Source: Cellulomonas sp. SG140
GTDB lineage: Bacteria; Actinomycetota; Actinomycetes; Actinomycetales; Cellulomonadaceae
Reading direction: 5' to 3'
DNA: 64,000 nt
Assembly: GCF_025770785.1 (NCBI RefSeq)
Contig: NZ_JANZLA010000003.1
Location: 186,001 to 250,000 of the forward strand
Shown in pieces: positions 1 to 64,000 of the stretch. The translations under genes were made by a program, and so were the position numbers. The notes under the pieces are model-generated. The model searched no databases. It had not been told where the DNA came from and saw only the letters and a program-made list of their open reading frames with translations. The number at the start of each line of letters is the position of its first letter. The first letter of the stretch is position 1.

Positions 1-233
1 ACTCGATCGCGTCGATGGCCGGTGCGCTCGCCGCAGGCTTGGGTGGTGGCCCGGCCGTGCCGACCGAGTGGCTGGAGCAGGTCGAGCACGCCAGCCGGAT
101 CGACGTGCGGGCGACCGGGCGGCTCATGGCCGACGTCGTGACGGAGCTGGTCGGCGCCGATGCCCGCCGGGCGTCGGAGCGCGCCGCGCGGCTGTCCGCG
201 TTGGTGGCGCAGCCAGCGGGGGAGCGCCCGTGA
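1..233 (+). CDS. ADP-ribosylglycohydrolase family protein, C-terminal fragment (5' end outside window)
   Basis: The reading frame is open from the first complete codon and ends with TGA at 231-233. The first visible residues, SIASMAGALAAGLGG, match what follows the last metal-binding DTDS motif of ADP-ribosylglycohydrolases, where an alanine/glycine-rich helix packs against the dinuclear Mg site. The family removes ADP-ribose, or sometimes other ribosyl groups, by hydrolysing N- or O-glycosidic bonds. Only about 77 C-terminal residues are visible, so the substrate cannot be judged. The stop overlaps the GTG start of the next gene, also an ADP-ribosylglycohydrolase, so the two are paralogues in one operon. 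Confidence 0.8.
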   Translation, partial: SIASMAGALAAGLGGGPAVPTEWLEQVEHASRIDVRATGRLMADVVTELVGADARRASERAARLSALVAQPAGERP

Positions 234-1585
234 GACTGACCTGGGCACAGCCGGAGGACCTCCTCGCGCACGAGCTGGTCCAGTCGCAGGCCGAGGGCAA
301 GGACGTGTCCGCCGTGCGCGACCGCTGGGTGGCCGCTGGGGGTGATCCGACCCCCACCGCGTCCGGGGCCTCCGACGGCCCCCGACTGCAGCCGCTGCGG
401 CCGCTCGCCGGCGCCCTGCTCGACGAGCTGGACGCGACGCCCGCGCCGCCGGATCCGGCACAGCCGGACGGGTGGGCCGACCTCGCGGCGATCCTCGGGT
501 CGGTTGCCGACGAGCAGCCGGGGCCCGACCTCGGCGTCCGGCTGGCGGGGGCGTGGACGGGCCGGGCCGCGGGATGCGTGCTCGGCAAGCCCGTGGAGAA
601 GATCCCGCGGCAGGGCATCGAGGCGATCCTGCGGTCCACCGGCCGCTGGCCGCTGGACCGGTACTTCACGGCGGCAGGTCTGCCGGACGACGTGGCGGCC
701 CGGTGGCCCTGGAACCGGCGCAGCGCGCCGACGAGCCTGGAGGAGAACATCGCCGGGGCACCCGAGGACGACGACCTCAACTTCCCGATGCTGGCGCTGC
801 TGCTGCTCGAGCGGCACGGCTCCGGGTTCAGCACGGAGGACGTCGCGCAGCTGTGGCTCGACCAGCTTCCGGCCGGACGCGTGTTCACCGCGGAGCGGGC
901 CGCCTACCGCAACCTCCTCGAGGCGTACCCGGTGCCGGAGACGGCCCGACGGCGCAACCCGTTCCGGGAGTGGATCGGCGCGTTGATCCGCGCCGACGTG
1001 TACGGCTGGACCAACCCGGGACAGCCCCTGCGTGCCGCCGAGCTGGCCTGGCGCGACGCACGGCTCAGCCACACCCGCAACGGGCTGTACGGGGCGATGT
1101 GGGCGGCGGCGCTGGGGTCGGCAGCCATGGTGGCCGACTCGGTGGAGTCCGTCCTGGACACCGCCTCCCGCGTCGTCCCGCCGGCGAGCGCGCTGGCGGA
1201 CGCGATCGAGCTCGGTCGCCGAGCGGGCCGTGACGCGGACACCCTCGTCGACGGGCTCGACGAGCTGCACGCGCGGTACGGCGGGCTGCACTGGGTGCAC
1301 GTCCTGCCCAACGCCGCGACCATCGCGTTCGCCCTCGAGCGCGGTCAGGGGCGGTTCGGGGACAGCGTGTGCGCCGCAGTGACCGCCGGGTGGGACACCG
1401 ACTCCGTCGGGGCCACCGTCGGCGCGGTCGTGGGAGCGCTGGTGGGGGTCGAGGGGATCGGGCAGCGCTGGACGGCGCCGATCGACGGGCGGATCGCCAC
1501 GTCGTTGCCCGGGGGCGAGCAGCGGATCGACGACCTCGTCGCCCGGACCGCCCGGCTCGCCCAGGACGCGGGGAGCGGTCGATGA
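230..1585 (+). CDS. ADP-ribosylglycohydrolase family protein (451 aa)
   Basis: The GTG start at 230 forms a GTGA overlap with the preceding stop; the frame stays open further upstream but that part is only a shadow of the previous gene. After about 100 N-terminal residues of unknown role, the catalytic domain starts with GCVLGKPVE near residues 116-123. The acidic cluster PEDDDLNF (178-185) stands where the family usually has TDDT, and GWDTDS (387-392) is the C-terminal metal motif. The dinuclear metal site therefore looks complete, although the protein is longer than typical 300-350 aa members. Its place beside a ribokinase suggests it frees a ribosyl or other pentosyl group from a small-molecule conjugate; this is inference. 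Confidence 0.85.
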   Translation: MRLTWAQPEDLLAHELVQSQAEGKDVSAVRDRWVAAGGDPTPTASGASDGPRLQPLRPLAGALLDELDATPAPPDPAQPDGWADLAAILGSVADEQPGPDLGVRLAGAWTGRAAGCVLGKPVEKIPRQGIEAILRSTGRWPLDRYFTAAGLPDDVAARWPWNRRSAPTSLEENIAGAPEDDDLNFPMLALLLLERHGSGFSTEDVAQLWLDQLPAGRVFTAERAAYRNLLEAYPVPETARRRNPFREWIGALIRADVYGWTNPGQPLRAAELAWRDARLSHTRNGLYGAMWAAALGSAAMVADSVESVLDTASRVVPPASALADAIELGRRAGRDADTLVDGLDELHARYGGLHWVHVLPNAATIAFALERGQGRFGDSVCAAVTAGWDTDSVGATVGAVVGALVGVEGIGQRWTAPIDGRIATSLPGGEQRIDDLVARTARLAQDAGSGR

Positions 1586-2484
1586 GCGGACGGGTCGTGG
1601 TGGTCGGCTCGGCGAACGTCGACCTCGTCGTCGACGTGGCGCGGCACCCGTCGCCGGGGGAGACCGTGCTCGGTGGCGCTCTGCGCCGCAGCCCCGGCGG
1701 CAAGGGCGCCAACCAGGCGGTGGCCGCCGCCCGAGCCGGAGGCGCGACGACGTCGTTCGTCGGCGCGGTCGGTCAGGACGACGCCGCCGAGCTCCTGCTC
1801 GGGTCGCTGCGCGATGCAGGCGTGACCACCGACACGGTCCAGCGGGTCGACGTACCGACCGGCACGGCGCTGATCACCGTCACGCCCGACGGCGAGAACA
1901 CGATCGTCGTGGCGGCCGGCGCGAACGCACGCGTCAGCCTGGTAGCCGCTGCCGCGACGGCCGTGGCGGGGGCGGACGTCGTCCTGGCCCAGCTCGAGAT
2001 CCCGCTCGAGGCGGTGCTCGCCGCTGCTCGGGCACGCAGACCGGGGTCCGTGCTCGTCCTGAACGCGGCACCGTCGCGTCCGCTGCCTGACGAGCTCTGG
2101 GCGGCGCTCGACGTACTGGTGGTCAACGAGCACGAGGCTGTCGACCTCGGTCACCCTGCGGTCGACGTCGACGCCGCCGTGGAGCTCCTGCTCGCGAAGG
2201 TGCCGACGGTCGTGGTGACCATGGGGGAGCGGGGCGCCCTGGTCGCGCGACGCGGCACCGCGGTGGTTCGCGTGCCCTCGATCGAGGTCGAGCCCGTCGA
2301 CGCCACCGGTGCCGGCGACACGTTCTGCGGCGTCCTGGCCGCACGCCTCGCCGACGGTGACGACGTCGTCGCCGCGGTCCGGACGGCCACGGTGGCCGGA
2401 GCCCTGGCGGTGACCCGCCACGGCGCGCAGCCGGGGGTACCGGCGGCGGCCGAGGTCGACGCGACCCTGGCGGCGCTCGCATGA
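1582..2484 (+). CDS. rbsK: Ribokinase / PfkB-family sugar kinase
   Basis: A 300-residue PfkB-family kinase starting at ATG 1582, overlapping the previous stop by four bases. The N-terminal GSANVDLVVDV strand, the substrate loop GGKGANQA (39-46) and the C-terminal DATGAGD signature (240-246, catalytic base Asp246) are all intact and ribokinase-like. The enzyme would phosphorylate ribose or a related pentose in the cytoplasm. Coupled to the two upstream ADP-ribosylglycohydrolases, it would trap the sugar they release. A related sugar or sugar-acid substrate cannot be excluded, because PfkB family members differ mostly in residues that cannot be read reliably by eye. Confidence 0.88.
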   Translation: MSGRVVVVGSANVDLVVDVARHPSPGETVLGGALRRSPGGKGANQAVAAARAGGATTSFVGAVGQDDAAELLLGSLRDAGVTTDTVQRVDVPTGTALITVTPDGENTIVVAAGANARVSLVAAAATAVAGADVVLAQLEIPLEAVLAAARARRPGSVLVLNAAPSRPLPDELWAALDVLVVNEHEAVDLGHPAVDVDAAVELLLAKVPTVVVTMGERGALVARRGTAVVRVPSIEVEPVDATGAGDTFCGVLAARLADGDDVVAAVRTATVAGALAVTRHGAQPGVPAAAEVDATLAALA

Positions 2485-4508
2485 GCGACACCGTCGACCC
2501 TCTCGTCCCGCGGCCGATCGACCTGCCGACCGCCGTCGACCTGCACGGACCGCTCACCGCCGAGCTGGTCGACCGGATGGACGACGCCAAGATCTTCGCC
2601 GCACCCGACCGGGAGGACGCGGTCGCGGCGTGGCGGGCCCGCCTGACCGAGTGGCGTGCGGCGTCACGTGACCGGATCGGCTACGACGGGCGGATCTACG
2701 ACGAGCCGGGCGCCGCGTGGGCGGCCCGCTGCCACGCGGTCGCCCAGGTGTGGCTGTGGGACGAGCTGCTCTACGACGCCGAGGCGGCCACCTTCACCCC
2801 TGACCGGTTCCTCGCCGACGCACGGGAGCGGTTCGGCGGCCTCGACGCCGTCGTGCTGTGGCACGCCTACCCCGTGATCGGCGTCGACGAGCGCAACCAG
2901 TGGGACTGGTACCGCGACGTCCCCGGCTTGCGGACGTTGGTCGACCAGCTGCACCACGCCGGCCTGCGCGTGTTCGTCGACTACAACCCGTGGGACGTCG
3001 GGACGCGTCGGGCCGGTGACGACCTCGACGAGCTCGCCTCGCTGGTCGCCGACCTGGACGCCGACGGCGTCTTCCTGGACACCCTCCGGAAGGCGGATCC
3101 GGAGCTGGTGGAGGCGTTGCGAGGCGTGCGACCCGGGATCGTGCTGGAGGGCGAGTCGAAGCTCGCGGTGGAGCGGATCGGTGACCACGCGACGTCGTGG
3201 GCCCAGTTCTTCGCCGACTCCGCCGTGCCCGGGGTGCTGCGCGCGCACTGGTTCGAACGGCGCCACATGCAGCACCACACCCGACGCTGGCACCGAGACC
3301 ACGCCGAGGAGCTGCAGTCGGCCTGGCTCAACGGCGTCGGGGTGATGGTCTGGGAGGTCGTGTTCGGTGTCTGGGTGGGATGGAACCCGCGCGACGCCGC
3401 CACCGCTCGCCGGATGCTCACGGTGCAGCGAGCGACCGACGAGCTCCTGCTGCGCGGCGACTGGACCCCCTTGGCGCCGCTCGCGACGCAGGCCCCCGGC
3501 GTGCACGCCTCTCGGTTCGCCCTCGACGGGGTCGAGCTGTGGGCACTGGTCAACCGCGGGCAGCACGACGTCACGGGCGCCGTGCTGCCCCCCGGGACCG
3601 ACGGGACGGTGGTGGACCTCACAGCCGCTCCCGACCACGACCAGACGGCCGGCGGTGAGCACGTGCAGCTGCCCGCTGAGGGCATCGCCGCGGTCCTGGT
3701 CCTTCGGCCGGGCGCACCCGAGCCGTCGTGGCTGCCGGACCTGCGTGCGGCGATGCGAGGCCTCGATCACGTGCCCGACGCCCGGTTCCGGCACCGCGTC
3801 GCCGGCCGGGTCGGGACGACGGCGCCACCGGTCACGAACGGCGCGGCGATCGAGGGGGAGACGGTGGTGGTCCCGGCAGGCCCGTGGGTGCTCACGGTCC
3901 GGTACCGGGCGCGTGAGACGGGCATGTACCAGGGCGCGCCGTACGTCGACGAGTGGAAGCCCTTGCCGCCCCGCCTGCACGACCCGCGGACCCTGCAACG
4001 GGACGGCGTCCAGGACGCACCCGTCGCCGTGGGTGCCGACGAGGTGAGCAACCGGGAGTTCGCTCGGTTCCTCGAGGCGACCGGCTACCGGCCGGCCACC
4101 CCGAACCGGTTCCTGCTCCACTGGTCCGACGGTCGGCCCGTCCCTGGCCACGAGGACGATCCGGTGGTGCACGTCGACCTGGCGGACGCGCGCGCCTACT
4201 GCGCGTGGCGAGGCGGGCGGCTGCCGACGGAGGACGAGTGGCAGCTCGCGGCGCACACCGGCCGCCTGCGGCGCCGGGCGCCCCTGGTGTGGAACTGGAC
4301 GGACAGCGAGCACACGGACGGGCGAACGCGGTTCGCGATGCTCAAGGGCGGTGCCGACCACCTCGCGCAGGGCTCCGACTGGTACTTCGACGGCGGACCC
4401 CAGCCGCCGGAGGTCACGGCGAAGCTGCTGCTGCCCGGCCTGGGCCTGGCCCGGAGCCGGTGGATCGGCTTCCGTTGTGCGTGGGTGATCCAGGAGGAGC
4501 GACCATGA
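2481..4508 (+). CDS. Glycosidase-like barrel protein fused to a degenerate FGE-sulfatase (SUMF1-type) domain
   Basis: This 675-residue protein overlaps the ribokinase stop by four bases. Roughly residues 1-400 read like a (beta/alpha)8 glycoside-hydrolase fold: alternating strands and helices, FVDYNPWDVG, DGVFLDTLRKADPE and VLEGESK, all with the acidic strand ends typical of such barrels. A beta-rich segment follows. From about residue 500 an FGE-sulfatase fold is clear (VGADEVSNREFARFLEATGY, AYCAWRGGRLPTEDEWQLAA, and terminal WIGFRCAW). The CxxxxC copper/cysteine pair needed for formylglycine generation is absent and only the structural Cys of GFRC remains. It is therefore unlikely to mature sulfatases, and a sugar- or ligand-binding role is more plausible. 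There is no signal peptide. Overall function unknown. Confidence 0.75.
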   Translation: MSDTVDPLVPRPIDLPTAVDLHGPLTAELVDRMDDAKIFAAPDREDAVAAWRARLTEWRAASRDRIGYDGRIYDEPGAAWAARCHAVAQVWLWDELLYDAEAATFTPDRFLADARERFGGLDAVVLWHAYPVIGVDERNQWDWYRDVPGLRTLVDQLHHAGLRVFVDYNPWDVGTRRAGDDLDELASLVADLDADGVFLDTLRKADPELVEALRGVRPGIVLEGESKLAVERIGDHATSWAQFFADSAVPGVLRAHWFERRHMQHHTRRWHRDHAEELQSAWLNGVGVMVWEVVFGVWVGWNPRDAATARRMLTVQRATDELLLRGDWTPLAPLATQAPGVHASRFALDGVELWALVNRGQHDVTGAVLPPGTDGTVVDLTAAPDHDQTAGGEHVQLPAEGIAAVLVLRPGAPEPSWLPDLRAAMRGLDHVPDARFRHRVAGRVGTTAPPVTNGAAIEGETVVVPAGPWVLTVRYRARETGMYQGAPYVDEWKPLPPRLHDPRTLQRDGVQDAPVAVGADEVSNREFARFLEATGYRPATPNRFLLHWSDGRPVPGHEDDPVVHVDLADARAYCAWRGGRLPTEDEWQLAAHTGRLRRRAPLVWNWTDSEHTDGRTRFAMLKGGADHLAQGSDWYFDGGPQPPEVTAKLLLPGLGLARSRWIGFRCAWVIQEERP

Positions 4509-5713
4509 GCGCGCCGCACGACCGTCCGCGGGGACCGTTGTCGGACCTACGAGTGGTGGACGCCTCCACCCTGTTCGCCGGGCCGATGGCGGCCATGCAC
4601 CTGGGCGACCTGGGCGCCGACGTGGTCAAGGTGGAGCACCCGCGCAAACCGGATCCGTCCCGCGGCCACGGGGTCGCCAAGGACGGCGTCAACCTCTGGT
4701 GGAAGACCCTGGGCCGCAACAAGGCGACGGTCACCGCCGACCTGTCCCGGCCCGGCGGCCGTGAGGTCTTCCTCGCCCTGGCTCGTACCTCGGACGTCGT
4801 CATCGAGAACTTCCGGCCCGGCACGCTCGAACGCTGGGACCTCGGGTACGACGTGCTCGCCGCGGAGAACCCGCGCCTCGTCCTCGCGAGGGTGACCGGC
4901 TTCGGCCAGATAGGGCCTTACCGCAACCGCCCCGGTTTCGGCACGCTGGCGGAGGCGATGTCCGGCTTCGCGGCGCTGACCGGCGAGCCGGACGGACCGC
5001 CGACACTTCCCCCGTTCGGGCTCGCCGACGGGATCGCGTCTCTGGCCTGCGCCTACGCGGTGATGGTGGCGCTGCACGACCGCGAACGGACCGGCCGAGG
5101 CCAGCAGGTCGACCTGGCGATCATCGAGCCGATCCTGGCGATGCTCGGCCCGCAGATCACGCGGTGGGACCAGCTCGGCACGATCCAGGCCCGCACAGGC
5201 AACCGCTCGTCCAACAACGCGCCGCGCAACACGTACCGCACGGCGGACGACCGCTGGGTCGCGGTGTCCACGTCGGCGCAGTCCGTCGCCGAGCGGGTCG
5301 TGCAGCTGGTCGGCCACCCGGAGCTCACCGCGCAGCCGTGGTTCGCGTCGGGCGCGTCCCGCGCGGAGCACGCGGACGAGCTGGACGCGGTGGTCGGAGG
5401 CTGGATCCGGCAGCGGACCCGTGACGAGGTCGCCGCGGCCTTCGAGGCGGCCGACGCCGCGGTCGCTCCCATCTACGACGCCCACGACATCGTCGACGAC
5501 CCGCAGTTCCGCGCCCTCGGGACGATCCACGAGATCGACGACCCGGAGCTGGGACGGATGAAGATGCAGGGCCCGCTGTTCCGGCTGTCGGACGCGGACG
5601 CCGTGATCGCCCACACCGGACGGCCGCACGGCGCCGACACCGATGCGGTGCTCCACGACCTCGGCTTCTCCGACGAGCGCATCGCCGAGCTGCGGTCGGA
5701 CGGTGCGATATGA
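4505..5713 (+). CDS. CaiB/BaiF family (class III) CoA-transferase
   Basis: A 402-residue protein from ATG 4505, which overlaps the previous stop (ATGA). Class III features are clear: VVDASTLFAGPMAAMHLGDLGADVVKVE at the N-terminus (first 20 residues diagnostic), RNKATVTADL near 71, ENFRPGTLERWDLGY near 101-115, and Asp175 in GLADGIASL, matching the aspartate that carries the acyl anhydride in formyl-CoA transferase. It would move CoA from a donor thioester to a carboxylic acid. With the CitE-like lyase immediately downstream, the expected logic is activation of a hydroxy-acid followed by C-C cleavage of its CoA ester. The acid is unknown. Confidence 0.92.
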   Translation: MSAPHDRPRGPLSDLRVVDASTLFAGPMAAMHLGDLGADVVKVEHPRKPDPSRGHGVAKDGVNLWWKTLGRNKATVTADLSRPGGREVFLALARTSDVVIENFRPGTLERWDLGYDVLAAENPRLVLARVTGFGQIGPYRNRPGFGTLAEAMSGFAALTGEPDGPPTLPPFGLADGIASLACAYAVMVALHDRERTGRGQQVDLAIIEPILAMLGPQITRWDQLGTIQARTGNRSSNNAPRNTYRTADDRWVAVSTSAQSVAERVVQLVGHPELTAQPWFASGASRAEHADELDAVVGGWIRQRTRDEVAAAFEAADAAVAPIYDAHDIVDDPQFRALGTIHEIDDPELGRMKMQGPLFRLSDADAVIAHTGRPHGADTDAVLHDLGFSDERIAELRSDGAI

Positions 5714-6543
5714 CCGGCGTCGTGGTGACGCTCCTCTACGCGCCAGCCGATCGGCCCGACCTCGTCACCAAGGCGCTGCGCTCGGTCGCCGACGTCGTCG
5801 TGCTCGACCTGGAGGACGCCGTCGCGCCGGCCCACAAGGCCGCCGCGCGTGACACGGTGCGCGAGGCGGTGGCGAACGCCGACCGTTCGGTCCAGGTCCG
5901 GGTGAACGCGCCGGGTACGCCGTGGTACGAGGGCGACATCGAGCTGCTGGCCTCGTTGCGGGCCGACCTCGGGGTGCGGCTGCCCAAGGTCGAGGTCCCC
6001 GAGCAGGTGGTCGACGCGGCCCGCCGCCTGCCCGCCCGGCCCTTGCACCTGCTCGTCGAGACCGCCCTCGGCGTCGAACGTGCCTTCGACGTGGCGAGCG
6101 CCGACCCCGCGGTGGCCTCGCTCGGCCTGGGCGAGGCGGACCTGCGCTCCGACCTGCGCTGCACCTCCGACGAGGGTCTCGCCCTCGCCCGCGCACGCAT
6201 CGTGCTGGCCGCGCGGGCCGCCGGTCTGCCGTCCCCCGCCATGTCGGTGTACCCGCACGTCAGCGACCTCGAGGGCCTGCGTGAGTCGTGCACGGCGGGC
6301 CGGCGGCTCGGCTTCTGCGGTCGTGCGGCGATCCACCCCGCGCAGCTCGACGTGATCCGGAGCGCCTTCGCCCCGACACCTGAGGAGGTCGTGCAGGCCC
6401 AGCGGGTGGTCGACCGGATCGGGACCGCGACGGCCGCCGGCGTCGGCGCGCTGGTCCTGGCGGACGGCACGTTCCTCGACGTCGCGATGCTGGAGCAGGC
6501 CAGGTTCGTGCTCGCGCTGGCGTCCGCGACCGCGCACGAGTAG
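5710..6543 (+). CDS. CitE/HpcH-type CoA ester lyase (citrate lyase beta-subunit family)
   Basis: A 277-residue member of the HpcH/HpaI aldolase and citrate lyase beta superfamily, joined to the CoA-transferase by an ATGA overlap. Visible landmarks are VVLDLEDAVAP (31-40), the substrate Arg in VRVNAPGTPW (64), the metal ligand Glu117 in LLVETALG and the acidic LGLGEADLRSDL near 138-149. Family members cleave malyl-CoA, citramalyl-CoA, or beta-hydroxyacyl-CoA analogues, or act as thioesterases. There are no citrate lyase alpha or gamma genes, so citrate lyase itself is excluded. It is the last gene of the operon; an opposing gene begins its 3' end 84 bases on. Confidence 0.88.
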   Translation: MTGVVVTLLYAPADRPDLVTKALRSVADVVVLDLEDAVAPAHKAAARDTVREAVANADRSVQVRVNAPGTPWYEGDIELLASLRADLGVRLPKVEVPEQVVDAARRLPARPLHLLVETALGVERAFDVASADPAVASLGLGEADLRSDLRCTSDEGLALARARIVLAARAAGLPSPAMSVYPHVSDLEGLRESCTAGRRLGFCGRAAIHPAQLDVIRSAFAPTPEEVVQAQRVVDRIGTATAAGVGALVLADGTFLDVAMLEQARFVLALASATAHE

Positions 6544-6627
6544 CGCTCCGAGGACGAGCGGACCAAGCCGGGCGGCCGTGCCACGGAGCGTCCGGGCCCG
6601 TCCCGGCGGGGCGGATTTCGCGCCGGG

Positions 6628-7584
6628 CTACGCGACCGGGAGCCGTCGGGCCGCGAACGTGGCGCGGTAGTCCAGGGGCGGTACGCCGACCGCCGCTCGG
6701 AAGTGGTGCCGCAGCAGCGAGCCCGAACCGAAGCCGCATGCGCGAGCCACCGCCTCGATGTCCTGGTCGGTCTCCTCGAGCAGCTCCCGAGCCCGCTGGA
6801 CGCGTTGGGCGGTCAGCCACCGCGCCGGCGTGGTGCCCGTCTGCGCCACGAAGCGCCGGGCGAACGTTCGCGGAGACGCCAGGGCACGGGCCGCCAGGGA
6901 CGCGACGCTGTGCGGCTCGGCGAGGTTGGCCTCGGCCCAGGCCAGCACGTCGCGGAGCGCATCGTCGTCGCACTCCGGGACGGGCGCCACGATGTACTGG
7001 CGTTGTCCGCCGTCGCGTTGGGGCGGGACCACCATGCGCCGCGCGATCGTGTTGGCGACGCCGGCGCCGAGCTCCTGGCGCACCACGTGCAGGCACGCGT
7101 CGATGCCGGCGGCCGTGCCCGCGCTGGTCACCACCTGGCCGTCGTCCACGTAGAGCACGTCCGGGTCCACGTCGACCGTCGGGTACCGCTCGGCGAGCTC
7201 TCGGGCGTACCTCCAGTGCGTGGTGGCGCGCCGACCGTCGAGGACGCCGGCTGCGGCGAGCACGAACACCCCGGAGCAGACGGACAGCAGGCGGGTGCCG
7301 CGCGCATGTGCGGCCCGGACCGCCCGGAGCGGCCGCTCGTCGTAGTGGCCGATCGTGGCGGCCGGGATCGTCAGCAGGTCGACGTCCTCGAGATCGGCCA
7401 GGCTGTGGGTGACCTCCACCCGCACGCCGACCGCAGTGTCGACGCGGGGCCGGGCAGCGGCGATCCGCAGGTCGAACGACGGAACTCCCTCGTCGGTGCG
7501 GTCGATGCCGAAGACCTCGCAGACCACTCCGAACTCGAACATCGCCAGTCCGTCGACCAGCAGCACACCAACGGTACGGAGCAT
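6628..7584 (-). CDS. GlxA-family transcriptional regulator (DJ-1/PfpI domain plus AraC-type HTH)
   Basis: A 318-residue two-domain protein. Residues about 1-180 form a DJ-1/PfpI-like amidotransferase fold (VGVLLVDGLAMFEFGVVCEV; LLSVCSGVFVLAAAG with the elbow cysteine; VVTSAGTAAGIDACLHVV). Residues about 210-310 form an AraC/XylS DNA-binding domain (SPRTFARRFVAQTGTTPARW, then ELLEETDQDIEAVARACGFG). Such regulators sense small metabolites through the N-terminal domain and usually activate neighbouring catabolic genes. The only divergent candidate target is a small membrane ORF at 7675, and paired GGCAGGA-like elements lie between them. Confidence 0.9.
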   Translation of the reverse strand: MLRTVGVLLVDGLAMFEFGVVCEVFGIDRTDEGVPSFDLRIAAARPRVDTAVGVRVEVTHSLADLEDVDLLTIPAATIGHYDERPLRAVRAAHARGTRLLSVCSGVFVLAAAGVLDGRRATTHWRYARELAERYPTVDVDPDVLYVDDGQVVTSAGTAAGIDACLHVVRQELGAGVANTIARRMVVPPQRDGGQRQYIVAPVPECDDDALRDVLAWAEANLAEPHSVASLAARALASPRTFARRFVAQTGTTPARWLTAQRVQRARELLEETDQDIEAVARACGFGSGSLLRHHFRAAVGVPPLDYRATFAARRLPVA

Positions 7585-7594
7585 CCGGCGATGC

Positions 7595-7643
7595 TATCCG
7601 GCTTGGCAGGATATTGCGGGACAGTGTCGTTTCTGCCACTGTC
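7595..7643. promoter_or_regulatory. Candidate GlxA-type operator with oppositely oriented GGCAG elements
   Basis: Between the GlxA-type regulator and the small divergent ORF lie TTGGCAGGATA (about 7603-7613) and, on the opposite strand, GTGGCAGAAAC (about 7629-7639). They are two similar half-sites facing each other. Inverted arms GACAGTG (7620-7626) and CACTGTC (7637-7643) overlap the second one. Spaced inverted half-sites suit an AraC-type dimer. No binding data; inference from symmetry and position only. Confidence 0.35.
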
Positions 7644-7674
7644 GCGAGGCTGGCCCCGCGACCACGCTGGAGAC

Positions 7675-7962
7675 ATGTCACTCCTCCCCGTCCTGGTGTT
7701 CCTGGCTCTTCTCGTGGCGCCGCTCGTCGCCCTCGTCCGCGGGCCCGGCTGGCCGACGGCTGGCCCGAACCACCCCGACTCGGACCGGCTGCACACGGAG
7801 CGGCTCGCCGTGCAGGCGCGGTGGGGCGGGGCTCACGATGGCGACCGCACCGGTCCGGCCCGATCGTCGAAGGGTCGTGCGGAAAGCCAGCACGCGGCAC
7901 GCCGCCCGGCGCACGGCCGGACGCGTCGCATCGGCCGCCCGCTCAGGCGCCGATCAGCCTGA
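7675..7962 (+). CDS. Small hypothetical membrane-anchored protein (95 aa)
   Basis: An ORF from ATG 7675, divergent from the GlxA-type regulator. The first 24 residues (LLPVLVFLALLVAPLVALV core) form a convincing single membrane segment. The middle (PNHPDSDRLHTERLAVQARWGG) looks protein-like. The last 40 residues are arginine-rich and low in complexity, as chance GC-rich frames often are. It may be a genuine short membrane protein controlled by the neighbouring regulator, perhaps with a different C-terminus if a frameshift is present. No family recognised. Confidence 0.35.
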   Translation: MSLLPVLVFLALLVAPLVALVRGPGWPTAGPNHPDSDRLHTERLAVQARWGGAHDGDRTGPARSSKGRAESQHAARRPAHGRTRRIGRPLRRRSA

Positions 7963-7991
7963 TCCGGGCGCCGTCGTCCCGGCCGGCGAAG

Positions 7992-8381
7992 TCAGCCTGC
8001 GTCCGGGTCCTCCGGCCTCGGCGCACCTTCCGCGGCGAACCGCCGCGCGAGCTCCGCGGTGATCTCGAGATGGCGCAGCAGGAAGGCGCTCTCGTCGAGC
8101 CGCTTGCGACGCAGCCAGCCCGTGACCTCGTCGTTGCACTTGCTGGCGTTGCAGGAGCGGCATGCCGGCGCGATGTTGTCCAGCGTGTAGCGCCCGCCGC
8201 GAGAGAGGGGGAGGACGCAGTCCCGCTGCAGCGGCGTCCCGGTCGCTCCGCAGTAGGCGCAGCCGCCCCAGGCGGCCTGGATAGCCACCCACTGGGCGTC
8301 GGTCAGGTCGTGCTCGACGCTGTCCATCCGCCGCTTGCGCCGGCGGGCCGCCCGGGCTCTGCGGGTACGTGCGACCGCCAT
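7992..8381 (-). CDS. HNH endonuclease-like protein with Cys in place of the motif His
   Basis: A 129-residue basic protein; the ATG at 8381 is chosen because the Arg-rich N-terminus and HNH domain follow directly. Zinc-ribbon cysteines C41xxC44 (CAYC) and C74xxC77 (CRSC) and the motif LDNIAPACRSCN are typical of McrA-type HNH nucleases. The first histidine of the HNH motif, normally in a D-H-V-x-P context before LSRGG, is Cys55 here (RDCVLPLSRGG; codon TGC). That histidine is normally the general base, so activity is doubtful. It is divergent from the DNA glycosylase gene, with 166 bases between the two starts. Confidence 0.8.
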   Translation of the reverse strand: MAVARTRRARAARRRKRRMDSVEHDLTDAQWVAIQAAWGGCAYCGATGTPLQRDCVLPLSRGGRYTLDNIAPACRSCNASKCNDEVTGWLRRKRLDESAFLLRHLEITAELARRFAAEGAPRPEDPDAG

Positions 8382-8547
8382 GCGGCCAACGTAGGCGCCC
8401 GCGGGTCGCCCCCGGAGTCCGCCTCGCCCGAGCGCGATCGACGGGTCCCTGCGCGACAGCCGCGCGGGGACGGGTGACGATGGCAGACCGGCGCGCCAGC
8501 TCGGCCAGGTGGCCGGCCACGGCGGACGCGGCCTGGAGGGAGACGAT

Positions 8548-9204
8548 GTGCCGCTCGACGAGGTGACGCGGGACTTCTTCGCCCGCCCGGTCCTGCAGGT
8601 GGCACCCGAGCTGCTCGGCTGCACCGTCTCCCACGCGGGCGTCACGGTCCGTCTGACCGAGGTCGAGGCGTACGACGGGTCGAACGATCCCGGGTCGCAC
8701 GCCTTCAGAGGCGTCACCGCGCGCACGCGCGTGATGTTCGGCGAGCCCGGGCACCTGTACGTCTACTTCACCTACGGCATGCACTGGTGCGCGAACCTCG
8801 TGTGCGGTCCGTCAGGCGTCGCCAGCGGTGTGCTGATGCGGGCCGGTGAGGTGGTCGACGGGCTCGACCTCGCCCGTTCACGGAGGGCCGGCGTCCGCGA
8901 CCGGGACCTGGCGAGGGGACCCGCGCGACTGGCGAAGACGCTGGCGCTCGGCCGCGACGACAACGGCGTCGACATCTGCTCGCCGGGCAGCGCCTTCGTG
9001 GTGCGGGCGCCGTGCCCTGGTCCGTCGACCGGCTCGTCGGGCGCCCCCGTGCGCACGGGCCCACGCGTCGGCATCAGCGGACCGGGTGGTGACGCTGCGG
9101 CGCACCCGTGGCGATTCTGGCTGGAGGGCGAGGCCACCGTCTCGGCCTACCGGAAGGGCGTGGTCAGACGGCCGCGGACCCCTGACGAGAGGACGGCTCG
9201 CTAA
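8548..9204 (+). CDS. mpg: 3-methyladenine DNA glycosylase (AAG/MPG family)
   Basis: A 218-residue protein. GTG 8548 is preferred over an upstream GTG at 8509 because GGAGGGAG lies at the right distance before it. The family core is complete: [16 protein letters not shown], the catalytic Glu in [38 protein letters not shown] and RGPARL with LALGRDDNG. The enzyme excises alkylated purines such as 3-methyladenine, and hypoxanthine, at the start of base-excision repair. Length is normal for bacterial AAG. It stands alone, divergent from the HNH-like gene. Confidence 0.95.
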
Positions 9205-9267
9205 GCGGACCAGCCCACAGTTCAGCCGCGACCTCATGCCGGGATGGCTGATCTGTGCGATGGTTAG

Positions 9268-9277
9268 CGATATATCG
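9268..9277. promoter_or_regulatory. Candidate PadR operator (palindrome CGATATATCG)
   Basis: A perfect 10-bp palindrome, CGATATATCG, lies 30 bases upstream of the PadR gene start, followed by a related GTATCGCGATCGAG segment (9282-9295). PadR-family regulators often bind AT-centred palindromes overlapping their own promoter, so autorepression of padR and the downstream kinase gene is likely. The AGAGGAG at 9294-9300 just after it is the ribosome binding site. Confidence 0.55.
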
Positions 9278-9307
9278 TCGAGTATCGCGATCGAGAGGAG
9301 TCGGACC

Positions 9308-9862
9308 ATGTACCACCACAGCGGCAAGGGAACCTTCGGTCCCGACCTGGGCAGCTTCGCCCGCAACATCGCCGGTTTCGGCATGGGCGGACCGGGCCCC
9401 CGCTTCCCGTACCCCGGGCGCGCACGGCGCGGGGACATCCGCACCGCGGTGCTGCGGGTGCTGGCGGACCAGCCGATGCACGGCTACCAGATCATCCAGG
9501 AGCTGTCCGCACGCAGCGGCGGTACCTGGAACCCGAGCGCGGGCTCGGTGTACCCCACCTTGCAGCTGCTCGCCGACGAGGGACTGGTCGTCGCCGAGGA
9601 GAGCGGCGGCAAGCGGGTCTTCTCGCTCACCGACGCCGGCCGGGCGGCCGTCGCCGACCTGACCGACGAGCCGGCGCCGTGGGACGTGGCGGCCGCCCAG
9701 TCCGACGTCACCGGGTACGCCGCGCTGCGAGAGGCCGGGATGCGGCTGGCCGCGGCGGTGGTGCAGATCGGCAGGTCGGGCGACAAGACTCAGATCATGT
9801 CGACCATCGAGATCCTCAACGCCGCGCGCAAGCAGGTCTACACGCTGCTCGCGCAGGACTGA
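9308..9862 (+). CDS. PadR family transcriptional regulator
   Basis: A 184-residue protein from ATG 9308, preceded by GAGAGGAG; the frame is open much further upstream but only as a shadow of the glycosylase gene. After a glycine/proline-rich leader, the winged helix begins near residue 45 (IRTAVLRVLADQPMHGYQIIQEL, then GSVYPTLQLLADEGLV and the wing GKRVFSLTDAGR). The C-terminal helices (from about 130) form the PadR dimerisation region. The AarF-type kinase gene starts three bases after its stop, so the two are co-transcribed and probably co-regulated through the CGATATATCG palindrome. Confidence 0.92.
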   Translation: MYHHSGKGTFGPDLGSFARNIAGFGMGGPGPRFPYPGRARRGDIRTAVLRVLADQPMHGYQIIQELSARSGGTWNPSAGSVYPTLQLLADEGLVVAEESGGKRVFSLTDAGRAAVADLTDEPAPWDVAAAQSDVTGYAALREAGMRLAAAVVQIGRSGDKTQIMSTIEILNAARKQVYTLLAQD

Positions 9863-9865
9863 GAC

Positions 9866-11545
9866 GTGGCCCAGCCGCCTCGACTGCGTGCCCGGTACCG
9901 CCGGATCGTCACGTTCTTCGCCGGGGTGACGGCGAGCTTCATCTTCTGGGAGATCGTCCTGCCCAGGCTGGGGCTGCGACGCTGGTCGAACAGCAGCCGA
10001 GCGCACCGGAACCGTCGCACGGCGGTGCGGTTCCGGGCGCTCGCCCTGGCCATGGGCGGCCTGATGATCAAGGTCGGCCAGTTCCTCTCGGCGCGCCTGG
10101 ACGTGCTTCCGGCCGAGATCACCGAGGAGCTGGCGGGTCTGCAGGACGAGGTGCCGCCGGCTGCGTTCGCCGACATCCGGCGGTGTGCCGAGGCGGAGCT
10201 CGGACGCACCTTGGCGGAGGCCTTCCGGACGTTCGACGAGACGCCGCTGGCGGCCGCCTCGCTGGGGCAGGCCCACCGGGCGGTGCTCCGGGACGCCGAC
10301 GCGGCCGAGACGGGCTTCGCGCACGTCGTCGTGAAGGTGCAGCGGCCGGACATCGACCGGATCGTCGCCGTCGACCTCGCGGCGCTCCGTCGTGTCGGTC
10401 GCTGGTTGACCCGGTACCGGCCGGTCAGCAGCCGGGCGGACGTCCCGGCCCTCGTGGAGGAGTTCGCGGCCACGACGCTGGAAGAGCTGGACTACACCGC
10501 CGAGGCCCGCAACGCCGAGCACTTCCGCTGGGTGTTCGAGAACGACGACAGGGTCGGCGTGCCGCGGGTGGCCTGGGAGCACTCACGGTTGCGGGTGCTG
10601 ACCCTCGAGGACGTCTCGGCGATCCGGCTCGGCGACTACGCCCAGATCACGGCCGCGGGGATCGACCGCGCACAGGTCGCCGAGAAGCTGGTGGAGACCT
10701 ACCTGCAGCAGATCTTCGACGACGGGGTGTTCCACGCCGACCCGCACCCCGGCAACCTCTTCGTCTCACCCGTCGACGGGCACCCCGGGCAGTTCCGCCT
10801 GACGTTCATCGACTTCGGGATGGTCGGACGGGTCCCCGACACGCTGCGTACCTCGCTGCGGGAGGCGTTGATCGCCGTCGGCACCCAGGACTCCGCCCGG
10901 CTCGTGGCCGCCTTCACGTCCATGGGCGTGCTGCTGCCGACCGCCGACACCAAGCTGATGGACCTCGCCGTGGCCCAGGTGTTCGACCGCTTCGGCGGCA
11001 TGGCGATGAGCGACCTGCGCAACATCAGCCACAAGGAGATGGCGAAGATCGGCCTGCAGTTCCGTGAGCTGCTGGTCAGCATGCCGTTCCAGCTCCCGGA
11101 GAACCTGCTGCTGCTCGGCCGCACGCTGGCGGTCCTGTCGGGCATGTGCGCCGGACTGAACCCCGACTTCAACCTGTGGACGTCGATCACGCCGTATGCC
11201 GCCACGCTGGTCTCCGGAGAGGCCGGCGAGGGCGGCCTGTGGAGCACGATCACCACGGAAGGCGCCAAGATCGCGCAGTCGCTGGTGGCGCTCCCCGGGC
11301 GCGCCGACCGCATCCTGACCCTCGTCGAGCGCGGTGACCTCTCGGTGAAGACGCCGATGCTCGAGCTGCGGGTCCGGCAGCTCGACCGCTCCGTGCGGCA
11401 GATCCCGATGGCCATCGTCTTCGCGGCCCTCCTCCTGGCGGGTGCCGTGCTCTACGGGGCCGAGCCGACCTTCGCCAAGGTGCTCATGGCCGGGTCCCTG
11501 CTGCCGCTGATCGGTGCGCTCCGGCGCGGGCGGGGGCGCTGGTAG
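9866..11545 (+). CDS. AarF/ABC1/UbiB-family atypical kinase
   Basis: A 559-residue protein from GTG 9866. The family-specific KxGQ motif is intact (MIKVGQFLSARLD, Lys69-Gln72), as are ASLGQAHRA, HADPHPGNLF and the metal-binding FIDFGMVGR. Two hydrophobic helices at the C-terminus (about 510-550) would anchor it in the membrane. UbiB-type ATPases support isoprenoid quinone or other prenyl-lipid metabolism; actinobacteria make menaquinone, so the lipid partner is not obvious. Pairing with a PadR repressor suggests induction by a lipophilic or phenolic stress compound; that is inference. Confidence 0.93.
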   Translation: MAQPPRLRARYRRIVTFFAGVTASFIFWEIVLPRLGLRRWSNSSRAHRNRRTAVRFRALALAMGGLMIKVGQFLSARLDVLPAEITEELAGLQDEVPPAAFADIRRCAEAELGRTLAEAFRTFDETPLAAASLGQAHRAVLRDADAAETGFAHVVVKVQRPDIDRIVAVDLAALRRVGRWLTRYRPVSSRADVPALVEEFAATTLEELDYTAEARNAEHFRWVFENDDRVGVPRVAWEHSRLRVLTLEDVSAIRLGDYAQITAAGIDRAQVAEKLVETYLQQIFDDGVFHADPHPGNLFVSPVDGHPGQFRLTFIDFGMVGRVPDTLRTSLREALIAVGTQDSARLVAAFTSMGVLLPTADTKLMDLAVAQVFDRFGGMAMSDLRNISHKEMAKIGLQFRELLVSMPFQLPENLLLLGRTLAVLSGMCAGLNPDFNLWTSITPYAATLVSGEAGEGGLWSTITTEGAKIAQSLVALPGRADRILTLVERGDLSVKTPMLELRVRQLDRSVRQIPMAIVFAALLLAGAVLYGAEPTFAKVLMAGSLLPLIGALRRGRGRW

Positions 11546-11561
11546 GGGAGTCGCACCGGGA

Positions 11562-11579
11562 CGCGTCGAGCACGACGCG
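11562..11579 (+). terminator. Hairpin terminator after the AarF-type kinase gene
   Basis: A perfect 7-bp stem, CGCGTCG / CGACGCG, with an AGCA loop lies 16 bases after the kinase stop. A second small hairpin, GGAAG-CC-CTTCC, follows directly. No T-tract, as is common in high-GC actinobacteria. Confidence 0.5.
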
Positions 11580-11723
11580 GGAAGCCCTTCCACCCGGCCA
11601 GAGCGTTCAGACCAGGCCCGCGCCGGTCGATCCTCTGGTATGCACGAAGAGGTGCCCCGCCTGGCGCCAGCCAGGCGGACGCCCGACGACTCCGGGGGAG
11701 CTGTGGCCGGTCTCACCTGCACC

Positions 11724-11759
11724 GCCGCGGCTGGCGGCCGGGCCGGTACCAGCCACGGC
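11724..11759 (+). other. Imperfect hairpin upstream of the EAL gene
   Basis: GCCGCGGCTGG (11724-11734) can pair with CCAGCCACGGC (11749-11759) with one mismatch over 11 positions and a 14-base loop. It ends 35 bases before the EAL protein start, so it could affect translation or be a late terminator for the upstream operon. Nothing protein-like was seen in the rest of the 11546-11794 gap. Confidence 0.25.
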
Positions 11760-11794
11760 CGGCACCCGACGACCTCGGTCGCGGAGCACTCCTC

Positions 11795-13000
11795 ATGAAG
11801 CTCCCCGCCGGGGTGGGCGAGACCGCGCAGGCCGGGATGTCGTCGCACGCCCGCGAGCGCCTCGGGCTCCTCCTGGACACCTCGTCGCGAACCGGCCCGG
11901 CGTTCGCCGGGGCGCTGATCGCAGTCACGGTCGCCGCCGCCTGGTTGGGCACCTACGCGGCCGGGGGGACGAAGTCCGTGCTGCCCCAGATGTTCTACCT
12001 GCCGATCATCGTGGCGGCCGGTCGCTTCGGGTGGCCGGGTGCAGTGGCGACCGCGAGCGTCTCCGGGATCGTGACCGGTCCTCTGATGCCGCTCGACGTG
12101 GCGGCCGGACTGCCACAGGCCCCGGAGGCGTGGGTCGCACGCCTGGTCGCCTTCCTGACGGTCGGCGTCGTCGTGGCGTGGCTGACGGGGGAGTCGCGCG
12201 TCTCCGTCATCGACTTCGCTCGCGACGCCCGCGCCGCGCGGGTCCTCCTGCGGGGCCTCGAACGGGGGGACTTCAGCGTCCGCTACCAGCCGGTGGTGGA
12301 CCTCGGGAGCGGCCGGACCACCGGGTTCGAGGCGCTGTGCCGTTGGGACGGGGCGGCGCTCGGGAGCGGTTCCCCCTCCGTGTTCATCCCGCTCGCCGAA
12401 CGGACCGGGACCGTCGGCCCGATCGGGCGGTTCGTGCTGCGCGAAGCCGTCCGCCAAGGCGCGGCCTGGCAGCGCGACGGGTCCAACGTGGTGATGGCGG
12501 TCAACGTCTCAGCGCACCAGCTCAGCGACCCCGACCTGTTCTCGCAGGTGCGCACCGCACTCCTGGACGCGGGCCTGCGACCGGCGAGCCTCTGCATCGA
12601 GATCACGGAGACGGCCATCGTGCAGGACCGGCCTACGGCGCTCGGCCACGTCCGCGCTCTGCACGACCTCGGCGTCACGATCGCGCTGGACGACTTCGGC
12701 AGCGGGCACGCCTCGCTGGCCTACCTGCTCGACTTCCCGATCGACATCCTCAAGATCGACGTGGCGTTCGTCAGCACCGTGGACTCGGACGCCAGGAGCG
12801 CGGCGCTCGTGAGCGGCATCGTCGAGCTCGCCCGCGCGCTCGGCGCGAAGACGATCGCGGAGGGCATCGAGCGGCCGGCGCAGCTGGACACGCTGCGAGC
12901 GATGGGCTGCGACTACGGCCAGGGCTACCTCCTGGGCCGACCCGGGCCGGCGCCGTCCAGCTCGGTGCTGCGCTCGTCGGACCACCCGGCGGCGACGTAG
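11795..13000 (+). CDS. Membrane-anchored EAL-domain cyclic-di-GMP phosphodiesterase
   Basis: A 401-residue protein starting at ATG 11795 after a GGAG site. Residues about 35-132 contain three to four membrane segments of a MASE-like input domain. The EAL domain runs from about 155 to 390. Its catalytic set looks complete: EAL 179-181, Asn in AVNVSA (237), Glu in EITET (269), DD 299-300 in LDDFGSG, Lys320 in LKID, Glu356 in AEGIE and Gln376 in GCDYGQGY. Hydrolysis of c-di-GMP to pGpG is expected. No GGDEF partner domain is present, so it should only degrade the messenger in response to an envelope or membrane signal. It is monocistronic and bounded downstream by a strong terminator. Confidence 0.93.
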   Translation: MKLPAGVGETAQAGMSSHARERLGLLLDTSSRTGPAFAGALIAVTVAAAWLGTYAAGGTKSVLPQMFYLPIIVAAGRFGWPGAVATASVSGIVTGPLMPLDVAAGLPQAPEAWVARLVAFLTVGVVVAWLTGESRVSVIDFARDARAARVLLRGLERGDFSVRYQPVVDLGSGRTTGFEALCRWDGAALGSGSPSVFIPLAERTGTVGPIGRFVLREAVRQGAAWQRDGSNVVMAVNVSAHQLSDPDLFSQVRTALLDAGLRPASLCIEITETAIVQDRPTALGHVRALHDLGVTIALDDFGSGHASLAYLLDFPIDILKIDVAFVSTVDSDARSAALVSGIVELARALGAKTIAEGIERPAQLDTLRAMGCDYGQGYLLGRPGPAPSSSVLRSSDHPAAT

Positions 13001-13028
13001 GACAGGTCGAGACACCGACGGAGCCGGT

Positions 13029-13070
13029 CGACCCGCTCGACCGAGCCGGTGCGCTCGGTCGAGCGGGTCG
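13029..13070. terminator. Bidirectional terminator, perfect 17-bp stem
   Basis: CGACCCGCTCGACCGAG (13029-13045) and CTCGGTCGAGCGGGTCG (13054-13070) are exact reverse complements around an 8-base loop. It lies between the converging 3' ends of the EAL and oleate hydratase genes, 29 bases after one stop and 9 bases after the other, so it can serve both. Confidence 0.8.
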
Positions 13071-13079
13071 CAACGGCGG

Positions 13080-14861
13080 TCAGCCGCGGACGAGACCGTG
13101 CTCGGCGAGCAGCTTGGCGATCTGCGTGCCACCCACCAGGCCGTCCAGCACCTGCTGGCCGAGCGGGCCGCCGGGGATGTCGAGCGGGGCACCGTCGCGC
13201 AGGTCGCTCGTCGCCTGCAGCAGCGTGCGGATGTCGTAGGTGGAGGCGAACACCTCGGGAATGCCGCGCTCGATGTCGAGCAGGGTGTACACGGCCTCCA
13301 TCGGGGTCCGCACGGAGTACTCGACGGTGAAGATGATGTCCCGCTGCTTGGTCTCCGCGAACTGGCCGATGAAGGCGAAGTTGACCGATCCGTCGGGCAC
13401 GACGTCCGGCCGGTCACCGGCCTGACGGGGCATGAAGAACGCCGTGACGTACGGCATCATCACCGGCACGGTCTTGGCACCCGTGGCGGCCAGCTCGGGG
13501 ATCTCCTCCACCGGAACGCCCATGTGGTACAGCCACTCCTGGGTGATCTCCTCACCCGTGCACTCCTGCATCGGCTTCTTGACGAAGTCGCCCGGCCGGT
13601 CGACGAACAGCGCGTAGACCCACGCCACGATCTCGTCCGGCTTCTGCTGCTTGAAGTGCGGCTGGCGGTTCACGGTCCACGACATCAGCCAGCTGGAGTC
13701 GCGCGCGGTGACGATGCCGCCGGTGACCACCTTGCCGGCGAACGGGTCGCGGCCGGCGATCTTCTCGATGTAGCGGGGGATGCGCTCGTCGAGCGTGGTG
13801 ACGGTCGCCGACTCCCACTTGCTCTCCGGGATGTGCGAGCCGAACACGTCCGGGTGCCCGAACGACGGGTCCTTCGCGGCGATGCGCCGCCACAGGTCCC
13901 AGGCCGGTGCCGGCCCCTCGTCCAGCCGGGCCGGCGTGTGGTGGTCGCCGTTGTCGGAGTTCTCGGTGAGCGACCCGATGGTCATGAACAGCAGGTCGTT
14001 CTCGGTCAGGTCGACGCCGTCGCCGCCGGCGCCGTTCTCGCCCGACACCCAGTGGATCCGGGTGGCCTGCTTGCGGCCGGTGGCGGGGTCGATGTCGAAG
14101 TCGACGTCGGTGACCTCGGTCTCGAACCGGAAGACGACCCCCTGGTCCAGCAGCCAGGTGTACAGCGGCAGCACGAACGACTCGTACTGGTTGTACTTGC
14201 TGAACTGCAGGGCGCTCATGTCGCCCAGCCCGCCCATGTGGTGGATGAACCGGTGCAGGTACAGCTTCATCTCGAGGGCGGAGTGCCACTCCTCGAACGC
14301 CAGCATGGTCCGCCAGTACAGCCAGAAGTTGCTGGCGAAGAACTCGGGGGAGAAGACCTCGTTGATCCGCTTGTTCTCCAGCTGCTCACGCGTGGCGAGG
14401 AAGACCTTGATGAGCTCCTTCTGCGCCTTCTCCGACATGTCGAACTTCGCGTCGGTGTGGGCGTCCTGCCCCTGCTTCTCGGTGACCCGCAGCAGGCTGT
14501 AGTTCGGGTCGTCCTTGTTCAGCCAGTAGAACTCGTCGAGCACGCTCGCACCCTCGATCTCCAGGGAGGGAATCGACCGGAACAGCTCCCAGAGCAGCTC
14601 GTAGTGGCTCTCGAGCTCGCGTCCGCCGCGGATCACGAAGCCCTTCTCGGGCTCCTTGATGCCGTCGAGCGCACCGCCCGGCAGCCGCAGCCGCTCGAGG
14701 ATCGTGATCCGCGAGCCCGGCATCTGCCCGTCGCGGATCAGGAAGGCGGCACCGGCGAGCGAGGCGAGCCCCGCACCCACGAACCACGCCGTCTTGTCGT
14801 CCACACCGGCAGGCTTGCGGGGACGCGCGAACGCCTCGTAGTTGCCGCTGCTGTAGTACAT
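13080..14861 (-). CDS. ohyA: Oleate hydratase
   Basis: A 593-residue flavoprotein. The family N-terminus MYYSSGNYEAFARPRKP is present, followed by the FAD dinucleotide-binding GAGLASLAGAAFLIRDG (29-45) ending at acidic Glu56 (ITILERL), GGALDG, RGGRELESHYE, and later FMTIGS and QFAETKQRDIIFTVEYSV. These are characteristic of bacterial oleate hydratases, which add water to the cis-9 double bond of unsaturated fatty acids to give 10-hydroxy acids, thereby detoxifying them. Length is within the usual 560-650 range. It lies 40 bases downstream of a TetR gene on the same strand and is probably de-repressed by free fatty acids. Confidence 0.95.
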   Translation of the reverse strand: MYYSSGNYEAFARPRKPAGVDDKTAWFVGAGLASLAGAAFLIRDGQMPGSRITILERLRLPGGALDGIKEPEKGFVIRGGRELESHYELLWELFRSIPSLEIEGASVLDEFYWLNKDDPNYSLLRVTEKQGQDAHTDAKFDMSEKAQKELIKVFLATREQLENKRINEVFSPEFFASNFWLYWRTMLAFEEWHSALEMKLYLHRFIHHMGGLGDMSALQFSKYNQYESFVLPLYTWLLDQGVVFRFETEVTDVDFDIDPATGRKQATRIHWVSGENGAGGDGVDLTENDLLFMTIGSLTENSDNGDHHTPARLDEGPAPAWDLWRRIAAKDPSFGHPDVFGSHIPESKWESATVTTLDERIPRYIEKIAGRDPFAGKVVTGGIVTARDSSWLMSWTVNRQPHFKQQKPDEIVAWVYALFVDRPGDFVKKPMQECTGEEITQEWLYHMGVPVEEIPELAATGAKTVPVMMPYVTAFFMPRQAGDRPDVVPDGSVNFAFIGQFAETKQRDIIFTVEYSVRTPMEAVYTLLDIERGIPEVFASTYDIRTLLQATSDLRDGAPLDIPGGPLGQQVLDGLVGGTQIAKLLAEHGLVRG

Positions 14862-14901
14862 CGCCTTGCCTTTCGCAGTAGTCGTCCCGGGGGCCGGATG
14901 G

Positions 14902-15552
14902 CTAGCGGGAGGTGTCCTCGACGGACGACGCCAGGAATCCCTGGACGATCTGGGCCACCTGCGCCCGCAGCTCCTCGGCGGTGTCCGCGCCCGGGTGCGC
15001 CCCGGTCAGGGGTTGGGCGAGCAGCAGGTTGAGCACCGCGAAGACGCTCCGGGCGGCGCGGGCGGCGCCGACGGCGAGGGCGGGCTCGTCGCGACGCGCC
15101 GGGTCGACGGCGTCGAGCAGCCGGGCCGCGACGAGGTCCTCGAGGCGACGGACCAGAGCCAGACCCTGGCCGCGGTACTTCTCCGTCGGCCCGCCGAACA
15201 GAAGCTCGCGCTGGTAGACCGCCGCGTTGCGCAGGTCGTGCGCCCCGCTCAGCACGGTACCGACGAGCGCGTTCACGGCAGCCGTCACGTCGGGCTCCGC
15301 GGCGGCCCTGCGGTCGCCCTCGTCGATCGCGGTGCGCAGCTGCTCGTTGTAGACCATGAGGAACAGCTCGCCCTTGGTCGCCGCGTAGCGGAACAGCGTG
15401 CCGGCTCCGACGTCGGCGCGTTCGGCGATCTCCTGGGTGGTGACGCCGTCGAACCCGTGCTCGGAGAACAGCGCCGACGCGGCGTCGAAGATGCGCGCGT
15501 ACTTCTCGCGGGCGTTGCGCTCACGCCGCCCCGGTGCTGGCGGGCTGGTCAT
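14902..15552 (-). CDS. TetR family transcriptional regulator
   Basis: A 216-residue regulator. ATG 15552 is chosen because GGAGG lies five bases upstream of it; an upstream in-frame start would add an unlikely Arg/Pro-rich leader. The helix-turn-helix is clear (KYARIFDAASALFSEHGFDG, VTTQEIAERADVGAGTLFRY, then KGELFLMVYNEQL). The C-terminal ligand domain is ordinary. It precedes the oleate hydratase gene in the same direction and probably controls the pair through the CGGAG-CTCCG palindrome upstream. Confidence 0.92.
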   Translation of the reverse strand: MTSPPAPGRRERNAREKYARIFDAASALFSEHGFDGVTTQEIAERADVGAGTLFRYAATKGELFLMVYNEQLRTAIDEGDRRAAAEPDVTAAVNALVGTVLSGAHDLRNAAVYQRELLFGGPTEKYRGQGLALVRRLEDLVAARLLDAVDPARRDEPALAVGAARAARSVFAVLNLLLAQPLTGAHPGADTAEELRAQVAQIVQGFLASSVEDTSR

Positions 15553-15622
15553 CGAACCTCCGGTGGGCCGGTCGTCCGGCCGGACGGGGGCCGGACGGGG
15601 TCGCCTCGTCGTCGCCACATTT

Positions 15623-15636
15623 CGGAGCGTACTCCG
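15623..15636. promoter_or_regulatory. Candidate TetR operator (CGGAG-N4-CTCCG)
   Basis: An exact inverted repeat, CGGAG (15623-15627) and CTCCG (15632-15636), lies 71 bases upstream of the TetR start in the gap between it and the divergent DUF1003 gene. On the minus strand it is preceded by AT-richer ATAA sequence, consistent with promoter overlap. This is the expected place for self-control of the tetR-ohyA operon. Confidence 0.45.
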
Positions 15637-15788
15637 TTATGAGCCGACTCCGCAATCACTGACGGGGCGACCGCTCTCTCCACTCCCGGCGTCCCGGTGA
15701 AGAGCCTCCGACGGCCGAGCGGTCCTCGGCTCTAGCCTTCGTCGCAGACCGGCGGGAGCGGCCCGCCGCGCACCGCGGAGACAGGCCC

Positions 15789-16298
15789 ATGAGCAGCGCA
15801 GCAGGCGCCACGACCAGCCCCCGGAAGCACCCGGTCCCGCACCTCCGGCCTCGCACGCTGCTGAGGCGAGCCGATCTCGCACGGGTCCATCCGACGGTGC
15901 TCGCCGAGGCGGAGCATCGCGCCGCCAGCCTTCAGCTCCGGGTCGCCGACGCCATCACGTCCTTCGCCGGCTCGATGTGGTTCGTGTATCTGCACATCGC
16001 GCTGTTCGCCGTCTGGATGTCGTGGTTCGAGAAGTCGCCGTGGCCGACGTTGACCCTCATCGTGTCGCTCGAGGCGATCTTCCTGTCGACCTTCGTCATG
16101 ATCGGGCAGAACAGGCAGGCGGCGTTCCAGCAGGCCAAGGCCGACCACGACTACCAGGAGCAGGAGTCGCTCCTGAAGGAGAACACCGAGCTCACCCGGC
16201 TCATCCACGCCCTGTCGGAAGAGATCCACGCGCGGGTGCTCGCCGAGGTGCAGTCCGGGTTGGCGGCCAAGGCGGAGCAAGCAGAGCCGCCGCACTGA
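15789..16298 (+). CDS. DUF1003 family membrane protein
   Basis: A 169-residue protein. Two membrane helices (SMWFVYLHIALFAVWMSWF at about 61-79 and LTLIVSLEAIFLSTFVMIG at about 88-106) are separated by the short SPWPT turn. They are followed by QNRQAAFQQAKADHDYQ and a C-terminal coiled-coil-like helix, which is the DUF1003 pattern. The biochemical role of the family is unknown. It is divergent from the TetR gene and converges on the cupredoxin gene with only 30 bases between their ends. Confidence 0.9.
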   Translation: MSSAAGATTSPRKHPVPHLRPRTLLRRADLARVHPTVLAEAEHRAASLQLRVADAITSFAGSMWFVYLHIALFAVWMSWFEKSPWPTLTLIVSLEAIFLSTFVMIGQNRQAAFQQAKADHDYQEQESLLKENTELTRLIHALSEEIHARVLAEVQSGLAAKAEQAEPPH

Positions 16299-16328
16299 CC
16301 ACCACCGGCCGGCACGCTCACCGGCAGC

Positions 16329-16949
16329 TCAGGAGACGGTCAGCTCCGTGTACATCCCGGCCGCGTAGTGCCCGGGCAGGTTGCAGATCAGCTCGTATCG
16401 TCCGGCCGGCAGGTCGAGAGTGGTCCAGCCCGCGGTGTGCGGCGCGATGCCGTCGCCGGTGCCGGAGCCCGCGCTGCGGGACGCCTCGCCGACGCTGCCG
16501 GACTCGTCGACCGTGCCGTCGGCGCCCACGGATCGCGAGCCCACCTGCTGCCCGTCGACCAGCGGCAGCACGACCAGCTCGTGGGTGCGCCACCCGGCGT
16601 TGGCGAGCACCAGCGAGACCGTCCCGGCCGGTACCGCGGCCCGGTCCACGACCAGACCCATGTGGCCGCGGCCGCCCATCATGGCGCCCATGTCGACCGC
16701 CGTGACGCGCACGGTGGTGCCGTCCAGCCGGGGCACGGCTGTGCCGACGCGACCGCTCATCATCCCGCCCGCGCCGGGACCCCGGCCGACGGAGCTCCAG
16801 CCGCGGTTCGTGGTCGCGCCGCCGCCGGCGTTGCCGGCCCAGGCGACGGTCACCGCCACCGAACCGATGAGCAGGACGACCGCGGTGACCAGGGCGACGA
16901 GCAGCCAGCTCCGCCGCCGTCGACGCGGTCCTGCCTCTGCGGCGCTCAT
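16329..16949 (-). CDS. Membrane-anchored cupredoxin-like protein
   Basis: A 206-residue protein from ATG 16949, which overlaps the preceding SHOCT gene stop (ATGA). One N-terminal membrane segment (about 15-38) anchors an extracytoplasmic domain with a flexible, glycine- and methionine-rich linker (GGMMSG, DMGAMMGGRGHMG). The type 1 copper ligands are visible: His123 in RTHELVV and the loop Cys189-x4-His194-x4-Met199 in ICNLPGHYAAGMY. It probably carries or stores copper outside the membrane. An insertion of about 40 Gly/Ser-rich residues sits between the His ligand and the Cys loop. Confidence 0.88.
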   Translation of the reverse strand: MSAAEAGPRRRRRSWLLVALVTAVVLLIGSVAVTVAWAGNAGGGATTNRGWSSVGRGPGAGGMMSGRVGTAVPRLDGTTVRVTAVDMGAMMGGRGHMGLVVDRAAVPAGTVSLVLANAGWRTHELVVLPLVDGQQVGSRSVGADGTVDESGSVGEASRSAGSGTGDGIAPHTAGWTTLDLPAGRYELICNLPGHYAAGMYTELTVS

Positions 16950-17224
16950 CGGTTCCCCGGCTCGCCGAGCGCCGCACGCACCTGCTGGTACGTCGCGAGG
17001 TCGATCTCGCCCGCCGCGAGGCGTCGGTCGAGGAGGTCGAGCGGCGAGGGTGCCTGTGCCGGTCCGAAGCCGGTCGGTGGCGGCGGGACCGGCACGCCGT
17101 CGTTCGCCCGGTGCCCGGATCGAGCCAGAGCGACCACCAGCCAGACGATCGCGGCGATCAGCAGCACCCAGAAGAGACCCATGAACACCCAGCCGATGCC
17201 CATCCCGACGCCGTACCCACTCAT
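16946..17224 (-). CDS. SHOCT-domain small membrane protein (92 aa)
   Basis: The start at ATG 17224 is supported by GAGGAG about 10 bases upstream. A glycine-rich N-terminus leads into one membrane helix (about 10-34), a Pro-rich linker (PVPPPPTGF) and a C-terminal SHOCT motif (LDLLDRRLAAGEIDLATYQQVRAAL, first 20 residues diagnostic). SHOCT regions are short helical elements found at the ends of many oligomerising membrane proteins; their biochemical role is unsettled. It is the first gene of a two-gene operon with the cupredoxin. Confidence 0.85.
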   Translation of the reverse strand: MSGYGVGMGIGWVFMGLFWVLLIAAIVWLVVALARSGHRANDGVPVPPPPTGFGPAQAPSPLDLLDRRLAAGEIDLATYQQVRAALGEPGNR

Positions 17225-17318
17225 GATGACGATCTCCTCGGACAGCCCGGCCGGCACGTTCCGCCGACCTGATGCGAACCAGGCTCCGGCAACGATGCGA
17301 AGGCTCGGACATCGCGAT

Positions 17319-17338
17319 GGTTGAGATTCGATGAAGGA
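17319..17338 (-). promoter_or_regulatory. Response-regulator box candidate (CCTTCATCGAA) upstream of SHOCT-cupredoxin operon
   Basis: Read on the minus strand, CCTTCATCGAATCTCAACC matches, in its first ten bases, boxes upstream of the second SHOCT gene and the glutaredoxin-ccdA operon. It points toward the SHOCT-cupredoxin operon and ends about 94 bases before its start. The second half is less conserved than in the other two copies. Confidence 0.5.
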
Positions 17339-17439
17339 GCGCCGCAGCGGCTTCCGGGTGGCCGCTCGCCCTCAGCCCCATGGTGTCCAATAGCGCGTCC
17401 GAGCTCCGTATCCATCGGCCTTCTGAGAGGCGTTCATCC

Positions 17440-18090
17440 ATGAGCAAGAAGCGCACCCCGGAGCTGACCGAGCGTCAGGCACGTCTTGCGGAGGTCAAGC
17501 AGGCCCAGCGGCGCACGGAACGGCGCCGGCGCCTGCTGGTCTGGACGATCGTCGGAGTCGTGGTGCTCGCGCTGGTCGGGACGACGGTCACCGTGCTCGT
17601 GCGTCAGGCCAGCCACGACGCGAGCGTCCAGGCGGCCGCCAAGGCCCCGATCGACGGCGTCAAGACGTTCACCGGCCTGTCCCGCAACCACGTCACCGGC
17701 ACCGTGAAGTACGCGCAGAACCCGCCGGTCGGCGGCGACCACTCCGAGATCGTCCAGAACTGCGGCTACTACTCCGCGCCGGTGGCCGACGAGAACGCCG
17801 TGCACTCGCTCGAGCACGGTGCGGTCTGGATCACCCACGACCCGAACCTGCCCGCGGCCCAGCTGGCCACCCTGAAGTCGCTGGCCGCGAAGAGCTCCTA
17901 CGTCCTGGTCACGCCCCGCGCGGGCCTGCCGGCGGCGGTGGTCGCCTCGGCGTGGGGCCTGCAGCTGCAGCTGAGCTCGACGGACGACCCCCGACTGGCG
18001 GCCTTCGTCACGAAGTACGCCAACGGCCCGCAGACCCCGGAGCAGGGCGCTGAGTGCGCCGGCGGGACGGGGACGCCGGACGCTCCGTGA
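17440..18090 (+). CDS. DUF3105 family membrane-anchored protein
   Basis: A 216-residue protein starting at ATG 17440. A highly charged cytoplasmic N-terminus (KKRTPELTERQARLAEVKQA) precedes one membrane helix (about 32-54) and an extracytoplasmic DUF3105 domain. The family hallmarks are NPPVGGDHSEIVQNCGYY and the block HSLEHGAVWITHDP, where clustered His and Cys residues suggest a metal site; the reaction is unknown. A further Cys lies near the end (GAECAGG). It is divergent from the SHOCT-cupredoxin operon and so shares their regulatory region. Confidence 0.9.
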   Translation: MSKKRTPELTERQARLAEVKQAQRRTERRRRLLVWTIVGVVVLALVGTTVTVLVRQASHDASVQAAAKAPIDGVKTFTGLSRNHVTGTVKYAQNPPVGGDHSEIVQNCGYYSAPVADENAVHSLEHGAVWITHDPNLPAAQLATLKSLAAKSSYVLVTPRAGLPAAVVASAWGLQLQLSSTDDPRLAAFVTKYANGPQTPEQGAECAGGTGTPDAP

Positions 18091-18093
18091 CGG

Positions 18094-18131
18094 CCGGGCC
18101 CGCTCCAGCATCCAGAGCATCCAGGGCCCGG
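18094..18131 (+). terminator. Possible terminator after the DUF3105 gene
   Basis: CCGGGCCC (18094-18101) pairs with GGGCCCGG (18124-18131), starting three bases after the DUF3105 stop. The 22-base loop contains a short direct repeat (GCATCCAG-type). The long loop lowers confidence. Confidence 0.4.
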
Positions 18132-18165
18132 GGCGGCGGCGAGCCGGCAACCGCGGTCACCGTCA

Positions 18166-18185
18166 CCTTCACCGAGTCTTGATCG
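18166..18185 (+). promoter_or_regulatory. Response-regulator box candidate upstream of the second SHOCT gene
   Basis: CCTTCACCGA-GTC-TTGATCG lies 91 bases before the start at 18277. It agrees at nearly every position with the copy at 20430-20449 (CCTTCATCGA-ACC-TTGATCG). The two halves, CTTCAYCGA and CTTGATCG, read as imperfect direct repeats spaced about one helical turn, the layout expected for an OmpR-type dimer. Confidence 0.55.
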
Positions 18186-18276
18186 TGCGTGCGGTCGCCG
18201 TTGACGCGGGCCCCCGATGCTGGTGGGACGGACGCCGATCGGCATCCCTTCGAACGGCGAGCTCCGGGAGGCCGAG

Positions 18277-18507
18277 ATGCCGGCGTGGTGCAGCGCGTCG
18301 TCCGGTCCCAGCTGGGTCCTGATGGTTCTTGCCTGGGCGGCGCTGGTGGGCCTGGCCGTCTGGACCGTCTGCCGGTTGTTCCCCGCGCAGGTTCGACCCG
18401 ACGCGCGCACGCTGCTCGAGGAGCGCCTGGCGACCGGTGAGCTCGGCGTCGAGCAGTACCTCGAGCTGAAGCGCGTCCTCGACGACGGCCCGCGCCGCGC
18501 GGCGTGA
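18277..18507 (+). CDS. SHOCT-domain small membrane protein (76 aa)
   Basis: ATG 18277 is chosen because GGGAGG lies just upstream; an in-frame start at 18217 would extend into the regulatory gap. One membrane helix (SWVLMVLAWAALVGLAVW, about 12-30) is followed by a SHOCT segment (DARTLLEERLATGELGVEQY and KRVL). It resembles the SHOCT protein at 16946-17224 in layout and may be its functional counterpart. It ends 15 bases before the converging histidine kinase gene. Confidence 0.8.
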   Translation: MPAWCSASSGPSWVLMVLAWAALVGLAVWTVCRLFPAQVRPDARTLLEERLATGELGVEQYLELKRVLDDGPRRAA

Positions 18508-18522
18508 GCCACGTCCGACCGC

Positions 18523-19647
18523 TCAGGACTCCGGCGGCAGGTCGATCTCGACGCGTGCACCGCGTCCCGGGCCGTCGCTGAACGCGGCGACGCGCCCTGC
18601 GTGTGCCTCGACCAACGCCCGGACGATCGCGAGCCCGATGCCCGATCCGCCGTCCGTGCGCGACCGGGCGGTGTCCACCCGGTAGAACCGCTCGAACACG
18701 TGGGGCAGGTGCTCGGCCGGGATCCCGGAGCCGGTGTCGGAGACCGTCAAGCGGACGGCACCCTCCGGTGTGCGCGCCGCCGCGAGGGTGATCGCACCGC
18801 CTGCTGGCGTGTGCCGCAACGCGTTGTCCAGCAGGTTCCCCAGCACCTGGCCGAACCGGTCGTGGTCGACCAGCACACCAGGCAGACCCTCACCGCGCTC
18901 GACCCGAACCAGCACCCCGGCCGCGGACGCTCGGTCGGCGACGGCAGCAGCGGCGCCGAGCAGCAGGTCGTTCGGGTCCGTGCGCACGCGTGCGACCTGG
19001 ACGCCGGGCGCCTCCGCGCGGGTCACGGCTGCCAGGTCGTCGGCCAGGCGGGTCAACCGGGCGCCCTGGTCGCGCAGCACCGCGATCGTCGGAGGCTCGA
19101 GCTCGACGACGCCGTCCTCGAGACCGTCCAGATATGCGCCCAGCGTCGCGACGGGCGTGCGCAGCTCGTGCGCGACGTCGGCCAGCAGTCGCCGACGCAG
19201 CTGCTCGCTGTCGGCCAGTCGCCTCGCCATCGCGTTGAACGAGGTCGCCAGGGCATCGAACTCCGCGCCCAGCCGCGGGGTCGGGACCCGGGCGTCGAAC
19301 CGCCCGGCGGCCAGGAGCGCTGCGGCGGTCGCGACCGCGTGCAGCGACCGACCGACCCGGCGAGCGAGCACCACAGCGACCGCGAGCGACATGGCGAGCC
19401 CCACCGCCAGGCCCAGCCCCACGGACAGGGCCGATGCCGAGCGGTAGGCCTCCTCCGCGTGCACCACCGCGGCGGGGTCGGCGACCCCGGTGCCCACCAG
19501 GTGCCGATGGAAGAGCACCGGTCCGGCGAACCCGGCCACGAGCCAGGCCGTGACGCCTGCCGCGCCCATCACCAGGGTGAACGCCAGCAGGAGCCGGGCG
19601 GCGAGCCCGGTGCGGCCGCCACGGACCGGCGGGACGCTCGCGCTCAT
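18523..19647 (-). CDS. Sensor histidine kinase
   Basis: A 374-residue kinase from ATG 19647, overlapping the response regulator stop by four bases. Two membrane helices (about 15-40 and 73-97) enclose a short extracytoplasmic loop of about 30 residues, then HAMP. The phospho-acceptor His160 lies in LLADVAHELRTPVATLG. The ATPase domain has N box NLLDNALRHTP, G1 DTGSGIP and G2 GSGIGLAI. The small sensor loop is typical of kinases that sense metal or an envelope state. It pairs with the upstream OmpR-type regulator and is probably the sensor for the surrounding redox/copper genes. Confidence 0.95.
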   Translation of the reverse strand: MSASVPPVRGGRTGLAARLLLAFTLVMGAAGVTAWLVAGFAGPVLFHRHLVGTGVADPAAVVHAEEAYRSASALSVGLGLAVGLAMSLAVAVVLARRVGRSLHAVATAAALLAAGRFDARVPTPRLGAEFDALATSFNAMARRLADSEQLRRRLLADVAHELRTPVATLGAYLDGLEDGVVELEPPTIAVLRDQGARLTRLADDLAAVTRAEAPGVQVARVRTDPNDLLLGAAAAVADRASAAGVLVRVERGEGLPGVLVDHDRFGQVLGNLLDNALRHTPAGGAITLAAARTPEGAVRLTVSDTGSGIPAEHLPHVFERFYRVDTARSRTDGGSGIGLAIVRALVEAHAGRVAAFSDGPGRGARVEIDLPPES

Positions 19648-20369
19648 GCGCCGGTGCCCATGCGGTAGCCGACACCACGTACCGTCCGTACGAACCGCTG
19701 CGCGTCGACGGTGTCGCCGAGCTTCTGGCGCAGGTGCAGCACGTGCACGTCGACCAGGTGCTCGTCTCCCACCCAACCGTCGCCCCAGACCGCCTCGATC
19801 AGCTGCCGGCGGCTCAGCACCGCAGCCGGGCGCCGGGCCAGGGCGGCCAGCACGTCGAACTCCGTACGGGTCAGCGGCACGGGCTCGCCGTCCACCTCCA
19901 CCTCGCGGCCGGCGAGGTCGAGGTGCAGCGAGCCGATGACGACCGGCGGCACCGACCCGCCCTGCGGGCGCCCCGAGGTCCCGAACGACCGGCGGGGCCG
20001 GCGTTGCATCGCGGCGATCCGGGCGACGAGCTCGCGGGGGCGGAACGGTTTGGTCACGTAGTCGTCCGCGCCGACCGACAGGCCGATCACCGTGTCGAGC
20101 TCATCCGTGCGGGCCGTCAGCATCACCACGTAGCAGTCGGAGAAGGTGCGCAGCTGGCGACACACCTCCACGCCGTCCAGCTGCGGCAGGCCCAGGTCCA
20201 GCACGACCACGTCCGGGTCCAGCTCCCGCGCGGCCTCCACCGCGTCGGGACCCTCGAACGCGAGCCGCACCTCGTACCCCTCCCGGCGCAGGTACCCCGC
20301 GACGAGCTCGGCGAGGGGACGCTCGTCGTCGACGACGAGCGCGCGACGGGCGGCCGTTGCGGTGCTCAC
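19644..20369 (-). CDS. OmpR/PhoB-family response regulator
   Basis: A 241-residue regulator from GTG 20369. The receiver domain carries Asp14-Asp15, phospho-acceptor Asp58 (VVVLDLGLPQLDG), Thr85 and Lys107 (VTKPF). The winged helix at the C-terminus has LTRTEFDVLAALARRPAAVL and VDVHVLHLRQKLGD, ending in RTVRGVGYRMG. No good ribosome binding site is visible before the GTG. It is co-translated with the histidine kinase and is the best candidate to bind the CCTTCAYCGA boxes at 17.3, 18.2 and 20.4 kb. Confidence 0.95.
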   Translation of the reverse strand: MSTATAARRALVVDDERPLAELVAGYLRREGYEVRLAFEGPDAVEAARELDPDVVVLDLGLPQLDGVEVCRQLRTFSDCYVVMLTARTDELDTVIGLSVGADDYVTKPFRPRELVARIAAMQRRPRRSFGTSGRPQGGSVPPVVIGSLHLDLAGREVEVDGEPVPLTRTEFDVLAALARRPAAVLSRRQLIEAVWGDGWVGDEHLVDVHVLHLRQKLGDTVDAQRFVRTVRGVGYRMGTGA

Positions 20370-20429
20370 CCGGTCATTGTGATCGGACCCGCCGCCGGGG
20401 CCGTACGTCTCGCAGCACCGCGGCGGGGA

Positions 20430-20449
20430 CCTTCATCGAACCTTGATCG
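20430..20449 (+). promoter_or_regulatory. Response-regulator box candidate upstream of the glutaredoxin-ccdA-redoxin operon
   Basis: CCTTCATCGA-ACC-TTGATCG lies in the gap between the divergent response regulator and glutaredoxin genes, about 60 bases from the former start and 114 from the latter. It shares its sequence with the box at 18166-18185 and its first half with the minus-strand copy at 17319-17338. Its location could serve both autoregulation and the redoxin operon. Confidence 0.55.
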
Positions 20450-20563
20450 GTTCGCGACGAGGGCTGAGGCCGCCCCGGCCAGGCTCGGACCCGTCCGGCG
20501 ATCCGACCGGTCACCCGTTGACCGGCGCTCACGTCGTCGGTGACCTGTGCGAGGGAGCTGCGC

Positions 20564-20893
20564 GTGGGGACCGAGCCCACCCCTGTGGCGGTCGTGGTGG
20601 TCACCGCGCCCGCGTGCCACCTGTGCGACGACGCCCTGCACCGCCTGCGTGCGGTGGCCGAGCCGGCGAAGCTGACGTTGCGCGTCGTCGAGCTGGAGTC
20701 CGACGAGGGTCGCGCCCTGGTCGCCCGTCACCGTCCGCCGATGAGTCCGCTGGTCCTCGTCGACGGGGAGCTCTTCAGCTCCGGGCGGCTCCCTCAGCGC
20801 AAGGTCGAGGCGCTGGTCCGCGCACGCGCTGCGGTGACCACGGACGGCGATCTGTGGGCCACCGCCGTCGGGCAGGTGAGCTCGCATGGGTAG
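20564..20893 (+). CDS. Glutaredoxin-like thiol protein
   Basis: A 109-residue cytoplasmic protein. GTG 20564 is preferred over GTG 20540 because GAGGGAG is six bases upstream of it. The fold starts VAVVVVTAPACHLCDDAL with the redox pair Cys18-x2-Cys21, followed by VVELESDEGRALVARH and the cis-Pro region PPMSPLVLVDGELFSSGRL, as in glutaredoxin/thioredoxin-like proteins of actinobacteria. It overlaps the start of the CcdA-like gene by eight bases. A role in passing electrons to or from that membrane protein is plausible. Confidence 0.85.
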   Translation: MGTEPTPVAVVVVTAPACHLCDDALHRLRAVAEPAKLTLRVVELESDEGRALVARHRPPMSPLVLVDGELFSSGRLPQRKVEALVRARAAVTTDGDLWATAVGQVSSHG

Positions 20894-21878
20894 TCAGCTG
20901 CTCGCCACGGGCAGCGTGCTCGCGGCGTTCTTCGCCGGCGGCGTGGCGCTGTTCGCACCGTGCTGCATCGTGTTCCTCGCCCCGTCCTACCTGGCCGGTG
21001 CCGTCAAGAGCGCCCGGTGGCGACTGCTGCCGCTGACGTTCGTCTTCACCGCCGGGCTCTCCCTGGTGATGGTCCCGCTCACCCTCGGCGCCAGCCTGCT
21101 GTCCGGCGCCATCGCCCGCTACCACCAGCCGCTCTACTACGCGGGCGGGGTGCTGTTCCTCGTGCTGGCGTGGCTGGCCCTGTCGGGCCGGATGTGGTCG
21201 CTGCCGTCCGCGCTGAGGGCGCCGGACACCTCCCGAGGGGACAGCGCCTCCTTCTTCGCCCTGGGGGTGTTCTCCGGCATCGCCTCCTCCTGCTGCGCCC
21301 CGGTGCTCGCCGGCGTGATGACCCTCTCGGTGCTGTCCGGGTCGGTTGCGGGCGGACTGGCTCTCGGCCTGGCCTACGTGTTCGGCATGGTGTTCCCGCT
21401 GTTCGTGATGGCGCTGGTCTGGGACCGCGCCAAGCTGGGGGAGCGGCGCTGGCTGCGTCCACGCAGCATCAGCCTCGTCGTGGCCGGCCGTCGCGTCGTC
21501 ACCACGACCCTGAACATCGGCGTCGCAGCCGCCTTCGCCGTGATGGGTGGGTTCGTCATCGCCTTGGCCGACAGCCGGGACATGACCGGCGGGACCGCGG
21601 TGCAGGACGCCGCCGCACGCGGCCTGACCAGCGCCTTTCTCACCGTCGAGCACTGGGTGGCGCCGCTGCCCGAAGTGCTGCTCGGGCTCGGGCTGCTCGC
21701 CGTCGCCGCGGGCTTCGTGTGGTGCACGCTCGCCGACCGGCGACGGCGGCCGGTGCCGCCCGCCGCAGAGCCGCGTGCCGGCGAACGCCACGGCACCGAC
21801 GCCGCACCGCAGGACGCACTCCCGGCGTGCCATGAACCCGCCACGACCACTCCGCACCAGAACGGAACCAGCCGATGA
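20886..21878 (+). CDS. CcdA/DsbD-like membrane thiol transporter
   Basis: A 330-residue protein with six to eight membrane helices. Paired cysteines lie at equivalent places in two halves: Cys26-Cys27 in FAPCCIVFLAPSYLAG and Cys136-Cys137 in SSCCAPVLAGV. This internal symmetry with a proline beside the cysteines is characteristic of the CcdA/DsbD electron-transfer family, which carries reducing equivalents from cytoplasmic thioredoxin across the membrane. Here each pair is adjacent (CC) rather than a lone Cys. The C-terminal 50 residues are a hydrophilic tail. It sits between a glutaredoxin-like gene and a membrane-anchored redoxin gene, a logical three-step thiol relay. Confidence 0.85.
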   Translation: MGSQLLATGSVLAAFFAGGVALFAPCCIVFLAPSYLAGAVKSARWRLLPLTFVFTAGLSLVMVPLTLGASLLSGAIARYHQPLYYAGGVLFLVLAWLALSGRMWSLPSALRAPDTSRGDSASFFALGVFSGIASSCCAPVLAGVMTLSVLSGSVAGGLALGLAYVFGMVFPLFVMALVWDRAKLGERRWLRPRSISLVVAGRRVVTTTLNIGVAAAFAVMGGFVIALADSRDMTGGTAVQDAAARGLTSAFLTVEHWVAPLPEVLLGLGLLAVAAGFVWCTLADRRRRPVPPAAEPRAGERHGTDAAPQDALPACHEPATTTPHQNGTSR

Positions 21879-22501
21879 CCTCCGGATCCGCCGTCAAGCG
21901 TGACCAGCACCGCGAGCAGGTGGTGGCCGCCGCGCGCAAGGCGCACGGGGACGCCTCCCGCCGACGCCGCCTGGTCCGCCTCGCCGCGAGCATCCTCGGC
22001 GTGCTCGTCGTGGCCGGGGCGATCACCGCGGGGCTGCTCTCGGCCCGACCCACCCAGCAGGTCGCCGTCCGCACCGCGCCGGACTTCACCCTGCCCGGCT
22101 CCGACGGCTCCTCGGTCACTCTGTCCGCACTGCGCGGAAAGCCCGTGCTGCTCTACTTCTCCGAGGGCGCCGGCTGCGACGCGTGCCTGGTGCAGATGCA
22201 GAAGATCGAGCAGGACCCCGCCTTCGCCGCCCAGGGCATCACCGTCGTGCCGATCGTCATGAACACCGCCGACCAGATCAACGCCGACCGGCAGCGCCTC
22301 GAGGTGAGGTCGGCGTTCTACCTCGACAACGGCACCGTCTCGAAGGAGTACGACGTGCTGGGCAAGGGCATGCACACCGGCCTGCCCGGCCACGGGTTCG
22401 TCCTGGTCAACCCGGCCGGCCAGCAGGTCTGGGCCGCCGAGTACCCCTCCATGTGGCTCGCGCCCGACCAGCTCCTCAAGGAAGTCAGCTCGCGGCTGTA
22501 G
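21875..22501 (+). CDS. Membrane-anchored TlpA/AhpC-type redoxin
   Basis: A 208-residue protein overlapping the CcdA-like stop (ATGA). A basic cytoplasmic head is followed by one membrane helix (about 36-56) and an extracytoplasmic thioredoxin-fold domain. Visible are APDFTLPGSDGSSVTLSALR, GKPVLLYFSEGAGCDACLVQ with redox Cys101-x2-Cys104, and a late GLPGHGFVLVNPAGQ. It probably receives electrons from the CcdA-like protein and reduces disulfides or supports metalloprotein assembly outside the membrane. The pair is CDAC rather than CGPC/CPPC, so specificity is uncertain. Confidence 0.88.
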   Translation: MTSGSAVKRDQHREQVVAAARKAHGDASRRRRLVRLAASILGVLVVAGAITAGLLSARPTQQVAVRTAPDFTLPGSDGSSVTLSALRGKPVLLYFSEGAGCDACLVQMQKIEQDPAFAAQGITVVPIVMNTADQINADRQRLEVRSAFYLDNGTVSKEYDVLGKGMHTGLPGHGFVLVNPAGQQVWAAEYPSMWLAPDQLLKEVSSRL

Positions 22502-22802
22502 CAGCTCAAGGCGCACGCGCGCGCTCGCCGATCAGGCAGAGAACGGCTCTGCACACCGGCCCGCGACGACACCTCCCGGCCGACGTGGCGCCCGCCGCCC
22601 TCCGCCTTGCTGCACGCGTTGCTGTCCCGGTCTCGCGCAAGAAGAGGCGGCGCACGCTGTCACTTCAGAACCGCGACGCGTCGGCAGGGCACCGGCGTCC
22701 GCTGCATGAGTACGCATGCGGATCTGCCGGGACCGAGAAGCCGCCGCAACGCACGCGTGGGTCACCGAGCCGCGTTGACGAGCTCGGTCCAGCCGCGGTG
22801 GG
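22502..22802. other. Intergenic region between converging genes, no gene seen
   Basis: About 300 bases between the redoxin stop and the mutarotase stop. Frames here are short and lack protein-like composition. The only structure noticed is a weak hairpin, GCAGAG (22536-22541) with CTCTGC (22547-22552), that may end transcription of the redoxin operon. The region marks the border between the redox island and the carbohydrate locus. Confidence 0.5.
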
Positions 22803-23153
22803 TCACAGCTCCTCGCGGGCGTGGCCCAGCTGGCCCATCTGGTCGACGAAGGACCAGACGAGCTGCAGACCGGTGTCCCGTCCGGAGTAGTCGTCGGGCA
22901 CTTCCTGCAGGGGCGTCACCTGGTCCTGCCAGGCGACGTTCGCGGGGTGGTCCCGCAGGGCGGCGCGCATCGCCGCGTAGTCCTCGATGTCGAGCAGGTG
23001 GAACACGTCCTGGCCGTCGCGCCAGATCCGCCAGTCACGGACGCCGGCGTCGCTCAGGGCGGCCAGGAGGTCGGCGGGCACCACGGCGTGCAGCGCGTCG
23101 TAGGCCGCCAGCGCGTCCGGGTGCAGCCTGGTGTGCAGCGTGACGATCGTCAT
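22803..23153 (-). CDS. L-fucose/L-rhamnose mutarotase family protein
   Basis: A 116-residue protein from ATG 23153. The RhaM/FucM-type ferredoxin-like fold is recognisable: TIVTLHTRLHPDALAAYDALH with the active-site His, PADLLAALSDAGVRDWRIWR, GQDVFHLLDIEDYAAMRAAL and the Trp-rich end VAWQDQVTPLQE. Family enzymes interconvert the anomers of L-rhamnose or L-fucose. Because the gene is last in an operon for L-fucose breakdown, L-fucose is the expected sugar; the dehydrogenase acts on one anomer of the pyranose. It lies 58 bases after the alpha-fucosidase gene. Confidence 0.88.
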   Translation of the reverse strand: MTIVTLHTRLHPDALAAYDALHAVVPADLLAALSDAGVRDWRIWRDGQDVFHLLDIEDYAAMRAALRDHPANVAWQDQVTPLQEVPDDYSGRDTGLQLVWSFVDQMGQLGHAREEL

Positions 23154-23211
23154 CCACGGGTTCCTCTCTGGGTCTGGCGGCGCTCGAGGTGCGCGGGGAC
23201 GGCTCGACGGC

Positions 23212-24558
23212 TCACCGCACGCGCATCGCGACGACGGTGGGGCCGGGTCCGGTCCGCTCGGGGGCGAGGAGCGTCGCACCGTCCGGCTCGGGACGGGCCG
23301 CGACGGGGGTGCCGTCCAGCAGTGCTGCCGAAGCGAGGTCCAGCCGCTCGGGTGAGCACGCCAGACGCACCTCGCCCACGGCGTCCACAGCGGCGAGCAC
23401 GCGATCGGCCGACCGCGTCCAGCGGACCCACGGCTCGTCGGACGGGCGGCCGATCATCGGGTCCACCGGCCGGACGTCGTGGACGGCTGCGGCGCCGCCG
23501 CTCGTCATCCACGCCGCCATCCCCTCGAGGCAGGCGCGCTGGAGCTCGGGGAGCCGTCCGGACGCATCGGGCCCGACGTTCAGCAGCAGGTTGCCGCCAC
23601 GCGACACCACGTCGACGAGCTCTCTGATCGCGGCGTCCGCGTCGAGGTAGTGCCGCTCGTCCTCGAGCTGGTTGTACCCGAAGGACAGACCGATGCCGCG
23701 GCAGTGCTCCCACATCCCGGTGCCCTCGGCCGCGTTGCCGTGCTGGTACTCGCTGGTGCGGAAGTCCCAGTGGGTGCGGCCCCACCGGTCGTTGACGACA
23801 CCCTCGGGTGCCGCCGCGTAGAACCGGTCGAGCACGTCCACCAGGCCGAACGGACCCCCGGACTTGCCGGCGTCGGGGTACTCGATGTCCGCCCACAGCA
23901 GGTCCGGTGCGTACCGGTCGACGAGATCGACCAGGTGGTCGTGGACGTACCGCGCGTACGCCTCCGAGATCGGTCGGACGGCTGCGAAGGTGTCCGCGTC
24001 GTCGACGACGGGCGGGGAGGGTGCCGCCCACCAGTCCAGGCCGGTCGAGTAGTACGTGCCGAAGCGCAGACCGGCCGACCGGGTGGCCCGCGCGAAGTCC
24101 GCGACCAGGTCGCGTCGCGGCCCACGCGCCACCGTGTTCCGGTCACCGGTGCCGGGCGCGTCCCACAGCGCGATGCCGTCGTGGTGCTTGGTGGTCGGGA
24201 CGACGTACCGGGCGCCCGCGCGCCTGAACAGGTCCACGAGCCCGTCCGGGTCGAACGCCTCGGCCGTCCAGCGGTCCAGGAACTCGTCGTACGGCGCCCC
24301 GGCGTAGGTCTGGCGGTGGTGCCGTTGGGCGGGGGAGCCGTCGATGCGGATCGTGTTGCAGTACCACTCCGCGTAGGGGTTGTGGGCGAACCAGTAGCCG
24401 GGCTCGACGGTGCCGAGCTCACCGATCGGTTCGGCCCACGCGGGGACGGAGTAGGCCCCCCAGTGCACGAAGACCCCCAGACCGGCGCCCTGGAACCAGC
24501 CAGGAACGGGCCGTTCGAACCGGCGGTACGGCTCCGGGCGCTCGATGGCGTCGCCCAT
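23212..24558 (-). CDS. Alpha-L-fucosidase (GH29)
   Basis: A 448-residue enzyme without signal peptide, hence cytoplasmic. GH29 landmarks are present: WFQGAGLGVFVHWGAYSVPA (21-40), KHHDGIALWD (124-133), GTYYSTGLDWW (168-177) and the nucleophile Asp224 in PDLLWADIEYP, then NDRWGRTHWDFRTSEY. It releases terminal L-fucose with retention. The C-terminus is a short beta-sandwich. It sits two bases after the lactonase stop in the fucose operon, so fucose released inside the cell feeds directly into the pathway. The acid/base residue could not be fixed by eye. Confidence 0.93.
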   Translation of the reverse strand: MGDAIERPEPYRRFERPVPGWFQGAGLGVFVHWGAYSVPAWAEPIGELGTVEPGYWFAHNPYAEWYCNTIRIDGSPAQRHHRQTYAGAPYDEFLDRWTAEAFDPDGLVDLFRRAGARYVVPTTKHHDGIALWDAPGTGDRNTVARGPRRDLVADFARATRSAGLRFGTYYSTGLDWWAAPSPPVVDDADTFAAVRPISEAYARYVHDHLVDLVDRYAPDLLWADIEYPDAGKSGGPFGLVDVLDRFYAAAPEGVVNDRWGRTHWDFRTSEYQHGNAAEGTGMWEHCRGIGLSFGYNQLEDERHYLDADAAIRELVDVVSRGGNLLLNVGPDASGRLPELQRACLEGMAAWMTSGGAAAVHDVRPVDPMIGRPSDEPWVRWTRSADRVLAAVDAVGEVRLACSPERLDLASAALLDGTPVAARPEPDGATLLAPERTGPGPTVVAMRVR

Positions 24559-24559
24559 G

Positions 24560-25420
24560 TCAGCTCCCTCCGTCGACGGGCGGCAGGGCCAACCCGTACA
24601 CCCGCGTCGCCGCGCCGCCGAGAACCGCGCGCTGCTCCGCCGGGTCCAGATCGGCGATCACGCCGTGCGTGAAGGCCATGACCTGGTCGTACGGCGCCGC
24701 GAGGGTGCTCACGGGCCAGTCGGAGCCGAAGGCCGTCCGCTCCGCGCCGAAGAGGTCCAGGAGCACACCGGCTGCCGGGCCGGCGAGTGCGAGCGGCTGG
24801 CCGTGCGGCACCTGGGTCAGCAAGCCGGACAGCTTGACGCTGACGTGCGGCCGTTGGGCCAGCGCCCCGATCTCGGTGCGCCACGAATCCCACCCTGTGC
24901 CGCCGATCGGCGGTTTGGCGCCGTGGTCCAGGACGTACCGGCCCTCGTCCACGTCGTCCACCAGACGTACGGCGGACGGGATCTGGTCGGGTCGGACCAG
25001 CAGGTCGAACGCCAGCCCGGTGGCGGCGACGGCCCGCAGTCCTCGTCTGACCTCGGGCCGGTCGAGCCAGTCGGTGGGCTCGTCCTCGACCTGGTGCCGG
25101 AGCCCGACGAGTCGTTCGCCCCCCAGCCGAGCCCGCAGCGCGGCGATCCGGTCGGACACGTCCGACGCCGTCAGGTCGACCCAGCCGATCACGCCTACCA
25201 CCAGCCACGGCACCGCCGCTGCGACGTCGAGGAGCTCGTGGGTCTCGGCCTCGCCCGAGGCTGCCTGGACCAGCAGGGCGTGCTCGACACCGGCGCCCCG
25301 CGCCGCGTCGTGCAGCTGGCGAGAGTCGTACCGCCGGGCGAGGCGCGGCAGGTCGGCCATCCACCGGTACGGGCGCACCGACGGGTCCCACAGGTGCACG
25401 TGGGCGTCGATCACGGTCAT
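24560..25420 (-). CDS. L-fucono-lactonase-like amidohydrolase (COG3618 type)
   Basis: A 286-residue metal hydrolase from ATG 25420, overlapping the aldo/keto reductase stop; the longer frame upstream is a shadow. The amidohydrolase signature DAHVHLWDP (5-13) starts the barrel, YRWMADLPRL follows, and the last metal-site strand is FGSDWPVS near residue 230. This family contains the L-fucono-1,5-lactonases of non-phosphorylative fucose pathways. It hydrolyses the lactone made by the dehydrogenase encoded just upstream to L-fuconate. A paralogue is encoded at 30775-31602. Confidence 0.85.
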   Translation of the reverse strand: MTVIDAHVHLWDPSVRPYRWMADLPRLARRYDSRQLHDAARGAGVEHALLVQAASGEAETHELLDVAAAVPWLVVGVIGWVDLTASDVSDRIAALRARLGGERLVGLRHQVEDEPTDWLDRPEVRRGLRAVAATGLAFDLLVRPDQIPSAVRLVDDVDEGRYVLDHGAKPPIGGTGWDSWRTEIGALAQRPHVSVKLSGLLTQVPHGQPLALAGPAAGVLLDLFGAERTAFGSDWPVSTLAAPYDQVMAFTHGVIADLDPAEQRAVLGGAATRVYGLALPPVDGGS

Positions 25421-26403
25421 GAGCGGAACCCCGCCGCCGGTCGGTCCAGGAGCCCGCGCTCGCGCAGGTCGTCCCAGAGGTCCGCGGGAACCCGTCGGTC
25501 GAGCAGCGCCACGTTTCGATCGACCTCCGCGGGGCTGCGCATGCCGATCAGGGCGGACGCGACCACCGGGTGGTCGAGGGAGAAGTGCAGGGCGGCTGCC
25601 GGCAGCGTCGTGCCGTGCTCGCGGCAGACGGCGGCGATGCGGCGTGCGCGCACGAGCAGAGCCGGTGGCGCCGGCGCGTAGCCGTACGTGGCGCCGTCCG
25701 GCGGGTCGTCGTGCGCCAGCAGGCCGGACCCGAACACCCCGCCGACCACCACGGACGTACCCCGCTCGCCGGCGGCGGGGAACAGGTCGGTGAGGGCACC
25801 GTGGTCGAGGAGCGTGAACCGTCCCGCGACCAGCACCACGTCGAGGTCGAAGCGCCGGACGAACCGTGCCGGCATCGCCGACTGGTTCATGCCGACGCCC
25901 ACCGCACCGACCACGCCCTCGTCCCGCATGGCCAGCAGCGCCGGCAGCGCGGTGGCGACGGCCTGCTCCTCGAGGTCGTCGGGGTCGTGCAACAGGGCGA
26001 TCTCCACCCGGTCGAGGCCTGTGCGGTCCAGGCTGTCGCGCAGCGAGCGGCGGATGCCGTCGCCTGTGAGGTCCCAGACGCGGTGGTGGTCGGCCCGGAC
26101 GGCGAAGCCGGCGCCGAGGTCGTCGCCGGCCGCGGGACCCGGCACGAGGAGCCGCCCGACCTTCGTCGAGACCACCGGGCCGCGGGGCAGCAGGCGCAGC
26201 GCCGCGCCGAGCCGACGCTCCGCGAGCCCCAGGCCGTAGTGCGGGGCGGTGTCGAAGAAGCGGATGCCGCGGTCCCAGGCGCGCACCACGGTCGCCGCCG
26301 CGACGTCGTCGCCGACCGTGGCGTACAGGTTGCCGAGCGGGGCTGTGCCGAGCCCGAGGGCGGTGACGCCGACACCGCTGCGGCCGAGGGTGGTGGTGCG
26401 CAC
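25417..26403 (-). CDS. Aldo/keto reductase, probable L-fucose (aldose) 1-dehydrogenase
   Basis: A 328-residue aldo/keto reductase of the D-threo-aldose 1-dehydrogenase type. Catalytic motifs are GIRFFDTAPHYGLG (Asp and Tyr of the tetrad), VVSTKVGRLL (Lys) and IALLHDPDDL (His), with cofactor-binding SALIGMRSPAEV near the C-terminus. These enzymes oxidise L-fucose and related sugars at C1 to the lactone with NAD(P). It opens the oxidative route: lactone to lactonase to dehydratase, all adjacent. The AKR at 31599-32540 is a clear paralogue with the same GNLY and RFFDTAPHYG segments. Confidence 0.87.
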   Translation of the reverse strand: MRTTTLGRSGVGVTALGLGTAPLGNLYATVGDDVAAATVVRAWDRGIRFFDTAPHYGLGLAERRLGAALRLLPRGPVVSTKVGRLLVPGPAAGDDLGAGFAVRADHHRVWDLTGDGIRRSLRDSLDRTGLDRVEIALLHDPDDLEEQAVATALPALLAMRDEGVVGAVGVGMNQSAMPARFVRRFDLDVVLVAGRFTLLDHGALTDLFPAAGERGTSVVVGGVFGSGLLAHDDPPDGATYGYAPAPPALLVRARRIAAVCREHGTTLPAAALHFSLDHPVVASALIGMRSPAEVDRNVALLDRRVPADLWDDLRERGLLDRPAAGFRS

Positions 26404-26409
26404 GGGCGG

Positions 26410-27159
26410 TCAGGCCCGGGCGGGAAGCCGGAGGCCGTGCATGCCGCCGTCGACGGCGAGCACGGTCCCCGTCGTCGAGGCGGACCGGGGGTCGGCCAGG
26501 TGGACGATGGCGTGCGCGACCTCCTGCGCGGACACCAGGCGTCCCGTGGGCTGGCGCGACTCCAGCTGTGCCCGTTCGGCCGCGGGGTCGTCGGCCCCGT
26601 CGAGCAGCCGCTGCACCCAGGGGGTGTCCGCCGTCCCCGGGTTGACGCAGTTGACCCGGATGCCGTCCGCCAGGTGGTCGGCCGCCATCGCCAGGGTGAG
26701 CGCCTGGACCGCACCCTTCGATGCCGAGTACAGCGCGCGGCGCGGTAGGCCGGTCCAGGCGGCGATCGAGCAGGTGTTCACCACGGCCGCGTGGCGGGAC
26801 TCCCGAAGGTGGGGGAGCGCGGCGCGGGTGGTGCGGACGATGCCGAGCACGTTCACGTCGAAGACGCGGTGCCACTCCGCGTCGTCGTTCGCCGCGACGT
26901 CACCGGTGGCGCCGATACCGGCGTTGTTCACCAGCACGTCGATCCCGCCCAGCCTGGCGGCCGCGTCCGTGACGGCACGGCGTACCGACTCGTCGTCGGC
27001 CAGGTCACCGACCAGGGCCGTCGCGCCGGTCACCTCGGCCGGCGTGCGGTCGAGCACCGCGACGCGGGCACCCTCGGCCAGGAACCGTTCCGCCGTGGCG
27101 CGCCCGATCCCCGACGCTCCGCCGGTGACAAGGACACGCAACCCTCGCAGCCCGGTCAT
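26410..27159 (-). CDS. SDR dehydrogenase, probable 2-keto-3-deoxy-L-fuconate dehydrogenase
   Basis: A 249-residue short-chain dehydrogenase from ATG 27159, overlapping the FucD stop. The Rossmann motif [12 protein letters not shown], catalytic Tyr-x3-Lys in YSASKG and the C-terminal [11 protein letters not shown] are intact. In the characterised Xanthomonas-type pathway an SDR oxidises 2-keto-3-deoxy-L-fuconate to the 2,4-diketo acid, and this gene occupies the matching place between the dehydratase and dehydrogenase genes. Substrate assignment rests on context, because SDR sequence alone does not define it. Confidence 0.85.
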
Positions 27160-28562
27160 CGTGCACGCTCCTTCGCGTTCGAGCCGGCAGCGCCGGCGGT
27201 CAGGTCGACGAACCCGCGCGGCGACCTCGTCACCGGCTTGCCGGCGCGGACGACGGACGGGTCGCCGGCGGCCCACACGGGCCCGTCCGGATAGGTGTGC
27301 GCCGCCAGGGAGTCCGGCCGCATCTGCGCGGAGAAGCCCGGCGCCCGGGGGGCGACGTAGTGGCCCGACTCGATGCGCACCGGGTCGAGGAAGTGCTCGT
27401 GCAGGTGGTCGACGTACTCGATGACCCGTCCGTCGGACCGCCCGGACACGGCGACCAGGTCGAACATCGACAGGTGCTGCACCAGCTCGCACAGCCCCAC
27501 GCCGCCGGCGTGCGGGCACACCGGCACGTCGAACACGGCCGCGAGCAGCAGGATCGCGACGTTCTCGTTCACCCCGGCGACGCGCGTCGCGTCGAGCTGC
27601 AGGACGTCGACCGCCCCGGCCTGGAGCAGCTGCTTGACCACCACGCGGTTCTGCACGTGCTCACCGGTCGCAACGGGAACCGGGGTCACCGCCGCTCGGA
27701 TCGCGGCGTGCCCCAGGACGTCGTCCGGGCTCGTCGGCTCCTCGACCCAGGCCGGGTCCCACGGGGCCAGGGCGCGGACCCAGTCGACGGCGGTGCCGAC
27801 GTCCCATCGCTGGTTGGCGTCGACGGCGATCCGAACGTCCGGCCCGACGGTCTCGCGCGCGAGACGCAACCGCCGCACGTCGTCCCCGAGGTCGGCGCCC
27901 ACCTTCAGCTTGATCTGGCCGAACCCCTGGCCGACGGCCTCCCGGGCCAGGGTGACGAGCTTGTCGTCGGAGTAGCCGAGCCAGCCCGGGCTCGTCGTGT
28001 ACGCGGGGTAGCCGGTCCGCAGGAGCCGGGCACGACGGGCCTGCCGTCCCGGCTCGGCCCGGCGCAGCACGTCGAGCGCCTGGTCGGGCGTCATCGCGTC
28101 GGTCAGGTAGCGGAAGTCCACGAGGTCGACGATCTGCTCCGGCGACAGGGACGCCAGCAGGTCCCACAGCGGCAGGCCGGCGCGCTTGGCCTTCAGGTCC
28201 CACAGGGCGTTGACGACGGCGCCGACGGCCATCGCGATCACGCCCTTCTCCGGACCGAGCCAGCGCAGCTGGCTGTCGTCGACCAGCAGCCGCGACGCCG
28301 CGCCCATGTCCGCCAGCAGGGGCTCGACCTCACGACCGAGCAGATGGTCGGCGACGGCGTCGATGGCGGCCACCTGGACGTCGTTCCCGCGCCCGATGGT
28401 GAACGCGAACCCGTGACCCTCGTGGCCGTCCTCGGCGTCCGTGCCGACCACCAGGTACGCCGCCGAGTAGTCCGGGTCCGGGTTCATCGCGTCGGACCCG
28501 TCGAGGGTCCGGGACGTCGGGAACCGGATGTCCAGCGTTCGGAAGGACGTGAACCGGCTCAT
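27156..28562 (-). CDS. fucD: L-fuconate dehydratase (enolase superfamily)
   Basis: A 468-residue mandelate-racemase-subgroup enolase. From ATG 28562 the catalytic residues are Lys218/Lys220 (KLK), metal ligands Asp248 (DANQRW), Glu274 ([10 protein letters not shown]) and Glu301 (TGEH), Asp324 (LQLDATRV) and His351 (CPHAGG). As I recall these numbers coincide with those of the characterised Xanthomonas FucD, a strong sign of the same function. It dehydrates L-fuconate to 2-keto-3-deoxy-L-fuconate. Start is ambiguous: ATG 28562 (TGATG overlap with the FAH gene) or GTG 28565 (GTGA overlap). Confidence 0.94.
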
Positions 28563-29407
28563 CACGCGGCGCCGACGGTCTGCCGCTGCCGGCCGAGACC
28601 GCTGATCTCGAGCTCGACGACGTCGCCCGGACGCAGGTACGGCTTGGGCTCCGGGTAGCCGAGCGCGACCCCGCCCGGGGTGCCGGTGTTGATCACGTCG
28701 CCGGGCTCGAGGACCATGAACTGGCTGATGTACCGCACCAGCTCACCGACCCCGAAGATCAGGTTCCGGGTGCTGGACCGCTGGCGCAGGTCGCCGTTGA
28801 CCCACAGCCGCACGTCGAGGTCGTGCGGATCGCCGACCTCGTCGGCGGTGACGAACCAGGGGCCGATGGGGTTGAAGGTCTCGCCGTTCTTGCCCTTGTC
28901 CCACTGGCCGCCGCGCTCGAGCTGGAACTCCCGCTCGGAGACGTCGTGCGAGACGACGTACCCGGCGACGCACGCCAGACCTGCGTCCGCGTCCGGCAGG
29001 TAGTGCGCCCTGGTGCCGATCACGGCGCCGAGCTCGACCTCGTAGTCGGTCTGGGTGCTGCGTCGGGGGACGAGCACGTCGTCGTGGGGCCCGACGACCG
29101 TGCGCGGCAGCTTGAGGAACAGGATCGGTTCGGTGGGAACCGCCTGACCGGTCTCCTCGGCGTGGTCCCGGTAGTTCAGGCCGACGCACACGATCGCCCC
29201 CGGGCGGGGGATCGGCGCCCCGAGCCGGCGGCCCGCCGTGTCCAGCACGGGCAGCTGTCCCAGGTCGAGGTCGGCCAGCCGGGCCAGCACGTCGGGGGTC
29301 AGCGGGGTGTGGGGGTCGACGTACGGGCTCACGTCCCGCACGAGGCCGTCCCGGTCGAGGACTCCGACGTCCTCGTGGCCGGCCGGTCCGATCCGCAGCA
29401 GCTTCAT
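28562..29407 (-). CDS. Fumarylacetoacetate hydrolase family protein, probable 2,4-diketo-3-deoxy-L-fuconate hydrolase
   Basis: A 281-residue FAH-family protein. The metal-site and catalytic segments are visible: [52 protein letters not shown] and [18 protein letters not shown] enzymes hydrolyse C-C bonds of beta-diketo acids. As the first gene of the fucose operon, next to fucD and an SDR, it is expected to cleave 2,4-diketo-3-deoxy-L-fuconate to pyruvate and L-lactate. Its start lies 15 bases from a CGATTATCG palindrome that should control the operon. Confidence 0.92.
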
Positions 29408-29421
29408 TGTCGCTCCGATGC

Positions 29422-29434
29422 TCGATTATCGATA
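29422..29434. promoter_or_regulatory. GntR-box site A (TCGATTATCGATA) between the fucose operon and the SGNH gene
   Basis: The palindrome CGAT-T-ATCG (29423-29431) lies in a 66-base divergent gap. On the minus strand it contains GATAAT (complement of 29425-29430), a near-consensus -10 element about 17 bases from the fucose operon start codon. A repressor bound here would block that promoter directly and could also affect the rightward genes. Confidence 0.65.
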
Positions 29435-29473
29435 GCATAGAACCATGCCGAGCGGGGTGGGAAGGTGAGCACC

Positions 29474-30094
29474 GTGCAGCGCCTGGTGTTCGTGGGGGAC
29501 TCGTTGACCGATGCCGGTCGCGACCGGGACGACGACGCGTCGCTGGGGGACGGGCACGTCCGCCGCATCGCCGACGCACTGGCCGTACGCGGCGAAGGCG
29601 TGTCGGTGCTGAACCGTGGCATCGCCGGCAACCGTGCCGTCGACCTCGAGGCTCGCTGGGGTGCCGACGTCGAGGCCCTGCGGCCGGACGTCCTGACGAT
29701 CCACGTCGGGGTCAACGACATGTGGCGCCGCTTCGACTCCGGCGACCCGACCTCGGCACGGCAGTTCGAGGACACCTACCGGCGACTGCTCGCCCGGACC
29801 GGCGAGGCCGAGGTGATCGTCATGGAGCCGCACTTCGTCCCGGTGCGTGACGAGCAGCGGGCCTGGCTGGAGGACCTGGTCGAGAAGCGTGCGGTCGTTC
29901 GCCGGCTCGCCGCCGAGACCGGAGCGGCGTTCGTCCCTCTGCAGGACCTCATGACGGAGGCGGTGCAGCGCAGCGGCGCGGCCGCCGTGCTGCCTGACGG
30001 TGTTCACCCGATGCCCGCGGCAGCGGAGCTCATCGGGGCGGCGTGGCTGGCGGTGTACGACGCGCGTCGGATTACCGCTGACGATTCTCGATAA
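29474..30094 (+). CDS. SGNH/GDSL-type esterase
   Basis: A 206-residue SGNH hydrolase; GTG 29474 fits the GGAAGG site better than GTG 29465, which would add three residues. Block I VGDSLTDAGRD holds the catalytic Ser, block III is HVGVNDMWRRF and block V is PDGVHPMPAAA with the Asp-x2-His pair. No signal peptide, so cytoplasmic. Such enzymes commonly remove acetyl groups from sugars. Here it would deacylate imported oligosaccharides before or after fucosidase action. It is divergent from the fucose operon and runs into the GntR gene 18 bases on. Confidence 0.85.
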   Translation: MQRLVFVGDSLTDAGRDRDDDASLGDGHVRRIADALAVRGEGVSVLNRGIAGNRAVDLEARWGADVEALRPDVLTIHVGVNDMWRRFDSGDPTSARQFEDTYRRLLARTGEAEVIVMEPHFVPVRDEQRAWLEDLVEKRAVVRRLAAETGAAFVPLQDLMTEAVQRSGAAAVLPDGVHPMPAAAELIGAAWLAVYDARRITADDSR

Positions 30095-30095
30095 T
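30086..30095 (+). promoter_or_regulatory. GntR-box site B (TCTCGATAAT) at the gntR promoter
   Basis: A variant of the shared box (CGATAAT followed by GC rather than CG) directly upstream of the GntR regulator gene. GATAAT (30090-30095) is a five-of-six match to a -10 hexamer, 17 bases before the ATG. There is no ribosome binding site in between, so the message may be nearly leaderless. Autorepression is likely. It is the weakest match among the five copies. Confidence 0.5.
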
Positions 30096-30112
30096 GCAGT
30101 AACCTCACTGTC

Positions 30113-30787
30113 ATGGCAGACACGCTCACGTCGTTCGGCGAGCTCAACAGGGGGCTGCTGTCCGACCAGATCTACGAGCTGGTCGTCGCCATGATCAAGG
30201 ACGGCCGGCTCGCTCCGGGCGAGCAGCTCGTCGAGCTGCAGCTGGCCAAGCGGCTCGGGGTGAGCCAGGCGCCGGTACGGGACGCCCTGCGGAAGCTGCA
30301 GCACGACGGGCTGGTGCACCACGTCCGCCACCAGGGCAGCTTCGTCGCGCAGTACTCCGACGAGGAGGTCGCGCAGGCCAAGTTCGCCCGGGCCGAGCTC
30401 GAAGCGATCGCCGGCCGGCTGACCTGCGGGCACGTCACGCCGGCCTTGCGGGCCACGCTGGTCGACCTGATCACCCAGATGCACGCCGCCGCGGATGCCC
30501 AGGACCTGAGCCGGTTCCGCGAGCTCGACTTTGCCTTCCACCGGTCGGTGGTCGAGGGCTTCGGCAACGTGTTCCTGCTGCGCATGTGGGACGTCCTGGA
30601 GCCCAGCCTCCGGTCGCTCCACGTGCTGGCCGACCCCGGGTTCGCCGGGGACTGGCACCAGGTCGCGGACTGGCACCGCCGGCTGGTCGAGGTCCTGGAC
30701 GGCGACGACCCCGAGGCCGCAGCGGCACTGTTCCGCTCGCACGCGGCGGGCACCCTGCTCGAGGGCGACCGGGCTCAGAGCCGGTAG
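30113..30787 (+). CDS. GntR family regulator, FCD (FadR) subfamily
   Basis: A 224-residue regulator. The winged HTH (about 20-80) shows LSDQIYELVVAMIKDGRLAP, then LAKRLGVSQAPVRDALRKLQ and GLVHHVRHQGSFV. The all-helical FCD domain (about 90-215) has the metal-binding Asp/His pattern (ELDFAFHRSVVEG; then DWHRRLVEVL; SHAAG). FCD regulators typically bind a sugar acid or keto acid. Its position amid five CGATWATCG-type boxes makes it the likely local regulator, with fuconate, ketodeoxy acid or lactate as possible effectors. Its 3' end overlaps the opposing amidohydrolase gene by 13 bases. Confidence 0.93.
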   Translation: MADTLTSFGELNRGLLSDQIYELVVAMIKDGRLAPGEQLVELQLAKRLGVSQAPVRDALRKLQHDGLVHHVRHQGSFVAQYSDEEVAQAKFARAELEAIAGRLTCGHVTPALRATLVDLITQMHAAADAQDLSRFRELDFAFHRSVVEGFGNVFLLRMWDVLEPSLRSLHVLADPGFAGDWHQVADWHRRLVEVLDGDDPEAAAALFRSHAAGTLLEGDRAQSR

Positions 30788-31602
30788 AGCCGCGCGGCCG
30801 TACCGCCCCAGAACGCCGCTGTCTCGGTCGCGGTGAGGGTCGGCAGCGCGGCGGCGGTGCGCGCGACGATCTGCGGGTAGGGGGCGACCCTGGCGGAGAT
30901 CGGCCAGTCCGACCCGAACATCAGGCGCTCGAGGCCGAACGCGTCGACGGCCGTGGCCACCACCTGCGCCATCCGTGCGGAGTCGCCTGCCGCGGCGGTC
31001 ACCACGCCGGACACCTTCGCCGCGGCATTGGCCTGGGCGGCGAGCTGCGCCAGCCCCCGGGCCCAGCCCTCCACGAGAGCACCCGAGCCCAGGCCCAGAT
31101 GGCACACGACGACGGACGTGGCCGGGTGCCTCGCCGCGAGCAGCGCCACCGCGGCCAGCTGCTCCCACCTGACCAGGAACTCGACCACCACCCCGAGCTC
31201 TGCGGCGCGACCCATCAGAGCGTCGAGTCCCGGCACGTCACCGAGGTCCTCGGCTCGGCCCGGAACCGCGACGCGCACGCCGCGAACGGTTCCGCCCGGG
31301 ACGGCGGTGGCTGCCTCGAGACACCCCCGCTGCTCCGGGACGTGCTGCAGGACGACGGCACCGACGACACCGTCGCGCTGCGCCGTCAGCCAACGCACCT
31401 CGTCGTCGCCGTCGCCGGCCTGCACGGCCACCGCCCGCTCCAGCGGCACCCCGACACCGAGGAGCGGCCCCGCCCCTGCCACCGCACGCAGGTCGGAGCC
31501 CAGGGCTCTGCGCGGCAGGCCGAGGTCCGCACGGAACCAGCTCAGCCCGTGCCGGTCGAGGTCCCACAGGTGGACGTGGGCGTCCACCAGGCGCACGGTC
31601 AT
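30775..31602 (-). CDS. Second sugar-lactonase-like amidohydrolase
   Basis: A 275-residue paralogue of the fuconolactonase at 24560-25420, from ATG 31602 with an ATGA overlap to the upstream AKR gene. VDAHVHLWDLDRHGLSWFRA marks the N-terminal metal site and FGSDWPISARVAPYP the C-terminal aspartate. The middle is more alanine-rich than in the paralogue (e.g. AQANAAAKVSGVVTAAAGDS), though the KVSG strand is kept. It would open a lactone derived from the AKR encoded beside it. The sugar is unknown; last gene of the ABC-transporter operon. Confidence 0.82.
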   Translation of the reverse strand: MTVRLVDAHVHLWDLDRHGLSWFRADLGLPRRALGSDLRAVAGAGPLLGVGVPLERAVAVQAGDGDDEVRWLTAQRDGVVGAVVLQHVPEQRGCLEAATAVPGGTVRGVRVAVPGRAEDLGDVPGLDALMGRAAELGVVVEFLVRWEQLAAVALLAARHPATSVVVCHLGLGSGALVEGWARGLAQLAAQANAAAKVSGVVTAAAGDSARMAQVVATAVDAFGLERLMFGSDWPISARVAPYPQIVARTAAALPTLTATETAAFWGGTAARLYRL

Positions 31603-32540
31603 GCCGCGTCGAGCTCCGCCCACAGCGACTCGGGGATCGGCGCGCGCTCGGCGGCGACGAAGCCGTCGACCTCGGTCGGTGTGCGCGCGCCCACCACCAC
31701 CGCCTCGACCGGATCGAGCCGCAGGGGATACCGGGCCGCGGCGTGGGCCAGCTCCACTCCGTGCTCGCGGCAGAGCTCGGCCATCCGCTCGGCCCGCGCC
31801 CGCAGCGCGGGACCGGCCGGCTTGTAGTCGAAGGACGGGGCGGCGACCGGGTCGGCGAGGATGCCGGAGTTGAACACCCCGGCAGCGACGATCCCCGTCC
31901 CGCGCGCCCGGGCAGCCGGGAGCAGCTCCTCCTCACCCGTGCGGTCCAGCGGGGTGAGGCGGCCCGCGATCATCGCGACGTCCAGGTCGGCCTCGCGGAC
32001 CAGGCGGGCCAGGTCGCCGGCCCGCACCATGCCCGCACCGATCGCCCGGACCACACCCTCGTCGCGCAGCCGCTGCAACGCCGGGACCGCGGTGCGCAGC
32101 GCCTCGTCGATGTCCTCGGGGTCGTGCAGGTAGAGCAGGTCGATCCGGTCGGTGCCGAGCCGCATCAGGCTTCCTTCGAGGCTGCGCAGCACGCCGTCGG
32201 CGCTGAGGTCGCCGACGGTGCCGGTCCCCGTCCCGCCCGTCGGGACGGTGCGACCGTCGGCGGCCACGATGCGCCGCCCCACCTTGGTCGCGATCGCCAC
32301 GCTCGCGCGGTCGACCCCGCGCAGCGCACGGCCGAGCCGGATCTCGCTCACGCCGGCGCCGTAGTGCGGCGCGGTGTCGAAGAAGCGGATGCCGCGGTCC
32401 AGCGCAGCTGCCACCGTGGCCGTGGCGTCGTCGTCGGCGACCTCGGTGTAGAGGTTGCCGATGGGCGCGCAGCCGAGACCGAAGAGCGGCGAGGTGCCCG
32501 CCGGAGGGTTCAGCGGACGAAGGCTCGCGCGGAACGCCAT
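31599..32540 (-). CDS. Second aldo/keto reductase (aldose 1-dehydrogenase type)
   Basis: A 313-residue AKR, paralogous to the one at 25417-26403. Tetrad motifs are GIRFFDTAPHYGAG, AIATKVGRRIV and DLLYLHDPEDI; the C-terminal cofactor loop is VVVGARTPTEV. The ATG at 32540 has GAGGAG upstream, although it overlaps the RraA-like gene by 31 bases. Together with the neighbouring lactonase it forms a second aldose-to-aldonate module, perhaps for another deoxy- or L-sugar of the same glycan such as L-galactose. No dedicated dehydratase is nearby, so FucD may serve both. Confidence 0.85.
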   Translation of the reverse strand: MAFRASLRPLNPPAGTSPLFGLGCAPIGNLYTEVADDDATATVAAALDRGIRFFDTAPHYGAGVSEIRLGRALRGVDRASVAIATKVGRRIVAADGRTVPTGGTGTGTVGDLSADGVLRSLEGSLMRLGTDRIDLLYLHDPEDIDEALRTAVPALQRLRDEGVVRAIGAGMVRAGDLARLVREADLDVAMIAGRLTPLDRTGEEELLPAARARGTGIVAAGVFNSGILADPVAAPSFDYKPAGPALRARAERMAELCREHGVELAHAAARYPLRLDPVEAVVVGARTPTEVDGFVAAERAPIPESLWAELDAA

Positions 32541-33301
32541 GCCTCGTACTCCTCGCGGGTGTCGGGGGTCAGGGGGTAGTAGTCGCTCAGTCGTGCACCG
32601 CCGTCCAGCCGCTCACGGCTGAACACCTCCCACTCCTCCTGGTCGCGGGCCGCCTCGAGCAGGCTCGCCGCCATGGCCTGCGGGACGACGACAGGGCCGT
32701 CACCGTCGGCGATGACCACGTCGCCCGGCAGGCACAGCGTGCCGCCGACGGCCACAGGCACGTCGTAGGCCCACGGGAACAGGTCCGTCTGGGAGGCGTA
32801 GTGCGGGGTGGTGCCGGTGCACCACACCGGCAGACCGAGCGCCCGGATCCGGTCGGCGTCCCGGATGCGGCCGTCGACCACCACCCCCACGCCGCCCTTG
32901 CGGACCAGGTAGCGGGCGAGCATGTCGCCGATGCACCCGGAGTACCGGCTGCCGTAGGCCTGGATCACCAGCACGTCACCCGGCTGCACCTGCTCGAGGA
33001 CGGCCCACAGGGCGGTGCGCCGCTCGACGTACTCCTGCCCCAGGCCGGAGGCGACGTCCTCGCGCTGCGGCATGAACTGCAGCGTCAGGGCGGACCCGAC
33101 GACGCGTTGGCCCGGCGTCAGCGGTCGGGGGCCTTCCACGTACGAGCGGGTGATGCCCATGGCGTGCAGCTTGGCGCTGGCCGTGGCGGCCGTGACGCGG
33201 GACAGCCCGCTCACCACCTCCGCATCGGCACGGACGTACGCACGGCCGCGCACCGGCAGCGCGACGTCGGGGTGGGGCAGCGGCGCTGGTGTGTCGGACA
33301 T
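32510..33301 (-). CDS. RraA-like family protein (possible 4-hydroxy-2-oxoacid aldolase)
   Basis: A 263-residue RraA/dimethylmenaquinone-methyltransferase-like protein; ATG 33301 has a strong GGAGGA site. Core features are SRVTAATASAKLHAMG near the N-terminus, GDVLVIQAYGSRYSGCIGDMLARYL, the metal-site run GVVVDGRIRDADRIR, GLPVWCTGTTP and a late GDVVIADGDGPVVVP. The segment G-x-x-x-A-x3-G-x2-VDG-x2-RD follows class II pyruvate aldolases of the HMG aldolase type. In a sugar-acid locus it could split 2-keto-3-deoxy sugar acids into pyruvate and an aldehyde. True RraA (RNase E inhibitor) function is unlikely given this context and length. Confidence 0.83.
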   Translation of the reverse strand: MSDTPAPLPHPDVALPVRGRAYVRADAEVVSGLSRVTAATASAKLHAMGITRSYVEGPRPLTPGQRVVGSALTLQFMPQREDVASGLGQEYVERRTALWAVLEQVQPGDVLVIQAYGSRYSGCIGDMLARYLVRKGGVGVVVDGRIRDADRIRALGLPVWCTGTTPHYASQTDLFPWAYDVPVAVGGTLCLPGDVVIADGDGPVVVPQAMAASLLEAARDQEEWEVFSRERLDGGARLSDYYPLTPDTREEYEAWRSARAFVR

Positions 33302-33304
33302 CGG

Positions 33305-35239
33305 TCATTCCTCCGTGGGGCTCGACGGACGCAGCGCCCGTACGGATCGGTGGTGCGCCGGCGCGGTCGCCGGGGCGGTGAGCAGGACCAGGTCGGCGCG
33401 GTGAGCCGGCGGCAGGAGGACCTCGATGCCGTCCTCCGTGGTCGGCACCTGCTCGACCGTGGCGGTCCCGGGCCGGGCGCCGTACGCGGTGCTGGGACCG
33501 GGGTACTCCGCGCCGTGCTCGGTGGTCAGCCGCACGCCGACCAGTCGCCGGCGCGCGAAGCGCGACGGTCGGACCACGACCCGCCGGGTGCGAGACGTCG
33601 AGGTGTTCACCAGCTGGACGGCGATCTCGTCCTCCTGCAGGCCCGTCACCAGGGCGGCAACGTCGGAAGGCAGGCCCGGGCGTCCGCGCTCGGGATCCTC
33701 GTAGACCACCGCCGCGAAGGGCAGCCCGCCGTTGTAGAGCACCTGCGGCGTGCCGGTGACCAGCTGGGACAGCACCTCCGTGACCACCGGGTTCACGCGC
33801 TGCCAGAAGTGCAGGTGCGCCGCGTCCGGGTCGCCGGCCGCCGCCTCGATGAGCGCCACGCGGCGGGCGACCTGCCCCAGGGCCATCGACAGCGCCCGGA
33901 CCGGGTAGTCGGGCAGCTGGCCGTCCAGGAAGGCGAGCCACGGAGCCTCGTGCCCGGCCTCGGCCTTGTCCCGGAACGGCTTGACCGGGTCGTCGCTGGC
34001 CGGCAGGCCCTTGCGGACCTGGTCCAGCCGGGCGCGGTCTCCGGCATCGCGCGACCACCACCACAGCCAGGTCGGCAGCTCCAGCGGCATCGGGGCGTAG
34101 TCGAACCACCCCGAGCGGCCGTACCGGTGCGGGACCAGCAGCGCCGGCTGGTCCACCTCCGCGCCCAGGCGGGCGTTCCACTGGCCACGCAGGCTGTACG
34201 GCGTCCGGGAGACAGGTGCGGTGATGGCGTGCTCGAGCACCGTGTCGAGCACGCGCCGCGCCAGGTCCAGGTGCCGGTCGTCACCCGACACGAGCGCGGC
34301 CGCCAGGCCCGCGACGACGGTGGCCGAGCCGATCGACGGCAGGCCGTGCGGCCAGGTCCAGCCGTAGTGACCGCCGTACCAGCGGCCGTCGTGCAGGCCG
34401 CCGACGGTCCCGTCCGGGGCGACGTTGTCCGGCACCAGCCCACCGTTGGCGGCGGCCCGCTGGTGCCATCCCTCGACGTAGCGGGTCACCCAGTCGGCGG
34501 AGGCGGGGTCGTGGTCGTAGAGCCAGCTGTTGGCCACCAGTCCGGTCGAGGCGAGGTTCACTACCACGTCGCCGGCTGCGGCGCGCTGCATGGCGCGGCT
34601 CATCGCGTCGGCGTTCGCCGGATCGGCCAGGTCGGACCACGCGGCGATGCCCGGCACGTGCTCGAGCGGCAGGCCGTAGCGCTCCATGTCGGCCGGGGCG
34701 GCGTAGGGCCGCGGGGTGTCGTCCAGCCCTCGACGGGCTCCGAGCGACCCGTTGTGCGGCGCCCTGATCAGGTTGGCGACCGGGTCGTAGTTGCCGCGCT
34801 CCGGGTCGGTGTACAGCCGGGCGAACCGCCGAGCCCGGGTGGCGAACGCCTCGTCGTCGGGATCGGCCGCGCACAGCCCGTAGAAGAACAGCAGCGACTC
34901 GCCCTGGTGGAACCAGTCGTACCCGTTCTCGTACTCGTCGGTGAGCATGCCGGCCTCGGTCAGCTGGGCCGTCACACCGGTCCAGTGCCGCTTCGCGGCG
35001 GCGAGCACGTCGTCGCTGCCGCCGAGCAGGTAGAACGCCGGCCAGTTGAAGAACGGCTCGTACAGGTCGTCGACACCGTCACGGTCCGGCAGGTCGAGCT
35101 GCCCACGCAGCCGACCGTCGGGTTCGGTGAACCGGTCGGAGAACTGCCGCCAGGCGTCCTCGATCTCGGTGAACAGCCGTCGTTGCAGCACCGCCCATGC
35201 CGGGAGGCTGCTCAGGGGGGTGCCGGTGACCTGGTCCAC
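33305..35239 (-). CDS. Uncharacterised 644-aa protein, probable alpha/alpha-barrel carbohydrate enzyme
   Basis: Not recognised as a defined family. Residues about 10-450 look like a repeated-helix (alpha/alpha) barrel rich in aromatic sugar-binding motifs: YEPFFNWPAFYLLGG, YENGYDWFHQGESLLFFYGL, DGRWYGGHYGWTWPHGLPS and LPTWLWWWSRD. The last 150 residues are beta-rich (VYEDPERGRPGLPSDVAALV, VQLVNTSTSRTRRVVVRPS), a typical C-terminal sandwich. No signal peptide or membrane segment. It starts three bases before the permease stop and ends four bases before the RraA-like start, so it belongs to the transporter operon. A cytoplasmic glycosidase or lyase on imported oligosaccharides is the best guess. 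Confidence 0.7.
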   Translation of the reverse strand: MDQVTGTPLSSLPAWAVLQRRLFTEIEDAWRQFSDRFTEPDGRLRGQLDLPDRDGVDDLYEPFFNWPAFYLLGGSDDVLAAAKRHWTGVTAQLTEAGMLTDEYENGYDWFHQGESLLFFYGLCAADPDDEAFATRARRFARLYTDPERGNYDPVANLIRAPHNGSLGARRGLDDTPRPYAAPADMERYGLPLEHVPGIAAWSDLADPANADAMSRAMQRAAAGDVVVNLASTGLVANSWLYDHDPASADWVTRYVEGWHQRAAANGGLVPDNVAPDGTVGGLHDGRWYGGHYGWTWPHGLPSIGSATVVAGLAAALVSGDDRHLDLARRVLDTVLEHAITAPVSRTPYSLRGQWNARLGAEVDQPALLVPHRYGRSGWFDYAPMPLELPTWLWWWSRDAGDRARLDQVRKGLPASDDPVKPFRDKAEAGHEAPWLAFLDGQLPDYPVRALSMALGQVARRVALIEAAAGDPDAAHLHFWQRVNPVVTEVLSQLVTGTPQVLYNGGLPFAAVVYEDPERGRPGLPSDVAALVTGLQEDEIAVQLVNTSTSRTRRVVVRPSRFARRRLVGVRLTTEHGAEYPGPSTAYGARPGTATVEQVPTTEDGIEVLLPPAHRADLVLLTAPATAPAHHRSVRALRPSSPTEE

Positions 35240-35242
35240 GGC

Positions 35243-36172
35243 TCAGCCCTTCGTCGCCCCGGCGACCAGGCCGCCGATGATGTGGCGCTGCATGATGATG
35301 AAGAAGGCGACCACGGGCGCGATGGCCAGCAGCAGCGTGGGGAAGACGATCGTGTAGTCGGTGGAGAACTCCCCGACCGCGGCGTAGACGCCCGTGGTCA
35401 CGGTGTAGATGCCCGACCGCGGCCCCAGGATGATCTGCGGGCTGACGAAGTCGTTCCAGACGCCGATCGAGTTGAGCACCACGATGGTGGCGATCACGGG
35501 CCGCATCACCGGGAACACGCAGGACCAGAAGGCCCGCATCCGGCTCGCCCCGTCCAGCGCCGCGGCCTCGTCGATCTCCCGGGGCACGGTGCGCAGGTAC
35601 GCGGTGAACAGGAAGACCGTCACGGGCAGGGTGGTCGCGGTCTCGAACAGGACGAAGCCGGGGATCGTTTTGATCAGGTGCAGCACCCGCAGCACGAAGA
35701 CCACCGGGATCAAGGTGACCTGTCCGGGGATGAACAGCCCGGACACGAACAGCAGGAGCAGCAGCGTGTGCTTGCGGTCGCGGCCCCGGGCGATGACGTA
35801 GGCGGCCGGCGCCGACAGCAGCAGGCAGCACACGTTGACCAGCACGACGAACAGCAGGGTGACGCCGTAGGCCGCGATCACGTTGAACTGGCTGCTGGTG
35901 ATGGCGGCCCACATGTGGCTGAACGTGAAGGTGCCCGGGGAGATCGCCAACGGGTGGCGGATGATCTCCTCCTGCGGCTTGAAGGCGCTGATCACCATCA
36001 CGTAGAGCGGGACGAGCATCGCCAGGGCGATCGCCCCGAGCAGCGCCCAGCGCAGCGTGGCGGCGATCGTGACGCCGAGCGTCTGGCCCCAGCGCGCGCT
36101 CGGCCGGCCGACGGGCACCGGTTCCGGCGTGGGAGCCAGCTCGCGGACCTCGTCGTCGAGTCGGGCGCTCAT
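35243..36172 (-). CDS. Carbohydrate ABC transporter permease (MalG type)
   Basis: A 309-residue inner-membrane protein from ATG 36172; the frame upstream is open but only shadows the other permease gene. Six membrane helices, the first at about 42-62. The ATPase-docking EAA loop reads PREIDEAAALDGASRMRAFW, followed by FPVMRPVIATIVVLNSIGVWNDF. The C-terminus is IMQRHIIGGLVAGATKG, typical of MalG-like permeases. It overlaps the MalF-type stop by one base (TGATG). It imports oligosaccharides with the neighbouring permease and lipoprotein. Confidence 0.94.
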   Translation of the reverse strand: MSARLDDEVRELAPTPEPVPVGRPSARWGQTLGVTIAATLRWALLGAIALAMLVPLYVMVISAFKPQEEIIRHPLAISPGTFTFSHMWAAITSSQFNVIAAYGVTLLFVVLVNVCCLLLSAPAAYVIARGRDRKHTLLLLLFVSGLFIPGQVTLIPVVFVLRVLHLIKTIPGFVLFETATTLPVTVFLFTAYLRTVPREIDEAAALDGASRMRAFWSCVFPVMRPVIATIVVLNSIGVWNDFVSPQIILGPRSGIYTVTTGVYAAVGEFSTDYTIVFPTLLLAIAPVVAFFIIMQRHIIGGLVAGATKG

Positions 36173-37119
36173 CACTCCGCCACCTTCTGGTCGGCGCCCC
36201 GCCGGGCGAACGTCACGGCCAGGCCGATCGCGGCGGTCACCAGCAGCAGGACCACCGACTGCGCCGCCCCGAGCCCGAGCCGCGACTGGGCGAAGGAGTC
36301 CTTGAGGATCTGGTAGACGATCGTCTGCGTGGAGCCGGCGGGTCCGCCGTCCGTCAGTGCCAGGACCACGTCGTACGCCTTGAGCAGGCCCACCAGGGTG
36401 AGCACGAGGTTCACGGTGACGACCGGAGCGATCATCGGCACCGTGATGCTGCGGAACTGGCGCCACCGGCTCGCACCGTCCATCGCAGCCGCCTCGTAGT
36501 ACTCGGTGGGGACGGACTTGATGCCGGCGATGTACAGCACCATGTTGAAGCCGAAGTGGGCCCACGCGATGGTGCCGATCACCGACGCCTTGGCGAACGT
36601 CGGGTTCGTCAGGAAGGGCACGGGGCCCAGACCGATCGCCGCGAGGCTCGTGTTGACGGCCCCGTGGGGCGCCAGGAGCGCCGACCACAGGAACCCGATG
36701 ATCAGCGAGCTGATGATGTACGGGTAGAAGAAGATCGTCCGCAGCACGGTGTTCGTCCGGCCGGCCCCGGAGATCAACGCTGCGACCGTGAGCCCGAGTC
36801 CGTTGCAGAGCACCGTGCCGACGACCGCGATGATCGCGGTGTACGTCGCCGCGTCGAGCGTCCGCGGGTTGCGGAACGCGAAGCGGTAGTTCTCGAAGCC
36901 GATGAAGTGGAACTCCAGGCTGTAGCCGTTCCAGTCGGTCAGGCTCAGCACGAAGGCCAGGATCATCGGGACCACGAACATCGCGATGAACACCGCGACG
37001 GCCGGCCCGGTCATGGCCACACCCGCCAGCCGGTCGGCCCACCGCACCGGACGTCGTCGGCCGGACTGCTCCGGACGGTTCACGGCCAGCGGGGCTCGTG
37101 AGGTGCTAGCGGTGGTCAT
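36172..37119 (-). CDS. Carbohydrate ABC transporter permease (MalF type)
   Basis: A 315-residue protein with six membrane helices. The first (about 34-56, AGVAMTGPAVAVFIAMFVVP) is followed by the conserved GFENYRFAFRNP turn, and the EAA loop is EYYEAAAMDGASRWRQFRSI. It is the second gene after the binding-protein gene, separated by an 83-base gap that holds a stable hairpin. There is no ABC ATPase gene in the operon, so an MsmK/MsiK-like ATPase shared between importers is assumed. Confidence 0.94.
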   Translation of the reverse strand: MTTASTSRAPLAVNRPEQSGRRRPVRWADRLAGVAMTGPAVAVFIAMFVVPMILAFVLSLTDWNGYSLEFHFIGFENYRFAFRNPRTLDAATYTAIIAVVGTVLCNGLGLTVAALISGAGRTNTVLRTIFFYPYIISSLIIGFLWSALLAPHGAVNTSLAAIGLGPVPFLTNPTFAKASVIGTIAWAHFGFNMVLYIAGIKSVPTEYYEAAAMDGASRWRQFRSITVPMIAPVVTVNLVLTLVGLLKAYDVVLALTDGGPAGSTQTIVYQILKDSFAQSRLGLGAAQSVVLLLVTAAIGLAVTFARRGADQKVAE

Positions 37120-37152
37120 GGCAGCGGCTCCGGCAGGTGGTGCGGCGGGTCT

Positions 37153-37176
37153 GGGGAGGGGGAGGGGGAGCGGGGG
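37153..37176 (+). other. G-run tract with G-quadruplex potential
   Basis: Four runs of four or five G (37153-37156, 37158-37162, 37164-37168, 37172-37176), separated by one to three bases, lie on the strand opposite to the coding strand in the gap between the binding-protein and permease genes. The last run overlaps the adjacent hairpin. Confidence 0.35.
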
Positions 37177-37195
37177 CCGCTGGTGCGACCCCCGC
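37170..37195 (-). terminator. Intercistronic hairpin between binding-protein and permease genes (attenuator)
   Basis: On the transcript GCGGGGG-U-CGC pairs with GCG-G-CCCCCGC: eleven consecutive pairs including one U-G wobble, closing an ACCA tetraloop. It starts eight bases after the binding-protein stop. Such hairpins let the binding protein be made in excess over the permeases, by partial termination or by protecting the upstream message. Confidence 0.55.
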
Positions 37196-37202
37196 CCTCA
37201 GC

Positions 37203-38468
37203 TCACTTGGCGTTCGCCTTGAACCAGTCGTCCATGGCCTTGAGCACGTCCGACGCCGAGGTCCCGCCCAGGAGGGCCTGCGTCTGCGTGTTCAGCTCGG
37301 TGGAGTACCCGTTCGGCAGCGTGCGCTGGCCGTAACCGGCACCGGTCGGCGTGTACTGCTCGGCCGACGTGCTGGTCACGATCTGCAGCAGCTGCTTGCC
37401 CAGGTCGTTCATGTCGTACGAGTACCCGCTGCGGTAGTTGCCGTCCGCCTTGAGCTCGTTCAGCACGCTGTCGTGGTCGGTGACCAGGAACTCCACGAGC
37501 TTGGCGGCGGCGTCCTGGTGCGGCGAGGCCTTCATGATCACGTACGGGCTGGCGATGTTCGCGCCCATCGCGGGCTTGGTCGTGCCTGCGAACGCCGGTG
37601 CGGCGAAGACGCCGATGTCCGCGCCGCCGGTGGACTTGGCCTGGCTGGCGACGAACCAGCTGCCCATCGGGTACAGGGCGGACTTTCCGGCGAGGAACGC
37701 CTGCTCGGCGTCCGCGTACTTGATGCCCAGGGCGTCCTTGTTGACGTAGCCGGCGGCGATCCAGTCGGCGTACTGCTTGACCGCCTGCCCGTAGGTGCCG
37801 CTGAAGGTCAGCTCGCCCTTGCTCATGCGCTGGTACCAGCTGTCGTTCTGCGCGACGACGGTCGGCAGGGCCAGCGTCTGCAGCGCGTAGCTCGACATCC
37901 AGTCACCGCCGCTCTGGATCGGCGTCCAGCCGGCCGCCTTCAGCTTGCCGAGGTCGGCGGTGAGCTCCTCGACGGTGGTCGGGGTCTTGTCGATGCCGGC
38001 CTGCTTGAACGCCGTCTTGTTGTAGAACCACAGGCTCTGCAGCTGCATCCCGATGCCGGCCATCAGGTTCTTGCCGTCGATCTTGTACTGGTCGGCCAGC
38101 GGGCCTTCCGAGGCCCACTTGTACTTCGACAGGTCGACCAGCTGGGCCGACAGCGTGGTCGTCGGCGGCAGCGACTCCACCACGTCCGGGGGGTCGCCGG
38201 CGGCCAGGAGGCGGGGGACGGCCGCCGCGACGCCCTCCTTGCCCGGGTCCTGGATGACGACCTCGATGTCGGGGTTGGCGGCCTCGAACGGCTTGACCAG
38301 GTTGGTCCACCAGTCCTTGGTGAGGTTGGGCGTGACGTTGACCAGCAGGCTCACCTGCACCTTGCCGTGCGTGGCCTGTGCCGAGCTGGAAGACGTCGCG
38401 CAGCCCGCGAGGGCGAGCAGGGAGACCGTCATGGCGCCGATGACGGCCATGGGGCGTCTGGTGATCAT
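37203..38468 (-). CDS. Carbohydrate ABC transporter substrate-binding lipoprotein
   Basis: A 421-residue extracellular lipoprotein from ATG 38468, preceded by AGAGGA. The signal peptide ends in the lipobox LALAGC with Cys23 lipidated. Family features include LTKDWWTNLVKPFEAANPDIEVVI, the short DVVESLPPTT segment, LWFYNKTAFKQAG and AFLAGKSALYPMGSWF, as in cluster 1 (oligosaccharide) binding proteins. It leads the operon that continues with two permeases, the 644-aa protein, RraA-like, AKR and lactonase genes. A CGAT-A-ATCG box lies about 54 bases upstream. The ligand is probably an oligosaccharide carrying fucose or uronate; this is inferred from context. Confidence 0.94.
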   Translation of the reverse strand: MITRRPMAVIGAMTVSLLALAGCATSSSSAQATHGKVQVSLLVNVTPNLTKDWWTNLVKPFEAANPDIEVVIQDPGKEGVAAAVPRLLAAGDPPDVVESLPPTTTLSAQLVDLSKYKWASEGPLADQYKIDGKNLMAGIGMQLQSLWFYNKTAFKQAGIDKTPTTVEELTADLGKLKAAGWTPIQSGGDWMSSYALQTLALPTVVAQNDSWYQRMSKGELTFSGTYGQAVKQYADWIAAGYVNKDALGIKYADAEQAFLAGKSALYPMGSWFVASQAKSTGGADIGVFAAPAFAGTTKPAMGANIASPYVIMKASPHQDAAAKLVEFLVTDHDSVLNELKADGNYRSGYSYDMNDLGKQLLQIVTSTSAEQYTPTGAGYGQRTLPNGYSTELNTQTQALLGGTSASDVLKAMDDWFKANAK

Positions 38469-38517
38469 CGTTGATCCTCTCGTCTCTGTGTCGTCGTCGA
38501 CGTCGTCAACGTACACT

Positions 38518-38530
38518 AATCGATAATCGG
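38518..38530. promoter_or_regulatory. GntR-box site C (AATCGATAATCGG) upstream of the ABC operon
   Basis: The perfect palindrome CGAT-A-ATCG (38521-38529) lies in the 65-base gap between the heparinase-like gene stop and the binding-protein start. On the minus strand it is followed by TTAGTGTAC, a possible promoter -10 region. It marks the binding-protein gene as the start of a separately controlled transcript. Confidence 0.65.
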
Positions 38531-38533
38531 TGA

Positions 38534-40513
38534 CTAGTCCTGAGCAGGGTCCTGCCGGATGCGGACAGAGACGGACCGGCGGCCGGTCACGACGAGGTCG
38601 AGTCGCAGGAGACGTGCTCCCCAGACGTCGGACAGGGTCGGGTCGTCCAGCTCGCGGGGGAGGGTGCGGAAGGGCAGCTCCGCGGGCCAGTCGACGAGCA
38701 GCGGTGCCGCCTCGGTCATCGGGACGACGCGCGCCCAGCCCTGTCCGACGCGCACCCGGCCGGCCAGGAGCAGCCGCACGGTCGTCTCACGGCCTTCGTC
38801 GGTGAGCTCCCACTCGTCGTCGACGTGGACGCAGTGGCGAGAGCGGTCGAGCCCGACCGTGCGGCGCCACCGCGCCAACCCCGCCACCGGGTAGGCGGCG
38901 GCCAGGTCGAGCGTGAGTCGGCTGCCGCCCTCGTCGGTCCCGAAGACGACGCCCTCCGCACGGTGCTCGGGTCCGGGCGCCTGTGGAGTGCCGTCGATCT
39001 CCGGGACGGTGTGCCACGAGCTCTGGACCGGCCAGAGCTCCCGGCGCCGCGGACCGAAGGTCTGCGCCGTGTACGTCGGCCGGCCCGCGTCGACGACGAC
39101 GGGGACGCCGTCGGAGGCGACCGTGAACGAGCCGAGGTCGTCGTGGTTGTGGCTCTCGCCGTTGTGACCGCCCTTGGCCGTGACCGTCAGGCCGCGGGCC
39201 GAGCCGGTGTGCTCGCGGGCGACCATGATCTGCCGGGACGGCAGCCAGACGTCGCGCGGCAGGGGAGGGGACGCGGGCGCAGTGGCTCGCCACACCGGAT
39301 CGGTCAGGCCGCGCAGCAGTCGTCCCAGCCCCATGTCCTCGTGCAGCGGGACGTCCCGGTGGGCCGCCGCGTACGCGGTCGCCGCGTCGTCGCCGACGTG
39401 TCGTGCGGCCCGGTGCAGCTCGTGCCAGGGCTGGGTGGGCCCGCCACGGGCGCGGCCGTCGGCCACCGCCAGCCGCCAGGGACCGCCGAGGTGCATCTGA
39501 TGCGGGTACCGGACGGTGGCGCGCAGGGCGGGAACCGCAGAGATGGCGTCGATGGCGCCGCCGGTGGCGTGGGTGAGCAGGTCCAGCGCCTCGAGGGCGC
39601 GCGAGGCGCCTGCCCACCAGTAGTCGTGACCTTCGTCGACGGCGCCGTCCTCGGGAAGCGCCGCCACCCATCGGTCCAGGCCGTCGACGACCTGGTCGAC
39701 GACGCGGGCACGCAGCCGGACCTCGTCCGGCCGATCGAGCAGGCGCAGCGCCGCCGCGAGGACGTGGCCGTGGATCCACGGGTTCCAGTTGTTCACCGGG
39801 CGAACGGCTCGGCGCCAGGGTTCGACGTGCGGCCCGAGGAACGGGTCCACGACGCGGCGGCGGGCCTCCTGACGGATCCGGCGGCGCAGACCGGGGTACC
39901 GCTCGTCGAGCGGCGCACCGAGCAGGTGGTCGAGCCAGGCGAGCTGACCGACCACCTCGCCGGCGCCGAGGTCGAGGGTCGGGGTCCCGACGTCCGCCAG
40001 GACGGGGCCGTTCCCTGCGGTGGACAGCTCGTGCGCGGGCCAGCACCAGGAGCTCTGCTCGCACAGCAGCTGAACCCCGTCTGCCACCTCGTCCAGCCAC
40101 CGGGCGTCCAGCGTGACGGCGGCGGCCACCGCGGCGCGGCTGAGTCGCCGCTGCCTGGCCAGCGCCGGTCCCTCCCAGGAGGAGCGGTCGCCGTCGCGGT
40201 GCACACGTGCCGCGGCGCTGGCGAGCGGTTGGGGCCACGGGGCACCCCGGTCCGCGTCGGCGCGTCGGACGAGGTCGTCGATCGAGCGCTGCTCGAGGCG
40301 GCCGCTGCGCGGGTCCCAGATCGCACGATCGGCGGCGGGCGCCACGTCGAGGACGTCGTCTGCAGGCCGGAGGAGCGCCGCCAGGGCGGCCGTCCGCTCG
40401 GTGGGGTGACCACCGAACGAGACGGCCGCCTCGACGACCGCGGCGAGCGGGCCGCCGGACGAGCCCCGAGCGTCGCCGGCGGCCCGCGCCACGGCGTGGC
40501 TAGCTGCGGGCAC
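38534..40513 (-). CDS. Heparinase II/III-like protein (polysaccharide lyase type)
   Basis: A 659-residue protein from GTG 40513, overlapping the end of the beta-helix gene by 14 bases. The N-terminal two thirds are an alpha/alpha toroid (e.g. RPVNNWNPWIHGHVLAAALR, DEGHDYWWAGASRALEAL). The C-terminal beta-sandwich holds the heparinase II/III signature GGHNGESHNHDDLGSFTVAS (adjacent His and Asn residues, probable metal site) followed by VPVVVDAGRPTYTAQTFG. The Asn and Tyr pattern is as in uronate lyases that leave a 4,5-unsaturated uronic acid. No signal peptide is visible, so it would act on imported oligosaccharides and feed the GH88, KduI and KduD enzymes. Confidence 0.85.
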   Translation of the reverse strand: MPAASHAVARAAGDARGSSGGPLAAVVEAAVSFGGHPTERTAALAALLRPADDVLDVAPAADRAIWDPRSGRLEQRSIDDLVRRADADRGAPWPQPLASAAARVHRDGDRSSWEGPALARQRRLSRAAVAAAVTLDARWLDEVADGVQLLCEQSSWCWPAHELSTAGNGPVLADVGTPTLDLGAGEVVGQLAWLDHLLGAPLDERYPGLRRRIRQEARRRVVDPFLGPHVEPWRRAVRPVNNWNPWIHGHVLAAALRLLDRPDEVRLRARVVDQVVDGLDRWVAALPEDGAVDEGHDYWWAGASRALEALDLLTHATGGAIDAISAVPALRATVRYPHQMHLGGPWRLAVADGRARGGPTQPWHELHRAARHVGDDAATAYAAAHRDVPLHEDMGLGRLLRGLTDPVWRATAPASPPLPRDVWLPSRQIMVAREHTGSARGLTVTAKGGHNGESHNHDDLGSFTVASDGVPVVVDAGRPTYTAQTFGPRRRELWPVQSSWHTVPEIDGTPQAPGPEHRAEGVVFGTDEGGSRLTLDLAAAYPVAGLARWRRTVGLDRSRHCVHVDDEWELTDEGRETTVRLLLAGRVRVGQGWARVVPMTEAAPLLVDWPAELPFRTLPRELDDPTLSDVWGARLLRLDLVVTGRRSVSVRIRQDPAQD

Positions 40514-42503
40514 CGGCGGTCCAGGCGGGGGCGCCGTACTGGAAGGCGCCGAGGCTGGGCAACGGGTCGGTGGATCCGTCGTTCACGCCCGGGATCGGGA
40601 TGGCGGCCTGCCGGGCCGGCGAGCCCGCCTGCAGCCGGTAGTCGTGCGCGGCGGCGTCGACGAACAGCGGATCACCGCTGATCAGGTTGTTCGACAGGAC
40701 GAGGCCACCCTCGGTGGCCCGGTCCAGGCCGGCGATCGGTCCGATGTTGTTGAGGATCTGCGTCCCGGTCGACTGGTTCGGACCACGGACGTAGAACAGC
40801 GTCATCCCACCCGTGTTGTTGGCGACGAGGTTGTCGTGGCTGCCGCTGCCCAGCCCGTTCAGCTCGACGGTGCCCTCGTGGTTGCCCCAGCCGACGTTGT
40901 CGGTGATGCGTAGGTCGCTCTGACCGTTGTCCGCGTAGATGCCGGAGATGCCGAACGGGTACACCCCACCGGGACGCGGCGTCGGGTCGTGCAGCGCGTT
41001 GTGGTCGATCTGCGTACCCGCCATCCGCGAGGAACAGCACGTGTAAATCGCCGCGGTGTCGACGCTCAGGGTGGCGTACCCGGAGATGTCGTTGTACGAG
41101 AGGTGGTCCGCCGCCGGGGTGGTGCCCGTGACGCCGTTCCACTGCAGGTTGATGCCGCTGCGGCCCACGCGGGCGATCGTGTTGTGCTCCACCGTCTGGC
41201 TGTGACCGCGCACGGCGACCCCGGCGGCGTACGTGCCGGCGTAGTCCACGTCCGTGATCACGTTGTTTCGGGCGGTGTTGGCGTACCCCCCGAGGGAGAC
41301 CCCGTTGCCGGCACTGAACTGCAGGTCGCTGTTCTCGATGGTGTTGCCGGTGCCCTCCAGGACGATCCCGGAGGTGGCCACCCCACGCGTCACGTTCTGA
41401 CCGCAGTTGGTGGTGCCCTGGGTCACGTCCCAGTAGTGGCTCAGGTAGCGGCCGTCGATCCCGTCGAGGGTGACGCCCGTGCTGGTGCTCCCCGTGCGGA
41501 TGGTCGAGGCGAACAGCCCGACGTCCTGGACGCGCACGTCGCTCACGGCCGTCAGGTCGAAGGCGAGGTCCCGGACCTTCGTCTCGATGCGGTGGCGGTT
41601 CGGGTTGTCGTCGCTGTACAGGTACAGCCGGTGCGCCGCGGCGTCGTAGAAGTACGAGCCGGGGTACCCGAGCTCGCCGATCTTGCCCGAGAGGCGGTAC
41701 CACGTGTCCGTCGGCACCACCTTGTGCACGCAGACGGGCGCCGTGGTCAGCGTGACCGAGCCCGGCGCCGAGCTGGCGACCGTGCCGGTGGTGGTGATGT
41801 ACCAGTACGACGTCAGCACGCGGGCGCCGTCCCAGTAGCCGGCCGGCCGCGTGAGCGCAGGGTCGACGATGGTCGAGCCCGCCGAACCCGCCCCGGCGCG
41901 TTCGATGGCGGGGTCCAGCAGGTCGGTGCCGGGGAACGGGTACGAGGCCTCGATGTCCATCCTGCTGTCGGTGAACACCTGGACCTCGGCCGGTGCGCTG
42001 CCGAGGTCGGCCGGCACGCTGTAGATCTTGTGGGCGGCGACGGCGGCGCTGAACAGGGTGTTCGCCGCGTACGGGTCGGCCGCGACGATCGTGGCGAGCT
42101 GCTTGTCACCGACCGGGGTGAACCCTGTCAGCCGCTGCGCACCGCTGACGACGACGTGGGCGCCGGGAGCCGCGCTGAAGGTGATCGAGGCCTCCGCCGT
42201 GCCCGAGCGCGGCGGGGTGACCGTCTCGTCGTACGTGCCCGAGCCGATCAGGCAGGTGTCGCCGGGCTGCGCCTGGTCGGCACAGGCCTGGATGGTGCGG
42301 AAGGCGGTGGACTCCGTCAGGCCGTCCGCGCCCTGGTCGGGCCCGTCGGGGGAGACCCAGTAGGTGGTGCCGCTCCCGGCCTGCTGCCCGAGGGAGGCGT
42401 CGGCGACCGCAGGTGCAGCGGCCGTGAGGGTGAGCAGGGCTGTGGCCGTCACTGCGACCGCGGTGCGCCTGCGACGGGGGGACGTGGTGCGATCGAGCAT
42501 CAT
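40500..42503 (-). CDS. Secreted right-handed parallel beta-helix protein
   Basis: A 667-residue protein. Two ATGs are adjacent, and the second (42500) has better spacing to GAGGAG. A twin-Arg-like basic head (RRRRTAVAVTATALLTLTAA) and an AVADA cleavage site give a clear signal peptide. The mature N-terminus TYWVSPDGPDQGADGLTEST and TIQACADQAQPGDTCLIGSG is typical of beta-helix enzymes, followed by many Asn-rich rungs (TIENSDLQFSAGNGVSLGGY, ARNNVITDVDYAGTYAAGV, HNTIARVGRSGINLQWNG) and a CC pair in IYTCCSSRM. Architecture resembles GH141 and beta-helix lyases. It is the only clearly exported enzyme of the locus and probably makes the first extracellular cut. Confidence 0.82.
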   Translation of the reverse strand: MMLDRTTSPRRRRTAVAVTATALLTLTAAAPAVADASLGQQAGSGTTYWVSPDGPDQGADGLTESTAFRTIQACADQAQPGDTCLIGSGTYDETVTPPRSGTAEASITFSAAPGAHVVVSGAQRLTGFTPVGDKQLATIVAADPYAANTLFSAAVAAHKIYSVPADLGSAPAEVQVFTDSRMDIEASYPFPGTDLLDPAIERAGAGSAGSTIVDPALTRPAGYWDGARVLTSYWYITTTGTVASSAPGSVTLTTAPVCVHKVVPTDTWYRLSGKIGELGYPGSYFYDAAAHRLYLYSDDNPNRHRIETKVRDLAFDLTAVSDVRVQDVGLFASTIRTGSTSTGVTLDGIDGRYLSHYWDVTQGTTNCGQNVTRGVATSGIVLEGTGNTIENSDLQFSAGNGVSLGGYANTARNNVITDVDYAGTYAAGVAVRGHSQTVEHNTIARVGRSGINLQWNGVTGTTPAADHLSYNDISGYATLSVDTAAIYTCCSSRMAGTQIDHNALHDPTPRPGGVYPFGISGIYADNGQSDLRITDNVGWGNHEGTVELNGLGSGSHDNLVANNTGGMTLFYVRGPNQSTGTQILNNIGPIAGLDRATEGGLVLSNNLISGDPLFVDAAAHDYRLQAGSPARQAAIPIPGVNDGSTDPLPSLGAFQYGAPAWTAGARS

Positions 42504-42524
42504 TGCTCCTCATCGTCGATGGAC

Positions 42525-42536
42525 AATCGATAATCT
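42525..42536. promoter_or_regulatory. GntR-box site D (AATCGATAATCT) in the divergent beta-helix / FAD-oxidoreductase region
   Basis: CGATAATCT differs from the palindrome CGATAATCG at its last base only. It lies 25 bases from the beta-helix gene start and 70 from the oxidoreductase start. GATAAT (42529-42534) faces the oxidoreductase and may act as its -10. One site here could control transcription in both directions. Confidence 0.6.
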
Positions 42537-42605
42537 ATAGAGCGCTACTCTGGACGTCCAGACCTGCCCGCGCGCCCGTTCGTCGCCCACGTGAGAGGAC
42601 CGCCC

Positions 42606-44909
42606 ATGAGGTCGCAGACCTACGAGTGCGACGTCGTGGTCGTCGGCGGGGGACTGGCAGGTGTGTGCGCCGCGGTGGCAGCGGCACGGCTCGGCGCGTC
42701 GGTCGCGCTGGTCAACAACCGGCCCGTCCTGGGCGGCAACTCCTCCTCGGAGGTGCGGGTCTGGGTCTGCGGCGCGACGGCCCACGGCAACCAGCGGTGG
42801 GCACGCGAGAGCGGGATCGTCGGCGAGCTCTACCTGGAGAACCAGTTCCGCAACCCCGAGGGCAACCCGGTCTACTGGGACGACGTCGTGCTGGACGCGG
42901 TCCGACGCGAGCGCAACCTTCGGCTGTTCCTCAACACCGACGTGCGCGAGGTGGCCGCCTCCGGTCCGGCCGAGGACCGGCACATCGACTCGGTCACCGG
43001 CTGGACCATGGGATCGGAGCTGTCGACGCGGTTCGTCGCGCCGTTGTTCCTGGACTGCACCGGCGACGGGCTCGTCGGGCACCTCGCCGGTGCGCGATAC
43101 CGCCTGGGCAAGGAGGCGCGTTCCGAGTTCGACGAGGACTGGGCGCCGGTGCAGGGCCGCCGGGAGTTCCTCGGGTCGACCCTGCTCTTCTACACCAAGG
43201 ACGTCGGCCACCCGGTCAAGTACGTCGCCCCCGAGTCCGCGATCGACATCGGCGCCACCCCGATCCCGGTGTCACGTGTGATCAGCGCCGGCGACTCCGG
43301 CGCCCGTTACTGGTGGATCGAGTGGGGCGGCGAGCTCGACTTGGTCGACGACAACGAACGCATCCGGGACGAGCTGCGCGGCGTGATCCTCGGGATCTGG
43401 GACCACATCAAGAACTCGGGCCAGTTCGACGCGGACCACCTGACGCTCGAGTGGATCGGCAACGTCCCGGGCAAGCGCGAGTACCGGCGGTTCGTCGGCG
43501 ACCACACGCTCACGCAGAACGACATCCTCGAGCAGCGCCGCTTCCCGGACACCGTCGCCTTCGGCGGCTGGTCGATCGACCTGCACCCGGTCGCGGGCAT
43601 GTACGACCCGGGCGCCGGGGCGAAGCAGCGGTTCAGCGACGGGATCTTCGAGATCCCCTACCGCTGCCTCTACTCCACCAACGTGTCGAACATGCTGATG
43701 GCGGGCCGCGACGTGTCCGCCACGCACATCGCGTTCGGTGCGACCCGCGTCATGGCGACCTGCGGGGCGATGGGCGAGGCCGCGGGAACCGCGGCCGCTC
43801 TGTGCGTACGGCACGGACTCACGCCTCGACAGCTGGGCCAGGACCATCTGGCCGCGCTCCAGCAGACGCTCCTCCGCCAGGACGCTCCCGTCGTCGGCGT
43901 ACCGAACGAGGACCCGGACGACCTGGCGCGCACCGCTCAGGTCTCCGCCTCCAGCACCTACGACGTGCTCGGCGTCGACCGCACCGACGCAGGGGAGCCG
44001 GCCGGCACCGACACCAGGCCGCACCGGCTGACGGCCGACGTGGGGATCGTCGTGCCCGTCGAGCCGCGCCTGGAGTGGGTCGACCTCTACGTGGCGGCGT
44101 CCGCTCCGACGACGCTGACGGTGGAGGTCTGGTCGACGGGCAAGCCGCAGAACGTCGTCCCCGTCGCGCTGGAGGCAACCGCGCAGGTCGCTGTCCCGGG
44201 CGGCGACCTGCCGACGTGGGTGCGCGTGCCGGCCACCTTCGAGCCGGACGTGCCCCAGAACGCGATCGTCGTGCTGCGCGCCAACCCCGACGTCTCCGTG
44301 TTCACCAGCGCAGGCCTGCCCCCGGGGGTCCTGACACTGGTGCACGGATCGGACTCCGAGGACCCCAACGTCGACGTGCAGGGCGGCCTTCTGCTGGCAT
44401 GGCCCAGCAGGCCGCTGCGCGGCCGCACCGTCTGCTTCGGCGCCGGGCCCCGGTCCCGTGCGCTCGGTGCCCACCACGCGACGGCCGGCTACCAGCGCCC
44501 GTACGGCGGCCCGCAGATGTGGGCGTCCCGACCGATGCGCGCCGGCGCCGAGGAGTGGCTCGAGCTCAGCTGGCGGGCGCCCGTGCAGCCGCGCGAGGTG
44601 CGCATCGTCTTCGACGACGACGTCGACCTGGAGCTCAACACGCTGCACCACCACCGCTCCCCGGACGAGGTCCTCCCGCAGCTCGTGCGTGCCTACCGGC
44701 TGGAGGCGCTGCCGCACGATCGCGGGGCGGCGGACTCGGCCGCGTCGCGGGGTGCTTGGGTGACCGTGGCGGAGGAGAGTGCGAACCGGTGGCGCCAACG
44801 AGTGCACCCTCTGGTGGACGTCGGGCCGATCAGCGCGTTGCGGCTGGTGGTGTCGCAGACCAACGGCGTGCCAGAGGCGCGAGTGGTGCAGCTCCGCGTG
44901 CAGCGCTGA
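42606..44909 (+). CDS. FAD-dependent oxidoreductase (FAD_oxidored family) with C-terminal beta domain
   Basis: A 767-residue protein from ATG 42606, preceded by GAGAGGA. The N-terminal FAD motif is VVVGGGLAGVCAAVAAARLG (about 11-30), followed by NNRPVLGGNSSSEVRVWVCG, DCTGDGLVGHLAGA and TCGAMGEAAGTAAALC. These define the FAD_oxidored flavoprotein group, whose substrates are largely unknown although members often lie in polysaccharide loci. From about residue 440 a long beta-rich extension (e.g. LEWVDLYVAASAPTTLTVEV) resembles a carbohydrate-binding or discoidin-like domain. It precedes lutABC by 55 bases. It may oxidise a sugar or sugar acid of the glycan; inference only. Confidence 0.82.
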   Translation: MRSQTYECDVVVVGGGLAGVCAAVAAARLGASVALVNNRPVLGGNSSSEVRVWVCGATAHGNQRWARESGIVGELYLENQFRNPEGNPVYWDDVVLDAVRRERNLRLFLNTDVREVAASGPAEDRHIDSVTGWTMGSELSTRFVAPLFLDCTGDGLVGHLAGARYRLGKEARSEFDEDWAPVQGRREFLGSTLLFYTKDVGHPVKYVAPESAIDIGATPIPVSRVISAGDSGARYWWIEWGGELDLVDDNERIRDELRGVILGIWDHIKNSGQFDADHLTLEWIGNVPGKREYRRFVGDHTLTQNDILEQRRFPDTVAFGGWSIDLHPVAGMYDPGAGAKQRFSDGIFEIPYRCLYSTNVSNMLMAGRDVSATHIAFGATRVMATCGAMGEAAGTAAALCVRHGLTPRQLGQDHLAALQQTLLRQDAPVVGVPNEDPDDLARTAQVSASSTYDVLGVDRTDAGEPAGTDTRPHRLTADVGIVVPVEPRLEWVDLYVAASAPTTLTVEVWSTGKPQNVVPVALEATAQVAVPGGDLPTWVRVPATFEPDVPQNAIVVLRANPDVSVFTSAGLPPGVLTLVHGSDSEDPNVDVQGGLLLAWPSRPLRGRTVCFGAGPRSRALGAHHATAGYQRPYGGPQMWASRPMRAGAEEWLELSWRAPVQPREVRIVFDDDVDLELNTLHHHRSPDEVLPQLVRAYRLEALPHDRGAADSAASRGAWVTVAEESANRWRQRVHPLVDVGPISALRLVVSQTNGVPEARVVQLRVQR

Positions 44910-44964
44910 TCCAGGGGCTCGGCGACACGGCAGGAGAACAGCCGGTTCGGACGGAAGGAGCGAC

Positions 44965-45828
44965 ATGCGGATCGCGGTGTTCTCCACCTGCGTGGTGGAT
45001 GCGATGTTCCCGGGTGCGGGGGTGGCGACGGTGCGGCTGCTGGAGCGGCTGGGTCACCAGGTCGACGTGCCCGCGGGGCAGGCGTGCTGCGGTCAGATGC
45101 ATGTGAACTCCGGGTACGGGCCGGAGGCGGTGCCGGTGATCGCCAACCACGTGCGGGCGTTCGCCCCGGTGCTGGAGGGGCGGTGGGACGCGGTGGTGGC
45201 CCCGTCGGGGTCGTGCGTGGGCTCGATCCGGCACCAGCAGGAGTGGGTGCTGCGCCGGGCCGGGCGGGACGGGTTGGCCGACGACGCGGCCGCGGTGGCG
45301 GCCCACACCTACGAGCTGTCGCAGCTGCTGGTCGATGTCCTCGGGGTGACGGATGTCGGGGCGTGGTTCGGCCACACGGTGACGTATCACCCGACGTGCC
45401 ACTCGATGCGGATCTTGCGGGTGGGGGACCGGCCGCTGCAGCTGCTGCGGGCGGTGGACGGGTTGGACCTGGTGGACCTGCCGGAGGCGGACCAGTGCTG
45501 CGGGTTCGGCGGGACGTTCGCGTTGAAGAACTCCGAGACGTCCTCGGCGATGGTGGCCGACAAGGCCGCGGCGATCGCCTCGACCGGGGCGCAGGTGGTG
45601 ACGGCGGGGGACTGGTCGTGCCTGATGAACATCGACGGGGCGTTGCGCCGTCGCCGTGCGTCGACCCGGGCGGCGCACCTGGCGGAGATCTTGGTCTCGA
45701 CCCGAGAGCACCCGTGGCGGCCACGTCGTGATCCCGCTCGCGGGCCCGGAGTCGGGCGCGTCCTTCGACGGTCGCGTCCCACCGACGCCGGGGTCGTCGG
45801 CGGCGCACCCGAGGGGGCCACCCGATGA
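44965..45828 (+). CDS. lutA: L-lactate utilisation protein LutA (CCG-domain Fe-S protein)
   Basis: A 287-residue protein from ATG 44965, after GGAAGGAG. Both CCG domains are complete: Cys9 with Cys41-Cys42-Gly (GQACCGQMH) and Cys145 with Cys178-Cys179-Gly (DQCCGFGGTF). LutA with LutB and LutC forms the iron-sulfur L-lactate oxidation system that turns L-lactate into pyruvate. The last 40 residues (Arg/Pro-rich, HPWRPRRDPARGPG onwards) exceed the usual LutA length and may be a neutral extension that creates the ATGA overlap with lutB. L-lactate is the predicted product of the fucose pathway in the same locus. Confidence 0.93.
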   Translation: MRIAVFSTCVVDAMFPGAGVATVRLLERLGHQVDVPAGQACCGQMHVNSGYGPEAVPVIANHVRAFAPVLEGRWDAVVAPSGSCVGSIRHQQEWVLRRAGRDGLADDAAAVAAHTYELSQLLVDVLGVTDVGAWFGHTVTYHPTCHSMRILRVGDRPLQLLRAVDGLDLVDLPEADQCCGFGGTFALKNSETSSAMVADKAAAIASTGAQVVTAGDWSCLMNIDGALRRRRASTRAAHLAEILVSTREHPWRPRRDPARGPGVGRVLRRSRPTDAGVVGGAPEGATR

Positions 45829-47348
45829 CCGCCGTCCCGCTCGGGCTGCCGACGGTGCGCCCGCAGCCGGCCGTGCCACCGCAGGACCCGCTGCGGTGGG
45901 GGCCGACGTTCCCGACCGCCGCGCACGGCACCTTGGCGGACGGACAGCTGCGGGCGAACCTGCGCAAGGCCACGCACACCATCCGGGACAAGCGGCTGGC
46001 GGTCACGGCCGAGCTGCCGGACTGGGAGGCGCTGCGCGACGCCGGCGCGGGCCGCAAGGCCGACGCGATGGCCCGCCTCGGGCAGCTGCTGGTGCAGCTG
46101 GAGCAGAACGTGACCGCCCGGGGTGGCCGGGTGCACTGGGCGCGGGACGGCGCCGAGGCCAACGCGATCGTCACCGCCCTGGTCCAGGCCACCGGAGCCA
46201 GGGAGGTGGTGAAGGTCAAGTCGATGGTCACCCAGGAGATCGGCCTGGGCGAGCACCTGGCCGCCCACGGCATTCAGGCCACCGAGACGGACCTGGCCGA
46301 GCTGATCGTGCAGCTGGCCGGCGACCAGCCCAGTCACATCCTGGTGCCGGCGATCCACCGCAACCGCGAGCAGATCCGGACCATCTTCACCGAGCACATG
46401 GGCGACGCACCGGCTGACCTCACGTCGGACCCGGCGGCGTTGGCCGAGGCGGCCCGGGCGCACCTGCGCGCCCGCTTCCTGCGCGCGAAGGTGGCGATCT
46501 CCGGGGCGAACCTGGCGATCGCCGAGACGGGCACCGTGGCCGTGGTGGAGTCCGAGGGCAACGGGCGCATGTGCCTGACCCTGCCGAACACGCTGATCAC
46601 GGTGATGGGCATCGAGAAGGTCCTGCCGTCGTTCGCGGACCTGGAGGTGTTCCTGCAGCTGCTGCCGCGGTCCTCGACCGGGGAGCGGATGAACCCGTAC
46701 ACGACCATGTGGACCGGCGTCACCCCGGGGGACGGGCCGGCCGAGTTCCACCTGGTGCTGCTGGACGACGGGCGCACCCGGGCGCTGGCCGACGAGGTGG
46801 GTCGCACGGCGTTGCACTGCATCCGCTGCTCGGCCTGCCTGAACGTGTGCCCGGTCTACGAACGCGTCGGCGGGCACGCCTACGGGTCGGTCTACCCCGG
46901 ACCCATCGGGGCGATCCTCACCCCCCAGCTGCGGGGCCTGGGCCACGACACCCGCGACCCGCACGACCCGACCGCGACCCTCCCGTTCGCGTCCTCGCTG
47001 TGCGGGGCGTGCTACGACGCCTGCCCGGTCAAGATCGACATCCCCACCGCCCTGGTCCACCTGCGCGAACGCGCCACGCACCCCGACGGGCACCTGGCCC
47101 CCACCGCCACCGCGGGCGTCATGCTCGCCGCCGCCGCCGCGATGAGCTCAGGGCGACGCTTCGCCCTGGCCGGCCGGGCCGCCGCCCTGGCCGGACGACT
47201 CACCGGCGGACGACCCATCCGCCACCTGCCCTGGCCCGGGTCCCTGTGGACCGCCACCCGCGACCTACCCGGCCTGCCGCGCGCGACGTTCCGCGACCTG
47301 TGGGCACGGCGGACCCGACGCGCCGCCGCACGAGGGGAGCGGCCATGA
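45825..47348 (+). CDS. lutB: L-lactate utilisation protein LutB (LUD domain plus ferredoxin-type clusters)
   Basis: A 507-residue protein overlapping the lutA stop. The LUD domain (about 60-300) contains VKSMVTQEIGLGEHLAAHGI, AKVAISGANLAIAETGTVAV and PNTLITVMGIEKVLPS. Two 4Fe-4S motifs follow: CIRCSACLNVCPVY starting at Cys332 and CGACYDACPVKIDIP starting at Cys393. This is the canonical LutB arrangement. It passes electrons from lactate oxidation toward the respiratory chain together with LutA and LutC. The C-terminal helical tail is rich in Ala/Arg. Confidence 0.96.
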   Translation: MTAVPLGLPTVRPQPAVPPQDPLRWGPTFPTAAHGTLADGQLRANLRKATHTIRDKRLAVTAELPDWEALRDAGAGRKADAMARLGQLLVQLEQNVTARGGRVHWARDGAEANAIVTALVQATGAREVVKVKSMVTQEIGLGEHLAAHGIQATETDLAELIVQLAGDQPSHILVPAIHRNREQIRTIFTEHMGDAPADLTSDPAALAEAARAHLRARFLRAKVAISGANLAIAETGTVAVVESEGNGRMCLTLPNTLITVMGIEKVLPSFADLEVFLQLLPRSSTGERMNPYTTMWTGVTPGDGPAEFHLVLLDDGRTRALADEVGRTALHCIRCSACLNVCPVYERVGGHAYGSVYPGPIGAILTPQLRGLGHDTRDPHDPTATLPFASSLCGACYDACPVKIDIPTALVHLRERATHPDGHLAPTATAGVMLAAAAAMSSGRRFALAGRAAALAGRLTGGRPIRHLPWPGSLWTATRDLPGLPRATFRDLWARRTRRAAARGERP

Positions 47349-47980
47349 ACGCCCGTGACGAGGTCCTGGCCCGCATCACCGCCGCCAACCGGACCGCCCC
47401 ACCACCGCCCGCCGTCCCGCGGGACTACCGGCACAGCACCAACACCCCGGCCGGCAGCCGCGCCGCCGTCGACCTGCTCGCCGAGCGGCTGCGCGACTAC
47501 CGCGCCACCGTGCAGACGTGCAGGCCCGCCGAGCTCCCGGCAGCCATCGCCACCGCCCTGACCGGCAGCGCCAGCGTCGTCGTCCCCACCGGCCTGGACC
47601 CCACCTGGACGACCGCTCTGACCGGCATCCAGATCCGCCCCGACGACCCACCGCTGAGCCACGCCGACCTCGACCGGACCGACGCCGTCCTGACCGCCTG
47701 TCGCGTCGCCATCGCCGAGACCGGCACCATCGTTCTCGACGGCGCCCCGGACCAAGGCCGCCGCGCCCTGACCCTGCTGCCCGACCGGCACGTCTGCATC
47801 GTCCGCACCGACCAGATCGTCGGCTCCGTCCCCGAAGCCGTCACCATCCTCGCCCGGCAACCGCACCGGCCCCTCACCTGGATCTCCGGACCCTCCGCCA
47901 CCAGCGACATCGAGCTCGTCCGCGTCCAAGGCGTCCACGGACCCCGCGACCTGCGCGTCATCCTCGTCACCGGCGGCTGA
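47345..47980 (+). CDS. lutC: L-lactate utilisation protein LutC (LUD domain)
   Basis: A 211-residue protein from ATG 47345, overlapping the lutB stop; the longer open frame upstream is a shadow. The single LUD domain has ACRVAIAETGTIVLDGAPDQ, RRALTLLPDRHVCIVRTDQI, and the C-terminal ISGPSATSDIELVRVQGVHG block that defines LutC. It completes the LutABC system. Codon use in this gene is even more C-ending than in its neighbours. The next gene follows 154 bases later behind a long palindrome. Confidence 0.95.
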   Translation: MNARDEVLARITAANRTAPPPPAVPRDYRHSTNTPAGSRAAVDLLAERLRDYRATVQTCRPAELPAAIATALTGSASVVVPTGLDPTWTTALTGIQIRPDDPPLSHADLDRTDAVLTACRVAIAETGTIVLDGAPDQGRRALTLLPDRHVCIVRTDQIVGSVPEAVTILARQPHRPLTWISGPSATSDIELVRVQGVHGPRDLRVILVTGG

Positions 47981-48039
47981 CCGTCGGCGCGGCAGAGAGC
48001 ACGTGCACCGACCGCCCAGGGTGCCGTCCTCGCCTCGAG

Positions 48040-48070
48040 ATTGGTTGTCGATTATCGATTGACAACCAAT
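48040..48070. promoter_or_regulatory. GntR-box site E embedded in a longer perfect palindrome
   Basis: CGAT-T-ATCG (48049-48057) lies inside arms ATTGGTTGTC (48040-48049) and GACAACCAAT (48061-48070), exact reverse complements around an 11-base centre. It is in the gap between lutC and the DUF2264 gene. The AT-rich arms are striking in this GC-rich DNA. This looks like a doubled or nested operator controlling the uronate-degrading genes. Confidence 0.65.
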
Positions 48071-48134
48071 CGGATCATCGGTTCACTGGGTAGCAACCCG
48101 ACGACGGCGACGCCGTCCTGGGCGTCCGGCGATC

Positions 48135-50225
48135 GTGAGTCGAAGGGGATCAGCGTTGTCGTCATCCGCCGGCTCGAGCGCCGTGGCGACACGACAGGAC
48201 CTCTGTGCCTTCGCCGACCGGCTTCTCGCCGCCGTTCGGCCGTACGCCTCGCCGTCCCACGCCCGCATCACCTTGCCGGGTCCCGAAGGGGGCTTCGGCC
48301 GGGCAGTCGACGGACTGGAAGGCTTCGCCCGGACCTTCCTCCTCGCAGGCTTCAGGCTGACCGGCGAGCACGGAGACGACCCGACGAACCTCGCCGAGTG
48401 GTACGCGACCGGACTCGACGGCGGCTCGAGCCGTGGGGCGGCCGACCGGTGGGTGCGGCTGAGCGAGCATCCACAGGCCAAGGTGGAGGCGGCGTCCCTG
48501 GCGCTGGTTCTCGACATGACGCGACCGTGGATCTGGGACCGCCTCTCGGCACGGGTGCAGGAGCAGCTGGTCGACTACCTGACCCCCGCGGTCGGCGACG
48601 ACACCTACCCACCGACCAACTGGCTGTGGTTCCGGCTCGTCGTGCAGACCTTCCTCCGGTCGGTCGGCGGACCGTTCGACCTGGCCGAGATGCAGGCCGA
48701 CCTCGACACCCACGACTCGCTCGCCCGCGAGGACGGGTGGCTTGCGGACGGCCCTGAGCGATCCTTCGACCACTACGCCGGCTGGGCGCTGCACCTGTAC
48801 CCGACGCTGTGGTCGCGCATGTCCGGAGCCGCGGACCTCGCCGGGCCACGTCTCACCCGGGACGTGGCCGCCCTCGACAGGTTCCTGCTCGACGCCATCG
48901 CACTGGTCGGAGGCGACGGCAGCCCGCTGATCCAGGGGCGCAGCCTCGTCTACCGCTTCGCCGCGGCGGCCCCGTTCTGGGTGGGTGCCCTCGCGGATGT
49001 CCCCTCCACCTCGGCCGGCGGGCTCCGTACCGCGGCACTGGCGGTCGTCGGCCACTTCCTGGGCCACGGCGTCCCGGACGAACGCGGACTGCTGACTCTC
49101 GGCTGGTTCGACCCCTGGCCGACGCTTGCCCAGTCGTACTCCGGACCCAGCTCGCCGTACTGGGCCAGCAAGGGCCTGCTCGGACTGGCGATGCCGGTCG
49201 ACCACCCGGTGTGGACCTCCGTCTCCGAACCGCTGCCGGTCGAGCGTGCGGACGGGCTCCGGATCGTTCGCGCACCGGGCTGGTTGGTGAGCGGGACGCA
49301 GGCGGACGGCGTGATCCGGGTGGTCAACCACGGCACGGACCACGCCATGGAGGGGGCGCGCGTCGGCGACTCCCCGCTGTACACGCGCCTCGGCTACTCC
49401 ACCGCCACCAGCCCGCTGCTCGACCACCACGCCTGGTCTGATCCCGTGGACCAGTCCGCCGTGCTCCTGGACGCTCGCGGACGCAGCTCGCATCGTGCGG
49501 GGATGCGCACCCTTGCCCTCGAGGTGACCGGTGCGAGCGCGCAGGCCGGACACGTGGCCACGGCACGTCACCCGTCGCGGACAGCGGCACCTGAGATCGC
49601 CTACGGAGCATCGGTCGCCGACGTGCGGTGGCTGGACGCGGGCTCCGAGCAGGACGGGGCGGGCTCCGGATGGACCGGCACGCCGACACCGGCAGGGCGT
49701 CTGACGGTCCACTCGGTGGTCCGGGGCCCGTGGGAGGTGCGTGTCGTCGAGGTCGCGGAGCAAGCACCGGCCGCGGTCGCCCTTCGGGTCGGTGGCTGGC
49801 CGGTGGCCGGTGACGAGCCCGTCGCCTCGACGTCGGCCACGACGGCGACGGCGCGCACCGAACGGCTGGAGTCGCGCATCGACCTGCTCGTGGGGGACGG
49901 CACCCTGGACGTGGTCCGGCTGAACGACGCCAGCCCGCTGGGGCCCGTCGCACTCGTGCCCGTCATGGAGCTCCGCCCGGTCCCGTCCGGGCCGGTCGTC
50001 GCCCTCGTCACCCTCGGCGGAAGCACGTCGGCCGCCTCGACGCCCCCGCGCGCCGAGCTCCGTTGCGAGCCCGCCGCCGGGTGCAGCTCGATGTCGCTCG
50101 ACGTCACGTGGCCCGACGGCGCACGCACCACGACCCACCTCTCGCACGACGGTGGTGGCCACCCGACGCCGTCGTGCACCGCACCACCAGGGCGCACGCG
50201 CGCCGGGAACGGGATGCCGCGATGA
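48135..50225 (+). CDS. DUF2264-domain protein, probable intracellular uronidase (GH154-like)
   Basis: A 696-residue protein. GTG 48135 has no clear ribosome binding site; TTG 48156 with AAGGGG upstream is a good alternative start seven codons later. The N-terminal 370 residues are DUF2264: DGLEGFARTFLLAGFRLTGE, DRWVRLSEHPQAKVEAASLA, PPTNWLWFRLVVQTFLRSVG and DGPERSFDHYAGWALHLYP. A beta-rich C-terminal part follows. As I recall DUF2264 proteins include the GH154 glucuronidases, which would suit the neighbouring GH88, KduI and KduD genes. No signal peptide. It is first in a transcript that continues into GH88 by an ATGA overlap. Confidence 0.83.
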   Translation: MSRRGSALSSSAGSSAVATRQDLCAFADRLLAAVRPYASPSHARITLPGPEGGFGRAVDGLEGFARTFLLAGFRLTGEHGDDPTNLAEWYATGLDGGSSRGAADRWVRLSEHPQAKVEAASLALVLDMTRPWIWDRLSARVQEQLVDYLTPAVGDDTYPPTNWLWFRLVVQTFLRSVGGPFDLAEMQADLDTHDSLAREDGWLADGPERSFDHYAGWALHLYPTLWSRMSGAADLAGPRLTRDVAALDRFLLDAIALVGGDGSPLIQGRSLVYRFAAAAPFWVGALADVPSTSAGGLRTAALAVVGHFLGHGVPDERGLLTLGWFDPWPTLAQSYSGPSSPYWASKGLLGLAMPVDHPVWTSVSEPLPVERADGLRIVRAPGWLVSGTQADGVIRVVNHGTDHAMEGARVGDSPLYTRLGYSTATSPLLDHHAWSDPVDQSAVLLDARGRSSHRAGMRTLALEVTGASAQAGHVATARHPSRTAAPEIAYGASVADVRWLDAGSEQDGAGSGWTGTPTPAGRLTVHSVVRGPWEVRVVEVAEQAPAAVALRVGGWPVAGDEPVASTSATTATARTERLESRIDLLVGDGTLDVVRLNDASPLGPVALVPVMELRPVPSGPVVALVTLGGSTSAASTPPRAELRCEPAAGCSSMSLDVTWPDGARTTTHLSHDGGGHPTPSCTAPPGRTRAGNGMPR

Positions 50226-51406
50226 CCGCACCAGGTACGACGCCGGGCCCCGAGGGCTCGGCACGGGCCACGGCCGCACTGAGGGCCCTCGAGACGGTGC
50301 ACGCCGGTCTCACCGCCTTCGCCGGCTGGTGGCCTTCGGACACGACGACCGACGGCCGCTACCGCCCCCGCGCGGCGGCGGCGGGTCAGCCGATCGGATC
50401 GAACACCGGGTGGACCACGAGCTTCTGGTCCGGCCAGCTGTGGCTCGCCTGGCAGCTGACCGGTGACCCGAGGTTCCGCGACGCAGGCCTGCACCAGGTC
50501 GCGGACTTCGCGCAGCGGCTCGAGGCGGCCGTCGACGTCGACATGCACGACCTCGGCTTCCTGTACTCCCTCGGCTGCGTGCTGCCGTGGCGGCTGACGG
50601 GCACGGAACCGGGACGCGCCGCGGGCCTGGCAGCGGCCGACCACCTGATGGCGCGCGTGCTGCCGTCGGCGGGCATCGTGCAGGCGTGGGGTGATGCGTC
50701 GGACCCGACGCAGCGGGGGCGGACGATCATCGACTCGTTGATGAACATGCCCTTGCTGTACTGGGCGAGCGAGCAGACCGGTGACCCGCGGTACGCGCAG
50801 GCTGCGCACCGTCACACCGGGCAGCTGCGGGACCACATCGTCCGGTCCGACGGGACCACGTTCCACACCTTCCACTGGGACCCGGTGACGGGCGAGCCCC
50901 TGCACGGCACCACGCAGCAAGGCCTCGCCGACGACTCCTGCTGGGCTCGGGGACAGGCGTGGGGCATCTACGGCTTCGCGCTGGCCTACCGGCACACCGG
51001 GGACCAGACCTTCCTCGCGGCCTCTGCACGGTGCGCGGACGCCTTCGTCGACCGGCTGCCGGAGGATCACGTGCCGTACTGGGACCTCGCCTTCGGCACC
51101 GGCTCCGACCAGCCCCGGGACAGCTCCGCCGGTGCGATCGCGGTCGGTGGGCTGCTGGAGCTGGCCGCGTCGAGCGGTCCCGGTGCCGCGCCCGAGGCCC
51201 GGCGACGGGCGGCCGACGCGCTGCTCGACGCCCTCGTCCAGGACTGTGCTGCCCCTCCGGGAGTCGCCGGCGGACCACTCCTGGCCCACGGCGTGTACGA
51301 CATGCGCAGCGGAACAGGGGTCGACGAGGGCAACCTGTGGGGGGACTACTTCTACCTCGAGGCGCTGACCCGCCAAGCCCTGCCCGAGTGGGTGTCCCCG
51401 TGGTGA
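50222..51406 (+). CDS. GH88 unsaturated glucuronyl hydrolase
   Basis: A 394-residue protein from ATG 50222, overlapping the DUF2264 stop. The GH88 alpha/alpha barrel is clear: GWTTSFWSGQLWLAWQLTGD (63-82), the catalytic Asp110 in DVDMHDLGFLYSLG, the second catalytic Asp171 in RTIIDSLMNMPLLYWA and DDSCWARGQAWGIYGFALAY (237-256). These enzymes hydrate the 4,5-unsaturated uronic acid left by a lyase, which then opens to 4-deoxy-5-keto-uronate. That is the substrate of KduI encoded immediately downstream. A hairpin follows 13 bases after the stop. Confidence 0.94.
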   Translation: MTAPGTTPGPEGSARATAALRALETVHAGLTAFAGWWPSDTTTDGRYRPRAAAAGQPIGSNTGWTTSFWSGQLWLAWQLTGDPRFRDAGLHQVADFAQRLEAAVDVDMHDLGFLYSLGCVLPWRLTGTEPGRAAGLAAADHLMARVLPSAGIVQAWGDASDPTQRGRTIIDSLMNMPLLYWASEQTGDPRYAQAAHRHTGQLRDHIVRSDGTTFHTFHWDPVTGEPLHGTTQQGLADDSCWARGQAWGIYGFALAYRHTGDQTFLAASARCADAFVDRLPEDHVPYWDLAFGTGSDQPRDSSAGAIAVGGLLELAASSGPGAAPEARRRAADALLDALVQDCAAPPGVAGGPLLAHGVYDMRSGTGVDEGNLWGDYFYLEALTRQALPEWVSPW

Positions 51407-51418
51407 CGGCTCGACGAC

Positions 51419-51450
51419 GTTCGCGCGGGCCGGCGCCGGACCGCGCGAAC
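51419..51450 (+). terminator. Hairpin after the GH88 gene
   Basis: GTTCGCGCGG (51419-51428) and CCGCGCGAAC (51441-51450) form a perfect 10-bp stem. The 12-base loop itself contains the palindrome CCGGCGCCGG. It separates the DUF2264-GH88 pair from kduID and may lower read-through into them. Confidence 0.55.
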
Positions 51451-51537
51451 GGTGGCGCGAGCGCAGCGCCCGTCATCTGACCCGTCCCCGCTACGTCCCC
51501 ACGCCCGTCCGGGTGCACGAAGAGACAGGAGCACCGC

Positions 51538-52359
51538 ATGTCGTTCACTCGGCTCTGGAGCACACATCCGCAGGAGATCGCCTCGCTCGACGGAGAGCAC
51601 CTGCGAGACAGGTTCGTCCTGTCCGGGCTGTTCACGGCGGGAGAGGTGTCCTGGGGGTACGCGCACGACGACCGGATCCTGGTCGGGGGTCTGAGCGTGG
51701 ACGGCGGCCCGGGAGTGGCGCTGGCGGCCCCCGCCGAGCTGGCGGCCGAGCACCTGCTGGAGCGTCGTGAGCTGGCCGTGGTCGGCCTGGGCGGGTCGGT
51801 GCGCGTGGACGGCGACGGGGAGGCGTGGACGGTGGGGGCGCAGGACGTGCTCTACCTGCCGATGGGCACCCGCGAGGTGACCGTGTCCGGCTCAGGCCGC
51901 GTGTACCTCGTCTCCACCCCCGCGCACCGGCGGACGACCCCCGCGTTGGCGTCCCGCGACGAGGTGGTCGCGGTGGAGCTCGGGTCGGCCGAGCAGTCCA
52001 ACCACCGCACCATCCGCAAGTACGTGCACGCTGACGGCGTCGAGTCGAACCAGCTGGTGCTGGGCATCACCACGCTCGAGCCGGGCAGCGTGTGGAACAC
52101 CATGCCCCCGCACGTGCACCACCGCCGCACCGAGGTCTACCTGTACGACGGGCTCGGGCCGGACGTGGCCGTGCACCTGATGGGCGAGCCGGGTCGGACC
52201 CGCCAGCTGCTGCTGCACGACGGGGACGTGGTCGTCTCCCCGCCGTGGTCCGTGCACTGCGCCTCGGCCACGAGCGCCTACTCCTTCGTGTGGGCGATGG
52301 CAGGGGAGAACACCGACTACGCCGACGTGGTGACCATCGACCCGCGGGACCTGCGATGA
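51538..52359 (+). CDS. kduI: 5-dehydro-4-deoxy-D-glucuronate isomerase
   Basis: A 273-residue cupin of the KduI family from ATG 51538, with AGGAG upstream. Conserved parts are TRLWSTHPQEIASLDGEHLR, FTAGEVSWGYAHDDRILVGG, LGGSVRVDG, DVLYLPMGT and the metal site PPHVHHRRTEVYLYDG (two His and a Glu) with a last His in PWSVHCA. It isomerises 5-keto-4-deoxyuronate to 2,5-diketo-3-deoxygluconate. The next gene, kduD, overlaps by four bases. Its presence shows that unsaturated uronates are made in this cell. Confidence 0.96.
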   Translation: MSFTRLWSTHPQEIASLDGEHLRDRFVLSGLFTAGEVSWGYAHDDRILVGGLSVDGGPGVALAAPAELAAEHLLERRELAVVGLGGSVRVDGDGEAWTVGAQDVLYLPMGTREVTVSGSGRVYLVSTPAHRRTTPALASRDEVVAVELGSAEQSNHRTIRKYVHADGVESNQLVLGITTLEPGSVWNTMPPHVHHRRTEVYLYDGLGPDVAVHLMGEPGRTRQLLLHDGDVVVSPPWSVHCASATSAYSFVWAMAGENTDYADVVTIDPRDLR

Positions 52360-53162
52360 GCCCGGCAACCGACGACGCCGCTCGGCCGACGACCACCTCG
52401 ATCCTGGAGGCGTTCTCCCTGGGCGGGAAGGTGGCCCTGGTCACCGGCTCCAGCCGCGGCCTGGGCCAGGGCATCGCCCTCGCGCTCGCCCAGGCCGGCG
52501 CGGACATCGTGCTGGTGGACCGCAGCCCGGCGCAGGGCACCGCGGAGCTGGTGCGCGCCACCGGCCGGACCGTCACCCAGCTCACCTGCGACCTGTCCAC
52601 CGCCACCCCGGATGACCTGACCGCCGTGGTCGAGCAGGCCGCGGCCGTCCACGGGCACCTGGACGTGCTGGTGAACAACGCCGGCACGATCTCCCGGGCC
52701 CCGGCCCTGCAGGTCACCGAGGCCGACTGGGACCGCGTGCTGCAGGTCGACCTCACGGCCGTGTTCTTCCTCGCCCAGGCCGCCGCTCGGGCCATGGCCG
52801 CCCAGGGCACCGGCAAGATCATCAACCTCGCCTCGATGCTGTCCTACCAAGGCGGGCTGCACGTACCCGCCTACACCGCCGCCAAGCACGCCGTCGCCGG
52901 CCTGACCCGCGCCCTGGCCAACGAATGGGCTCCCCTCGGGATCAACGTCAACGCGATCGCCCCCGGCTACTTCGCGACCGACAACACCGCACCCCTGCGT
53001 GCCGACGCCGACCGGTCGGCGACCATCCTCTCCCGCGTCCCTGCCGGACGTTGGGGAGCTCCGGTCGACCTGCAGGGCGCCGCGGTGTACCTCGCCTCGT
53101 CCGCCTCCGACTACGTCCACGGCACCGTCCTGGCGGTCGACGGCGGCTGGCTCGCCAGCTGA
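52356..53162 (+). CDS. kduD: 2-deoxy-D-gluconate 3-dehydrogenase / 2-keto-3-deoxygluconate oxidoreductase
   Basis: A 268-residue SDR from ATG 52356, inside the kduI stop. It shows FSLGGKVALVTGSSRGLGQG, NNAG, catalytic Tyr-x3-Lys in YTAAKHAVAGLTRALANEWA and the KduD-like IAPGYFATDNTAPLRAD. It reduces 2,5-diketo-3-deoxygluconate to 2-keto-3-deoxygluconate (KDG). No KDG kinase or KDPG aldolase gene is in the locus, so KDG must be handled elsewhere or by the RraA-like protein. Confidence 0.95.
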   Translation: MSPATDDAARPTTTSILEAFSLGGKVALVTGSSRGLGQGIALALAQAGADIVLVDRSPAQGTAELVRATGRTVTQLTCDLSTATPDDLTAVVEQAAAVHGHLDVLVNNAGTISRAPALQVTEADWDRVLQVDLTAVFFLAQAAARAMAAQGTGKIINLASMLSYQGGLHVPAYTAAKHAVAGLTRALANEWAPLGINVNAIAPGYFATDNTAPLRADADRSATILSRVPAGRWGAPVDLQGAAVYLASSASDYVHGTVLAVDGGWLAS

Positions 53163-53209
53163 CCACCCGCCACACGGACCTCGACGTACCGACCAGGGAA
53201 GGACCGCAG

Positions 53210-54058
53210 ATGACCCCGGAGCCGATCGGCGCCGTCGATCGCCGCATCGAGGGCCCCCACGGCTCGATCGCGGTGCGCGTGTACAGCGGCTCGGCACCGC
53301 GGTACGGACTCGTCTGGGCCCACGGAGGCGCGTTCGTCGCCGGTGACCTCGACATGCCTGAGAGCGACTGGGTCGCCCGGCAGATCGCATCCGACGGTGC
53401 CGTCGTCGTGGCCGTCGACTACCGCCTCGCACGCTCACCTGAGTGGTCCGACAGGTGGGGGAGCGGCCGATCCGTCGGGCACCACTTCCCCGTCGCGTCG
53501 GAGGAGGTCTCCACGGCCTTCCGATGGGCCGTGCGCGCCCACCTGGGGCCGGCGACCTGGTTCCTCGGGGGCGCCAGTGCCGGTGCCAACCTCGCGACGG
53601 GCGCGACGCTCCGCCTTCGAGACCGCGGCGGACCTGTGCCGGCCGGGCTGGTGCTGGCGTACCCCCTGGTCCACGCCGAGCTGCCTCCCATGTCACCCGA
53701 TCTGGCGGCCGTGTACGCGACGGTCCCGGAGGAGAAGCGGTTCTCTCCCGAGACCGTCCTCGCCCTGAACCTGAACTACGTCGACGACCCCGCCGACCTC
53801 GGCCACCCGTATGCGTTCCCGGGCGGCCACGACCTCGCCGGGCTCCCGACGACGCTGATCGTCAACTCGGACCTCGACAGCCTGCGCGCCTCCGGTGAAC
53901 GCTTCGCCGGGGAGCTCGCGCTCGCCGGTGTCGACGTCACGGTGGTCCGCGAGCCGGGCACCTGGCACGGGCACCTCAACGACCCTGACGGCGACGGGGC
54001 CGACCGGAGCATCCGACGGATACGGCGCTGGCTCGCCTGGAGCTGCGGGACCGACTGA
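53210..54058 (+). CDS. Alpha/beta hydrolase, hormone-sensitive-lipase type esterase
   Basis: A 282-residue protein from ATG 53210, preceded by GGGAAGGA. The oxyanion HGG (WAHGGAF, 38-40), the nucleophile Ser123 in LGGASAGANLA, an Asp in VNSDLDSLR (221 or 223) and His253/His255 in GTWHGHLN make up the HSL/alpha-beta hydrolase-3 set. No signal peptide. As the last gene after kduD it may remove acyl or feruloyl-like groups from imported oligosaccharides, complementing the SGNH esterase. Its 3' end faces the ClC gene. Confidence 0.88.
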   Translation: MTPEPIGAVDRRIEGPHGSIAVRVYSGSAPRYGLVWAHGGAFVAGDLDMPESDWVARQIASDGAVVVAVDYRLARSPEWSDRWGSGRSVGHHFPVASEEVSTAFRWAVRAHLGPATWFLGGASAGANLATGATLRLRDRGGPVPAGLVLAYPLVHAELPPMSPDLAAVYATVPEEKRFSPETVLALNLNYVDDPADLGHPYAFPGGHDLAGLPTTLIVNSDLDSLRASGERFAGELALAGVDVTVVREPGTWHGHLNDPDGDGADRSIRRIRRWLAWSCGTD

Positions 54059-54171
54059 GGGGTCGGTCTCGGGTCTCCGGCAGCGCCTCGGCGCTCCGCA
54101 CACCGTCGGTGCCGCGCCGCTCGGTCCCGCCGTAGCTCAACGGAACGGCCTGACCCGGAGCTGTGCGTGGG

Positions 54172-56007
54172 TCACGTCTCCTGTGCCGGCACCGTCGCGG
54201 CGGGCTGGTTGCGCAGGGCGCGGAGCGCGGCGCGTTCGGTGAGCCAGCCGACGACGGTGCGGTCGGCGCCGTCGAGCACCGGTACGGCTGCCGTGCCGCT
54301 GGAGTCGAGTGCTTCGAGGCCGGTCGACAGTGTCGCGTCCTGGTCGAGGTCCGAGGGCAGCTCGATGACGTCGCCGAGGGGTCGGTCGTCGTGCTGACCA
54401 TCGGCCAGGGCGTCGGCCACGGCGCGCGAGGTCACCACCCCGAGGTAGGTGCCGTCGGCTGCGACGACCGGGAGCACACCGTCCCGTGAGCGGGACAGGA
54501 CCCGAGCCGCGTCGCTGAGCACGGTGGTGCGGTGCAGCGGCTGCGGTACGGGCGACATCACCCGTCGTACCTCCTGCGCCTCGGCGCCCGGCGCCGCGGT
54601 GGGCGCGGTGAGGTCCACCCCACGGCGGCGCAGCTTGAGCGTGTAGATGGTGTCCGGCGAGAGGCGACGGCTGAGGCCGCTCGCGAGCACGATCCCGGCC
54701 ATCAGCGGAAGGATGATGCTGTACTCGCCGGTGAGCTCGAACATGATGATCACGGCGGTGATCGGTGCCCGTGCCGCGCCGGCGAAGACGGCGCCCATCC
54801 CGATGAGCCCGTAGGCGCCGATCGGCCCCGCAGTCGCCGGTGCGACGGCGTGCATCACCTCGCCGAAGGCCGAGCCGAGCATCGCGCCGATGAACAGGCT
54901 GGGGGCGAAGACGCCTCCCGAGCCGCCGATCCCGATGGTCAGGCTGGTGGCGACCATCTTGCCGACCAGCAGCAGCAGCAGGAACCCGATGCCGTACCCG
55001 CCGGCGACGCCGGCGCTGAGCACCGGGTATCCCACCCCGTACATCTGCGGAAGAAGCAGCAGCAGGCCCCCGAGCGCGAGGCCTCCGACGGCCGGCCGGA
55101 GCCACTCCGGCCCGCGCCAGACCGCGTCGCACAGGTCCTCGATCGCGTAGAGCACCCGGGTGAACAGCACGCCCGCTCCGCCCCCGAGGAGACCGAGCAG
55201 GACGAAGAGCAGGTACTCGGAGGAGTGCGCGACCGTGAAGGGCGGCAGGGTCATGAAGGGGGCGTCACCCAGGGCAGCGCGGCCGATCACGCTTGCGGTC
55301 ACCGAGGCGAGCACCACCATGCCGAACGACTGGGCGGCGAAGTCCACGAGGATCAGCTCCATCGCGAAGAACACGCCCGCCAGAGGAGCGTTGAACGTCG
55401 CCGCGATGCCGCCCGCCGCTCCGCACGCGACCAGGACCTTCATCCGCGGTTCCGCCACCTTGACGATCCGGCCCACGGTGGATCCCAGTGCGGCTCCGAT
55501 CTGCACGATCGGACCTTCGCGCCCGACCGACCCCCCTCCGCCGATGCACAACGCCGATGCCAACGCCTTGACTGCGGCCACCTGCGGCGCGATCCGCCCC
55601 CCGCGACGCGCAACGGCGTACATGACCTCCGGCACGCCGTGGCCGCGGGCTTCCCGCGCGAAGAAGTGCACGAGCGGGCCGTACAGCAGTCCTGCCAGTA
55701 CCGGCGCTCCGACGACGAACCAACGTCCGAGACCAGGCAGCAGCGGGTGCGCGGCGCCGGGGGTGGCGGCGTAGTCGGGATGACCGGACAGCGCCAGGGT
55801 GAAGGTGCGGATCAGCCAACGGAAGACGATCGCGCCACCACCCGCGCCGGCGCCGACGAGCAGGGCGAGGGAGACGAGGCCCCAGCTGGAGGACCTGAGC
55901 AACGAGGCGAACCGGGGGCGACCCGAGGGCAACGCAAGCACGACGCCGAGACGCCGCGCCCCTGCTCCCGGTGCGCTGGCGGGAGGGGCGGCGGTGACGT
56001 CCGGCAT
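54172..56007 (-). CDS. ClC-family chloride channel/antiporter with C-terminal CBS pair
   Basis: A 611-residue protein from ATG 56007; the far longer open frame on this strand is not coding. About ten to twelve membrane helices with the ClC filter segments GGGGSVGREGPIVQIGAA (gating Glu in REGP) and GIGGSGGVFAPSLFIGAMLG (GxFxP). Residues about 470-600 form two CBS domains (RRVMSPVPQPLHRTTVLSDA, then GVLPVVAADGTYLGVVTSRA, and PLGDVIELPSDLDQDATLST). The retained gating Glu allows either H+/Cl- exchange or channel gating. No ribosome binding site is visible, so the message may be leaderless. Confidence 0.95.
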   Translation of the reverse strand: MPDVTAAPPASAPGAGARRLGVVLALPSGRPRFASLLRSSSWGLVSLALLVGAGAGGGAIVFRWLIRTFTLALSGHPDYAATPGAAHPLLPGLGRWFVVGAPVLAGLLYGPLVHFFAREARGHGVPEVMYAVARRGGRIAPQVAAVKALASALCIGGGGSVGREGPIVQIGAALGSTVGRIVKVAEPRMKVLVACGAAGGIAATFNAPLAGVFFAMELILVDFAAQSFGMVVLASVTASVIGRAALGDAPFMTLPPFTVAHSSEYLLFVLLGLLGGGAGVLFTRVLYAIEDLCDAVWRGPEWLRPAVGGLALGGLLLLLPQMYGVGYPVLSAGVAGGYGIGFLLLLLVGKMVATSLTIGIGGSGGVFAPSLFIGAMLGSAFGEVMHAVAPATAGPIGAYGLIGMGAVFAGAARAPITAVIIMFELTGEYSIILPLMAGIVLASGLSRRLSPDTIYTLKLRRRGVDLTAPTAAPGAEAQEVRRVMSPVPQPLHRTTVLSDAARVLSRSRDGVLPVVAADGTYLGVVTSRAVADALADGQHDDRPLGDVIELPSDLDQDATLSTGLEALDSSGTAAVPVLDGADRTVVGWLTERAALRALRNQPAATVPAQET

Positions 56008-56010
56008 GAG

Positions 56011-56023
56011 TTGCAGTGTGCAA
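56011..56023. promoter_or_regulatory. Candidate MarR operator (TTGCA-GTG-TGCAA)
   Basis: A perfect inverted repeat, TTGCA (56011-56015) and TGCAA (56019-56023), lies four bases upstream of the ClC start codon, in the gap shared with the divergent MarR gene. A further TTGC follows at 56026-56029. TTGC-N5-GCAA is a common MarR-type half-site layout. Likely control of clc by the neighbouring MarR protein. Confidence 0.4.
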
Positions 56024-56115
56024 TAGTTGCGTCGGCTCAGGCAAGTCGACGCTGGAGCAGGTCGATGCCGGGAGCCGTCTGTAGGGTGGCTGAGCACCGG
56101 CGAGAGGAGCGTGCT

Positions 56116-56655
56116 GTGGCCGAGACGGACGGGGCGCCCGCCCGGGCCGACGACGGCGGCGCCGAGCAGCTCGTGTCGGCGTCCCGCCGCGGTGACGAGG
56201 TCGACGCCCTGGTCGGCGCGCTGCTGACCGCGTCGCGAGCGCTGGTCGGCGTCTCGGCCCGGTCGCTGGCGGAGATCGAGGAGACGGTCACGCTCACCCA
56301 GTTCCGCACGCTGGTCGTGCTGGAGAGCCGCGGTCCGTGCCGGCTCAACCAGCTCGCCGACAGGCTGGGCGTCAGCCCGTCCAGCGCGCTGCGGACCGTC
56401 GACCGACTCATCAGGGCCGGGTTCGTCGCGCGCGCCGAGAACGACGCCGACCGCCGGGAGGTGCGGATCTCGGCCACGGCCGCAGGCTCTGCGCTGGTCC
56501 AGGCGGTCACCCGGGCCCGCCGGGCGGAGATCGCCACCATCGTCGCGGCGATGCCGTCGGAACGCCGGCTCGAGGTCGTCGCAGCGCTGCACGCGTTCGC
56601 CGACGCTGCCGGCGAACCGCAGGCCGAGCAACCCGTCGGCCTGCTGGGCTGGTGA
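56116..56655 (+). CDS. MarR family transcriptional regulator
   Basis: A 179-residue protein from GTG 56116, with GAGAGGAG six bases upstream. The winged HTH has TLTQFRTLVVLESRGPCRLN, QLADRLGVSPSSALRTVDRL and the wing RAENDADRREVRISATAAG. N- and C-terminal helices form the dimer interface. It is divergent from the ClC gene. The ligand is unknown. Confidence 0.93.
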   Translation: MAETDGAPARADDGGAEQLVSASRRGDEVDALVGALLTASRALVGVSARSLAEIEETVTLTQFRTLVVLESRGPCRLNQLADRLGVSPSSALRTVDRLIRAGFVARAENDADRREVRISATAAGSALVQAVTRARRAEIATIVAAMPSERRLEVVAALHAFADAAGEPQAEQPVGLLGW

Positions 56656-56805
56656 CCTCGTGCGATCCCGCGCGGCCTGCATGATCCCGGACCTTCGGCC
56701 CTGGCGCCGACTCCTCCAGAGCGGTCCATTCGTACCGACGTCGCATGGGTGCCTCCGGGCGCTCCGCCAGGGAGGCCGCGTCCGCGGCGCCGTGCGGGGG
56801 TTGCC

Positions 56806-58287
56806 ATGCGTGGCCGCTCGTGGACCGAGGACTGTCAGCGCCGCCGCTGTCGGCGGCGCAGCGCGCACCGGGTGCTGGCCGGCACGACTGCCGCGCTGAC
56901 GATCCTCGTCCTGGGCGTGGCCGGCTGCAGCGGGCCACGAACCCCGCGCCTCGAGCTGGGCTCGTGCGGGACGGACGGCCCGGACCACCCGGAGCGGTGC
57001 GCCGTCCTGCAGGTGCCCGTCGACTGGGCAGATCCGCACAGCCCCCGGATGGGTCTCCAGGTGCTCGTGGTACCGGCCCGCTCGGACCACCCCGCTCCGG
57101 ATCCGCTCTTCTACCTCGCCGGCTTCGGCAGCTCGGCCATCGGGGACGCGGAGTGGGCGTACCGGACCTTCGCGCCCCTCGAGGATCGGCACGACCTCGT
57201 CTTCGTCGAGCAGCGGGGCACCGGTGCAACGGCGGAGACCTGCGCCCTGCCCCCCGAGGGCGAGGGCGACCTGGCGGCGATCGGCCCCGCGGTGACGCAG
57301 TGCCTCGGATCGCTCCGCCGCGATCCCCGTCATGACACGACCGCGGCGGCGGTGCGCGACCTCGATGCCGCTCGCGAGGCGCTCGGCTACGAGGCCATCG
57401 ACCTCTACGGCATCTCCTACGGCGTCACGATGGGGCTCGCCTACCTCCAGGCCCACCCCGAGCGGGTGCGGACGGCCGTCCTGGACTCCGGTTCCCTGCT
57501 CGACGTGCGCCTGTGGCAGCGGGTGCCGACGAGTGCGCAACGGGCCTTCGACGCGCTGGTGCGTGACTGCGCCGCCTCGCCCGCCTGCACGTCCGCCTAC
57601 GACCCGGCCACGGACCTCGCGACCCTCGTCCATCGCCTGTCGGCGGCGCCGGAGGTGGTCGACCTCGGCGACGGGCACACCATGACGGTCGACGCCGCCG
57701 GCCTGACGGGAGCTGTCGTCGACGCCTACCTCGCAACGCCCGCGACCGCGGTGCTGCTGCCGCGGGACCTGCGGGCCATGGTCCGCGGGGAGTGGACGGA
57801 TGTGCTGCGCGCCCGTGGCCTGCTTCCCGCGGCGGTGAACGCGGAGGCGGGGCGCGTGCAGGTGCAGACGCTGACGATCCGGTGCAGCGACGAGTGGGCG
57901 CAGATGACTCCCGACGTCGTCGCGGCACAGGAGGGGTCGCTGTTCACTGCGAACACGCTTGCCCGGGCCCGCTGGCAGCAGGCCCTGTGCACCGTCTGGC
58001 CGCACGACGACGGCGTCCGCGGCACGGTCCAGACGTCCGCGCCGGTCGTGCTCCTGAACGGCGAGCACGACCCTGCCGACCCGCCGGAGAACGTCGCGCC
58101 GGCCGCCCGGAGCATGTCGGCCTCCCTGGCCGTCACGGTCCCCGGTGGGGGACACGGGGTCGTCGACGGATGCATCGTCGACGAGGTGATGAGCTTCATC
58201 GAGGCCGGCAGGGCGCCAGACCCGGCGGCGTGGGCCGCCTGCACGGACACGTGGAGAGGCGTGGCGCCGAGCTTCCCGGCGAGCTAG
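56806..58287 (+). CDS. Secreted alpha/beta hydrolase lipoprotein (TAP-like, S33-type)
   Basis: A 493-residue protein from ATG 56806. A basic head and hydrophobic segment end in the lipobox GVAGC (Cys41), so the enzyme is anchored outside the membrane. VPVDWADPHSPRMGLQVLVV, LFYLAGFGSSAIGD, LVFVEQRGTGATAETC, the nucleophile Ser in IDLYGISYGVTMGLAYLQAH, VVLLNGEHDPADPPEN (Asp) and PGGGHGVVDGC (His) complete the catalytic set. It resembles the tripeptidyl aminopeptidase-like hydrolases of actinobacteria. Cleavage of peptides or small esters is possible. Confidence 0.9.
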   Translation: MRGRSWTEDCQRRRCRRRSAHRVLAGTTAALTILVLGVAGCSGPRTPRLELGSCGTDGPDHPERCAVLQVPVDWADPHSPRMGLQVLVVPARSDHPAPDPLFYLAGFGSSAIGDAEWAYRTFAPLEDRHDLVFVEQRGTGATAETCALPPEGEGDLAAIGPAVTQCLGSLRRDPRHDTTAAAVRDLDAAREALGYEAIDLYGISYGVTMGLAYLQAHPERVRTAVLDSGSLLDVRLWQRVPTSAQRAFDALVRDCAASPACTSAYDPATDLATLVHRLSAAPEVVDLGDGHTMTVDAAGLTGAVVDAYLATPATAVLLPRDLRAMVRGEWTDVLRARGLLPAAVNAEAGRVQVQTLTIRCSDEWAQMTPDVVAAQEGSLFTANTLARARWQQALCTVWPHDDGVRGTVQTSAPVVLLNGEHDPADPPENVAPAARSMSASLAVTVPGGGHGVVDGCIVDEVMSFIEAGRAPDPAAWAACTDTWRGVAPSFPAS

Positions 58288-58346
58288 GACGACCGTCGGG
58301 GATCACCACCACGAACGGCGCTCTCGGCCGGTGCGACGATGCGGCC

Positions 58347-58841
58347 ATGGCCACGCCACGGGAGGACCTCGCTGGGCTGTTCGACTACGCCTGGCAACGG
58401 TTCTCGGACCGGATGGCCGGAGTCTCGCCGGAGGAGTGGGTGTGGGCCCCGCTGGCGGACACCCGCGTGTGCCTGCGCTGGCGGTTCGGTCACCTGGCCC
58501 ACCTGCTCGCCGACGGACGCAACTCCGCGTGGTTGGGTCTGGGTCCCCGACCCGAGGTGCCCGCGCACGGTGAAGAGCCGGCCACCGTCCATGGCGACCT
58601 GCCCGCCGCGCTGGAGGACCTGCAGGTGTCGTTCCGCCGGTGGCGTGACCTGCTGGACCAGACGACGGACGCCTCGCTCGCCGAGCCGATCGGCGCCGTC
58701 GGCGGTCCCTACGGGCAGGCGTCGCGGTACTCCTACGCCCTGCACGTCCTGGACGAGCTGATCCACCACACCGCCGAGGCTGCCCTGCTGCGAGACCTGT
58801 ACGCCGGCTCCCGGGGCGCGCGTGCGGCAACCACGTCCTGA
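58347..58841 (+). CDS. DinB-like four-helix-bundle protein
   Basis: A 164-residue protein from ATG 58347. The DinB/YfiT-type bundle is indicated by LAGLFDYAWQRFSDRMAGVS, EEWVWAPLAD, a metal-type His in RWRFGHLAHLLADGRN and paired His in HVLDELIHHTAEAALLRDLY. Such proteins include thiol-dependent transferases and isomerases of actinobacteria (mycothiol-linked). The length and histidines fit, but no partner gene points to a substrate. Confidence 0.82.
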   Translation: MATPREDLAGLFDYAWQRFSDRMAGVSPEEWVWAPLADTRVCLRWRFGHLAHLLADGRNSAWLGLGPRPEVPAHGEEPATVHGDLPAALEDLQVSFRRWRDLLDQTTDASLAEPIGAVGGPYGQASRYSYALHVLDELIHHTAEAALLRDLYAGSRGARAATTS

Positions 58842-58998
58842 CGGGTGACGGGTTGGCGGGACTGACTGCGTCTTCGCCGCATGGGGCGTTCACCGTCCAC
58901 GTGACCCCTGAACCGCCGGACAGCCACCCGCCCACGGTGCGCGTGCCCCCGGTGCGCGCGCTCGAGCTGCCGGCGGTTCGGACCAGCGACCCACCCCC

Positions 58999-59027
58999 TT
59001 GACAGCGTCGGCGGCGCCGGGCAGCAT
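58999..59027 (+). promoter_or_regulatory. Predicted promoter of the LacI-ABC operon
   Basis: A consensus -35 TTGACA (58999-59004), 17 bases of spacing, then CAGCAT (59022-59027) as a weak -10. The unusually A-rich ACAAAACGATTGG (59038-59050) just downstream, nine bases before the LacI start, is a plausible operator half for LacI autoregulation. The rest of the 218-base gap (58842-59059) shows nothing else. Confidence 0.45.
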
Positions 59028-59059
59028 TCCGGCAACGACAAAACGATTGGGCACAGCGC

Positions 59060-60094
59060 ATGACTCAGAGCCGAGTCACCATCCGAGACGTTGCCGCTGC
59101 GGCAGGCGTATCGATCACCACTGTCTCGCACGTCCTGACGAACGCCTCCGGCAAGCGCATCGCGGCCGAGACGCGCAGCCGCGTGCACCGTGCTGCGGAC
59201 GAGCTCGGCTACGCCGCCAACCCGGTCGCGCGCACGTTGCGCACCCGCCGCTCGCAGTCGGTCGGTCTGGTGGGGGACGAGATCGCGACGACCCCCTTCG
59301 CGGGGAAGATCATCCTGGGCGCGCAGGACGTGGTACGGACGCACGACGCCGTCCTGCTCGTGACGAACACGGCCTACGACGTCGAGCTCGAGCAGCGGGA
59401 GATCCGGGCGTTGCTGGACCGGCGCGTCGACGGTGTGCTGTATGCGGCGATGTACCACCGGGTGGTGGCGGTACCGCCGGAGCTGCGCGGGGAACCGGTG
59501 GTGGTTCTGAACGCGCGGACGGAGGACCCGACGGTTTCGTGGGTCGTGCCCGACGAGTACACCGGCGGCTGGGACGCAGCCGACGTCCTCGTGCGAGCGG
59601 GCCACCGGGTGCTCGGCATGATCAACGACGAGGACGACATCCCGGCAAGTCACCTTCGCGAGGCCGGATTTCGGGCACGCTGCGCCGCGGCCGCAGTGCC
59701 CGACGCGGACGTCACGGTGATGTTCGGCGCACCGAACACCGACGGTGCGTTCGAGCCGGCGATCCGGATGCTCTCGCAAGGCGAGCGGCCGACCGGTGTG
59801 TTCGCGTTCAACGACCGGATGGCGATGAGCGTCTACCGCGCCGCCGCGATGTTGGGTCTGCGGATCCCCACCGATCTGTCGGTCGTCGGCTTCGACAACC
59901 TGGAGATCATCACGGAAGGCCTCTACCCGGGGCTGACGAGCCTGACCTTGCCCCACTACGAGATGGGCGCCTGGGCGGCCGAGCAGCTCTACGCCCAGAT
60001 CGACGCTCCGGCGGGCGCCCCGGTGCCTGTGCGGACCGCCAAGCTCCGATGCCCGGTGGTGCACCGGGCCTCGGTGACGTCGCCTCCCCGGTAG
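59060..60094 (+). CDS. LacI family transcriptional regulator
   Basis: A 344-residue repressor. The HTH and hinge are canonical: VTIRDVAAAAGVSITTVSHV (residues 6-25) then LTNASGKRIAAETRSRVHRA and ARTLRTRRSQSVGLV. The effector domain is periplasmic-binding-protein-like (ALLDRRVDGVLYAAMYHRVV, VFAFNDRMAMSVYRAAAMLG, DLSVVGFDNLEIITEGLYPG). It stands first in the operon with the binding protein and permeases and would respond to the sugar they import. Its stop codon lies inside the loop of a long hairpin. Confidence 0.95.
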   Translation: MTQSRVTIRDVAAAAGVSITTVSHVLTNASGKRIAAETRSRVHRAADELGYAANPVARTLRTRRSQSVGLVGDEIATTPFAGKIILGAQDVVRTHDAVLLVTNTAYDVELEQREIRALLDRRVDGVLYAAMYHRVVAVPPELRGEPVVVLNARTEDPTVSWVVPDEYTGGWDAADVLVRAGHRVLGMINDEDDIPASHLREAGFRARCAAAAVPDADVTVMFGAPNTDGAFEPAIRMLSQGERPTGVFAFNDRMAMSVYRAAAMLGLRIPTDLSVVGFDNLEIITEGLYPGLTSLTLPHYEMGAWAAEQLYAQIDAPAGAPVPVRTAKLRCPVVHRASVTSPPR

Positions 60095-60121
60095 CCCCCG
60101 GGGAGGCGACGACCGTCACCG
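60072..60121 (+). terminator. Long hairpin enclosing the LacI stop codon
   Basis: GTCGCCTCCCCGG (60079-60091) pairs perfectly with CCGGGGAGGCGAC (60098-60110). The 6-base loop begins with the TAG stop of LacI (60092-60094). After a 4-base bulge the stem extends by CGGTGAC (60072-60078) with GTCACCG (60115-60121). About 20 pairs in total. It separates the regulator from the abundant transporter message. No T-tract. Confidence 0.7.
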
Positions 60122-60188
60122 GACCGCGTACTCACGCACGCGGCCACCGGACCATCAGTGATCCACGAGTGACAACGGAGGGAACCCT

Positions 60189-61487
60189 GTGTCTTCCAAC
60201 CAGCGCCGCCTCACGGCCGGCAGCATAGCCGTGGCGAGCATCATCGCCCTGGCCGCGTGCAGCAGTGCGGCGCCCGTCTCGTCGTCCAGCGCGACGGGCA
60301 GTGCCACGATCGACCTGTGGACGCACAACGGTGGGAACGCCGCTGAGCTCGCGGTCGATCAAAAGATCGTCGACGACTTCAACGCCAGTCAGACCCAGTA
60401 CAAGGTCAAGCTGACGTCGTTCCCTCAGGCGTCGTACAACGACGCAGTCGTCGCTGCCGCCACGGCCAAGAAGCTGCCGTGCATCGTCGACATCGACGCG
60501 CCGAACGTCCCCAACTGGGCCTGGGCGGGCTACCTTGCCCCGCTCGGCCTGCCCGCCAGCACGTTCGACGGTCAGCTGCCGAGCACCGTCGGCACGGTGA
60601 ACGGCAAGATCTACTCGTTCGGCCACTACGAAGCGGCTCTGGCGATGTTCTCCCGCAAGTCGGTCCTGGACGCGGCCGGCGTTCGGATCCCGACCGTCGA
60701 CAAGCCGTGGACCGCGACGGAGTTCGCCGACGCGCTGACCAAGCTCAAGGCCACCGGCAAGTTCCCCTACGCCCTCGACCTCGGCACCGGTGGCACCGGC
60801 GAGTGGATCCCTTACGCCTACTCCCCGCTCCTGCAGAGCTTCGGTGGGGACCTGGTCAATCGCACCGACTACAAGTCAGCCGACGGCGCGCTCAACGGCC
60901 CGGCGGCCTTGAAGTGGGCCGGCTGGATGCAGGGCCTGGTGAAGGACGGCTACATGGCCGCCAAGTCCGGCTCCGACGCGACGGCTGACTTCGCCAACGG
61001 CAAGAGCGCCATCCTCTACGCGGGCAACTGGACGGCGGCGACGATCTGGAAGGCGTTCGGCGATGACGCCGTCGTCCTGCCCCCGCCGGATCTGGGCAGC
61101 GGCACGAAGATCGGCGGCGGCTCCTGGCAGTGGGGAATGACCAAGCAGTGCACCTCTCCCGCGGCCGCCACCGCCTACCTGACCTTCTCTCACCAGACGA
61201 AGTACATCGTCGACATGTCGCAGGCGACCGGGAACATCCCCGCGACCACCGCCGCGGCTGCCCAGATCCCCGACTTCCAGCCTGGTGGCAAGAGCGAGAT
61301 CTTCTTCCAGCTCAGCCAGAAGTTCGCCCTGGTTCGGCCGGTGACGCCCGCCTACCCGTACATCTCCTCGGTGTTCCAGAAGGCGACCGAGGACATCCTC
61401 TCAGGCGGTGACCCGAAGGCCATCCTCGACAAGGCCGTCAACGACATCGACACGGACATCAAGCAGAACGGCAACTACACGTTCTGA
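60189..61487 (+). CDS. Sugar ABC transporter substrate-binding lipoprotein
   Basis: A 432-residue protein from GTG 60189 after GGAGGGAA. The lipobox is LAAC with Cys24. Then come IDLWTHNGGNAAELAVDQKI, VDDFNASQTQYKVKLTSFPQ and CIVDIDAPNVPNWAWAGYLA, and later FANGKSAILYAGNWTAATIW and WGMTKQCTSPAAATAYLTFS, as in cluster 1 carbohydrate-binding proteins. It delivers a sugar or oligosaccharide to the two permeases encoded next. Codon use and GC are somewhat lower than in the fucose locus. Confidence 0.94.
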   Translation: MSSNQRRLTAGSIAVASIIALAACSSAAPVSSSSATGSATIDLWTHNGGNAAELAVDQKIVDDFNASQTQYKVKLTSFPQASYNDAVVAAATAKKLPCIVDIDAPNVPNWAWAGYLAPLGLPASTFDGQLPSTVGTVNGKIYSFGHYEAALAMFSRKSVLDAAGVRIPTVDKPWTATEFADALTKLKATGKFPYALDLGTGGTGEWIPYAYSPLLQSFGGDLVNRTDYKSADGALNGPAALKWAGWMQGLVKDGYMAAKSGSDATADFANGKSAILYAGNWTAATIWKAFGDDAVVLPPPDLGSGTKIGGGSWQWGMTKQCTSPAAATAYLTFSHQTKYIVDMSQATGNIPATTAAAAQIPDFQPGGKSEIFFQLSQKFALVRPVTPAYPYISSVFQKATEDILSGGDPKAILDKAVNDIDTDIKQNGNYTF

Positions 61488-61494
61488 GCCAGCC

Positions 61495-61533
61495 CCGGGT
61501 GCCGGCGGAGACCAGCTCGCCGCCGGCACCCGG
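61495..61533 (+). terminator. Intercistronic hairpin between binding-protein and permease genes (attenuator)
   Basis: CCGGGTGCCGGCGG (61495-61508) and CCGCCGGCACCCGG (61520-61533) form a perfect 14-bp stem with an 11-base loop, seven bases after the binding-protein stop. The permease ribosome binding site (AAGGA) follows at about 61543. Same placement as the hairpin at 37170-37195 in the other importer operon. Confidence 0.65.
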
Positions 61534-61552
61534 CCCATCTCGAAGGATTCCC

Positions 61553-62545
61553 ATGGTCTCCACCGAATCGTTCGCGCGTGAGCGCGCGTCCGGGGCCACA
61601 CCGAAGACACCTTCTCGCCGCGGGCCGTTCTCCGACGGTCAGCGCCGGTCCGGACGGGCTCGGTCGCGAACAGCGCATGCCCGCGACTCGCGCGCAGCCG
61701 CCTGGATGGTCGGACCGGCCGCTTTCCTGCTGGTCCTCTTCCTGTTGGTCCCGGTCGTCCTGGCCTTCACGCTCGCCTTCACCAACTCGCGACTGATCTC
61801 GCCGCGCCCGGCTCATTTCATCGGACTGACGAACTTCGTCAACCTGTTCGCTGACCCGACGTTCTGGGCGTCGCTGCGCAACACGCTCACCTTCGCCCTC
61901 GTCGTCGTTCCGGTGCAGGCCGGCCTGGCCCTGGTCCTCGCGCTGCTGGTCAACGCGAAGATCCGCGGCACGAACTTCTTCCGCACGGTCTACTTCGTGC
62001 CGGTGGTGACCTCGATGGTCGTCGTGTCGCTGCTGTGGAAGTTCATCTACCAGACGGACGGGCTGCTCAACAAGTTTCTCGTCTGGGTGTCGTTCGGCCA
62101 TTTCACACCGATCGACTGGTTGAACAATCCTTCGACAGCGCTGCCCGCGATCATCGTGATGTCGATCTGGCAGGCCGTCGGATTTCACATGATCATCTGG
62201 CTGTCGGGCCTGCAGACCATCCCCGTCGAGCTCTACGAGGCCGGAGCTCTGGACGGCGCGACGGGCTGGAAGAGGTTCCGGTACATCACCTGGCCGAGCC
62301 TGGCGGCCACTCGCACGTTCATCTTGATCACCATCACCATCGCGGCGCTGAGCCTGTTCACGCAGATCAGCGTGATCACCCAGGGCGGCCCGCTCGACTC
62401 GACGACGACCCTCGTGTTCATGGCCGTCCGAACCGGCTACCAGCAGCTCGCAACGGGCTACGCCTCGGCGATCTCGTTGGTGTTCTTCACGCTCGTGCTG
62501 ACCGTCGCAGCGATCCAGCGCTTCCTGACGAGGGAGAAGGCCTGA
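61553..62545 (+). CDS. Sugar ABC transporter permease (MalF type)
   Basis: A 330-residue protein from ATG 61553, with AAGGA upstream. After a basic, Ser/Arg-rich head of about 50 residues come six membrane helices, starting AAWMVGPAAFLLVLFLLVPV. FIGLTNFVNLFADPTFWASL and the EAA loop VELYEAGALDGATGWKRFRY are typical. It pairs with the next permease, two bases after its stop. No ATPase gene is visible before the window ends. Confidence 0.94.
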   Translation: MVSTESFARERASGATPKTPSRRGPFSDGQRRSGRARSRTAHARDSRAAAWMVGPAAFLLVLFLLVPVVLAFTLAFTNSRLISPRPAHFIGLTNFVNLFADPTFWASLRNTLTFALVVVPVQAGLALVLALLVNAKIRGTNFFRTVYFVPVVTSMVVVSLLWKFIYQTDGLLNKFLVWVSFGHFTPIDWLNNPSTALPAIIVMSIWQAVGFHMIIWLSGLQTIPVELYEAGALDGATGWKRFRYITWPSLAATRTFILITITIAALSLFTQISVITQGGPLDSTTTLVFMAVRTGYQQLATGYASAISLVFFTLVLTVAAIQRFLTREKA

Positions 62546-62547
62546 CC

Positions 62548-63477
62548 ATGACCACGCTCACGTCCCGACGGTTCGCCACCACGCGCACCGCACGAGGCAA
62601 GGTCGCGACCACCCGGCGACGCACCTGGGTCGTCGTCGCGTTCCGAATCGTGCTGGCCTTCGTGTTCACCCTTCCGCTGCTGTTCATGTTCGTCTCGTCG
62701 CTCAAGCCGGACCTGCAGATCTTCAAGGACGTCGCCAGCTGGCGGGCGTTCGCCCCGCTGGGCCACATCTCCTGGGACAACTACAGGGGCGTGTTCGACC
62801 GGGTCCCCTTCGCACGGTTCCTGCTGAACTCGATCGGGATCTCCCTGATCACCGTGGCGCTCGGGGTCTTCGTCAACAGCCTCGCCGCATTCGGGCTCTC
62901 CCGCTTGCAGTGGCGTGGTCAGCAGCTGGTCCTCACCGCGATCATCGCCACGCTGATCGTCCCGTTCGAGACCCTCGCCCTTCCCTTGGTGTGGTGGGTC
63001 AACAAGCTGCCGTCGCTGGAGCTGCACGGGTTCCATCTCACCTTCACCACCGGGTGGTTGGACACCTACCAGGTGCAGGTGATCCCGTTCGTCGCCAACG
63101 CATTCTCCATCTACCTCTTCTACCAGTACTTCTCCAGCATTCCGCGTGAGCTCGACGAGGCCGCACGGATGGACGGCGCCGGCTCCTTTCGGATCTACCG
63201 CAACGTCGTGATGCCGTTGTCAGGGCCCGCGGTCGCCACAGTGGCGATCCTGACCTTCCTACCGGCATGGAACTCCTACCTGTGGCCCCTCATGGTGGTC
63301 CAGACCGAGAGTCTGCGACCGGTCATGGTGGGGATGCAGTACTTCTTCCAGCTCAACGTCGCCTGGGGTCAGGTCATGGCCTACGCGTCAATGATCACTT
63401 TGCCTGTGCTGGCGCTCTTCCTGGCGTTCCAGCGTTCGTTCATCAACTCCATCGCCTCGAGCGGTGTGAAGGGCTGA
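62548..63477 (+). CDS. Sugar ABC transporter permease (MalG type)
   Basis: A 309-residue protein from ATG 62548; the frame upstream is a shadow of the other permease. Six membrane helices, with SSLKPDLQIFKD after the first, the EAA loop PRELDEAARMDGAGSFRIYR and a C-terminal FQRSFINSIASSGVKG. It ends one base before the start of a glycosidase gene, linking the transporter to intracellular hydrolysis of its cargo. Confidence 0.94.
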   Translation: MTTLTSRRFATTRTARGKVATTRRRTWVVVAFRIVLAFVFTLPLLFMFVSSLKPDLQIFKDVASWRAFAPLGHISWDNYRGVFDRVPFARFLLNSIGISLITVALGVFVNSLAAFGLSRLQWRGQQLVLTAIIATLIVPFETLALPLVWWVNKLPSLELHGFHLTFTTGWLDTYQVQVIPFVANAFSIYLFYQYFSSIPRELDEAARMDGAGSFRIYRNVVMPLSGPAVATVAILTFLPAWNSYLWPLMVVQTESLRPVMVGMQYFFQLNVAWGQVMAYASMITLPVLALFLAFQRSFINSIASSGVKG

Positions 63478-63478
63478 C

Positions 63479-64000
63479 ATGTATCTCCTTCCCGCTTCCT
63501 GGACGTGGGACAGCTGGTTCGTCGACGACGGCGAGCAGTTCCACGCCTTCTACCTCAAGGCGTCACGCGCCCTCGGCGATCCTGAGCGTCGACACCGGCA
63601 TGCCAGCGTCGGGCACGCCATCTCGACCGACCTGCGCAGCTGGACAGAGGTCGCCGATGCATTCGTGCCCTCCGACGGGCCCGCCTTCGACGACCTCGCC
63701 ATCTGGACCGGATCAGTCGTGCGTGGGCCGGACGGCCTGTGGCGCTTCTTCTACACCGCTTGCAGCCGCGAGCAGCCACAGCGGCAGCGCATCAGCGTCG
63801 CGACCTCGACCGACCTGACGGTGTGGACCGCCGACCCGGATCGCAAGCCCATCGAGGCGGACGGCGCCTGCTACGAGAAGCTCGGCGACTCCGCCTGGTC
63901 CGACGAGGCGTGGCGCGACCCGTGGGTCTTCGAGGATCCCGCCGGGGACGGGTGGCACATGCTCATCACAGCCCGCGCCCGGCACGGCGAGCTTCGTCAG
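63479..64000 (+). CDS. GH32/GH43-type five-bladed beta-propeller glycosidase, N-terminal part (3' end outside window)
   Basis: An open frame of 174 codons from ATG 63479 to the window edge, one base after the permease stop. The N-terminus MYLLPASWTWDSWFVDDGEQ contains the first blade acid (WDSWFVDD, 10-17). VGHAISTDLRSW and WTGSVVRGPDGLWRFFYTAC (WTGS at 76-79) are typical propeller repeats. WRDPWVFEDP (145-154) is the RDP motif of the GH32/GH43/GH68 clans. No signal peptide, so it acts on imported sugar such as fructo- or arabino-oligosaccharide. The exact family cannot be settled from this part. Confidence 0.85.
   Translation, partial: MYLLPASWTWDSWFVDDGEQFHAFYLKASRALGDPERRHRHASVGHAISTDLRSWTEVADAFVPSDGPAFDDLAIWTGSVVRGPDGLWRFFYTACSREQPQRQRISVATSTDLTVWTADPDRKPIEADGACYEKLGDSAWSDEAWRDPWVFEDPAGDGWHMLITARARHGELRQ

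Follow-up and report, generated by a model that had tools for sequence, protein, structure and literature searches.

The window analyzed here, a 64,000-nucleotide stretch of the genome of Cellulomonas sp. SG140, opens with six overlapping open reading frames (ORFs) on the + strand (positions 1-6543) that form the 3′ end of a ten-gene operon. The window edge cuts the operon, which starts 5.2 kb upstream of the window; beyond the edge are the genes for LacI, two permeases and a solute-binding protein, as well as the greater part of DraG1. The complete order is LacI, the two permeases, the solute-binding protein, DraG1, DraG2, a PfkB kinase, TBF, CaiB and CitE. Inside the window, the 3′ end of DraG1, of the ADP-ribosylglycohydrolase family (3..233; full gene, L008 14977-16233), is followed by DraG2 of the same family (230..1585), a ribokinase-like PfkB-family kinase (1582..2484), TBF, which encodes a 675-amino-acid protein (2481..4508), CaiB, a family III CoA-transferase (4505..5713), and a CitE-like CoA-ester lyase (5710..6543). 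As a first-pass annotation of this DNA had pointed out, every junction is an ATGA/GTGA overlap: all five in the window are four bases long, with GTGA at 230 and ATGA at 1582, 2481, 4505 and 5710. Its description of a DraG, ribokinase, CaiB and CitE operon agrees with the six linked ORFs and their Pfam families, although it left the sixth protein, TBF, unnamed and the operon begins outside the window. Given the overlaps, the conserved gene order and the operator described below, the ten genes are probably cotranscribed.

Is the set conserved, and with which transporter upstream? The first-pass annotation had raised both questions, and had named unlinked genes in all relatives as the outcome that would speak against it. 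That outcome is not seen. Among the best 80 of 137 confirmed loci, all ten genes are present in order in 60, with genes of a putative CUT1-type transporter upstream, and only the kinase is missing in 11; contig ends cut 6 loci and 3 depart from the order, among them L115, where CaiB and CitE are missing within 10 kb downstream of the TBF match. Since these loci were found through TBF, the conservation figures are conditional on TBF. Matches covering less than 30% of the query or below 36% identity were left out of the gene-order counts. Of 29 matched genomes, 8 with a match to the FGE domain only were set aside; loci from further genomes overlap the 80-locus set in part, and 11 of 12 DraG2-positive genomes (all but G603) were followed up. 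The fixed order of the 60 complete loci spans several orders of Actinomycetota. For seven operon members, the pairwise protein distances among 59 loci are closely correlated (0.82-0.97), suggesting that the operon evolves as a unit, and CaiB is the least divergent of the seven.

A single LacI operator lies upstream of LacI in 70 of the 72 testable loci among the best 80, and 118 of the 119 operator matches in these 80 loci fall at this position. When 14 whole genomes were searched, the strict form of the operator occurred solely at the operon in 8, away from it in 3 (G133, G091 and G276) and nowhere in 3 (G147, G245 and G031); in these last six genomes the operators, where seen at the operon, are variant forms. 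The solute-binding protein is of the SBP_bac_1 type (PF01547, 129 bits) and resembles sugar and oligosaccharide binders, many of its closest solved chains being named sugar-binding proteins. Both putative permease ORFs are conserved, and the copies of rhizobial relatives are annotated as carbohydrate ABC permeases. None of the ten operon genes encodes an ATPase, and the rhizobial versions carry UgpC.

DraG1 and DraG2 have the domain of the DraG/ARH family (PF03747; 158 bits over the full length of DraG1 and 156 bits for DraG2) and its acidic motifs. Across 68 DraG1 sequences, 118 positions are at least 99% identical, and GDGH.TDD and GRD.DS are conserved to the same degree; in DraG2, D180-D182, D389, D391 and S392 are invariant in 32 sequences. 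We take these acidic residues to be the dinuclear metal motifs of the family. An AlphaFold2 model of DraG2 (pLDDT 89.2) predicts the family fold, aligning with ARH3 (6g1p) in a VIA comparison with Z 32.1 and rmsd 2.8 over 304 residues. DraG2 shares this fold and metal motif with the DraG/ARH ADP-ribosylhydrolases, but is only 17% identical to ARH3, has an N-terminal extension of ~97 amino acids and sits in a sugar-uptake operon. It also scores far below the DraG and Tri1 equivalog cut-offs (TIGR02662, 26.7 of 337 bits; NF041672, 23.4 of 490 bits).

Related genes form a Streptomyces-like cluster, DraG3-DraG4-DraG1-DraG2-(kinase)-CaiB-CitE. DraG1 is present in 110 of 150 genomes of this Streptomyces-like genus, the DraG1-DraG2-(kinase)-CaiB-CitE order holds in all seven loci that were read, and in a strand-aware count DraG2 lies downstream of DraG1 in 28 of 30 cases and DraG4 upstream in 30 of 30. 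The cluster would correspond to S. coelicolor SCO2028-SCO2033, a match by position only. Unlike the SG140 operon, it carries DraG3 and DraG4 where TBF would be, and neither LacI nor ABC matches lie alongside; since neither a transporter nor TBF adjoins these loci, their substrate may be produced within the cell.

One possibility is that the DraG proteins genuinely hydrolyze ADP-ribosyl bonds and control the metabolic enzymes or the transporter by reversing ADP-ribosylation. The DraG/ARH fold and metal motif would fit such a role, and two reports list Streptomyces DraG homologues as uncharacterized ADP-ribosylhydrolase candidates and treat SCO2028-SCO2031 as such (PMC5087735; PMC9411070). However, a third report describes SCO2028 and SCO2030 as inactive on U-alpha-ADPr, the one substrate concerned (PMC13036486), the ten conserved genes include no ADP-ribosyltransferase, a single Streptomyces-like cluster holds four DraG genes, and DraG2 scores poorly against the equivalog models. 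We therefore regard an ADP-ribosylation role as very improbable. We found no mention of SCO2032 or SCO2033 in the open-access PMC literature.

The kinase (PF00294, 201 bits) was called a ribokinase by the first-pass annotation. Its PfkB family and closest solved chains, which are ribokinases (6znx, E 1e-61), agree with this name, but its score against the NCBI ribokinase model TIGR02152 (274.3 bits) is below the cut-off of 299.65, and none of the 22 operon kinases scanned, from a set of 62 and with 21 trimmed to the tblastn span, reaches E 3e-89, our proxy for that cut-off. N12, D14, the G39-G42 stretch, N44, E139 and D246 are invariant in the 22 sequences and may correspond to the ribose-contact positions of E. 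coli RbsK. E. coli yegTUV likewise brings together a DraG-family enzyme (an ADP-ribosylglycohydrolase), a sugar kinase of the PfkB family and a transporter; there, the transporter is of the MFS type, DraG is single and CoA chemistry is absent.

TBF is predicted to combine a GH13-like barrel (residues ~50-410) with an FGE-fold domain (~450-675; model pLDDT 84.9). In VIA comparisons, where no family beyond those quoted here was among the matches listed, the barrel aligns with 9vdg (Z 19.0, rmsd 3.6, 284 residues, 12% identity) and the C terminus with the FGE 6muj (Z 15.7, 187 residues, 27% identity). The C-terminal assignment agrees with PF03781 (72 bits, residues 516-612), which is matched in all 46 members scanned and is the sole Pfam family above its cut-off; neither GH13 nor any other Pfam glycosidase family was found in these 46, and at a threshold of E 0.1 the one additional family matched is PF01261, by a single member (E 0.049). 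D200 and E225 are invariant in 46 sequences and in two non-actinobacterial homologues. In GH13 enzymes the nucleophile is at β4 and the acid/base at β5, and the modeled D200 and E225 lie at these positions, suggesting the same roles. TBF thus shares with glycosidases of GH13 and clan GH-H the barrel, a beta domain, and an Asp and a Glu after β4 and β5, but differs in its ~12% identity to the top match, the missing GH13 Pfam match and the fused FGE domain. We consider TBF a candidate for an unrecognized glycosidase.

Two TBF homologues raise an alternative. The neighbors of one, in Sphingopyxis, are a ribokinase, a CoA-transferase and a GH127-family enzyme; the other, in Spirosoma, adjoins a GH28 (pectinase-family) gene. 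A single residue of the pectin rhamnogalacturonan-II could supply both the furanose and the acid: a branched sugar acid such as aceric acid, or the apiose beside it. DraG1 and DraG2 would be its glycosidases, the role of the GH127 enzyme in Sphingopyxis, and CaiB and CitE would act on the sugar acid. One report identifies the GH127 enzyme BT1003 as an aceric acid hydrolase (PMC5698469), although GH127 also contains an arabinofuranosidase and anhydrogalactosidases. The operon encodes no oxidoreductase that could prepare such an acid for CoA chemistry. Moreover, we know of no precedent for a CitE enzyme acting on a quaternary α-carbon, and the conserved kinase residues may correspond to ribose-binding positions. 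On balance we judge this origin unlikely. Apiose degraded via apionate was dropped because a dehydrogenase is absent.

CaiB (PF02515, 393 bits) matches 4ed9 (E 4e-52) and the succinate-HMG CoA-transferase 9br7 (E 2e-47). The Asp of its LADG motif is aligned with an Asp in each of the five alignments shown, and at least 99% of 78 sequences conserve it; we take it to be the catalytic aspartate of family III CoA-transferases, in which domain and residue place CaiB. CitE carries the PF03328 family domain (112 bits), matches 8khl (E 2e-33) and is below the specific cut-offs for citE (TIGR01588, 136.9 of 443.4 bits) and RipC (NF038242, 135.3 of 375 bits). As both proteins fall under every NCBIfam equivalog cut-off shown, the acid substrate is a family-level guess. 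A published itaconate cluster combines MmgE/PrpD, a CoA-transferase and a citramalyl-CoA lyase (PMC12290011). This Ict-Ich-Ccl set resembles the CaiB-CitE pair, and related pairs elsewhere adjoin MmgE/PrpD; the operon differs in lacking a hydratase and MmgE/PrpD, in having sugar-side enzymes instead, and in its RipC score. The citramalyl-CoA lyase belongs to the CitE family.

CaiB matched 190 plasmid records, which include Burkholderia relatives at 59-62% identity; seven places were examined. CaiB occurs with CitE and MmgE/PrpD in Streptantibioticus and with an HMG-CoA lyase and a LeuCD-like hydratase in three haloarchaea; in Rhodococcus, MmgE/PrpD is near CaiB and a CoA ester lyase. On a Rhodococcus plasmid, a 59.6% identical CaiB is accompanied by a dihydroorotase-family protein, an amidase, a hydantoinase-type gene and a CoA ester lyase. 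The last arrangement would suit salvage of modified nucleosides, with the DraG proteins as N-ribosidases, the kinase recovering ribose, and CaiB and CitE degrading an acid side chain or ring-opened base. In known cases the DraG family does act on N-ribosidic bonds. However, the conserved operon has no amidohydrolase or deaminase, its binding protein resembles sugar and oligosaccharide binders, and this form of the operon includes a GH13-like enzyme, so we doubt that nucleosides are the substrate.

The sugar side also occurs separately: in Mycolicibacterium (L207) a ribokinase and a sugar ABC transporter accompany a DraG gene, and at another locus (L179) a DraG2-like gene adjoins RbsK. Together with the pairing of CaiB and a C-C lyase of CoA esters in haloarchaea, Rhodococcus and Streptantibioticus, this indicates that each half of the proposed chemistry is also found without the other. 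Rearranged versions of the operon on rhizobial plasmids and in Nonomuraea suggest that its parts are modules. DraG1 matched 22 plasmid records, nine of which were examined; DraG1-DraG2-CaiB-CitE is present on some rhizobial plasmids, and CaiB-CitE is missing from 4 of the 8 plasmid loci examined from the rhizobial order of bacteria. In Nonomuraea, CaiB-CitE lies elsewhere in the genome, and among the best 80 of 137 loci it has no match in three (L066, L115 and L126). Such separability, seen in Nonomuraea, Agrobacterium and Nocardiopsis coralli, is what would be expected if the genes merely shared a regulator and handled different compounds of one habitat. We find this improbable, as the order is fixed in 60 of the best 80 loci across several Actinomycetota orders and the DraG1-DraG2-CaiB-CitE core is found in two other settings.

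From gene content, order, conservation, operator sequence and predicted folds, we infer, with not quite even confidence, a self-contained catabolic operon for uptake of a pentosylated conjugate, removal of its ribose-like sugar, and conversion of a branched hydroxy-dicarboxylate to a CoA ester that undergoes retro-aldol cleavage. LacI would repress the operon from its nearby operator until a ligand appears, and a putative CUT1-type ABC transporter, judging from its family, would import a small conjugate about as large as an oligosaccharide. TBF is probably a retaining glycosidase, in which D200 would serve as the nucleophile and E225 as the acid/base, and may trim a hexose-like unit; DraG1 and DraG2 would hydrolyze the linkage to a pentofuranose resembling ribose. 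The released pentose would be phosphorylated by the PfkB kinase or, at loci lacking it, by a housekeeping ribokinase. CaiB would transfer CoA to the acid set free, for which a branched 3-hydroxy-dicarboxylate similar to citramalate, malate or hydroxymethylglutarate is the likeliest candidate. CitE would split the thioester, giving acetyl-CoA and a second fragment such as a 2-oxo acid. Deribosylation, pentose phosphorylation, CoA activation and retro-aldol cleavage had been proposed in the first-pass annotation, in an account that omitted the transporter and the GH13-like/FGE protein; the scheme is plausible and now better grounded, but putative. We found no natural compound joining a pentofuranose, a second sugar and a branched hydroxy-dicarboxylate. 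Bacillithiol, an α-glucoside of malate, was dropped because it leaves the pentose unexplained and its malate could be used without a CoA route. Methanopterin, thuringiensin, ribose-containing aminoglycosides and HMG flavonoid glycosides were dropped because each leaves at least one operon function unexplained.

More tentatively, the operon may degrade an undescribed class of compound, an oligosaccharide-like ribosyl conjugate of a branched hydroxy-dicarboxylic acid, with TBF founding a new glycoside hydrolase family and this DraG branch, including by position four S. coelicolor DraG proteins, being small-molecule ribosidases rather than erasers of ADP-ribosylation. Neither the gene combination nor the operator or substrate is described among the matches listed in open-access PMC literature. 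The order kept over several Actinomycetota orders, and the related Streptomyces-like, rhizobial and sphingomonad clusters, suggest that a soil compound of some importance is eaten. TBF offers a candidate new glycosidase family, and the DraG branch a concrete alternative to the ADP-ribosylation signaling role assumed for SCO2028-SCO2031.

Finally, an ORF of the PF00756 esterase type lies 3′ of CitE (the scanned copy is from L067), within a gene cluster seen at 14 of the best 80 of 137 loci; we left it out of the operon because it is missing from most loci.

Reading of the open reading frames (ORFs) bore out the first-pass annotation of window 1–6543: six ORFs are joined there by five overlaps of four bases each. 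The window lies at G000:C12:186001-250000 in the Cellulomonas sp. SG140 assembly (listed contamination 6.25%), and reading of 16 kb of upstream sequence revealed that its six genes form the 3′ end of an operon of ten. In L008, the window's locus with its upstream DNA, a LacI gene (10814–11839) is followed by ORFs for permease A (11836–12774), permease B (about 12789–13607), a solute-binding protein (13671–14975) and the ADP-ribosylglycohydrolase-family protein DraG1 (14977–16233, ending at window 233). After DraG1, Pfam and NCBIfam assignments within the window give a second such protein, DraG2, a PfkB kinase, a 675-amino-acid protein that we call TBF, the family III CoA-transferase CaiB and the CoA-ester lyase CitE. 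We read the locus as a catabolic operon for sugar uptake whose enzyme set is unusual, and no description of the pathway was present among the literature matches listed. The chemistry initially proposed, in which a ribosyl group is removed, the pentose phosphorylated and an acid activated with CoA and cleaved by retro-aldol reaction, is reasonable, but that account overlooked the transporter, the regulator and the putative glycosidase.

When species genomes were searched with TBF, 137 loci were confirmed, the best 80 of which form our named set. All ten genes occur in the same order in 60/80, and the linkage claimed from the window alone is real and strongly conserved. The kinase alone is missing in 11/80, a contig end truncates the operon in 6/80, and three loci depart from the pattern: L066 is without matches to LacI, DraG1, the kinase, CaiB and CitE, L126 is without CaiB and CitE, and in L115 a partial LacI match directly precedes a partial TBF match, with no CaiB or CitE within 10 kb after the latter. 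The L115 stretch (555–3012) is from Promicromonospora kroppenstedtii, and the genes between the two matches are missing through either a deletion or an assembly fault. In L116 (Tessaracoccus coleopterorum), permease A is matched in split tblastn segments and the esterase ORF looks broken, which perhaps reflects decay or sequencing errors.

The 74 named loci placed in a tree are all labeled Actinomycetota and cover seven labeled orders, with the window placed beside Cellulomonas sp. 73-92; the other six carry genus names that we take to be actinobacterial. Pairwise distances for LacI, the solute-binding protein, DraG1, DraG2, TBF, CaiB and CitE correlate at 0.82 to 0.97 across 59 loci. TBF matches (E 1e-10) were found in 29/396 genomes of the window's order; eight of these match only the formylglycine-generating-enzyme-type (FGE) domain, leaving 21, the window's genome included. 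Among the matches listed, no same-genus genome has TBF (14 genomes), and of 396 genomes sampled evenly across the phylum TBF occurs in one, the window's own. The locus counts and the order and phylum samples thus describe an operon with a patchy distribution that is conserved wherever it occurs.

Of the 72 testable named loci, 70 have the palindrome TGGAAACGTTTCCA or a close variant in the 250 bp that precede LacI, and it is present twice or more in 48/72, the pattern having been derived from the very loci in which it was counted. As a control, the pattern matched 119 times in the 1.64 Mb of the 80 loci, and 118 of these matches fall in those stretches upstream of LacI. The strict form is present in 11/14 whole genomes: all matches are at the operon in eight (G000, G273, G172, G278, G378, G225, G137 and G336), the match lies away from it in G133, G091 and G276, and the whole-genome search found none in G147, G245 and G031. 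In the window's genome, this putative operator (G000 C12:180795-180808) directly precedes LacI. This distribution fits a local, putatively self-regulated operon; the operator sequence was not found in the open-access papers searched. An AraC/DJ-1 type regulator (window 6628–7584, −; best NCBIfam model FtrA, 373.9 bits, cut-off 425) faces the operon end and, among the matches listed, has a homolog only in L094 (40%). It is probably outside the system.

On the sugar side, DraG1 and DraG2 both belong to PF03747 and have the conserved acidic motifs. The DraG2 model resembles ARH3 (Z 32.1, rmsd 2.8), and the DraG2 sequence scores far below the NCBIfam equivalog cut-offs for DraG and Tri1. The kinase, annotated in the first pass as a ribokinase, is nearest to ribokinases among solved chains, and it keeps residues that may correspond to ribose contacts, but it scores 274.3 bits against the NCBI ribokinase cut-off of 299.65. 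Twenty-two operon kinases (62 available) were compared with a proxy for this cut-off and all fell short of it; we therefore call the sugar "ribose-like." The occasional absence of the kinase fits a product manageable by a housekeeping kinase.

TBF (window 2481–4508) is a candidate for a new glycosidase. All 46 homologs match a PF03781-type FGE domain in Pfam and none matches a Pfam glycosidase family. The predicted model (pLDDT 84.9) contains a barrel and beta domain at about residues 50–410, and its C-terminal part has the FGE fold (6muj, Z 15.7). The barrel matches GH13-type enzymes (9vdg, Z 19.0, rmsd 3.6, 284 aligned, 12% identity) as well as GH129-type chains (Z 17.0 and 16.9). D200 and E225, just past beta4 and beta5, do not vary among the 46 sequences and are kept in the Sphingopyxis and Spirosoma homologs (35% and 33% identity); we take these to be the places of the GH13 nucleophile and acid/base. 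TBF may on this reading be a retaining glycosidase of an unrecognized family, although a fold does not itself show function. L057 contains a TBF paralog without DraG, raising the possibility that TBF may function without DraG genes. This paralog (9419–11602; 50% identity) faces a LacI gene on its own, and the genes nearby include an ABC transporter, a PfkB-like kinase and one that resembles GH4.

DraG2 is present in 12/296 genomes of an even sample of the phylum. Seven of the 12 belong to one Streptomyces-like genus, with genomes of 7.8–9.9 Mb and, in L167 and L172, gltB-, lgt- and trpB-like neighbors by eye; we take this genus as Streptomyces. All seven loci read DraG3-DraG4-DraG1-DraG2-(kinase)-CaiB-CitE, DraG3 and DraG4 being further family members, with the kinase in five and no transporter, LacI or TBF match in any. 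DraG1 occurs in 110/150 genomes of the genus; in the 30 loci listed, DraG2 is directly downstream in 28 and DraG4 directly upstream in 30. By position, we infer that the cluster is S. coelicolor SCO2028-SCO2033, because the SCO2028-SCO2031 tags are DraG homologs and SCO2038 is in the trpCXBA locus. Published work places SCO2038 within trpCXBA (PMC5036795), describes SCO2028-SCO2030 (PMC5087735) and, with them, SCO2031 (PMC9411070) as uncharacterized DraG/ARH homologs, and reports SCO2028 and SCO2030 as inactive on U-alpha-ADPr (PMC13036486). The operon suggests a metabolic role for a group of DraG genes.

Rearranged versions also occur. Nonomuraea gerenzanensis has LacI-permeases-solute-binding protein-DraG3-DraG4-DraG1-DraG2-kinase without TBF, and its CaiB-CitE pair is elsewhere on the same replicon. 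All eight examined plasmid loci of Hyphomicrobiales, the rhizobial order, match LacI, permease and DraG1, seven match DraG2, and four have CaiB (L197, L198, L200 and L201), three of these with a CitE match; Agrobacterium L193 carries a ribokinase instead. Sphingopyxis has ribokinase-TBF-GH127-CoA-transferase, TBF adjoins GH28 in Spirosoma, and Mycolicibacterium arabiense has LacI-DraG-solute-binding protein-permeases-ribokinase-UgpC. These varied settings show a modular system. One module pairs the transporter with DraG and another is the kinase; a third supplies a further glycosidase, which would be TBF, GH127 or perhaps DraG3 and DraG4, and CaiB-CitE makes up the last.

What is the acid? Among solved chains, CaiB is nearest to 4ed9, to an entry for a formyl-CoA transferase and to succinate-hydroxymethylglutarate CoA-transferase. 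Of the plasmid relatives of CaiB that were read, the three from haloarchaea each have HMG-CoA lyase and a LeuCD-like hydratase as partners, that of Rhodococcus gordoniae is with a CoA ester lyase, with MmgE/PrpD on the other strand, and in Streptantibioticus cattleyicolor CitE and MmgE/PrpD come after it. The context in Sphingomonas paeninsulae says little: the surrounding genes are of aromatic and acyl-CoA type, and a CoA ester lyase is 10 kb off. The pseudomonad itaconate cluster brings together a CoA-transferase, MmgE/PrpD and (S)-citramalyl-CoA lyase (PMC12290011). These neighbors and the itaconate cluster point to a branched hydroxy-dicarboxylate, with no single one fixed. Across 59 loci the mean distance is 0.35 for CitE and 0.21 for CaiB, the better conserved of the two. 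The haloarchaeal cluster recurs in L203, L204 and L208, and in two of these it is immediately preceded by genes for an amidohydrolase and an isochorismatase-family protein.

Several nearby genes were also observed. An oleate hydratase-like ORF of 593 amino acids, judged by eye from its translation, lies at window 13080–14861 (−). The window's genome also encodes, upstream of the operon, two large secreted-looking proteins (L008 1–5017, −), by eye glycosidase-like with lectin-type domains. A related ORF lies downstream of CitE in 14/80 named loci (L063, L067, L069 and others); the L067 copy, a PF00756 esterase, looks like a secreted protein with repeat domains that may act extracellularly.
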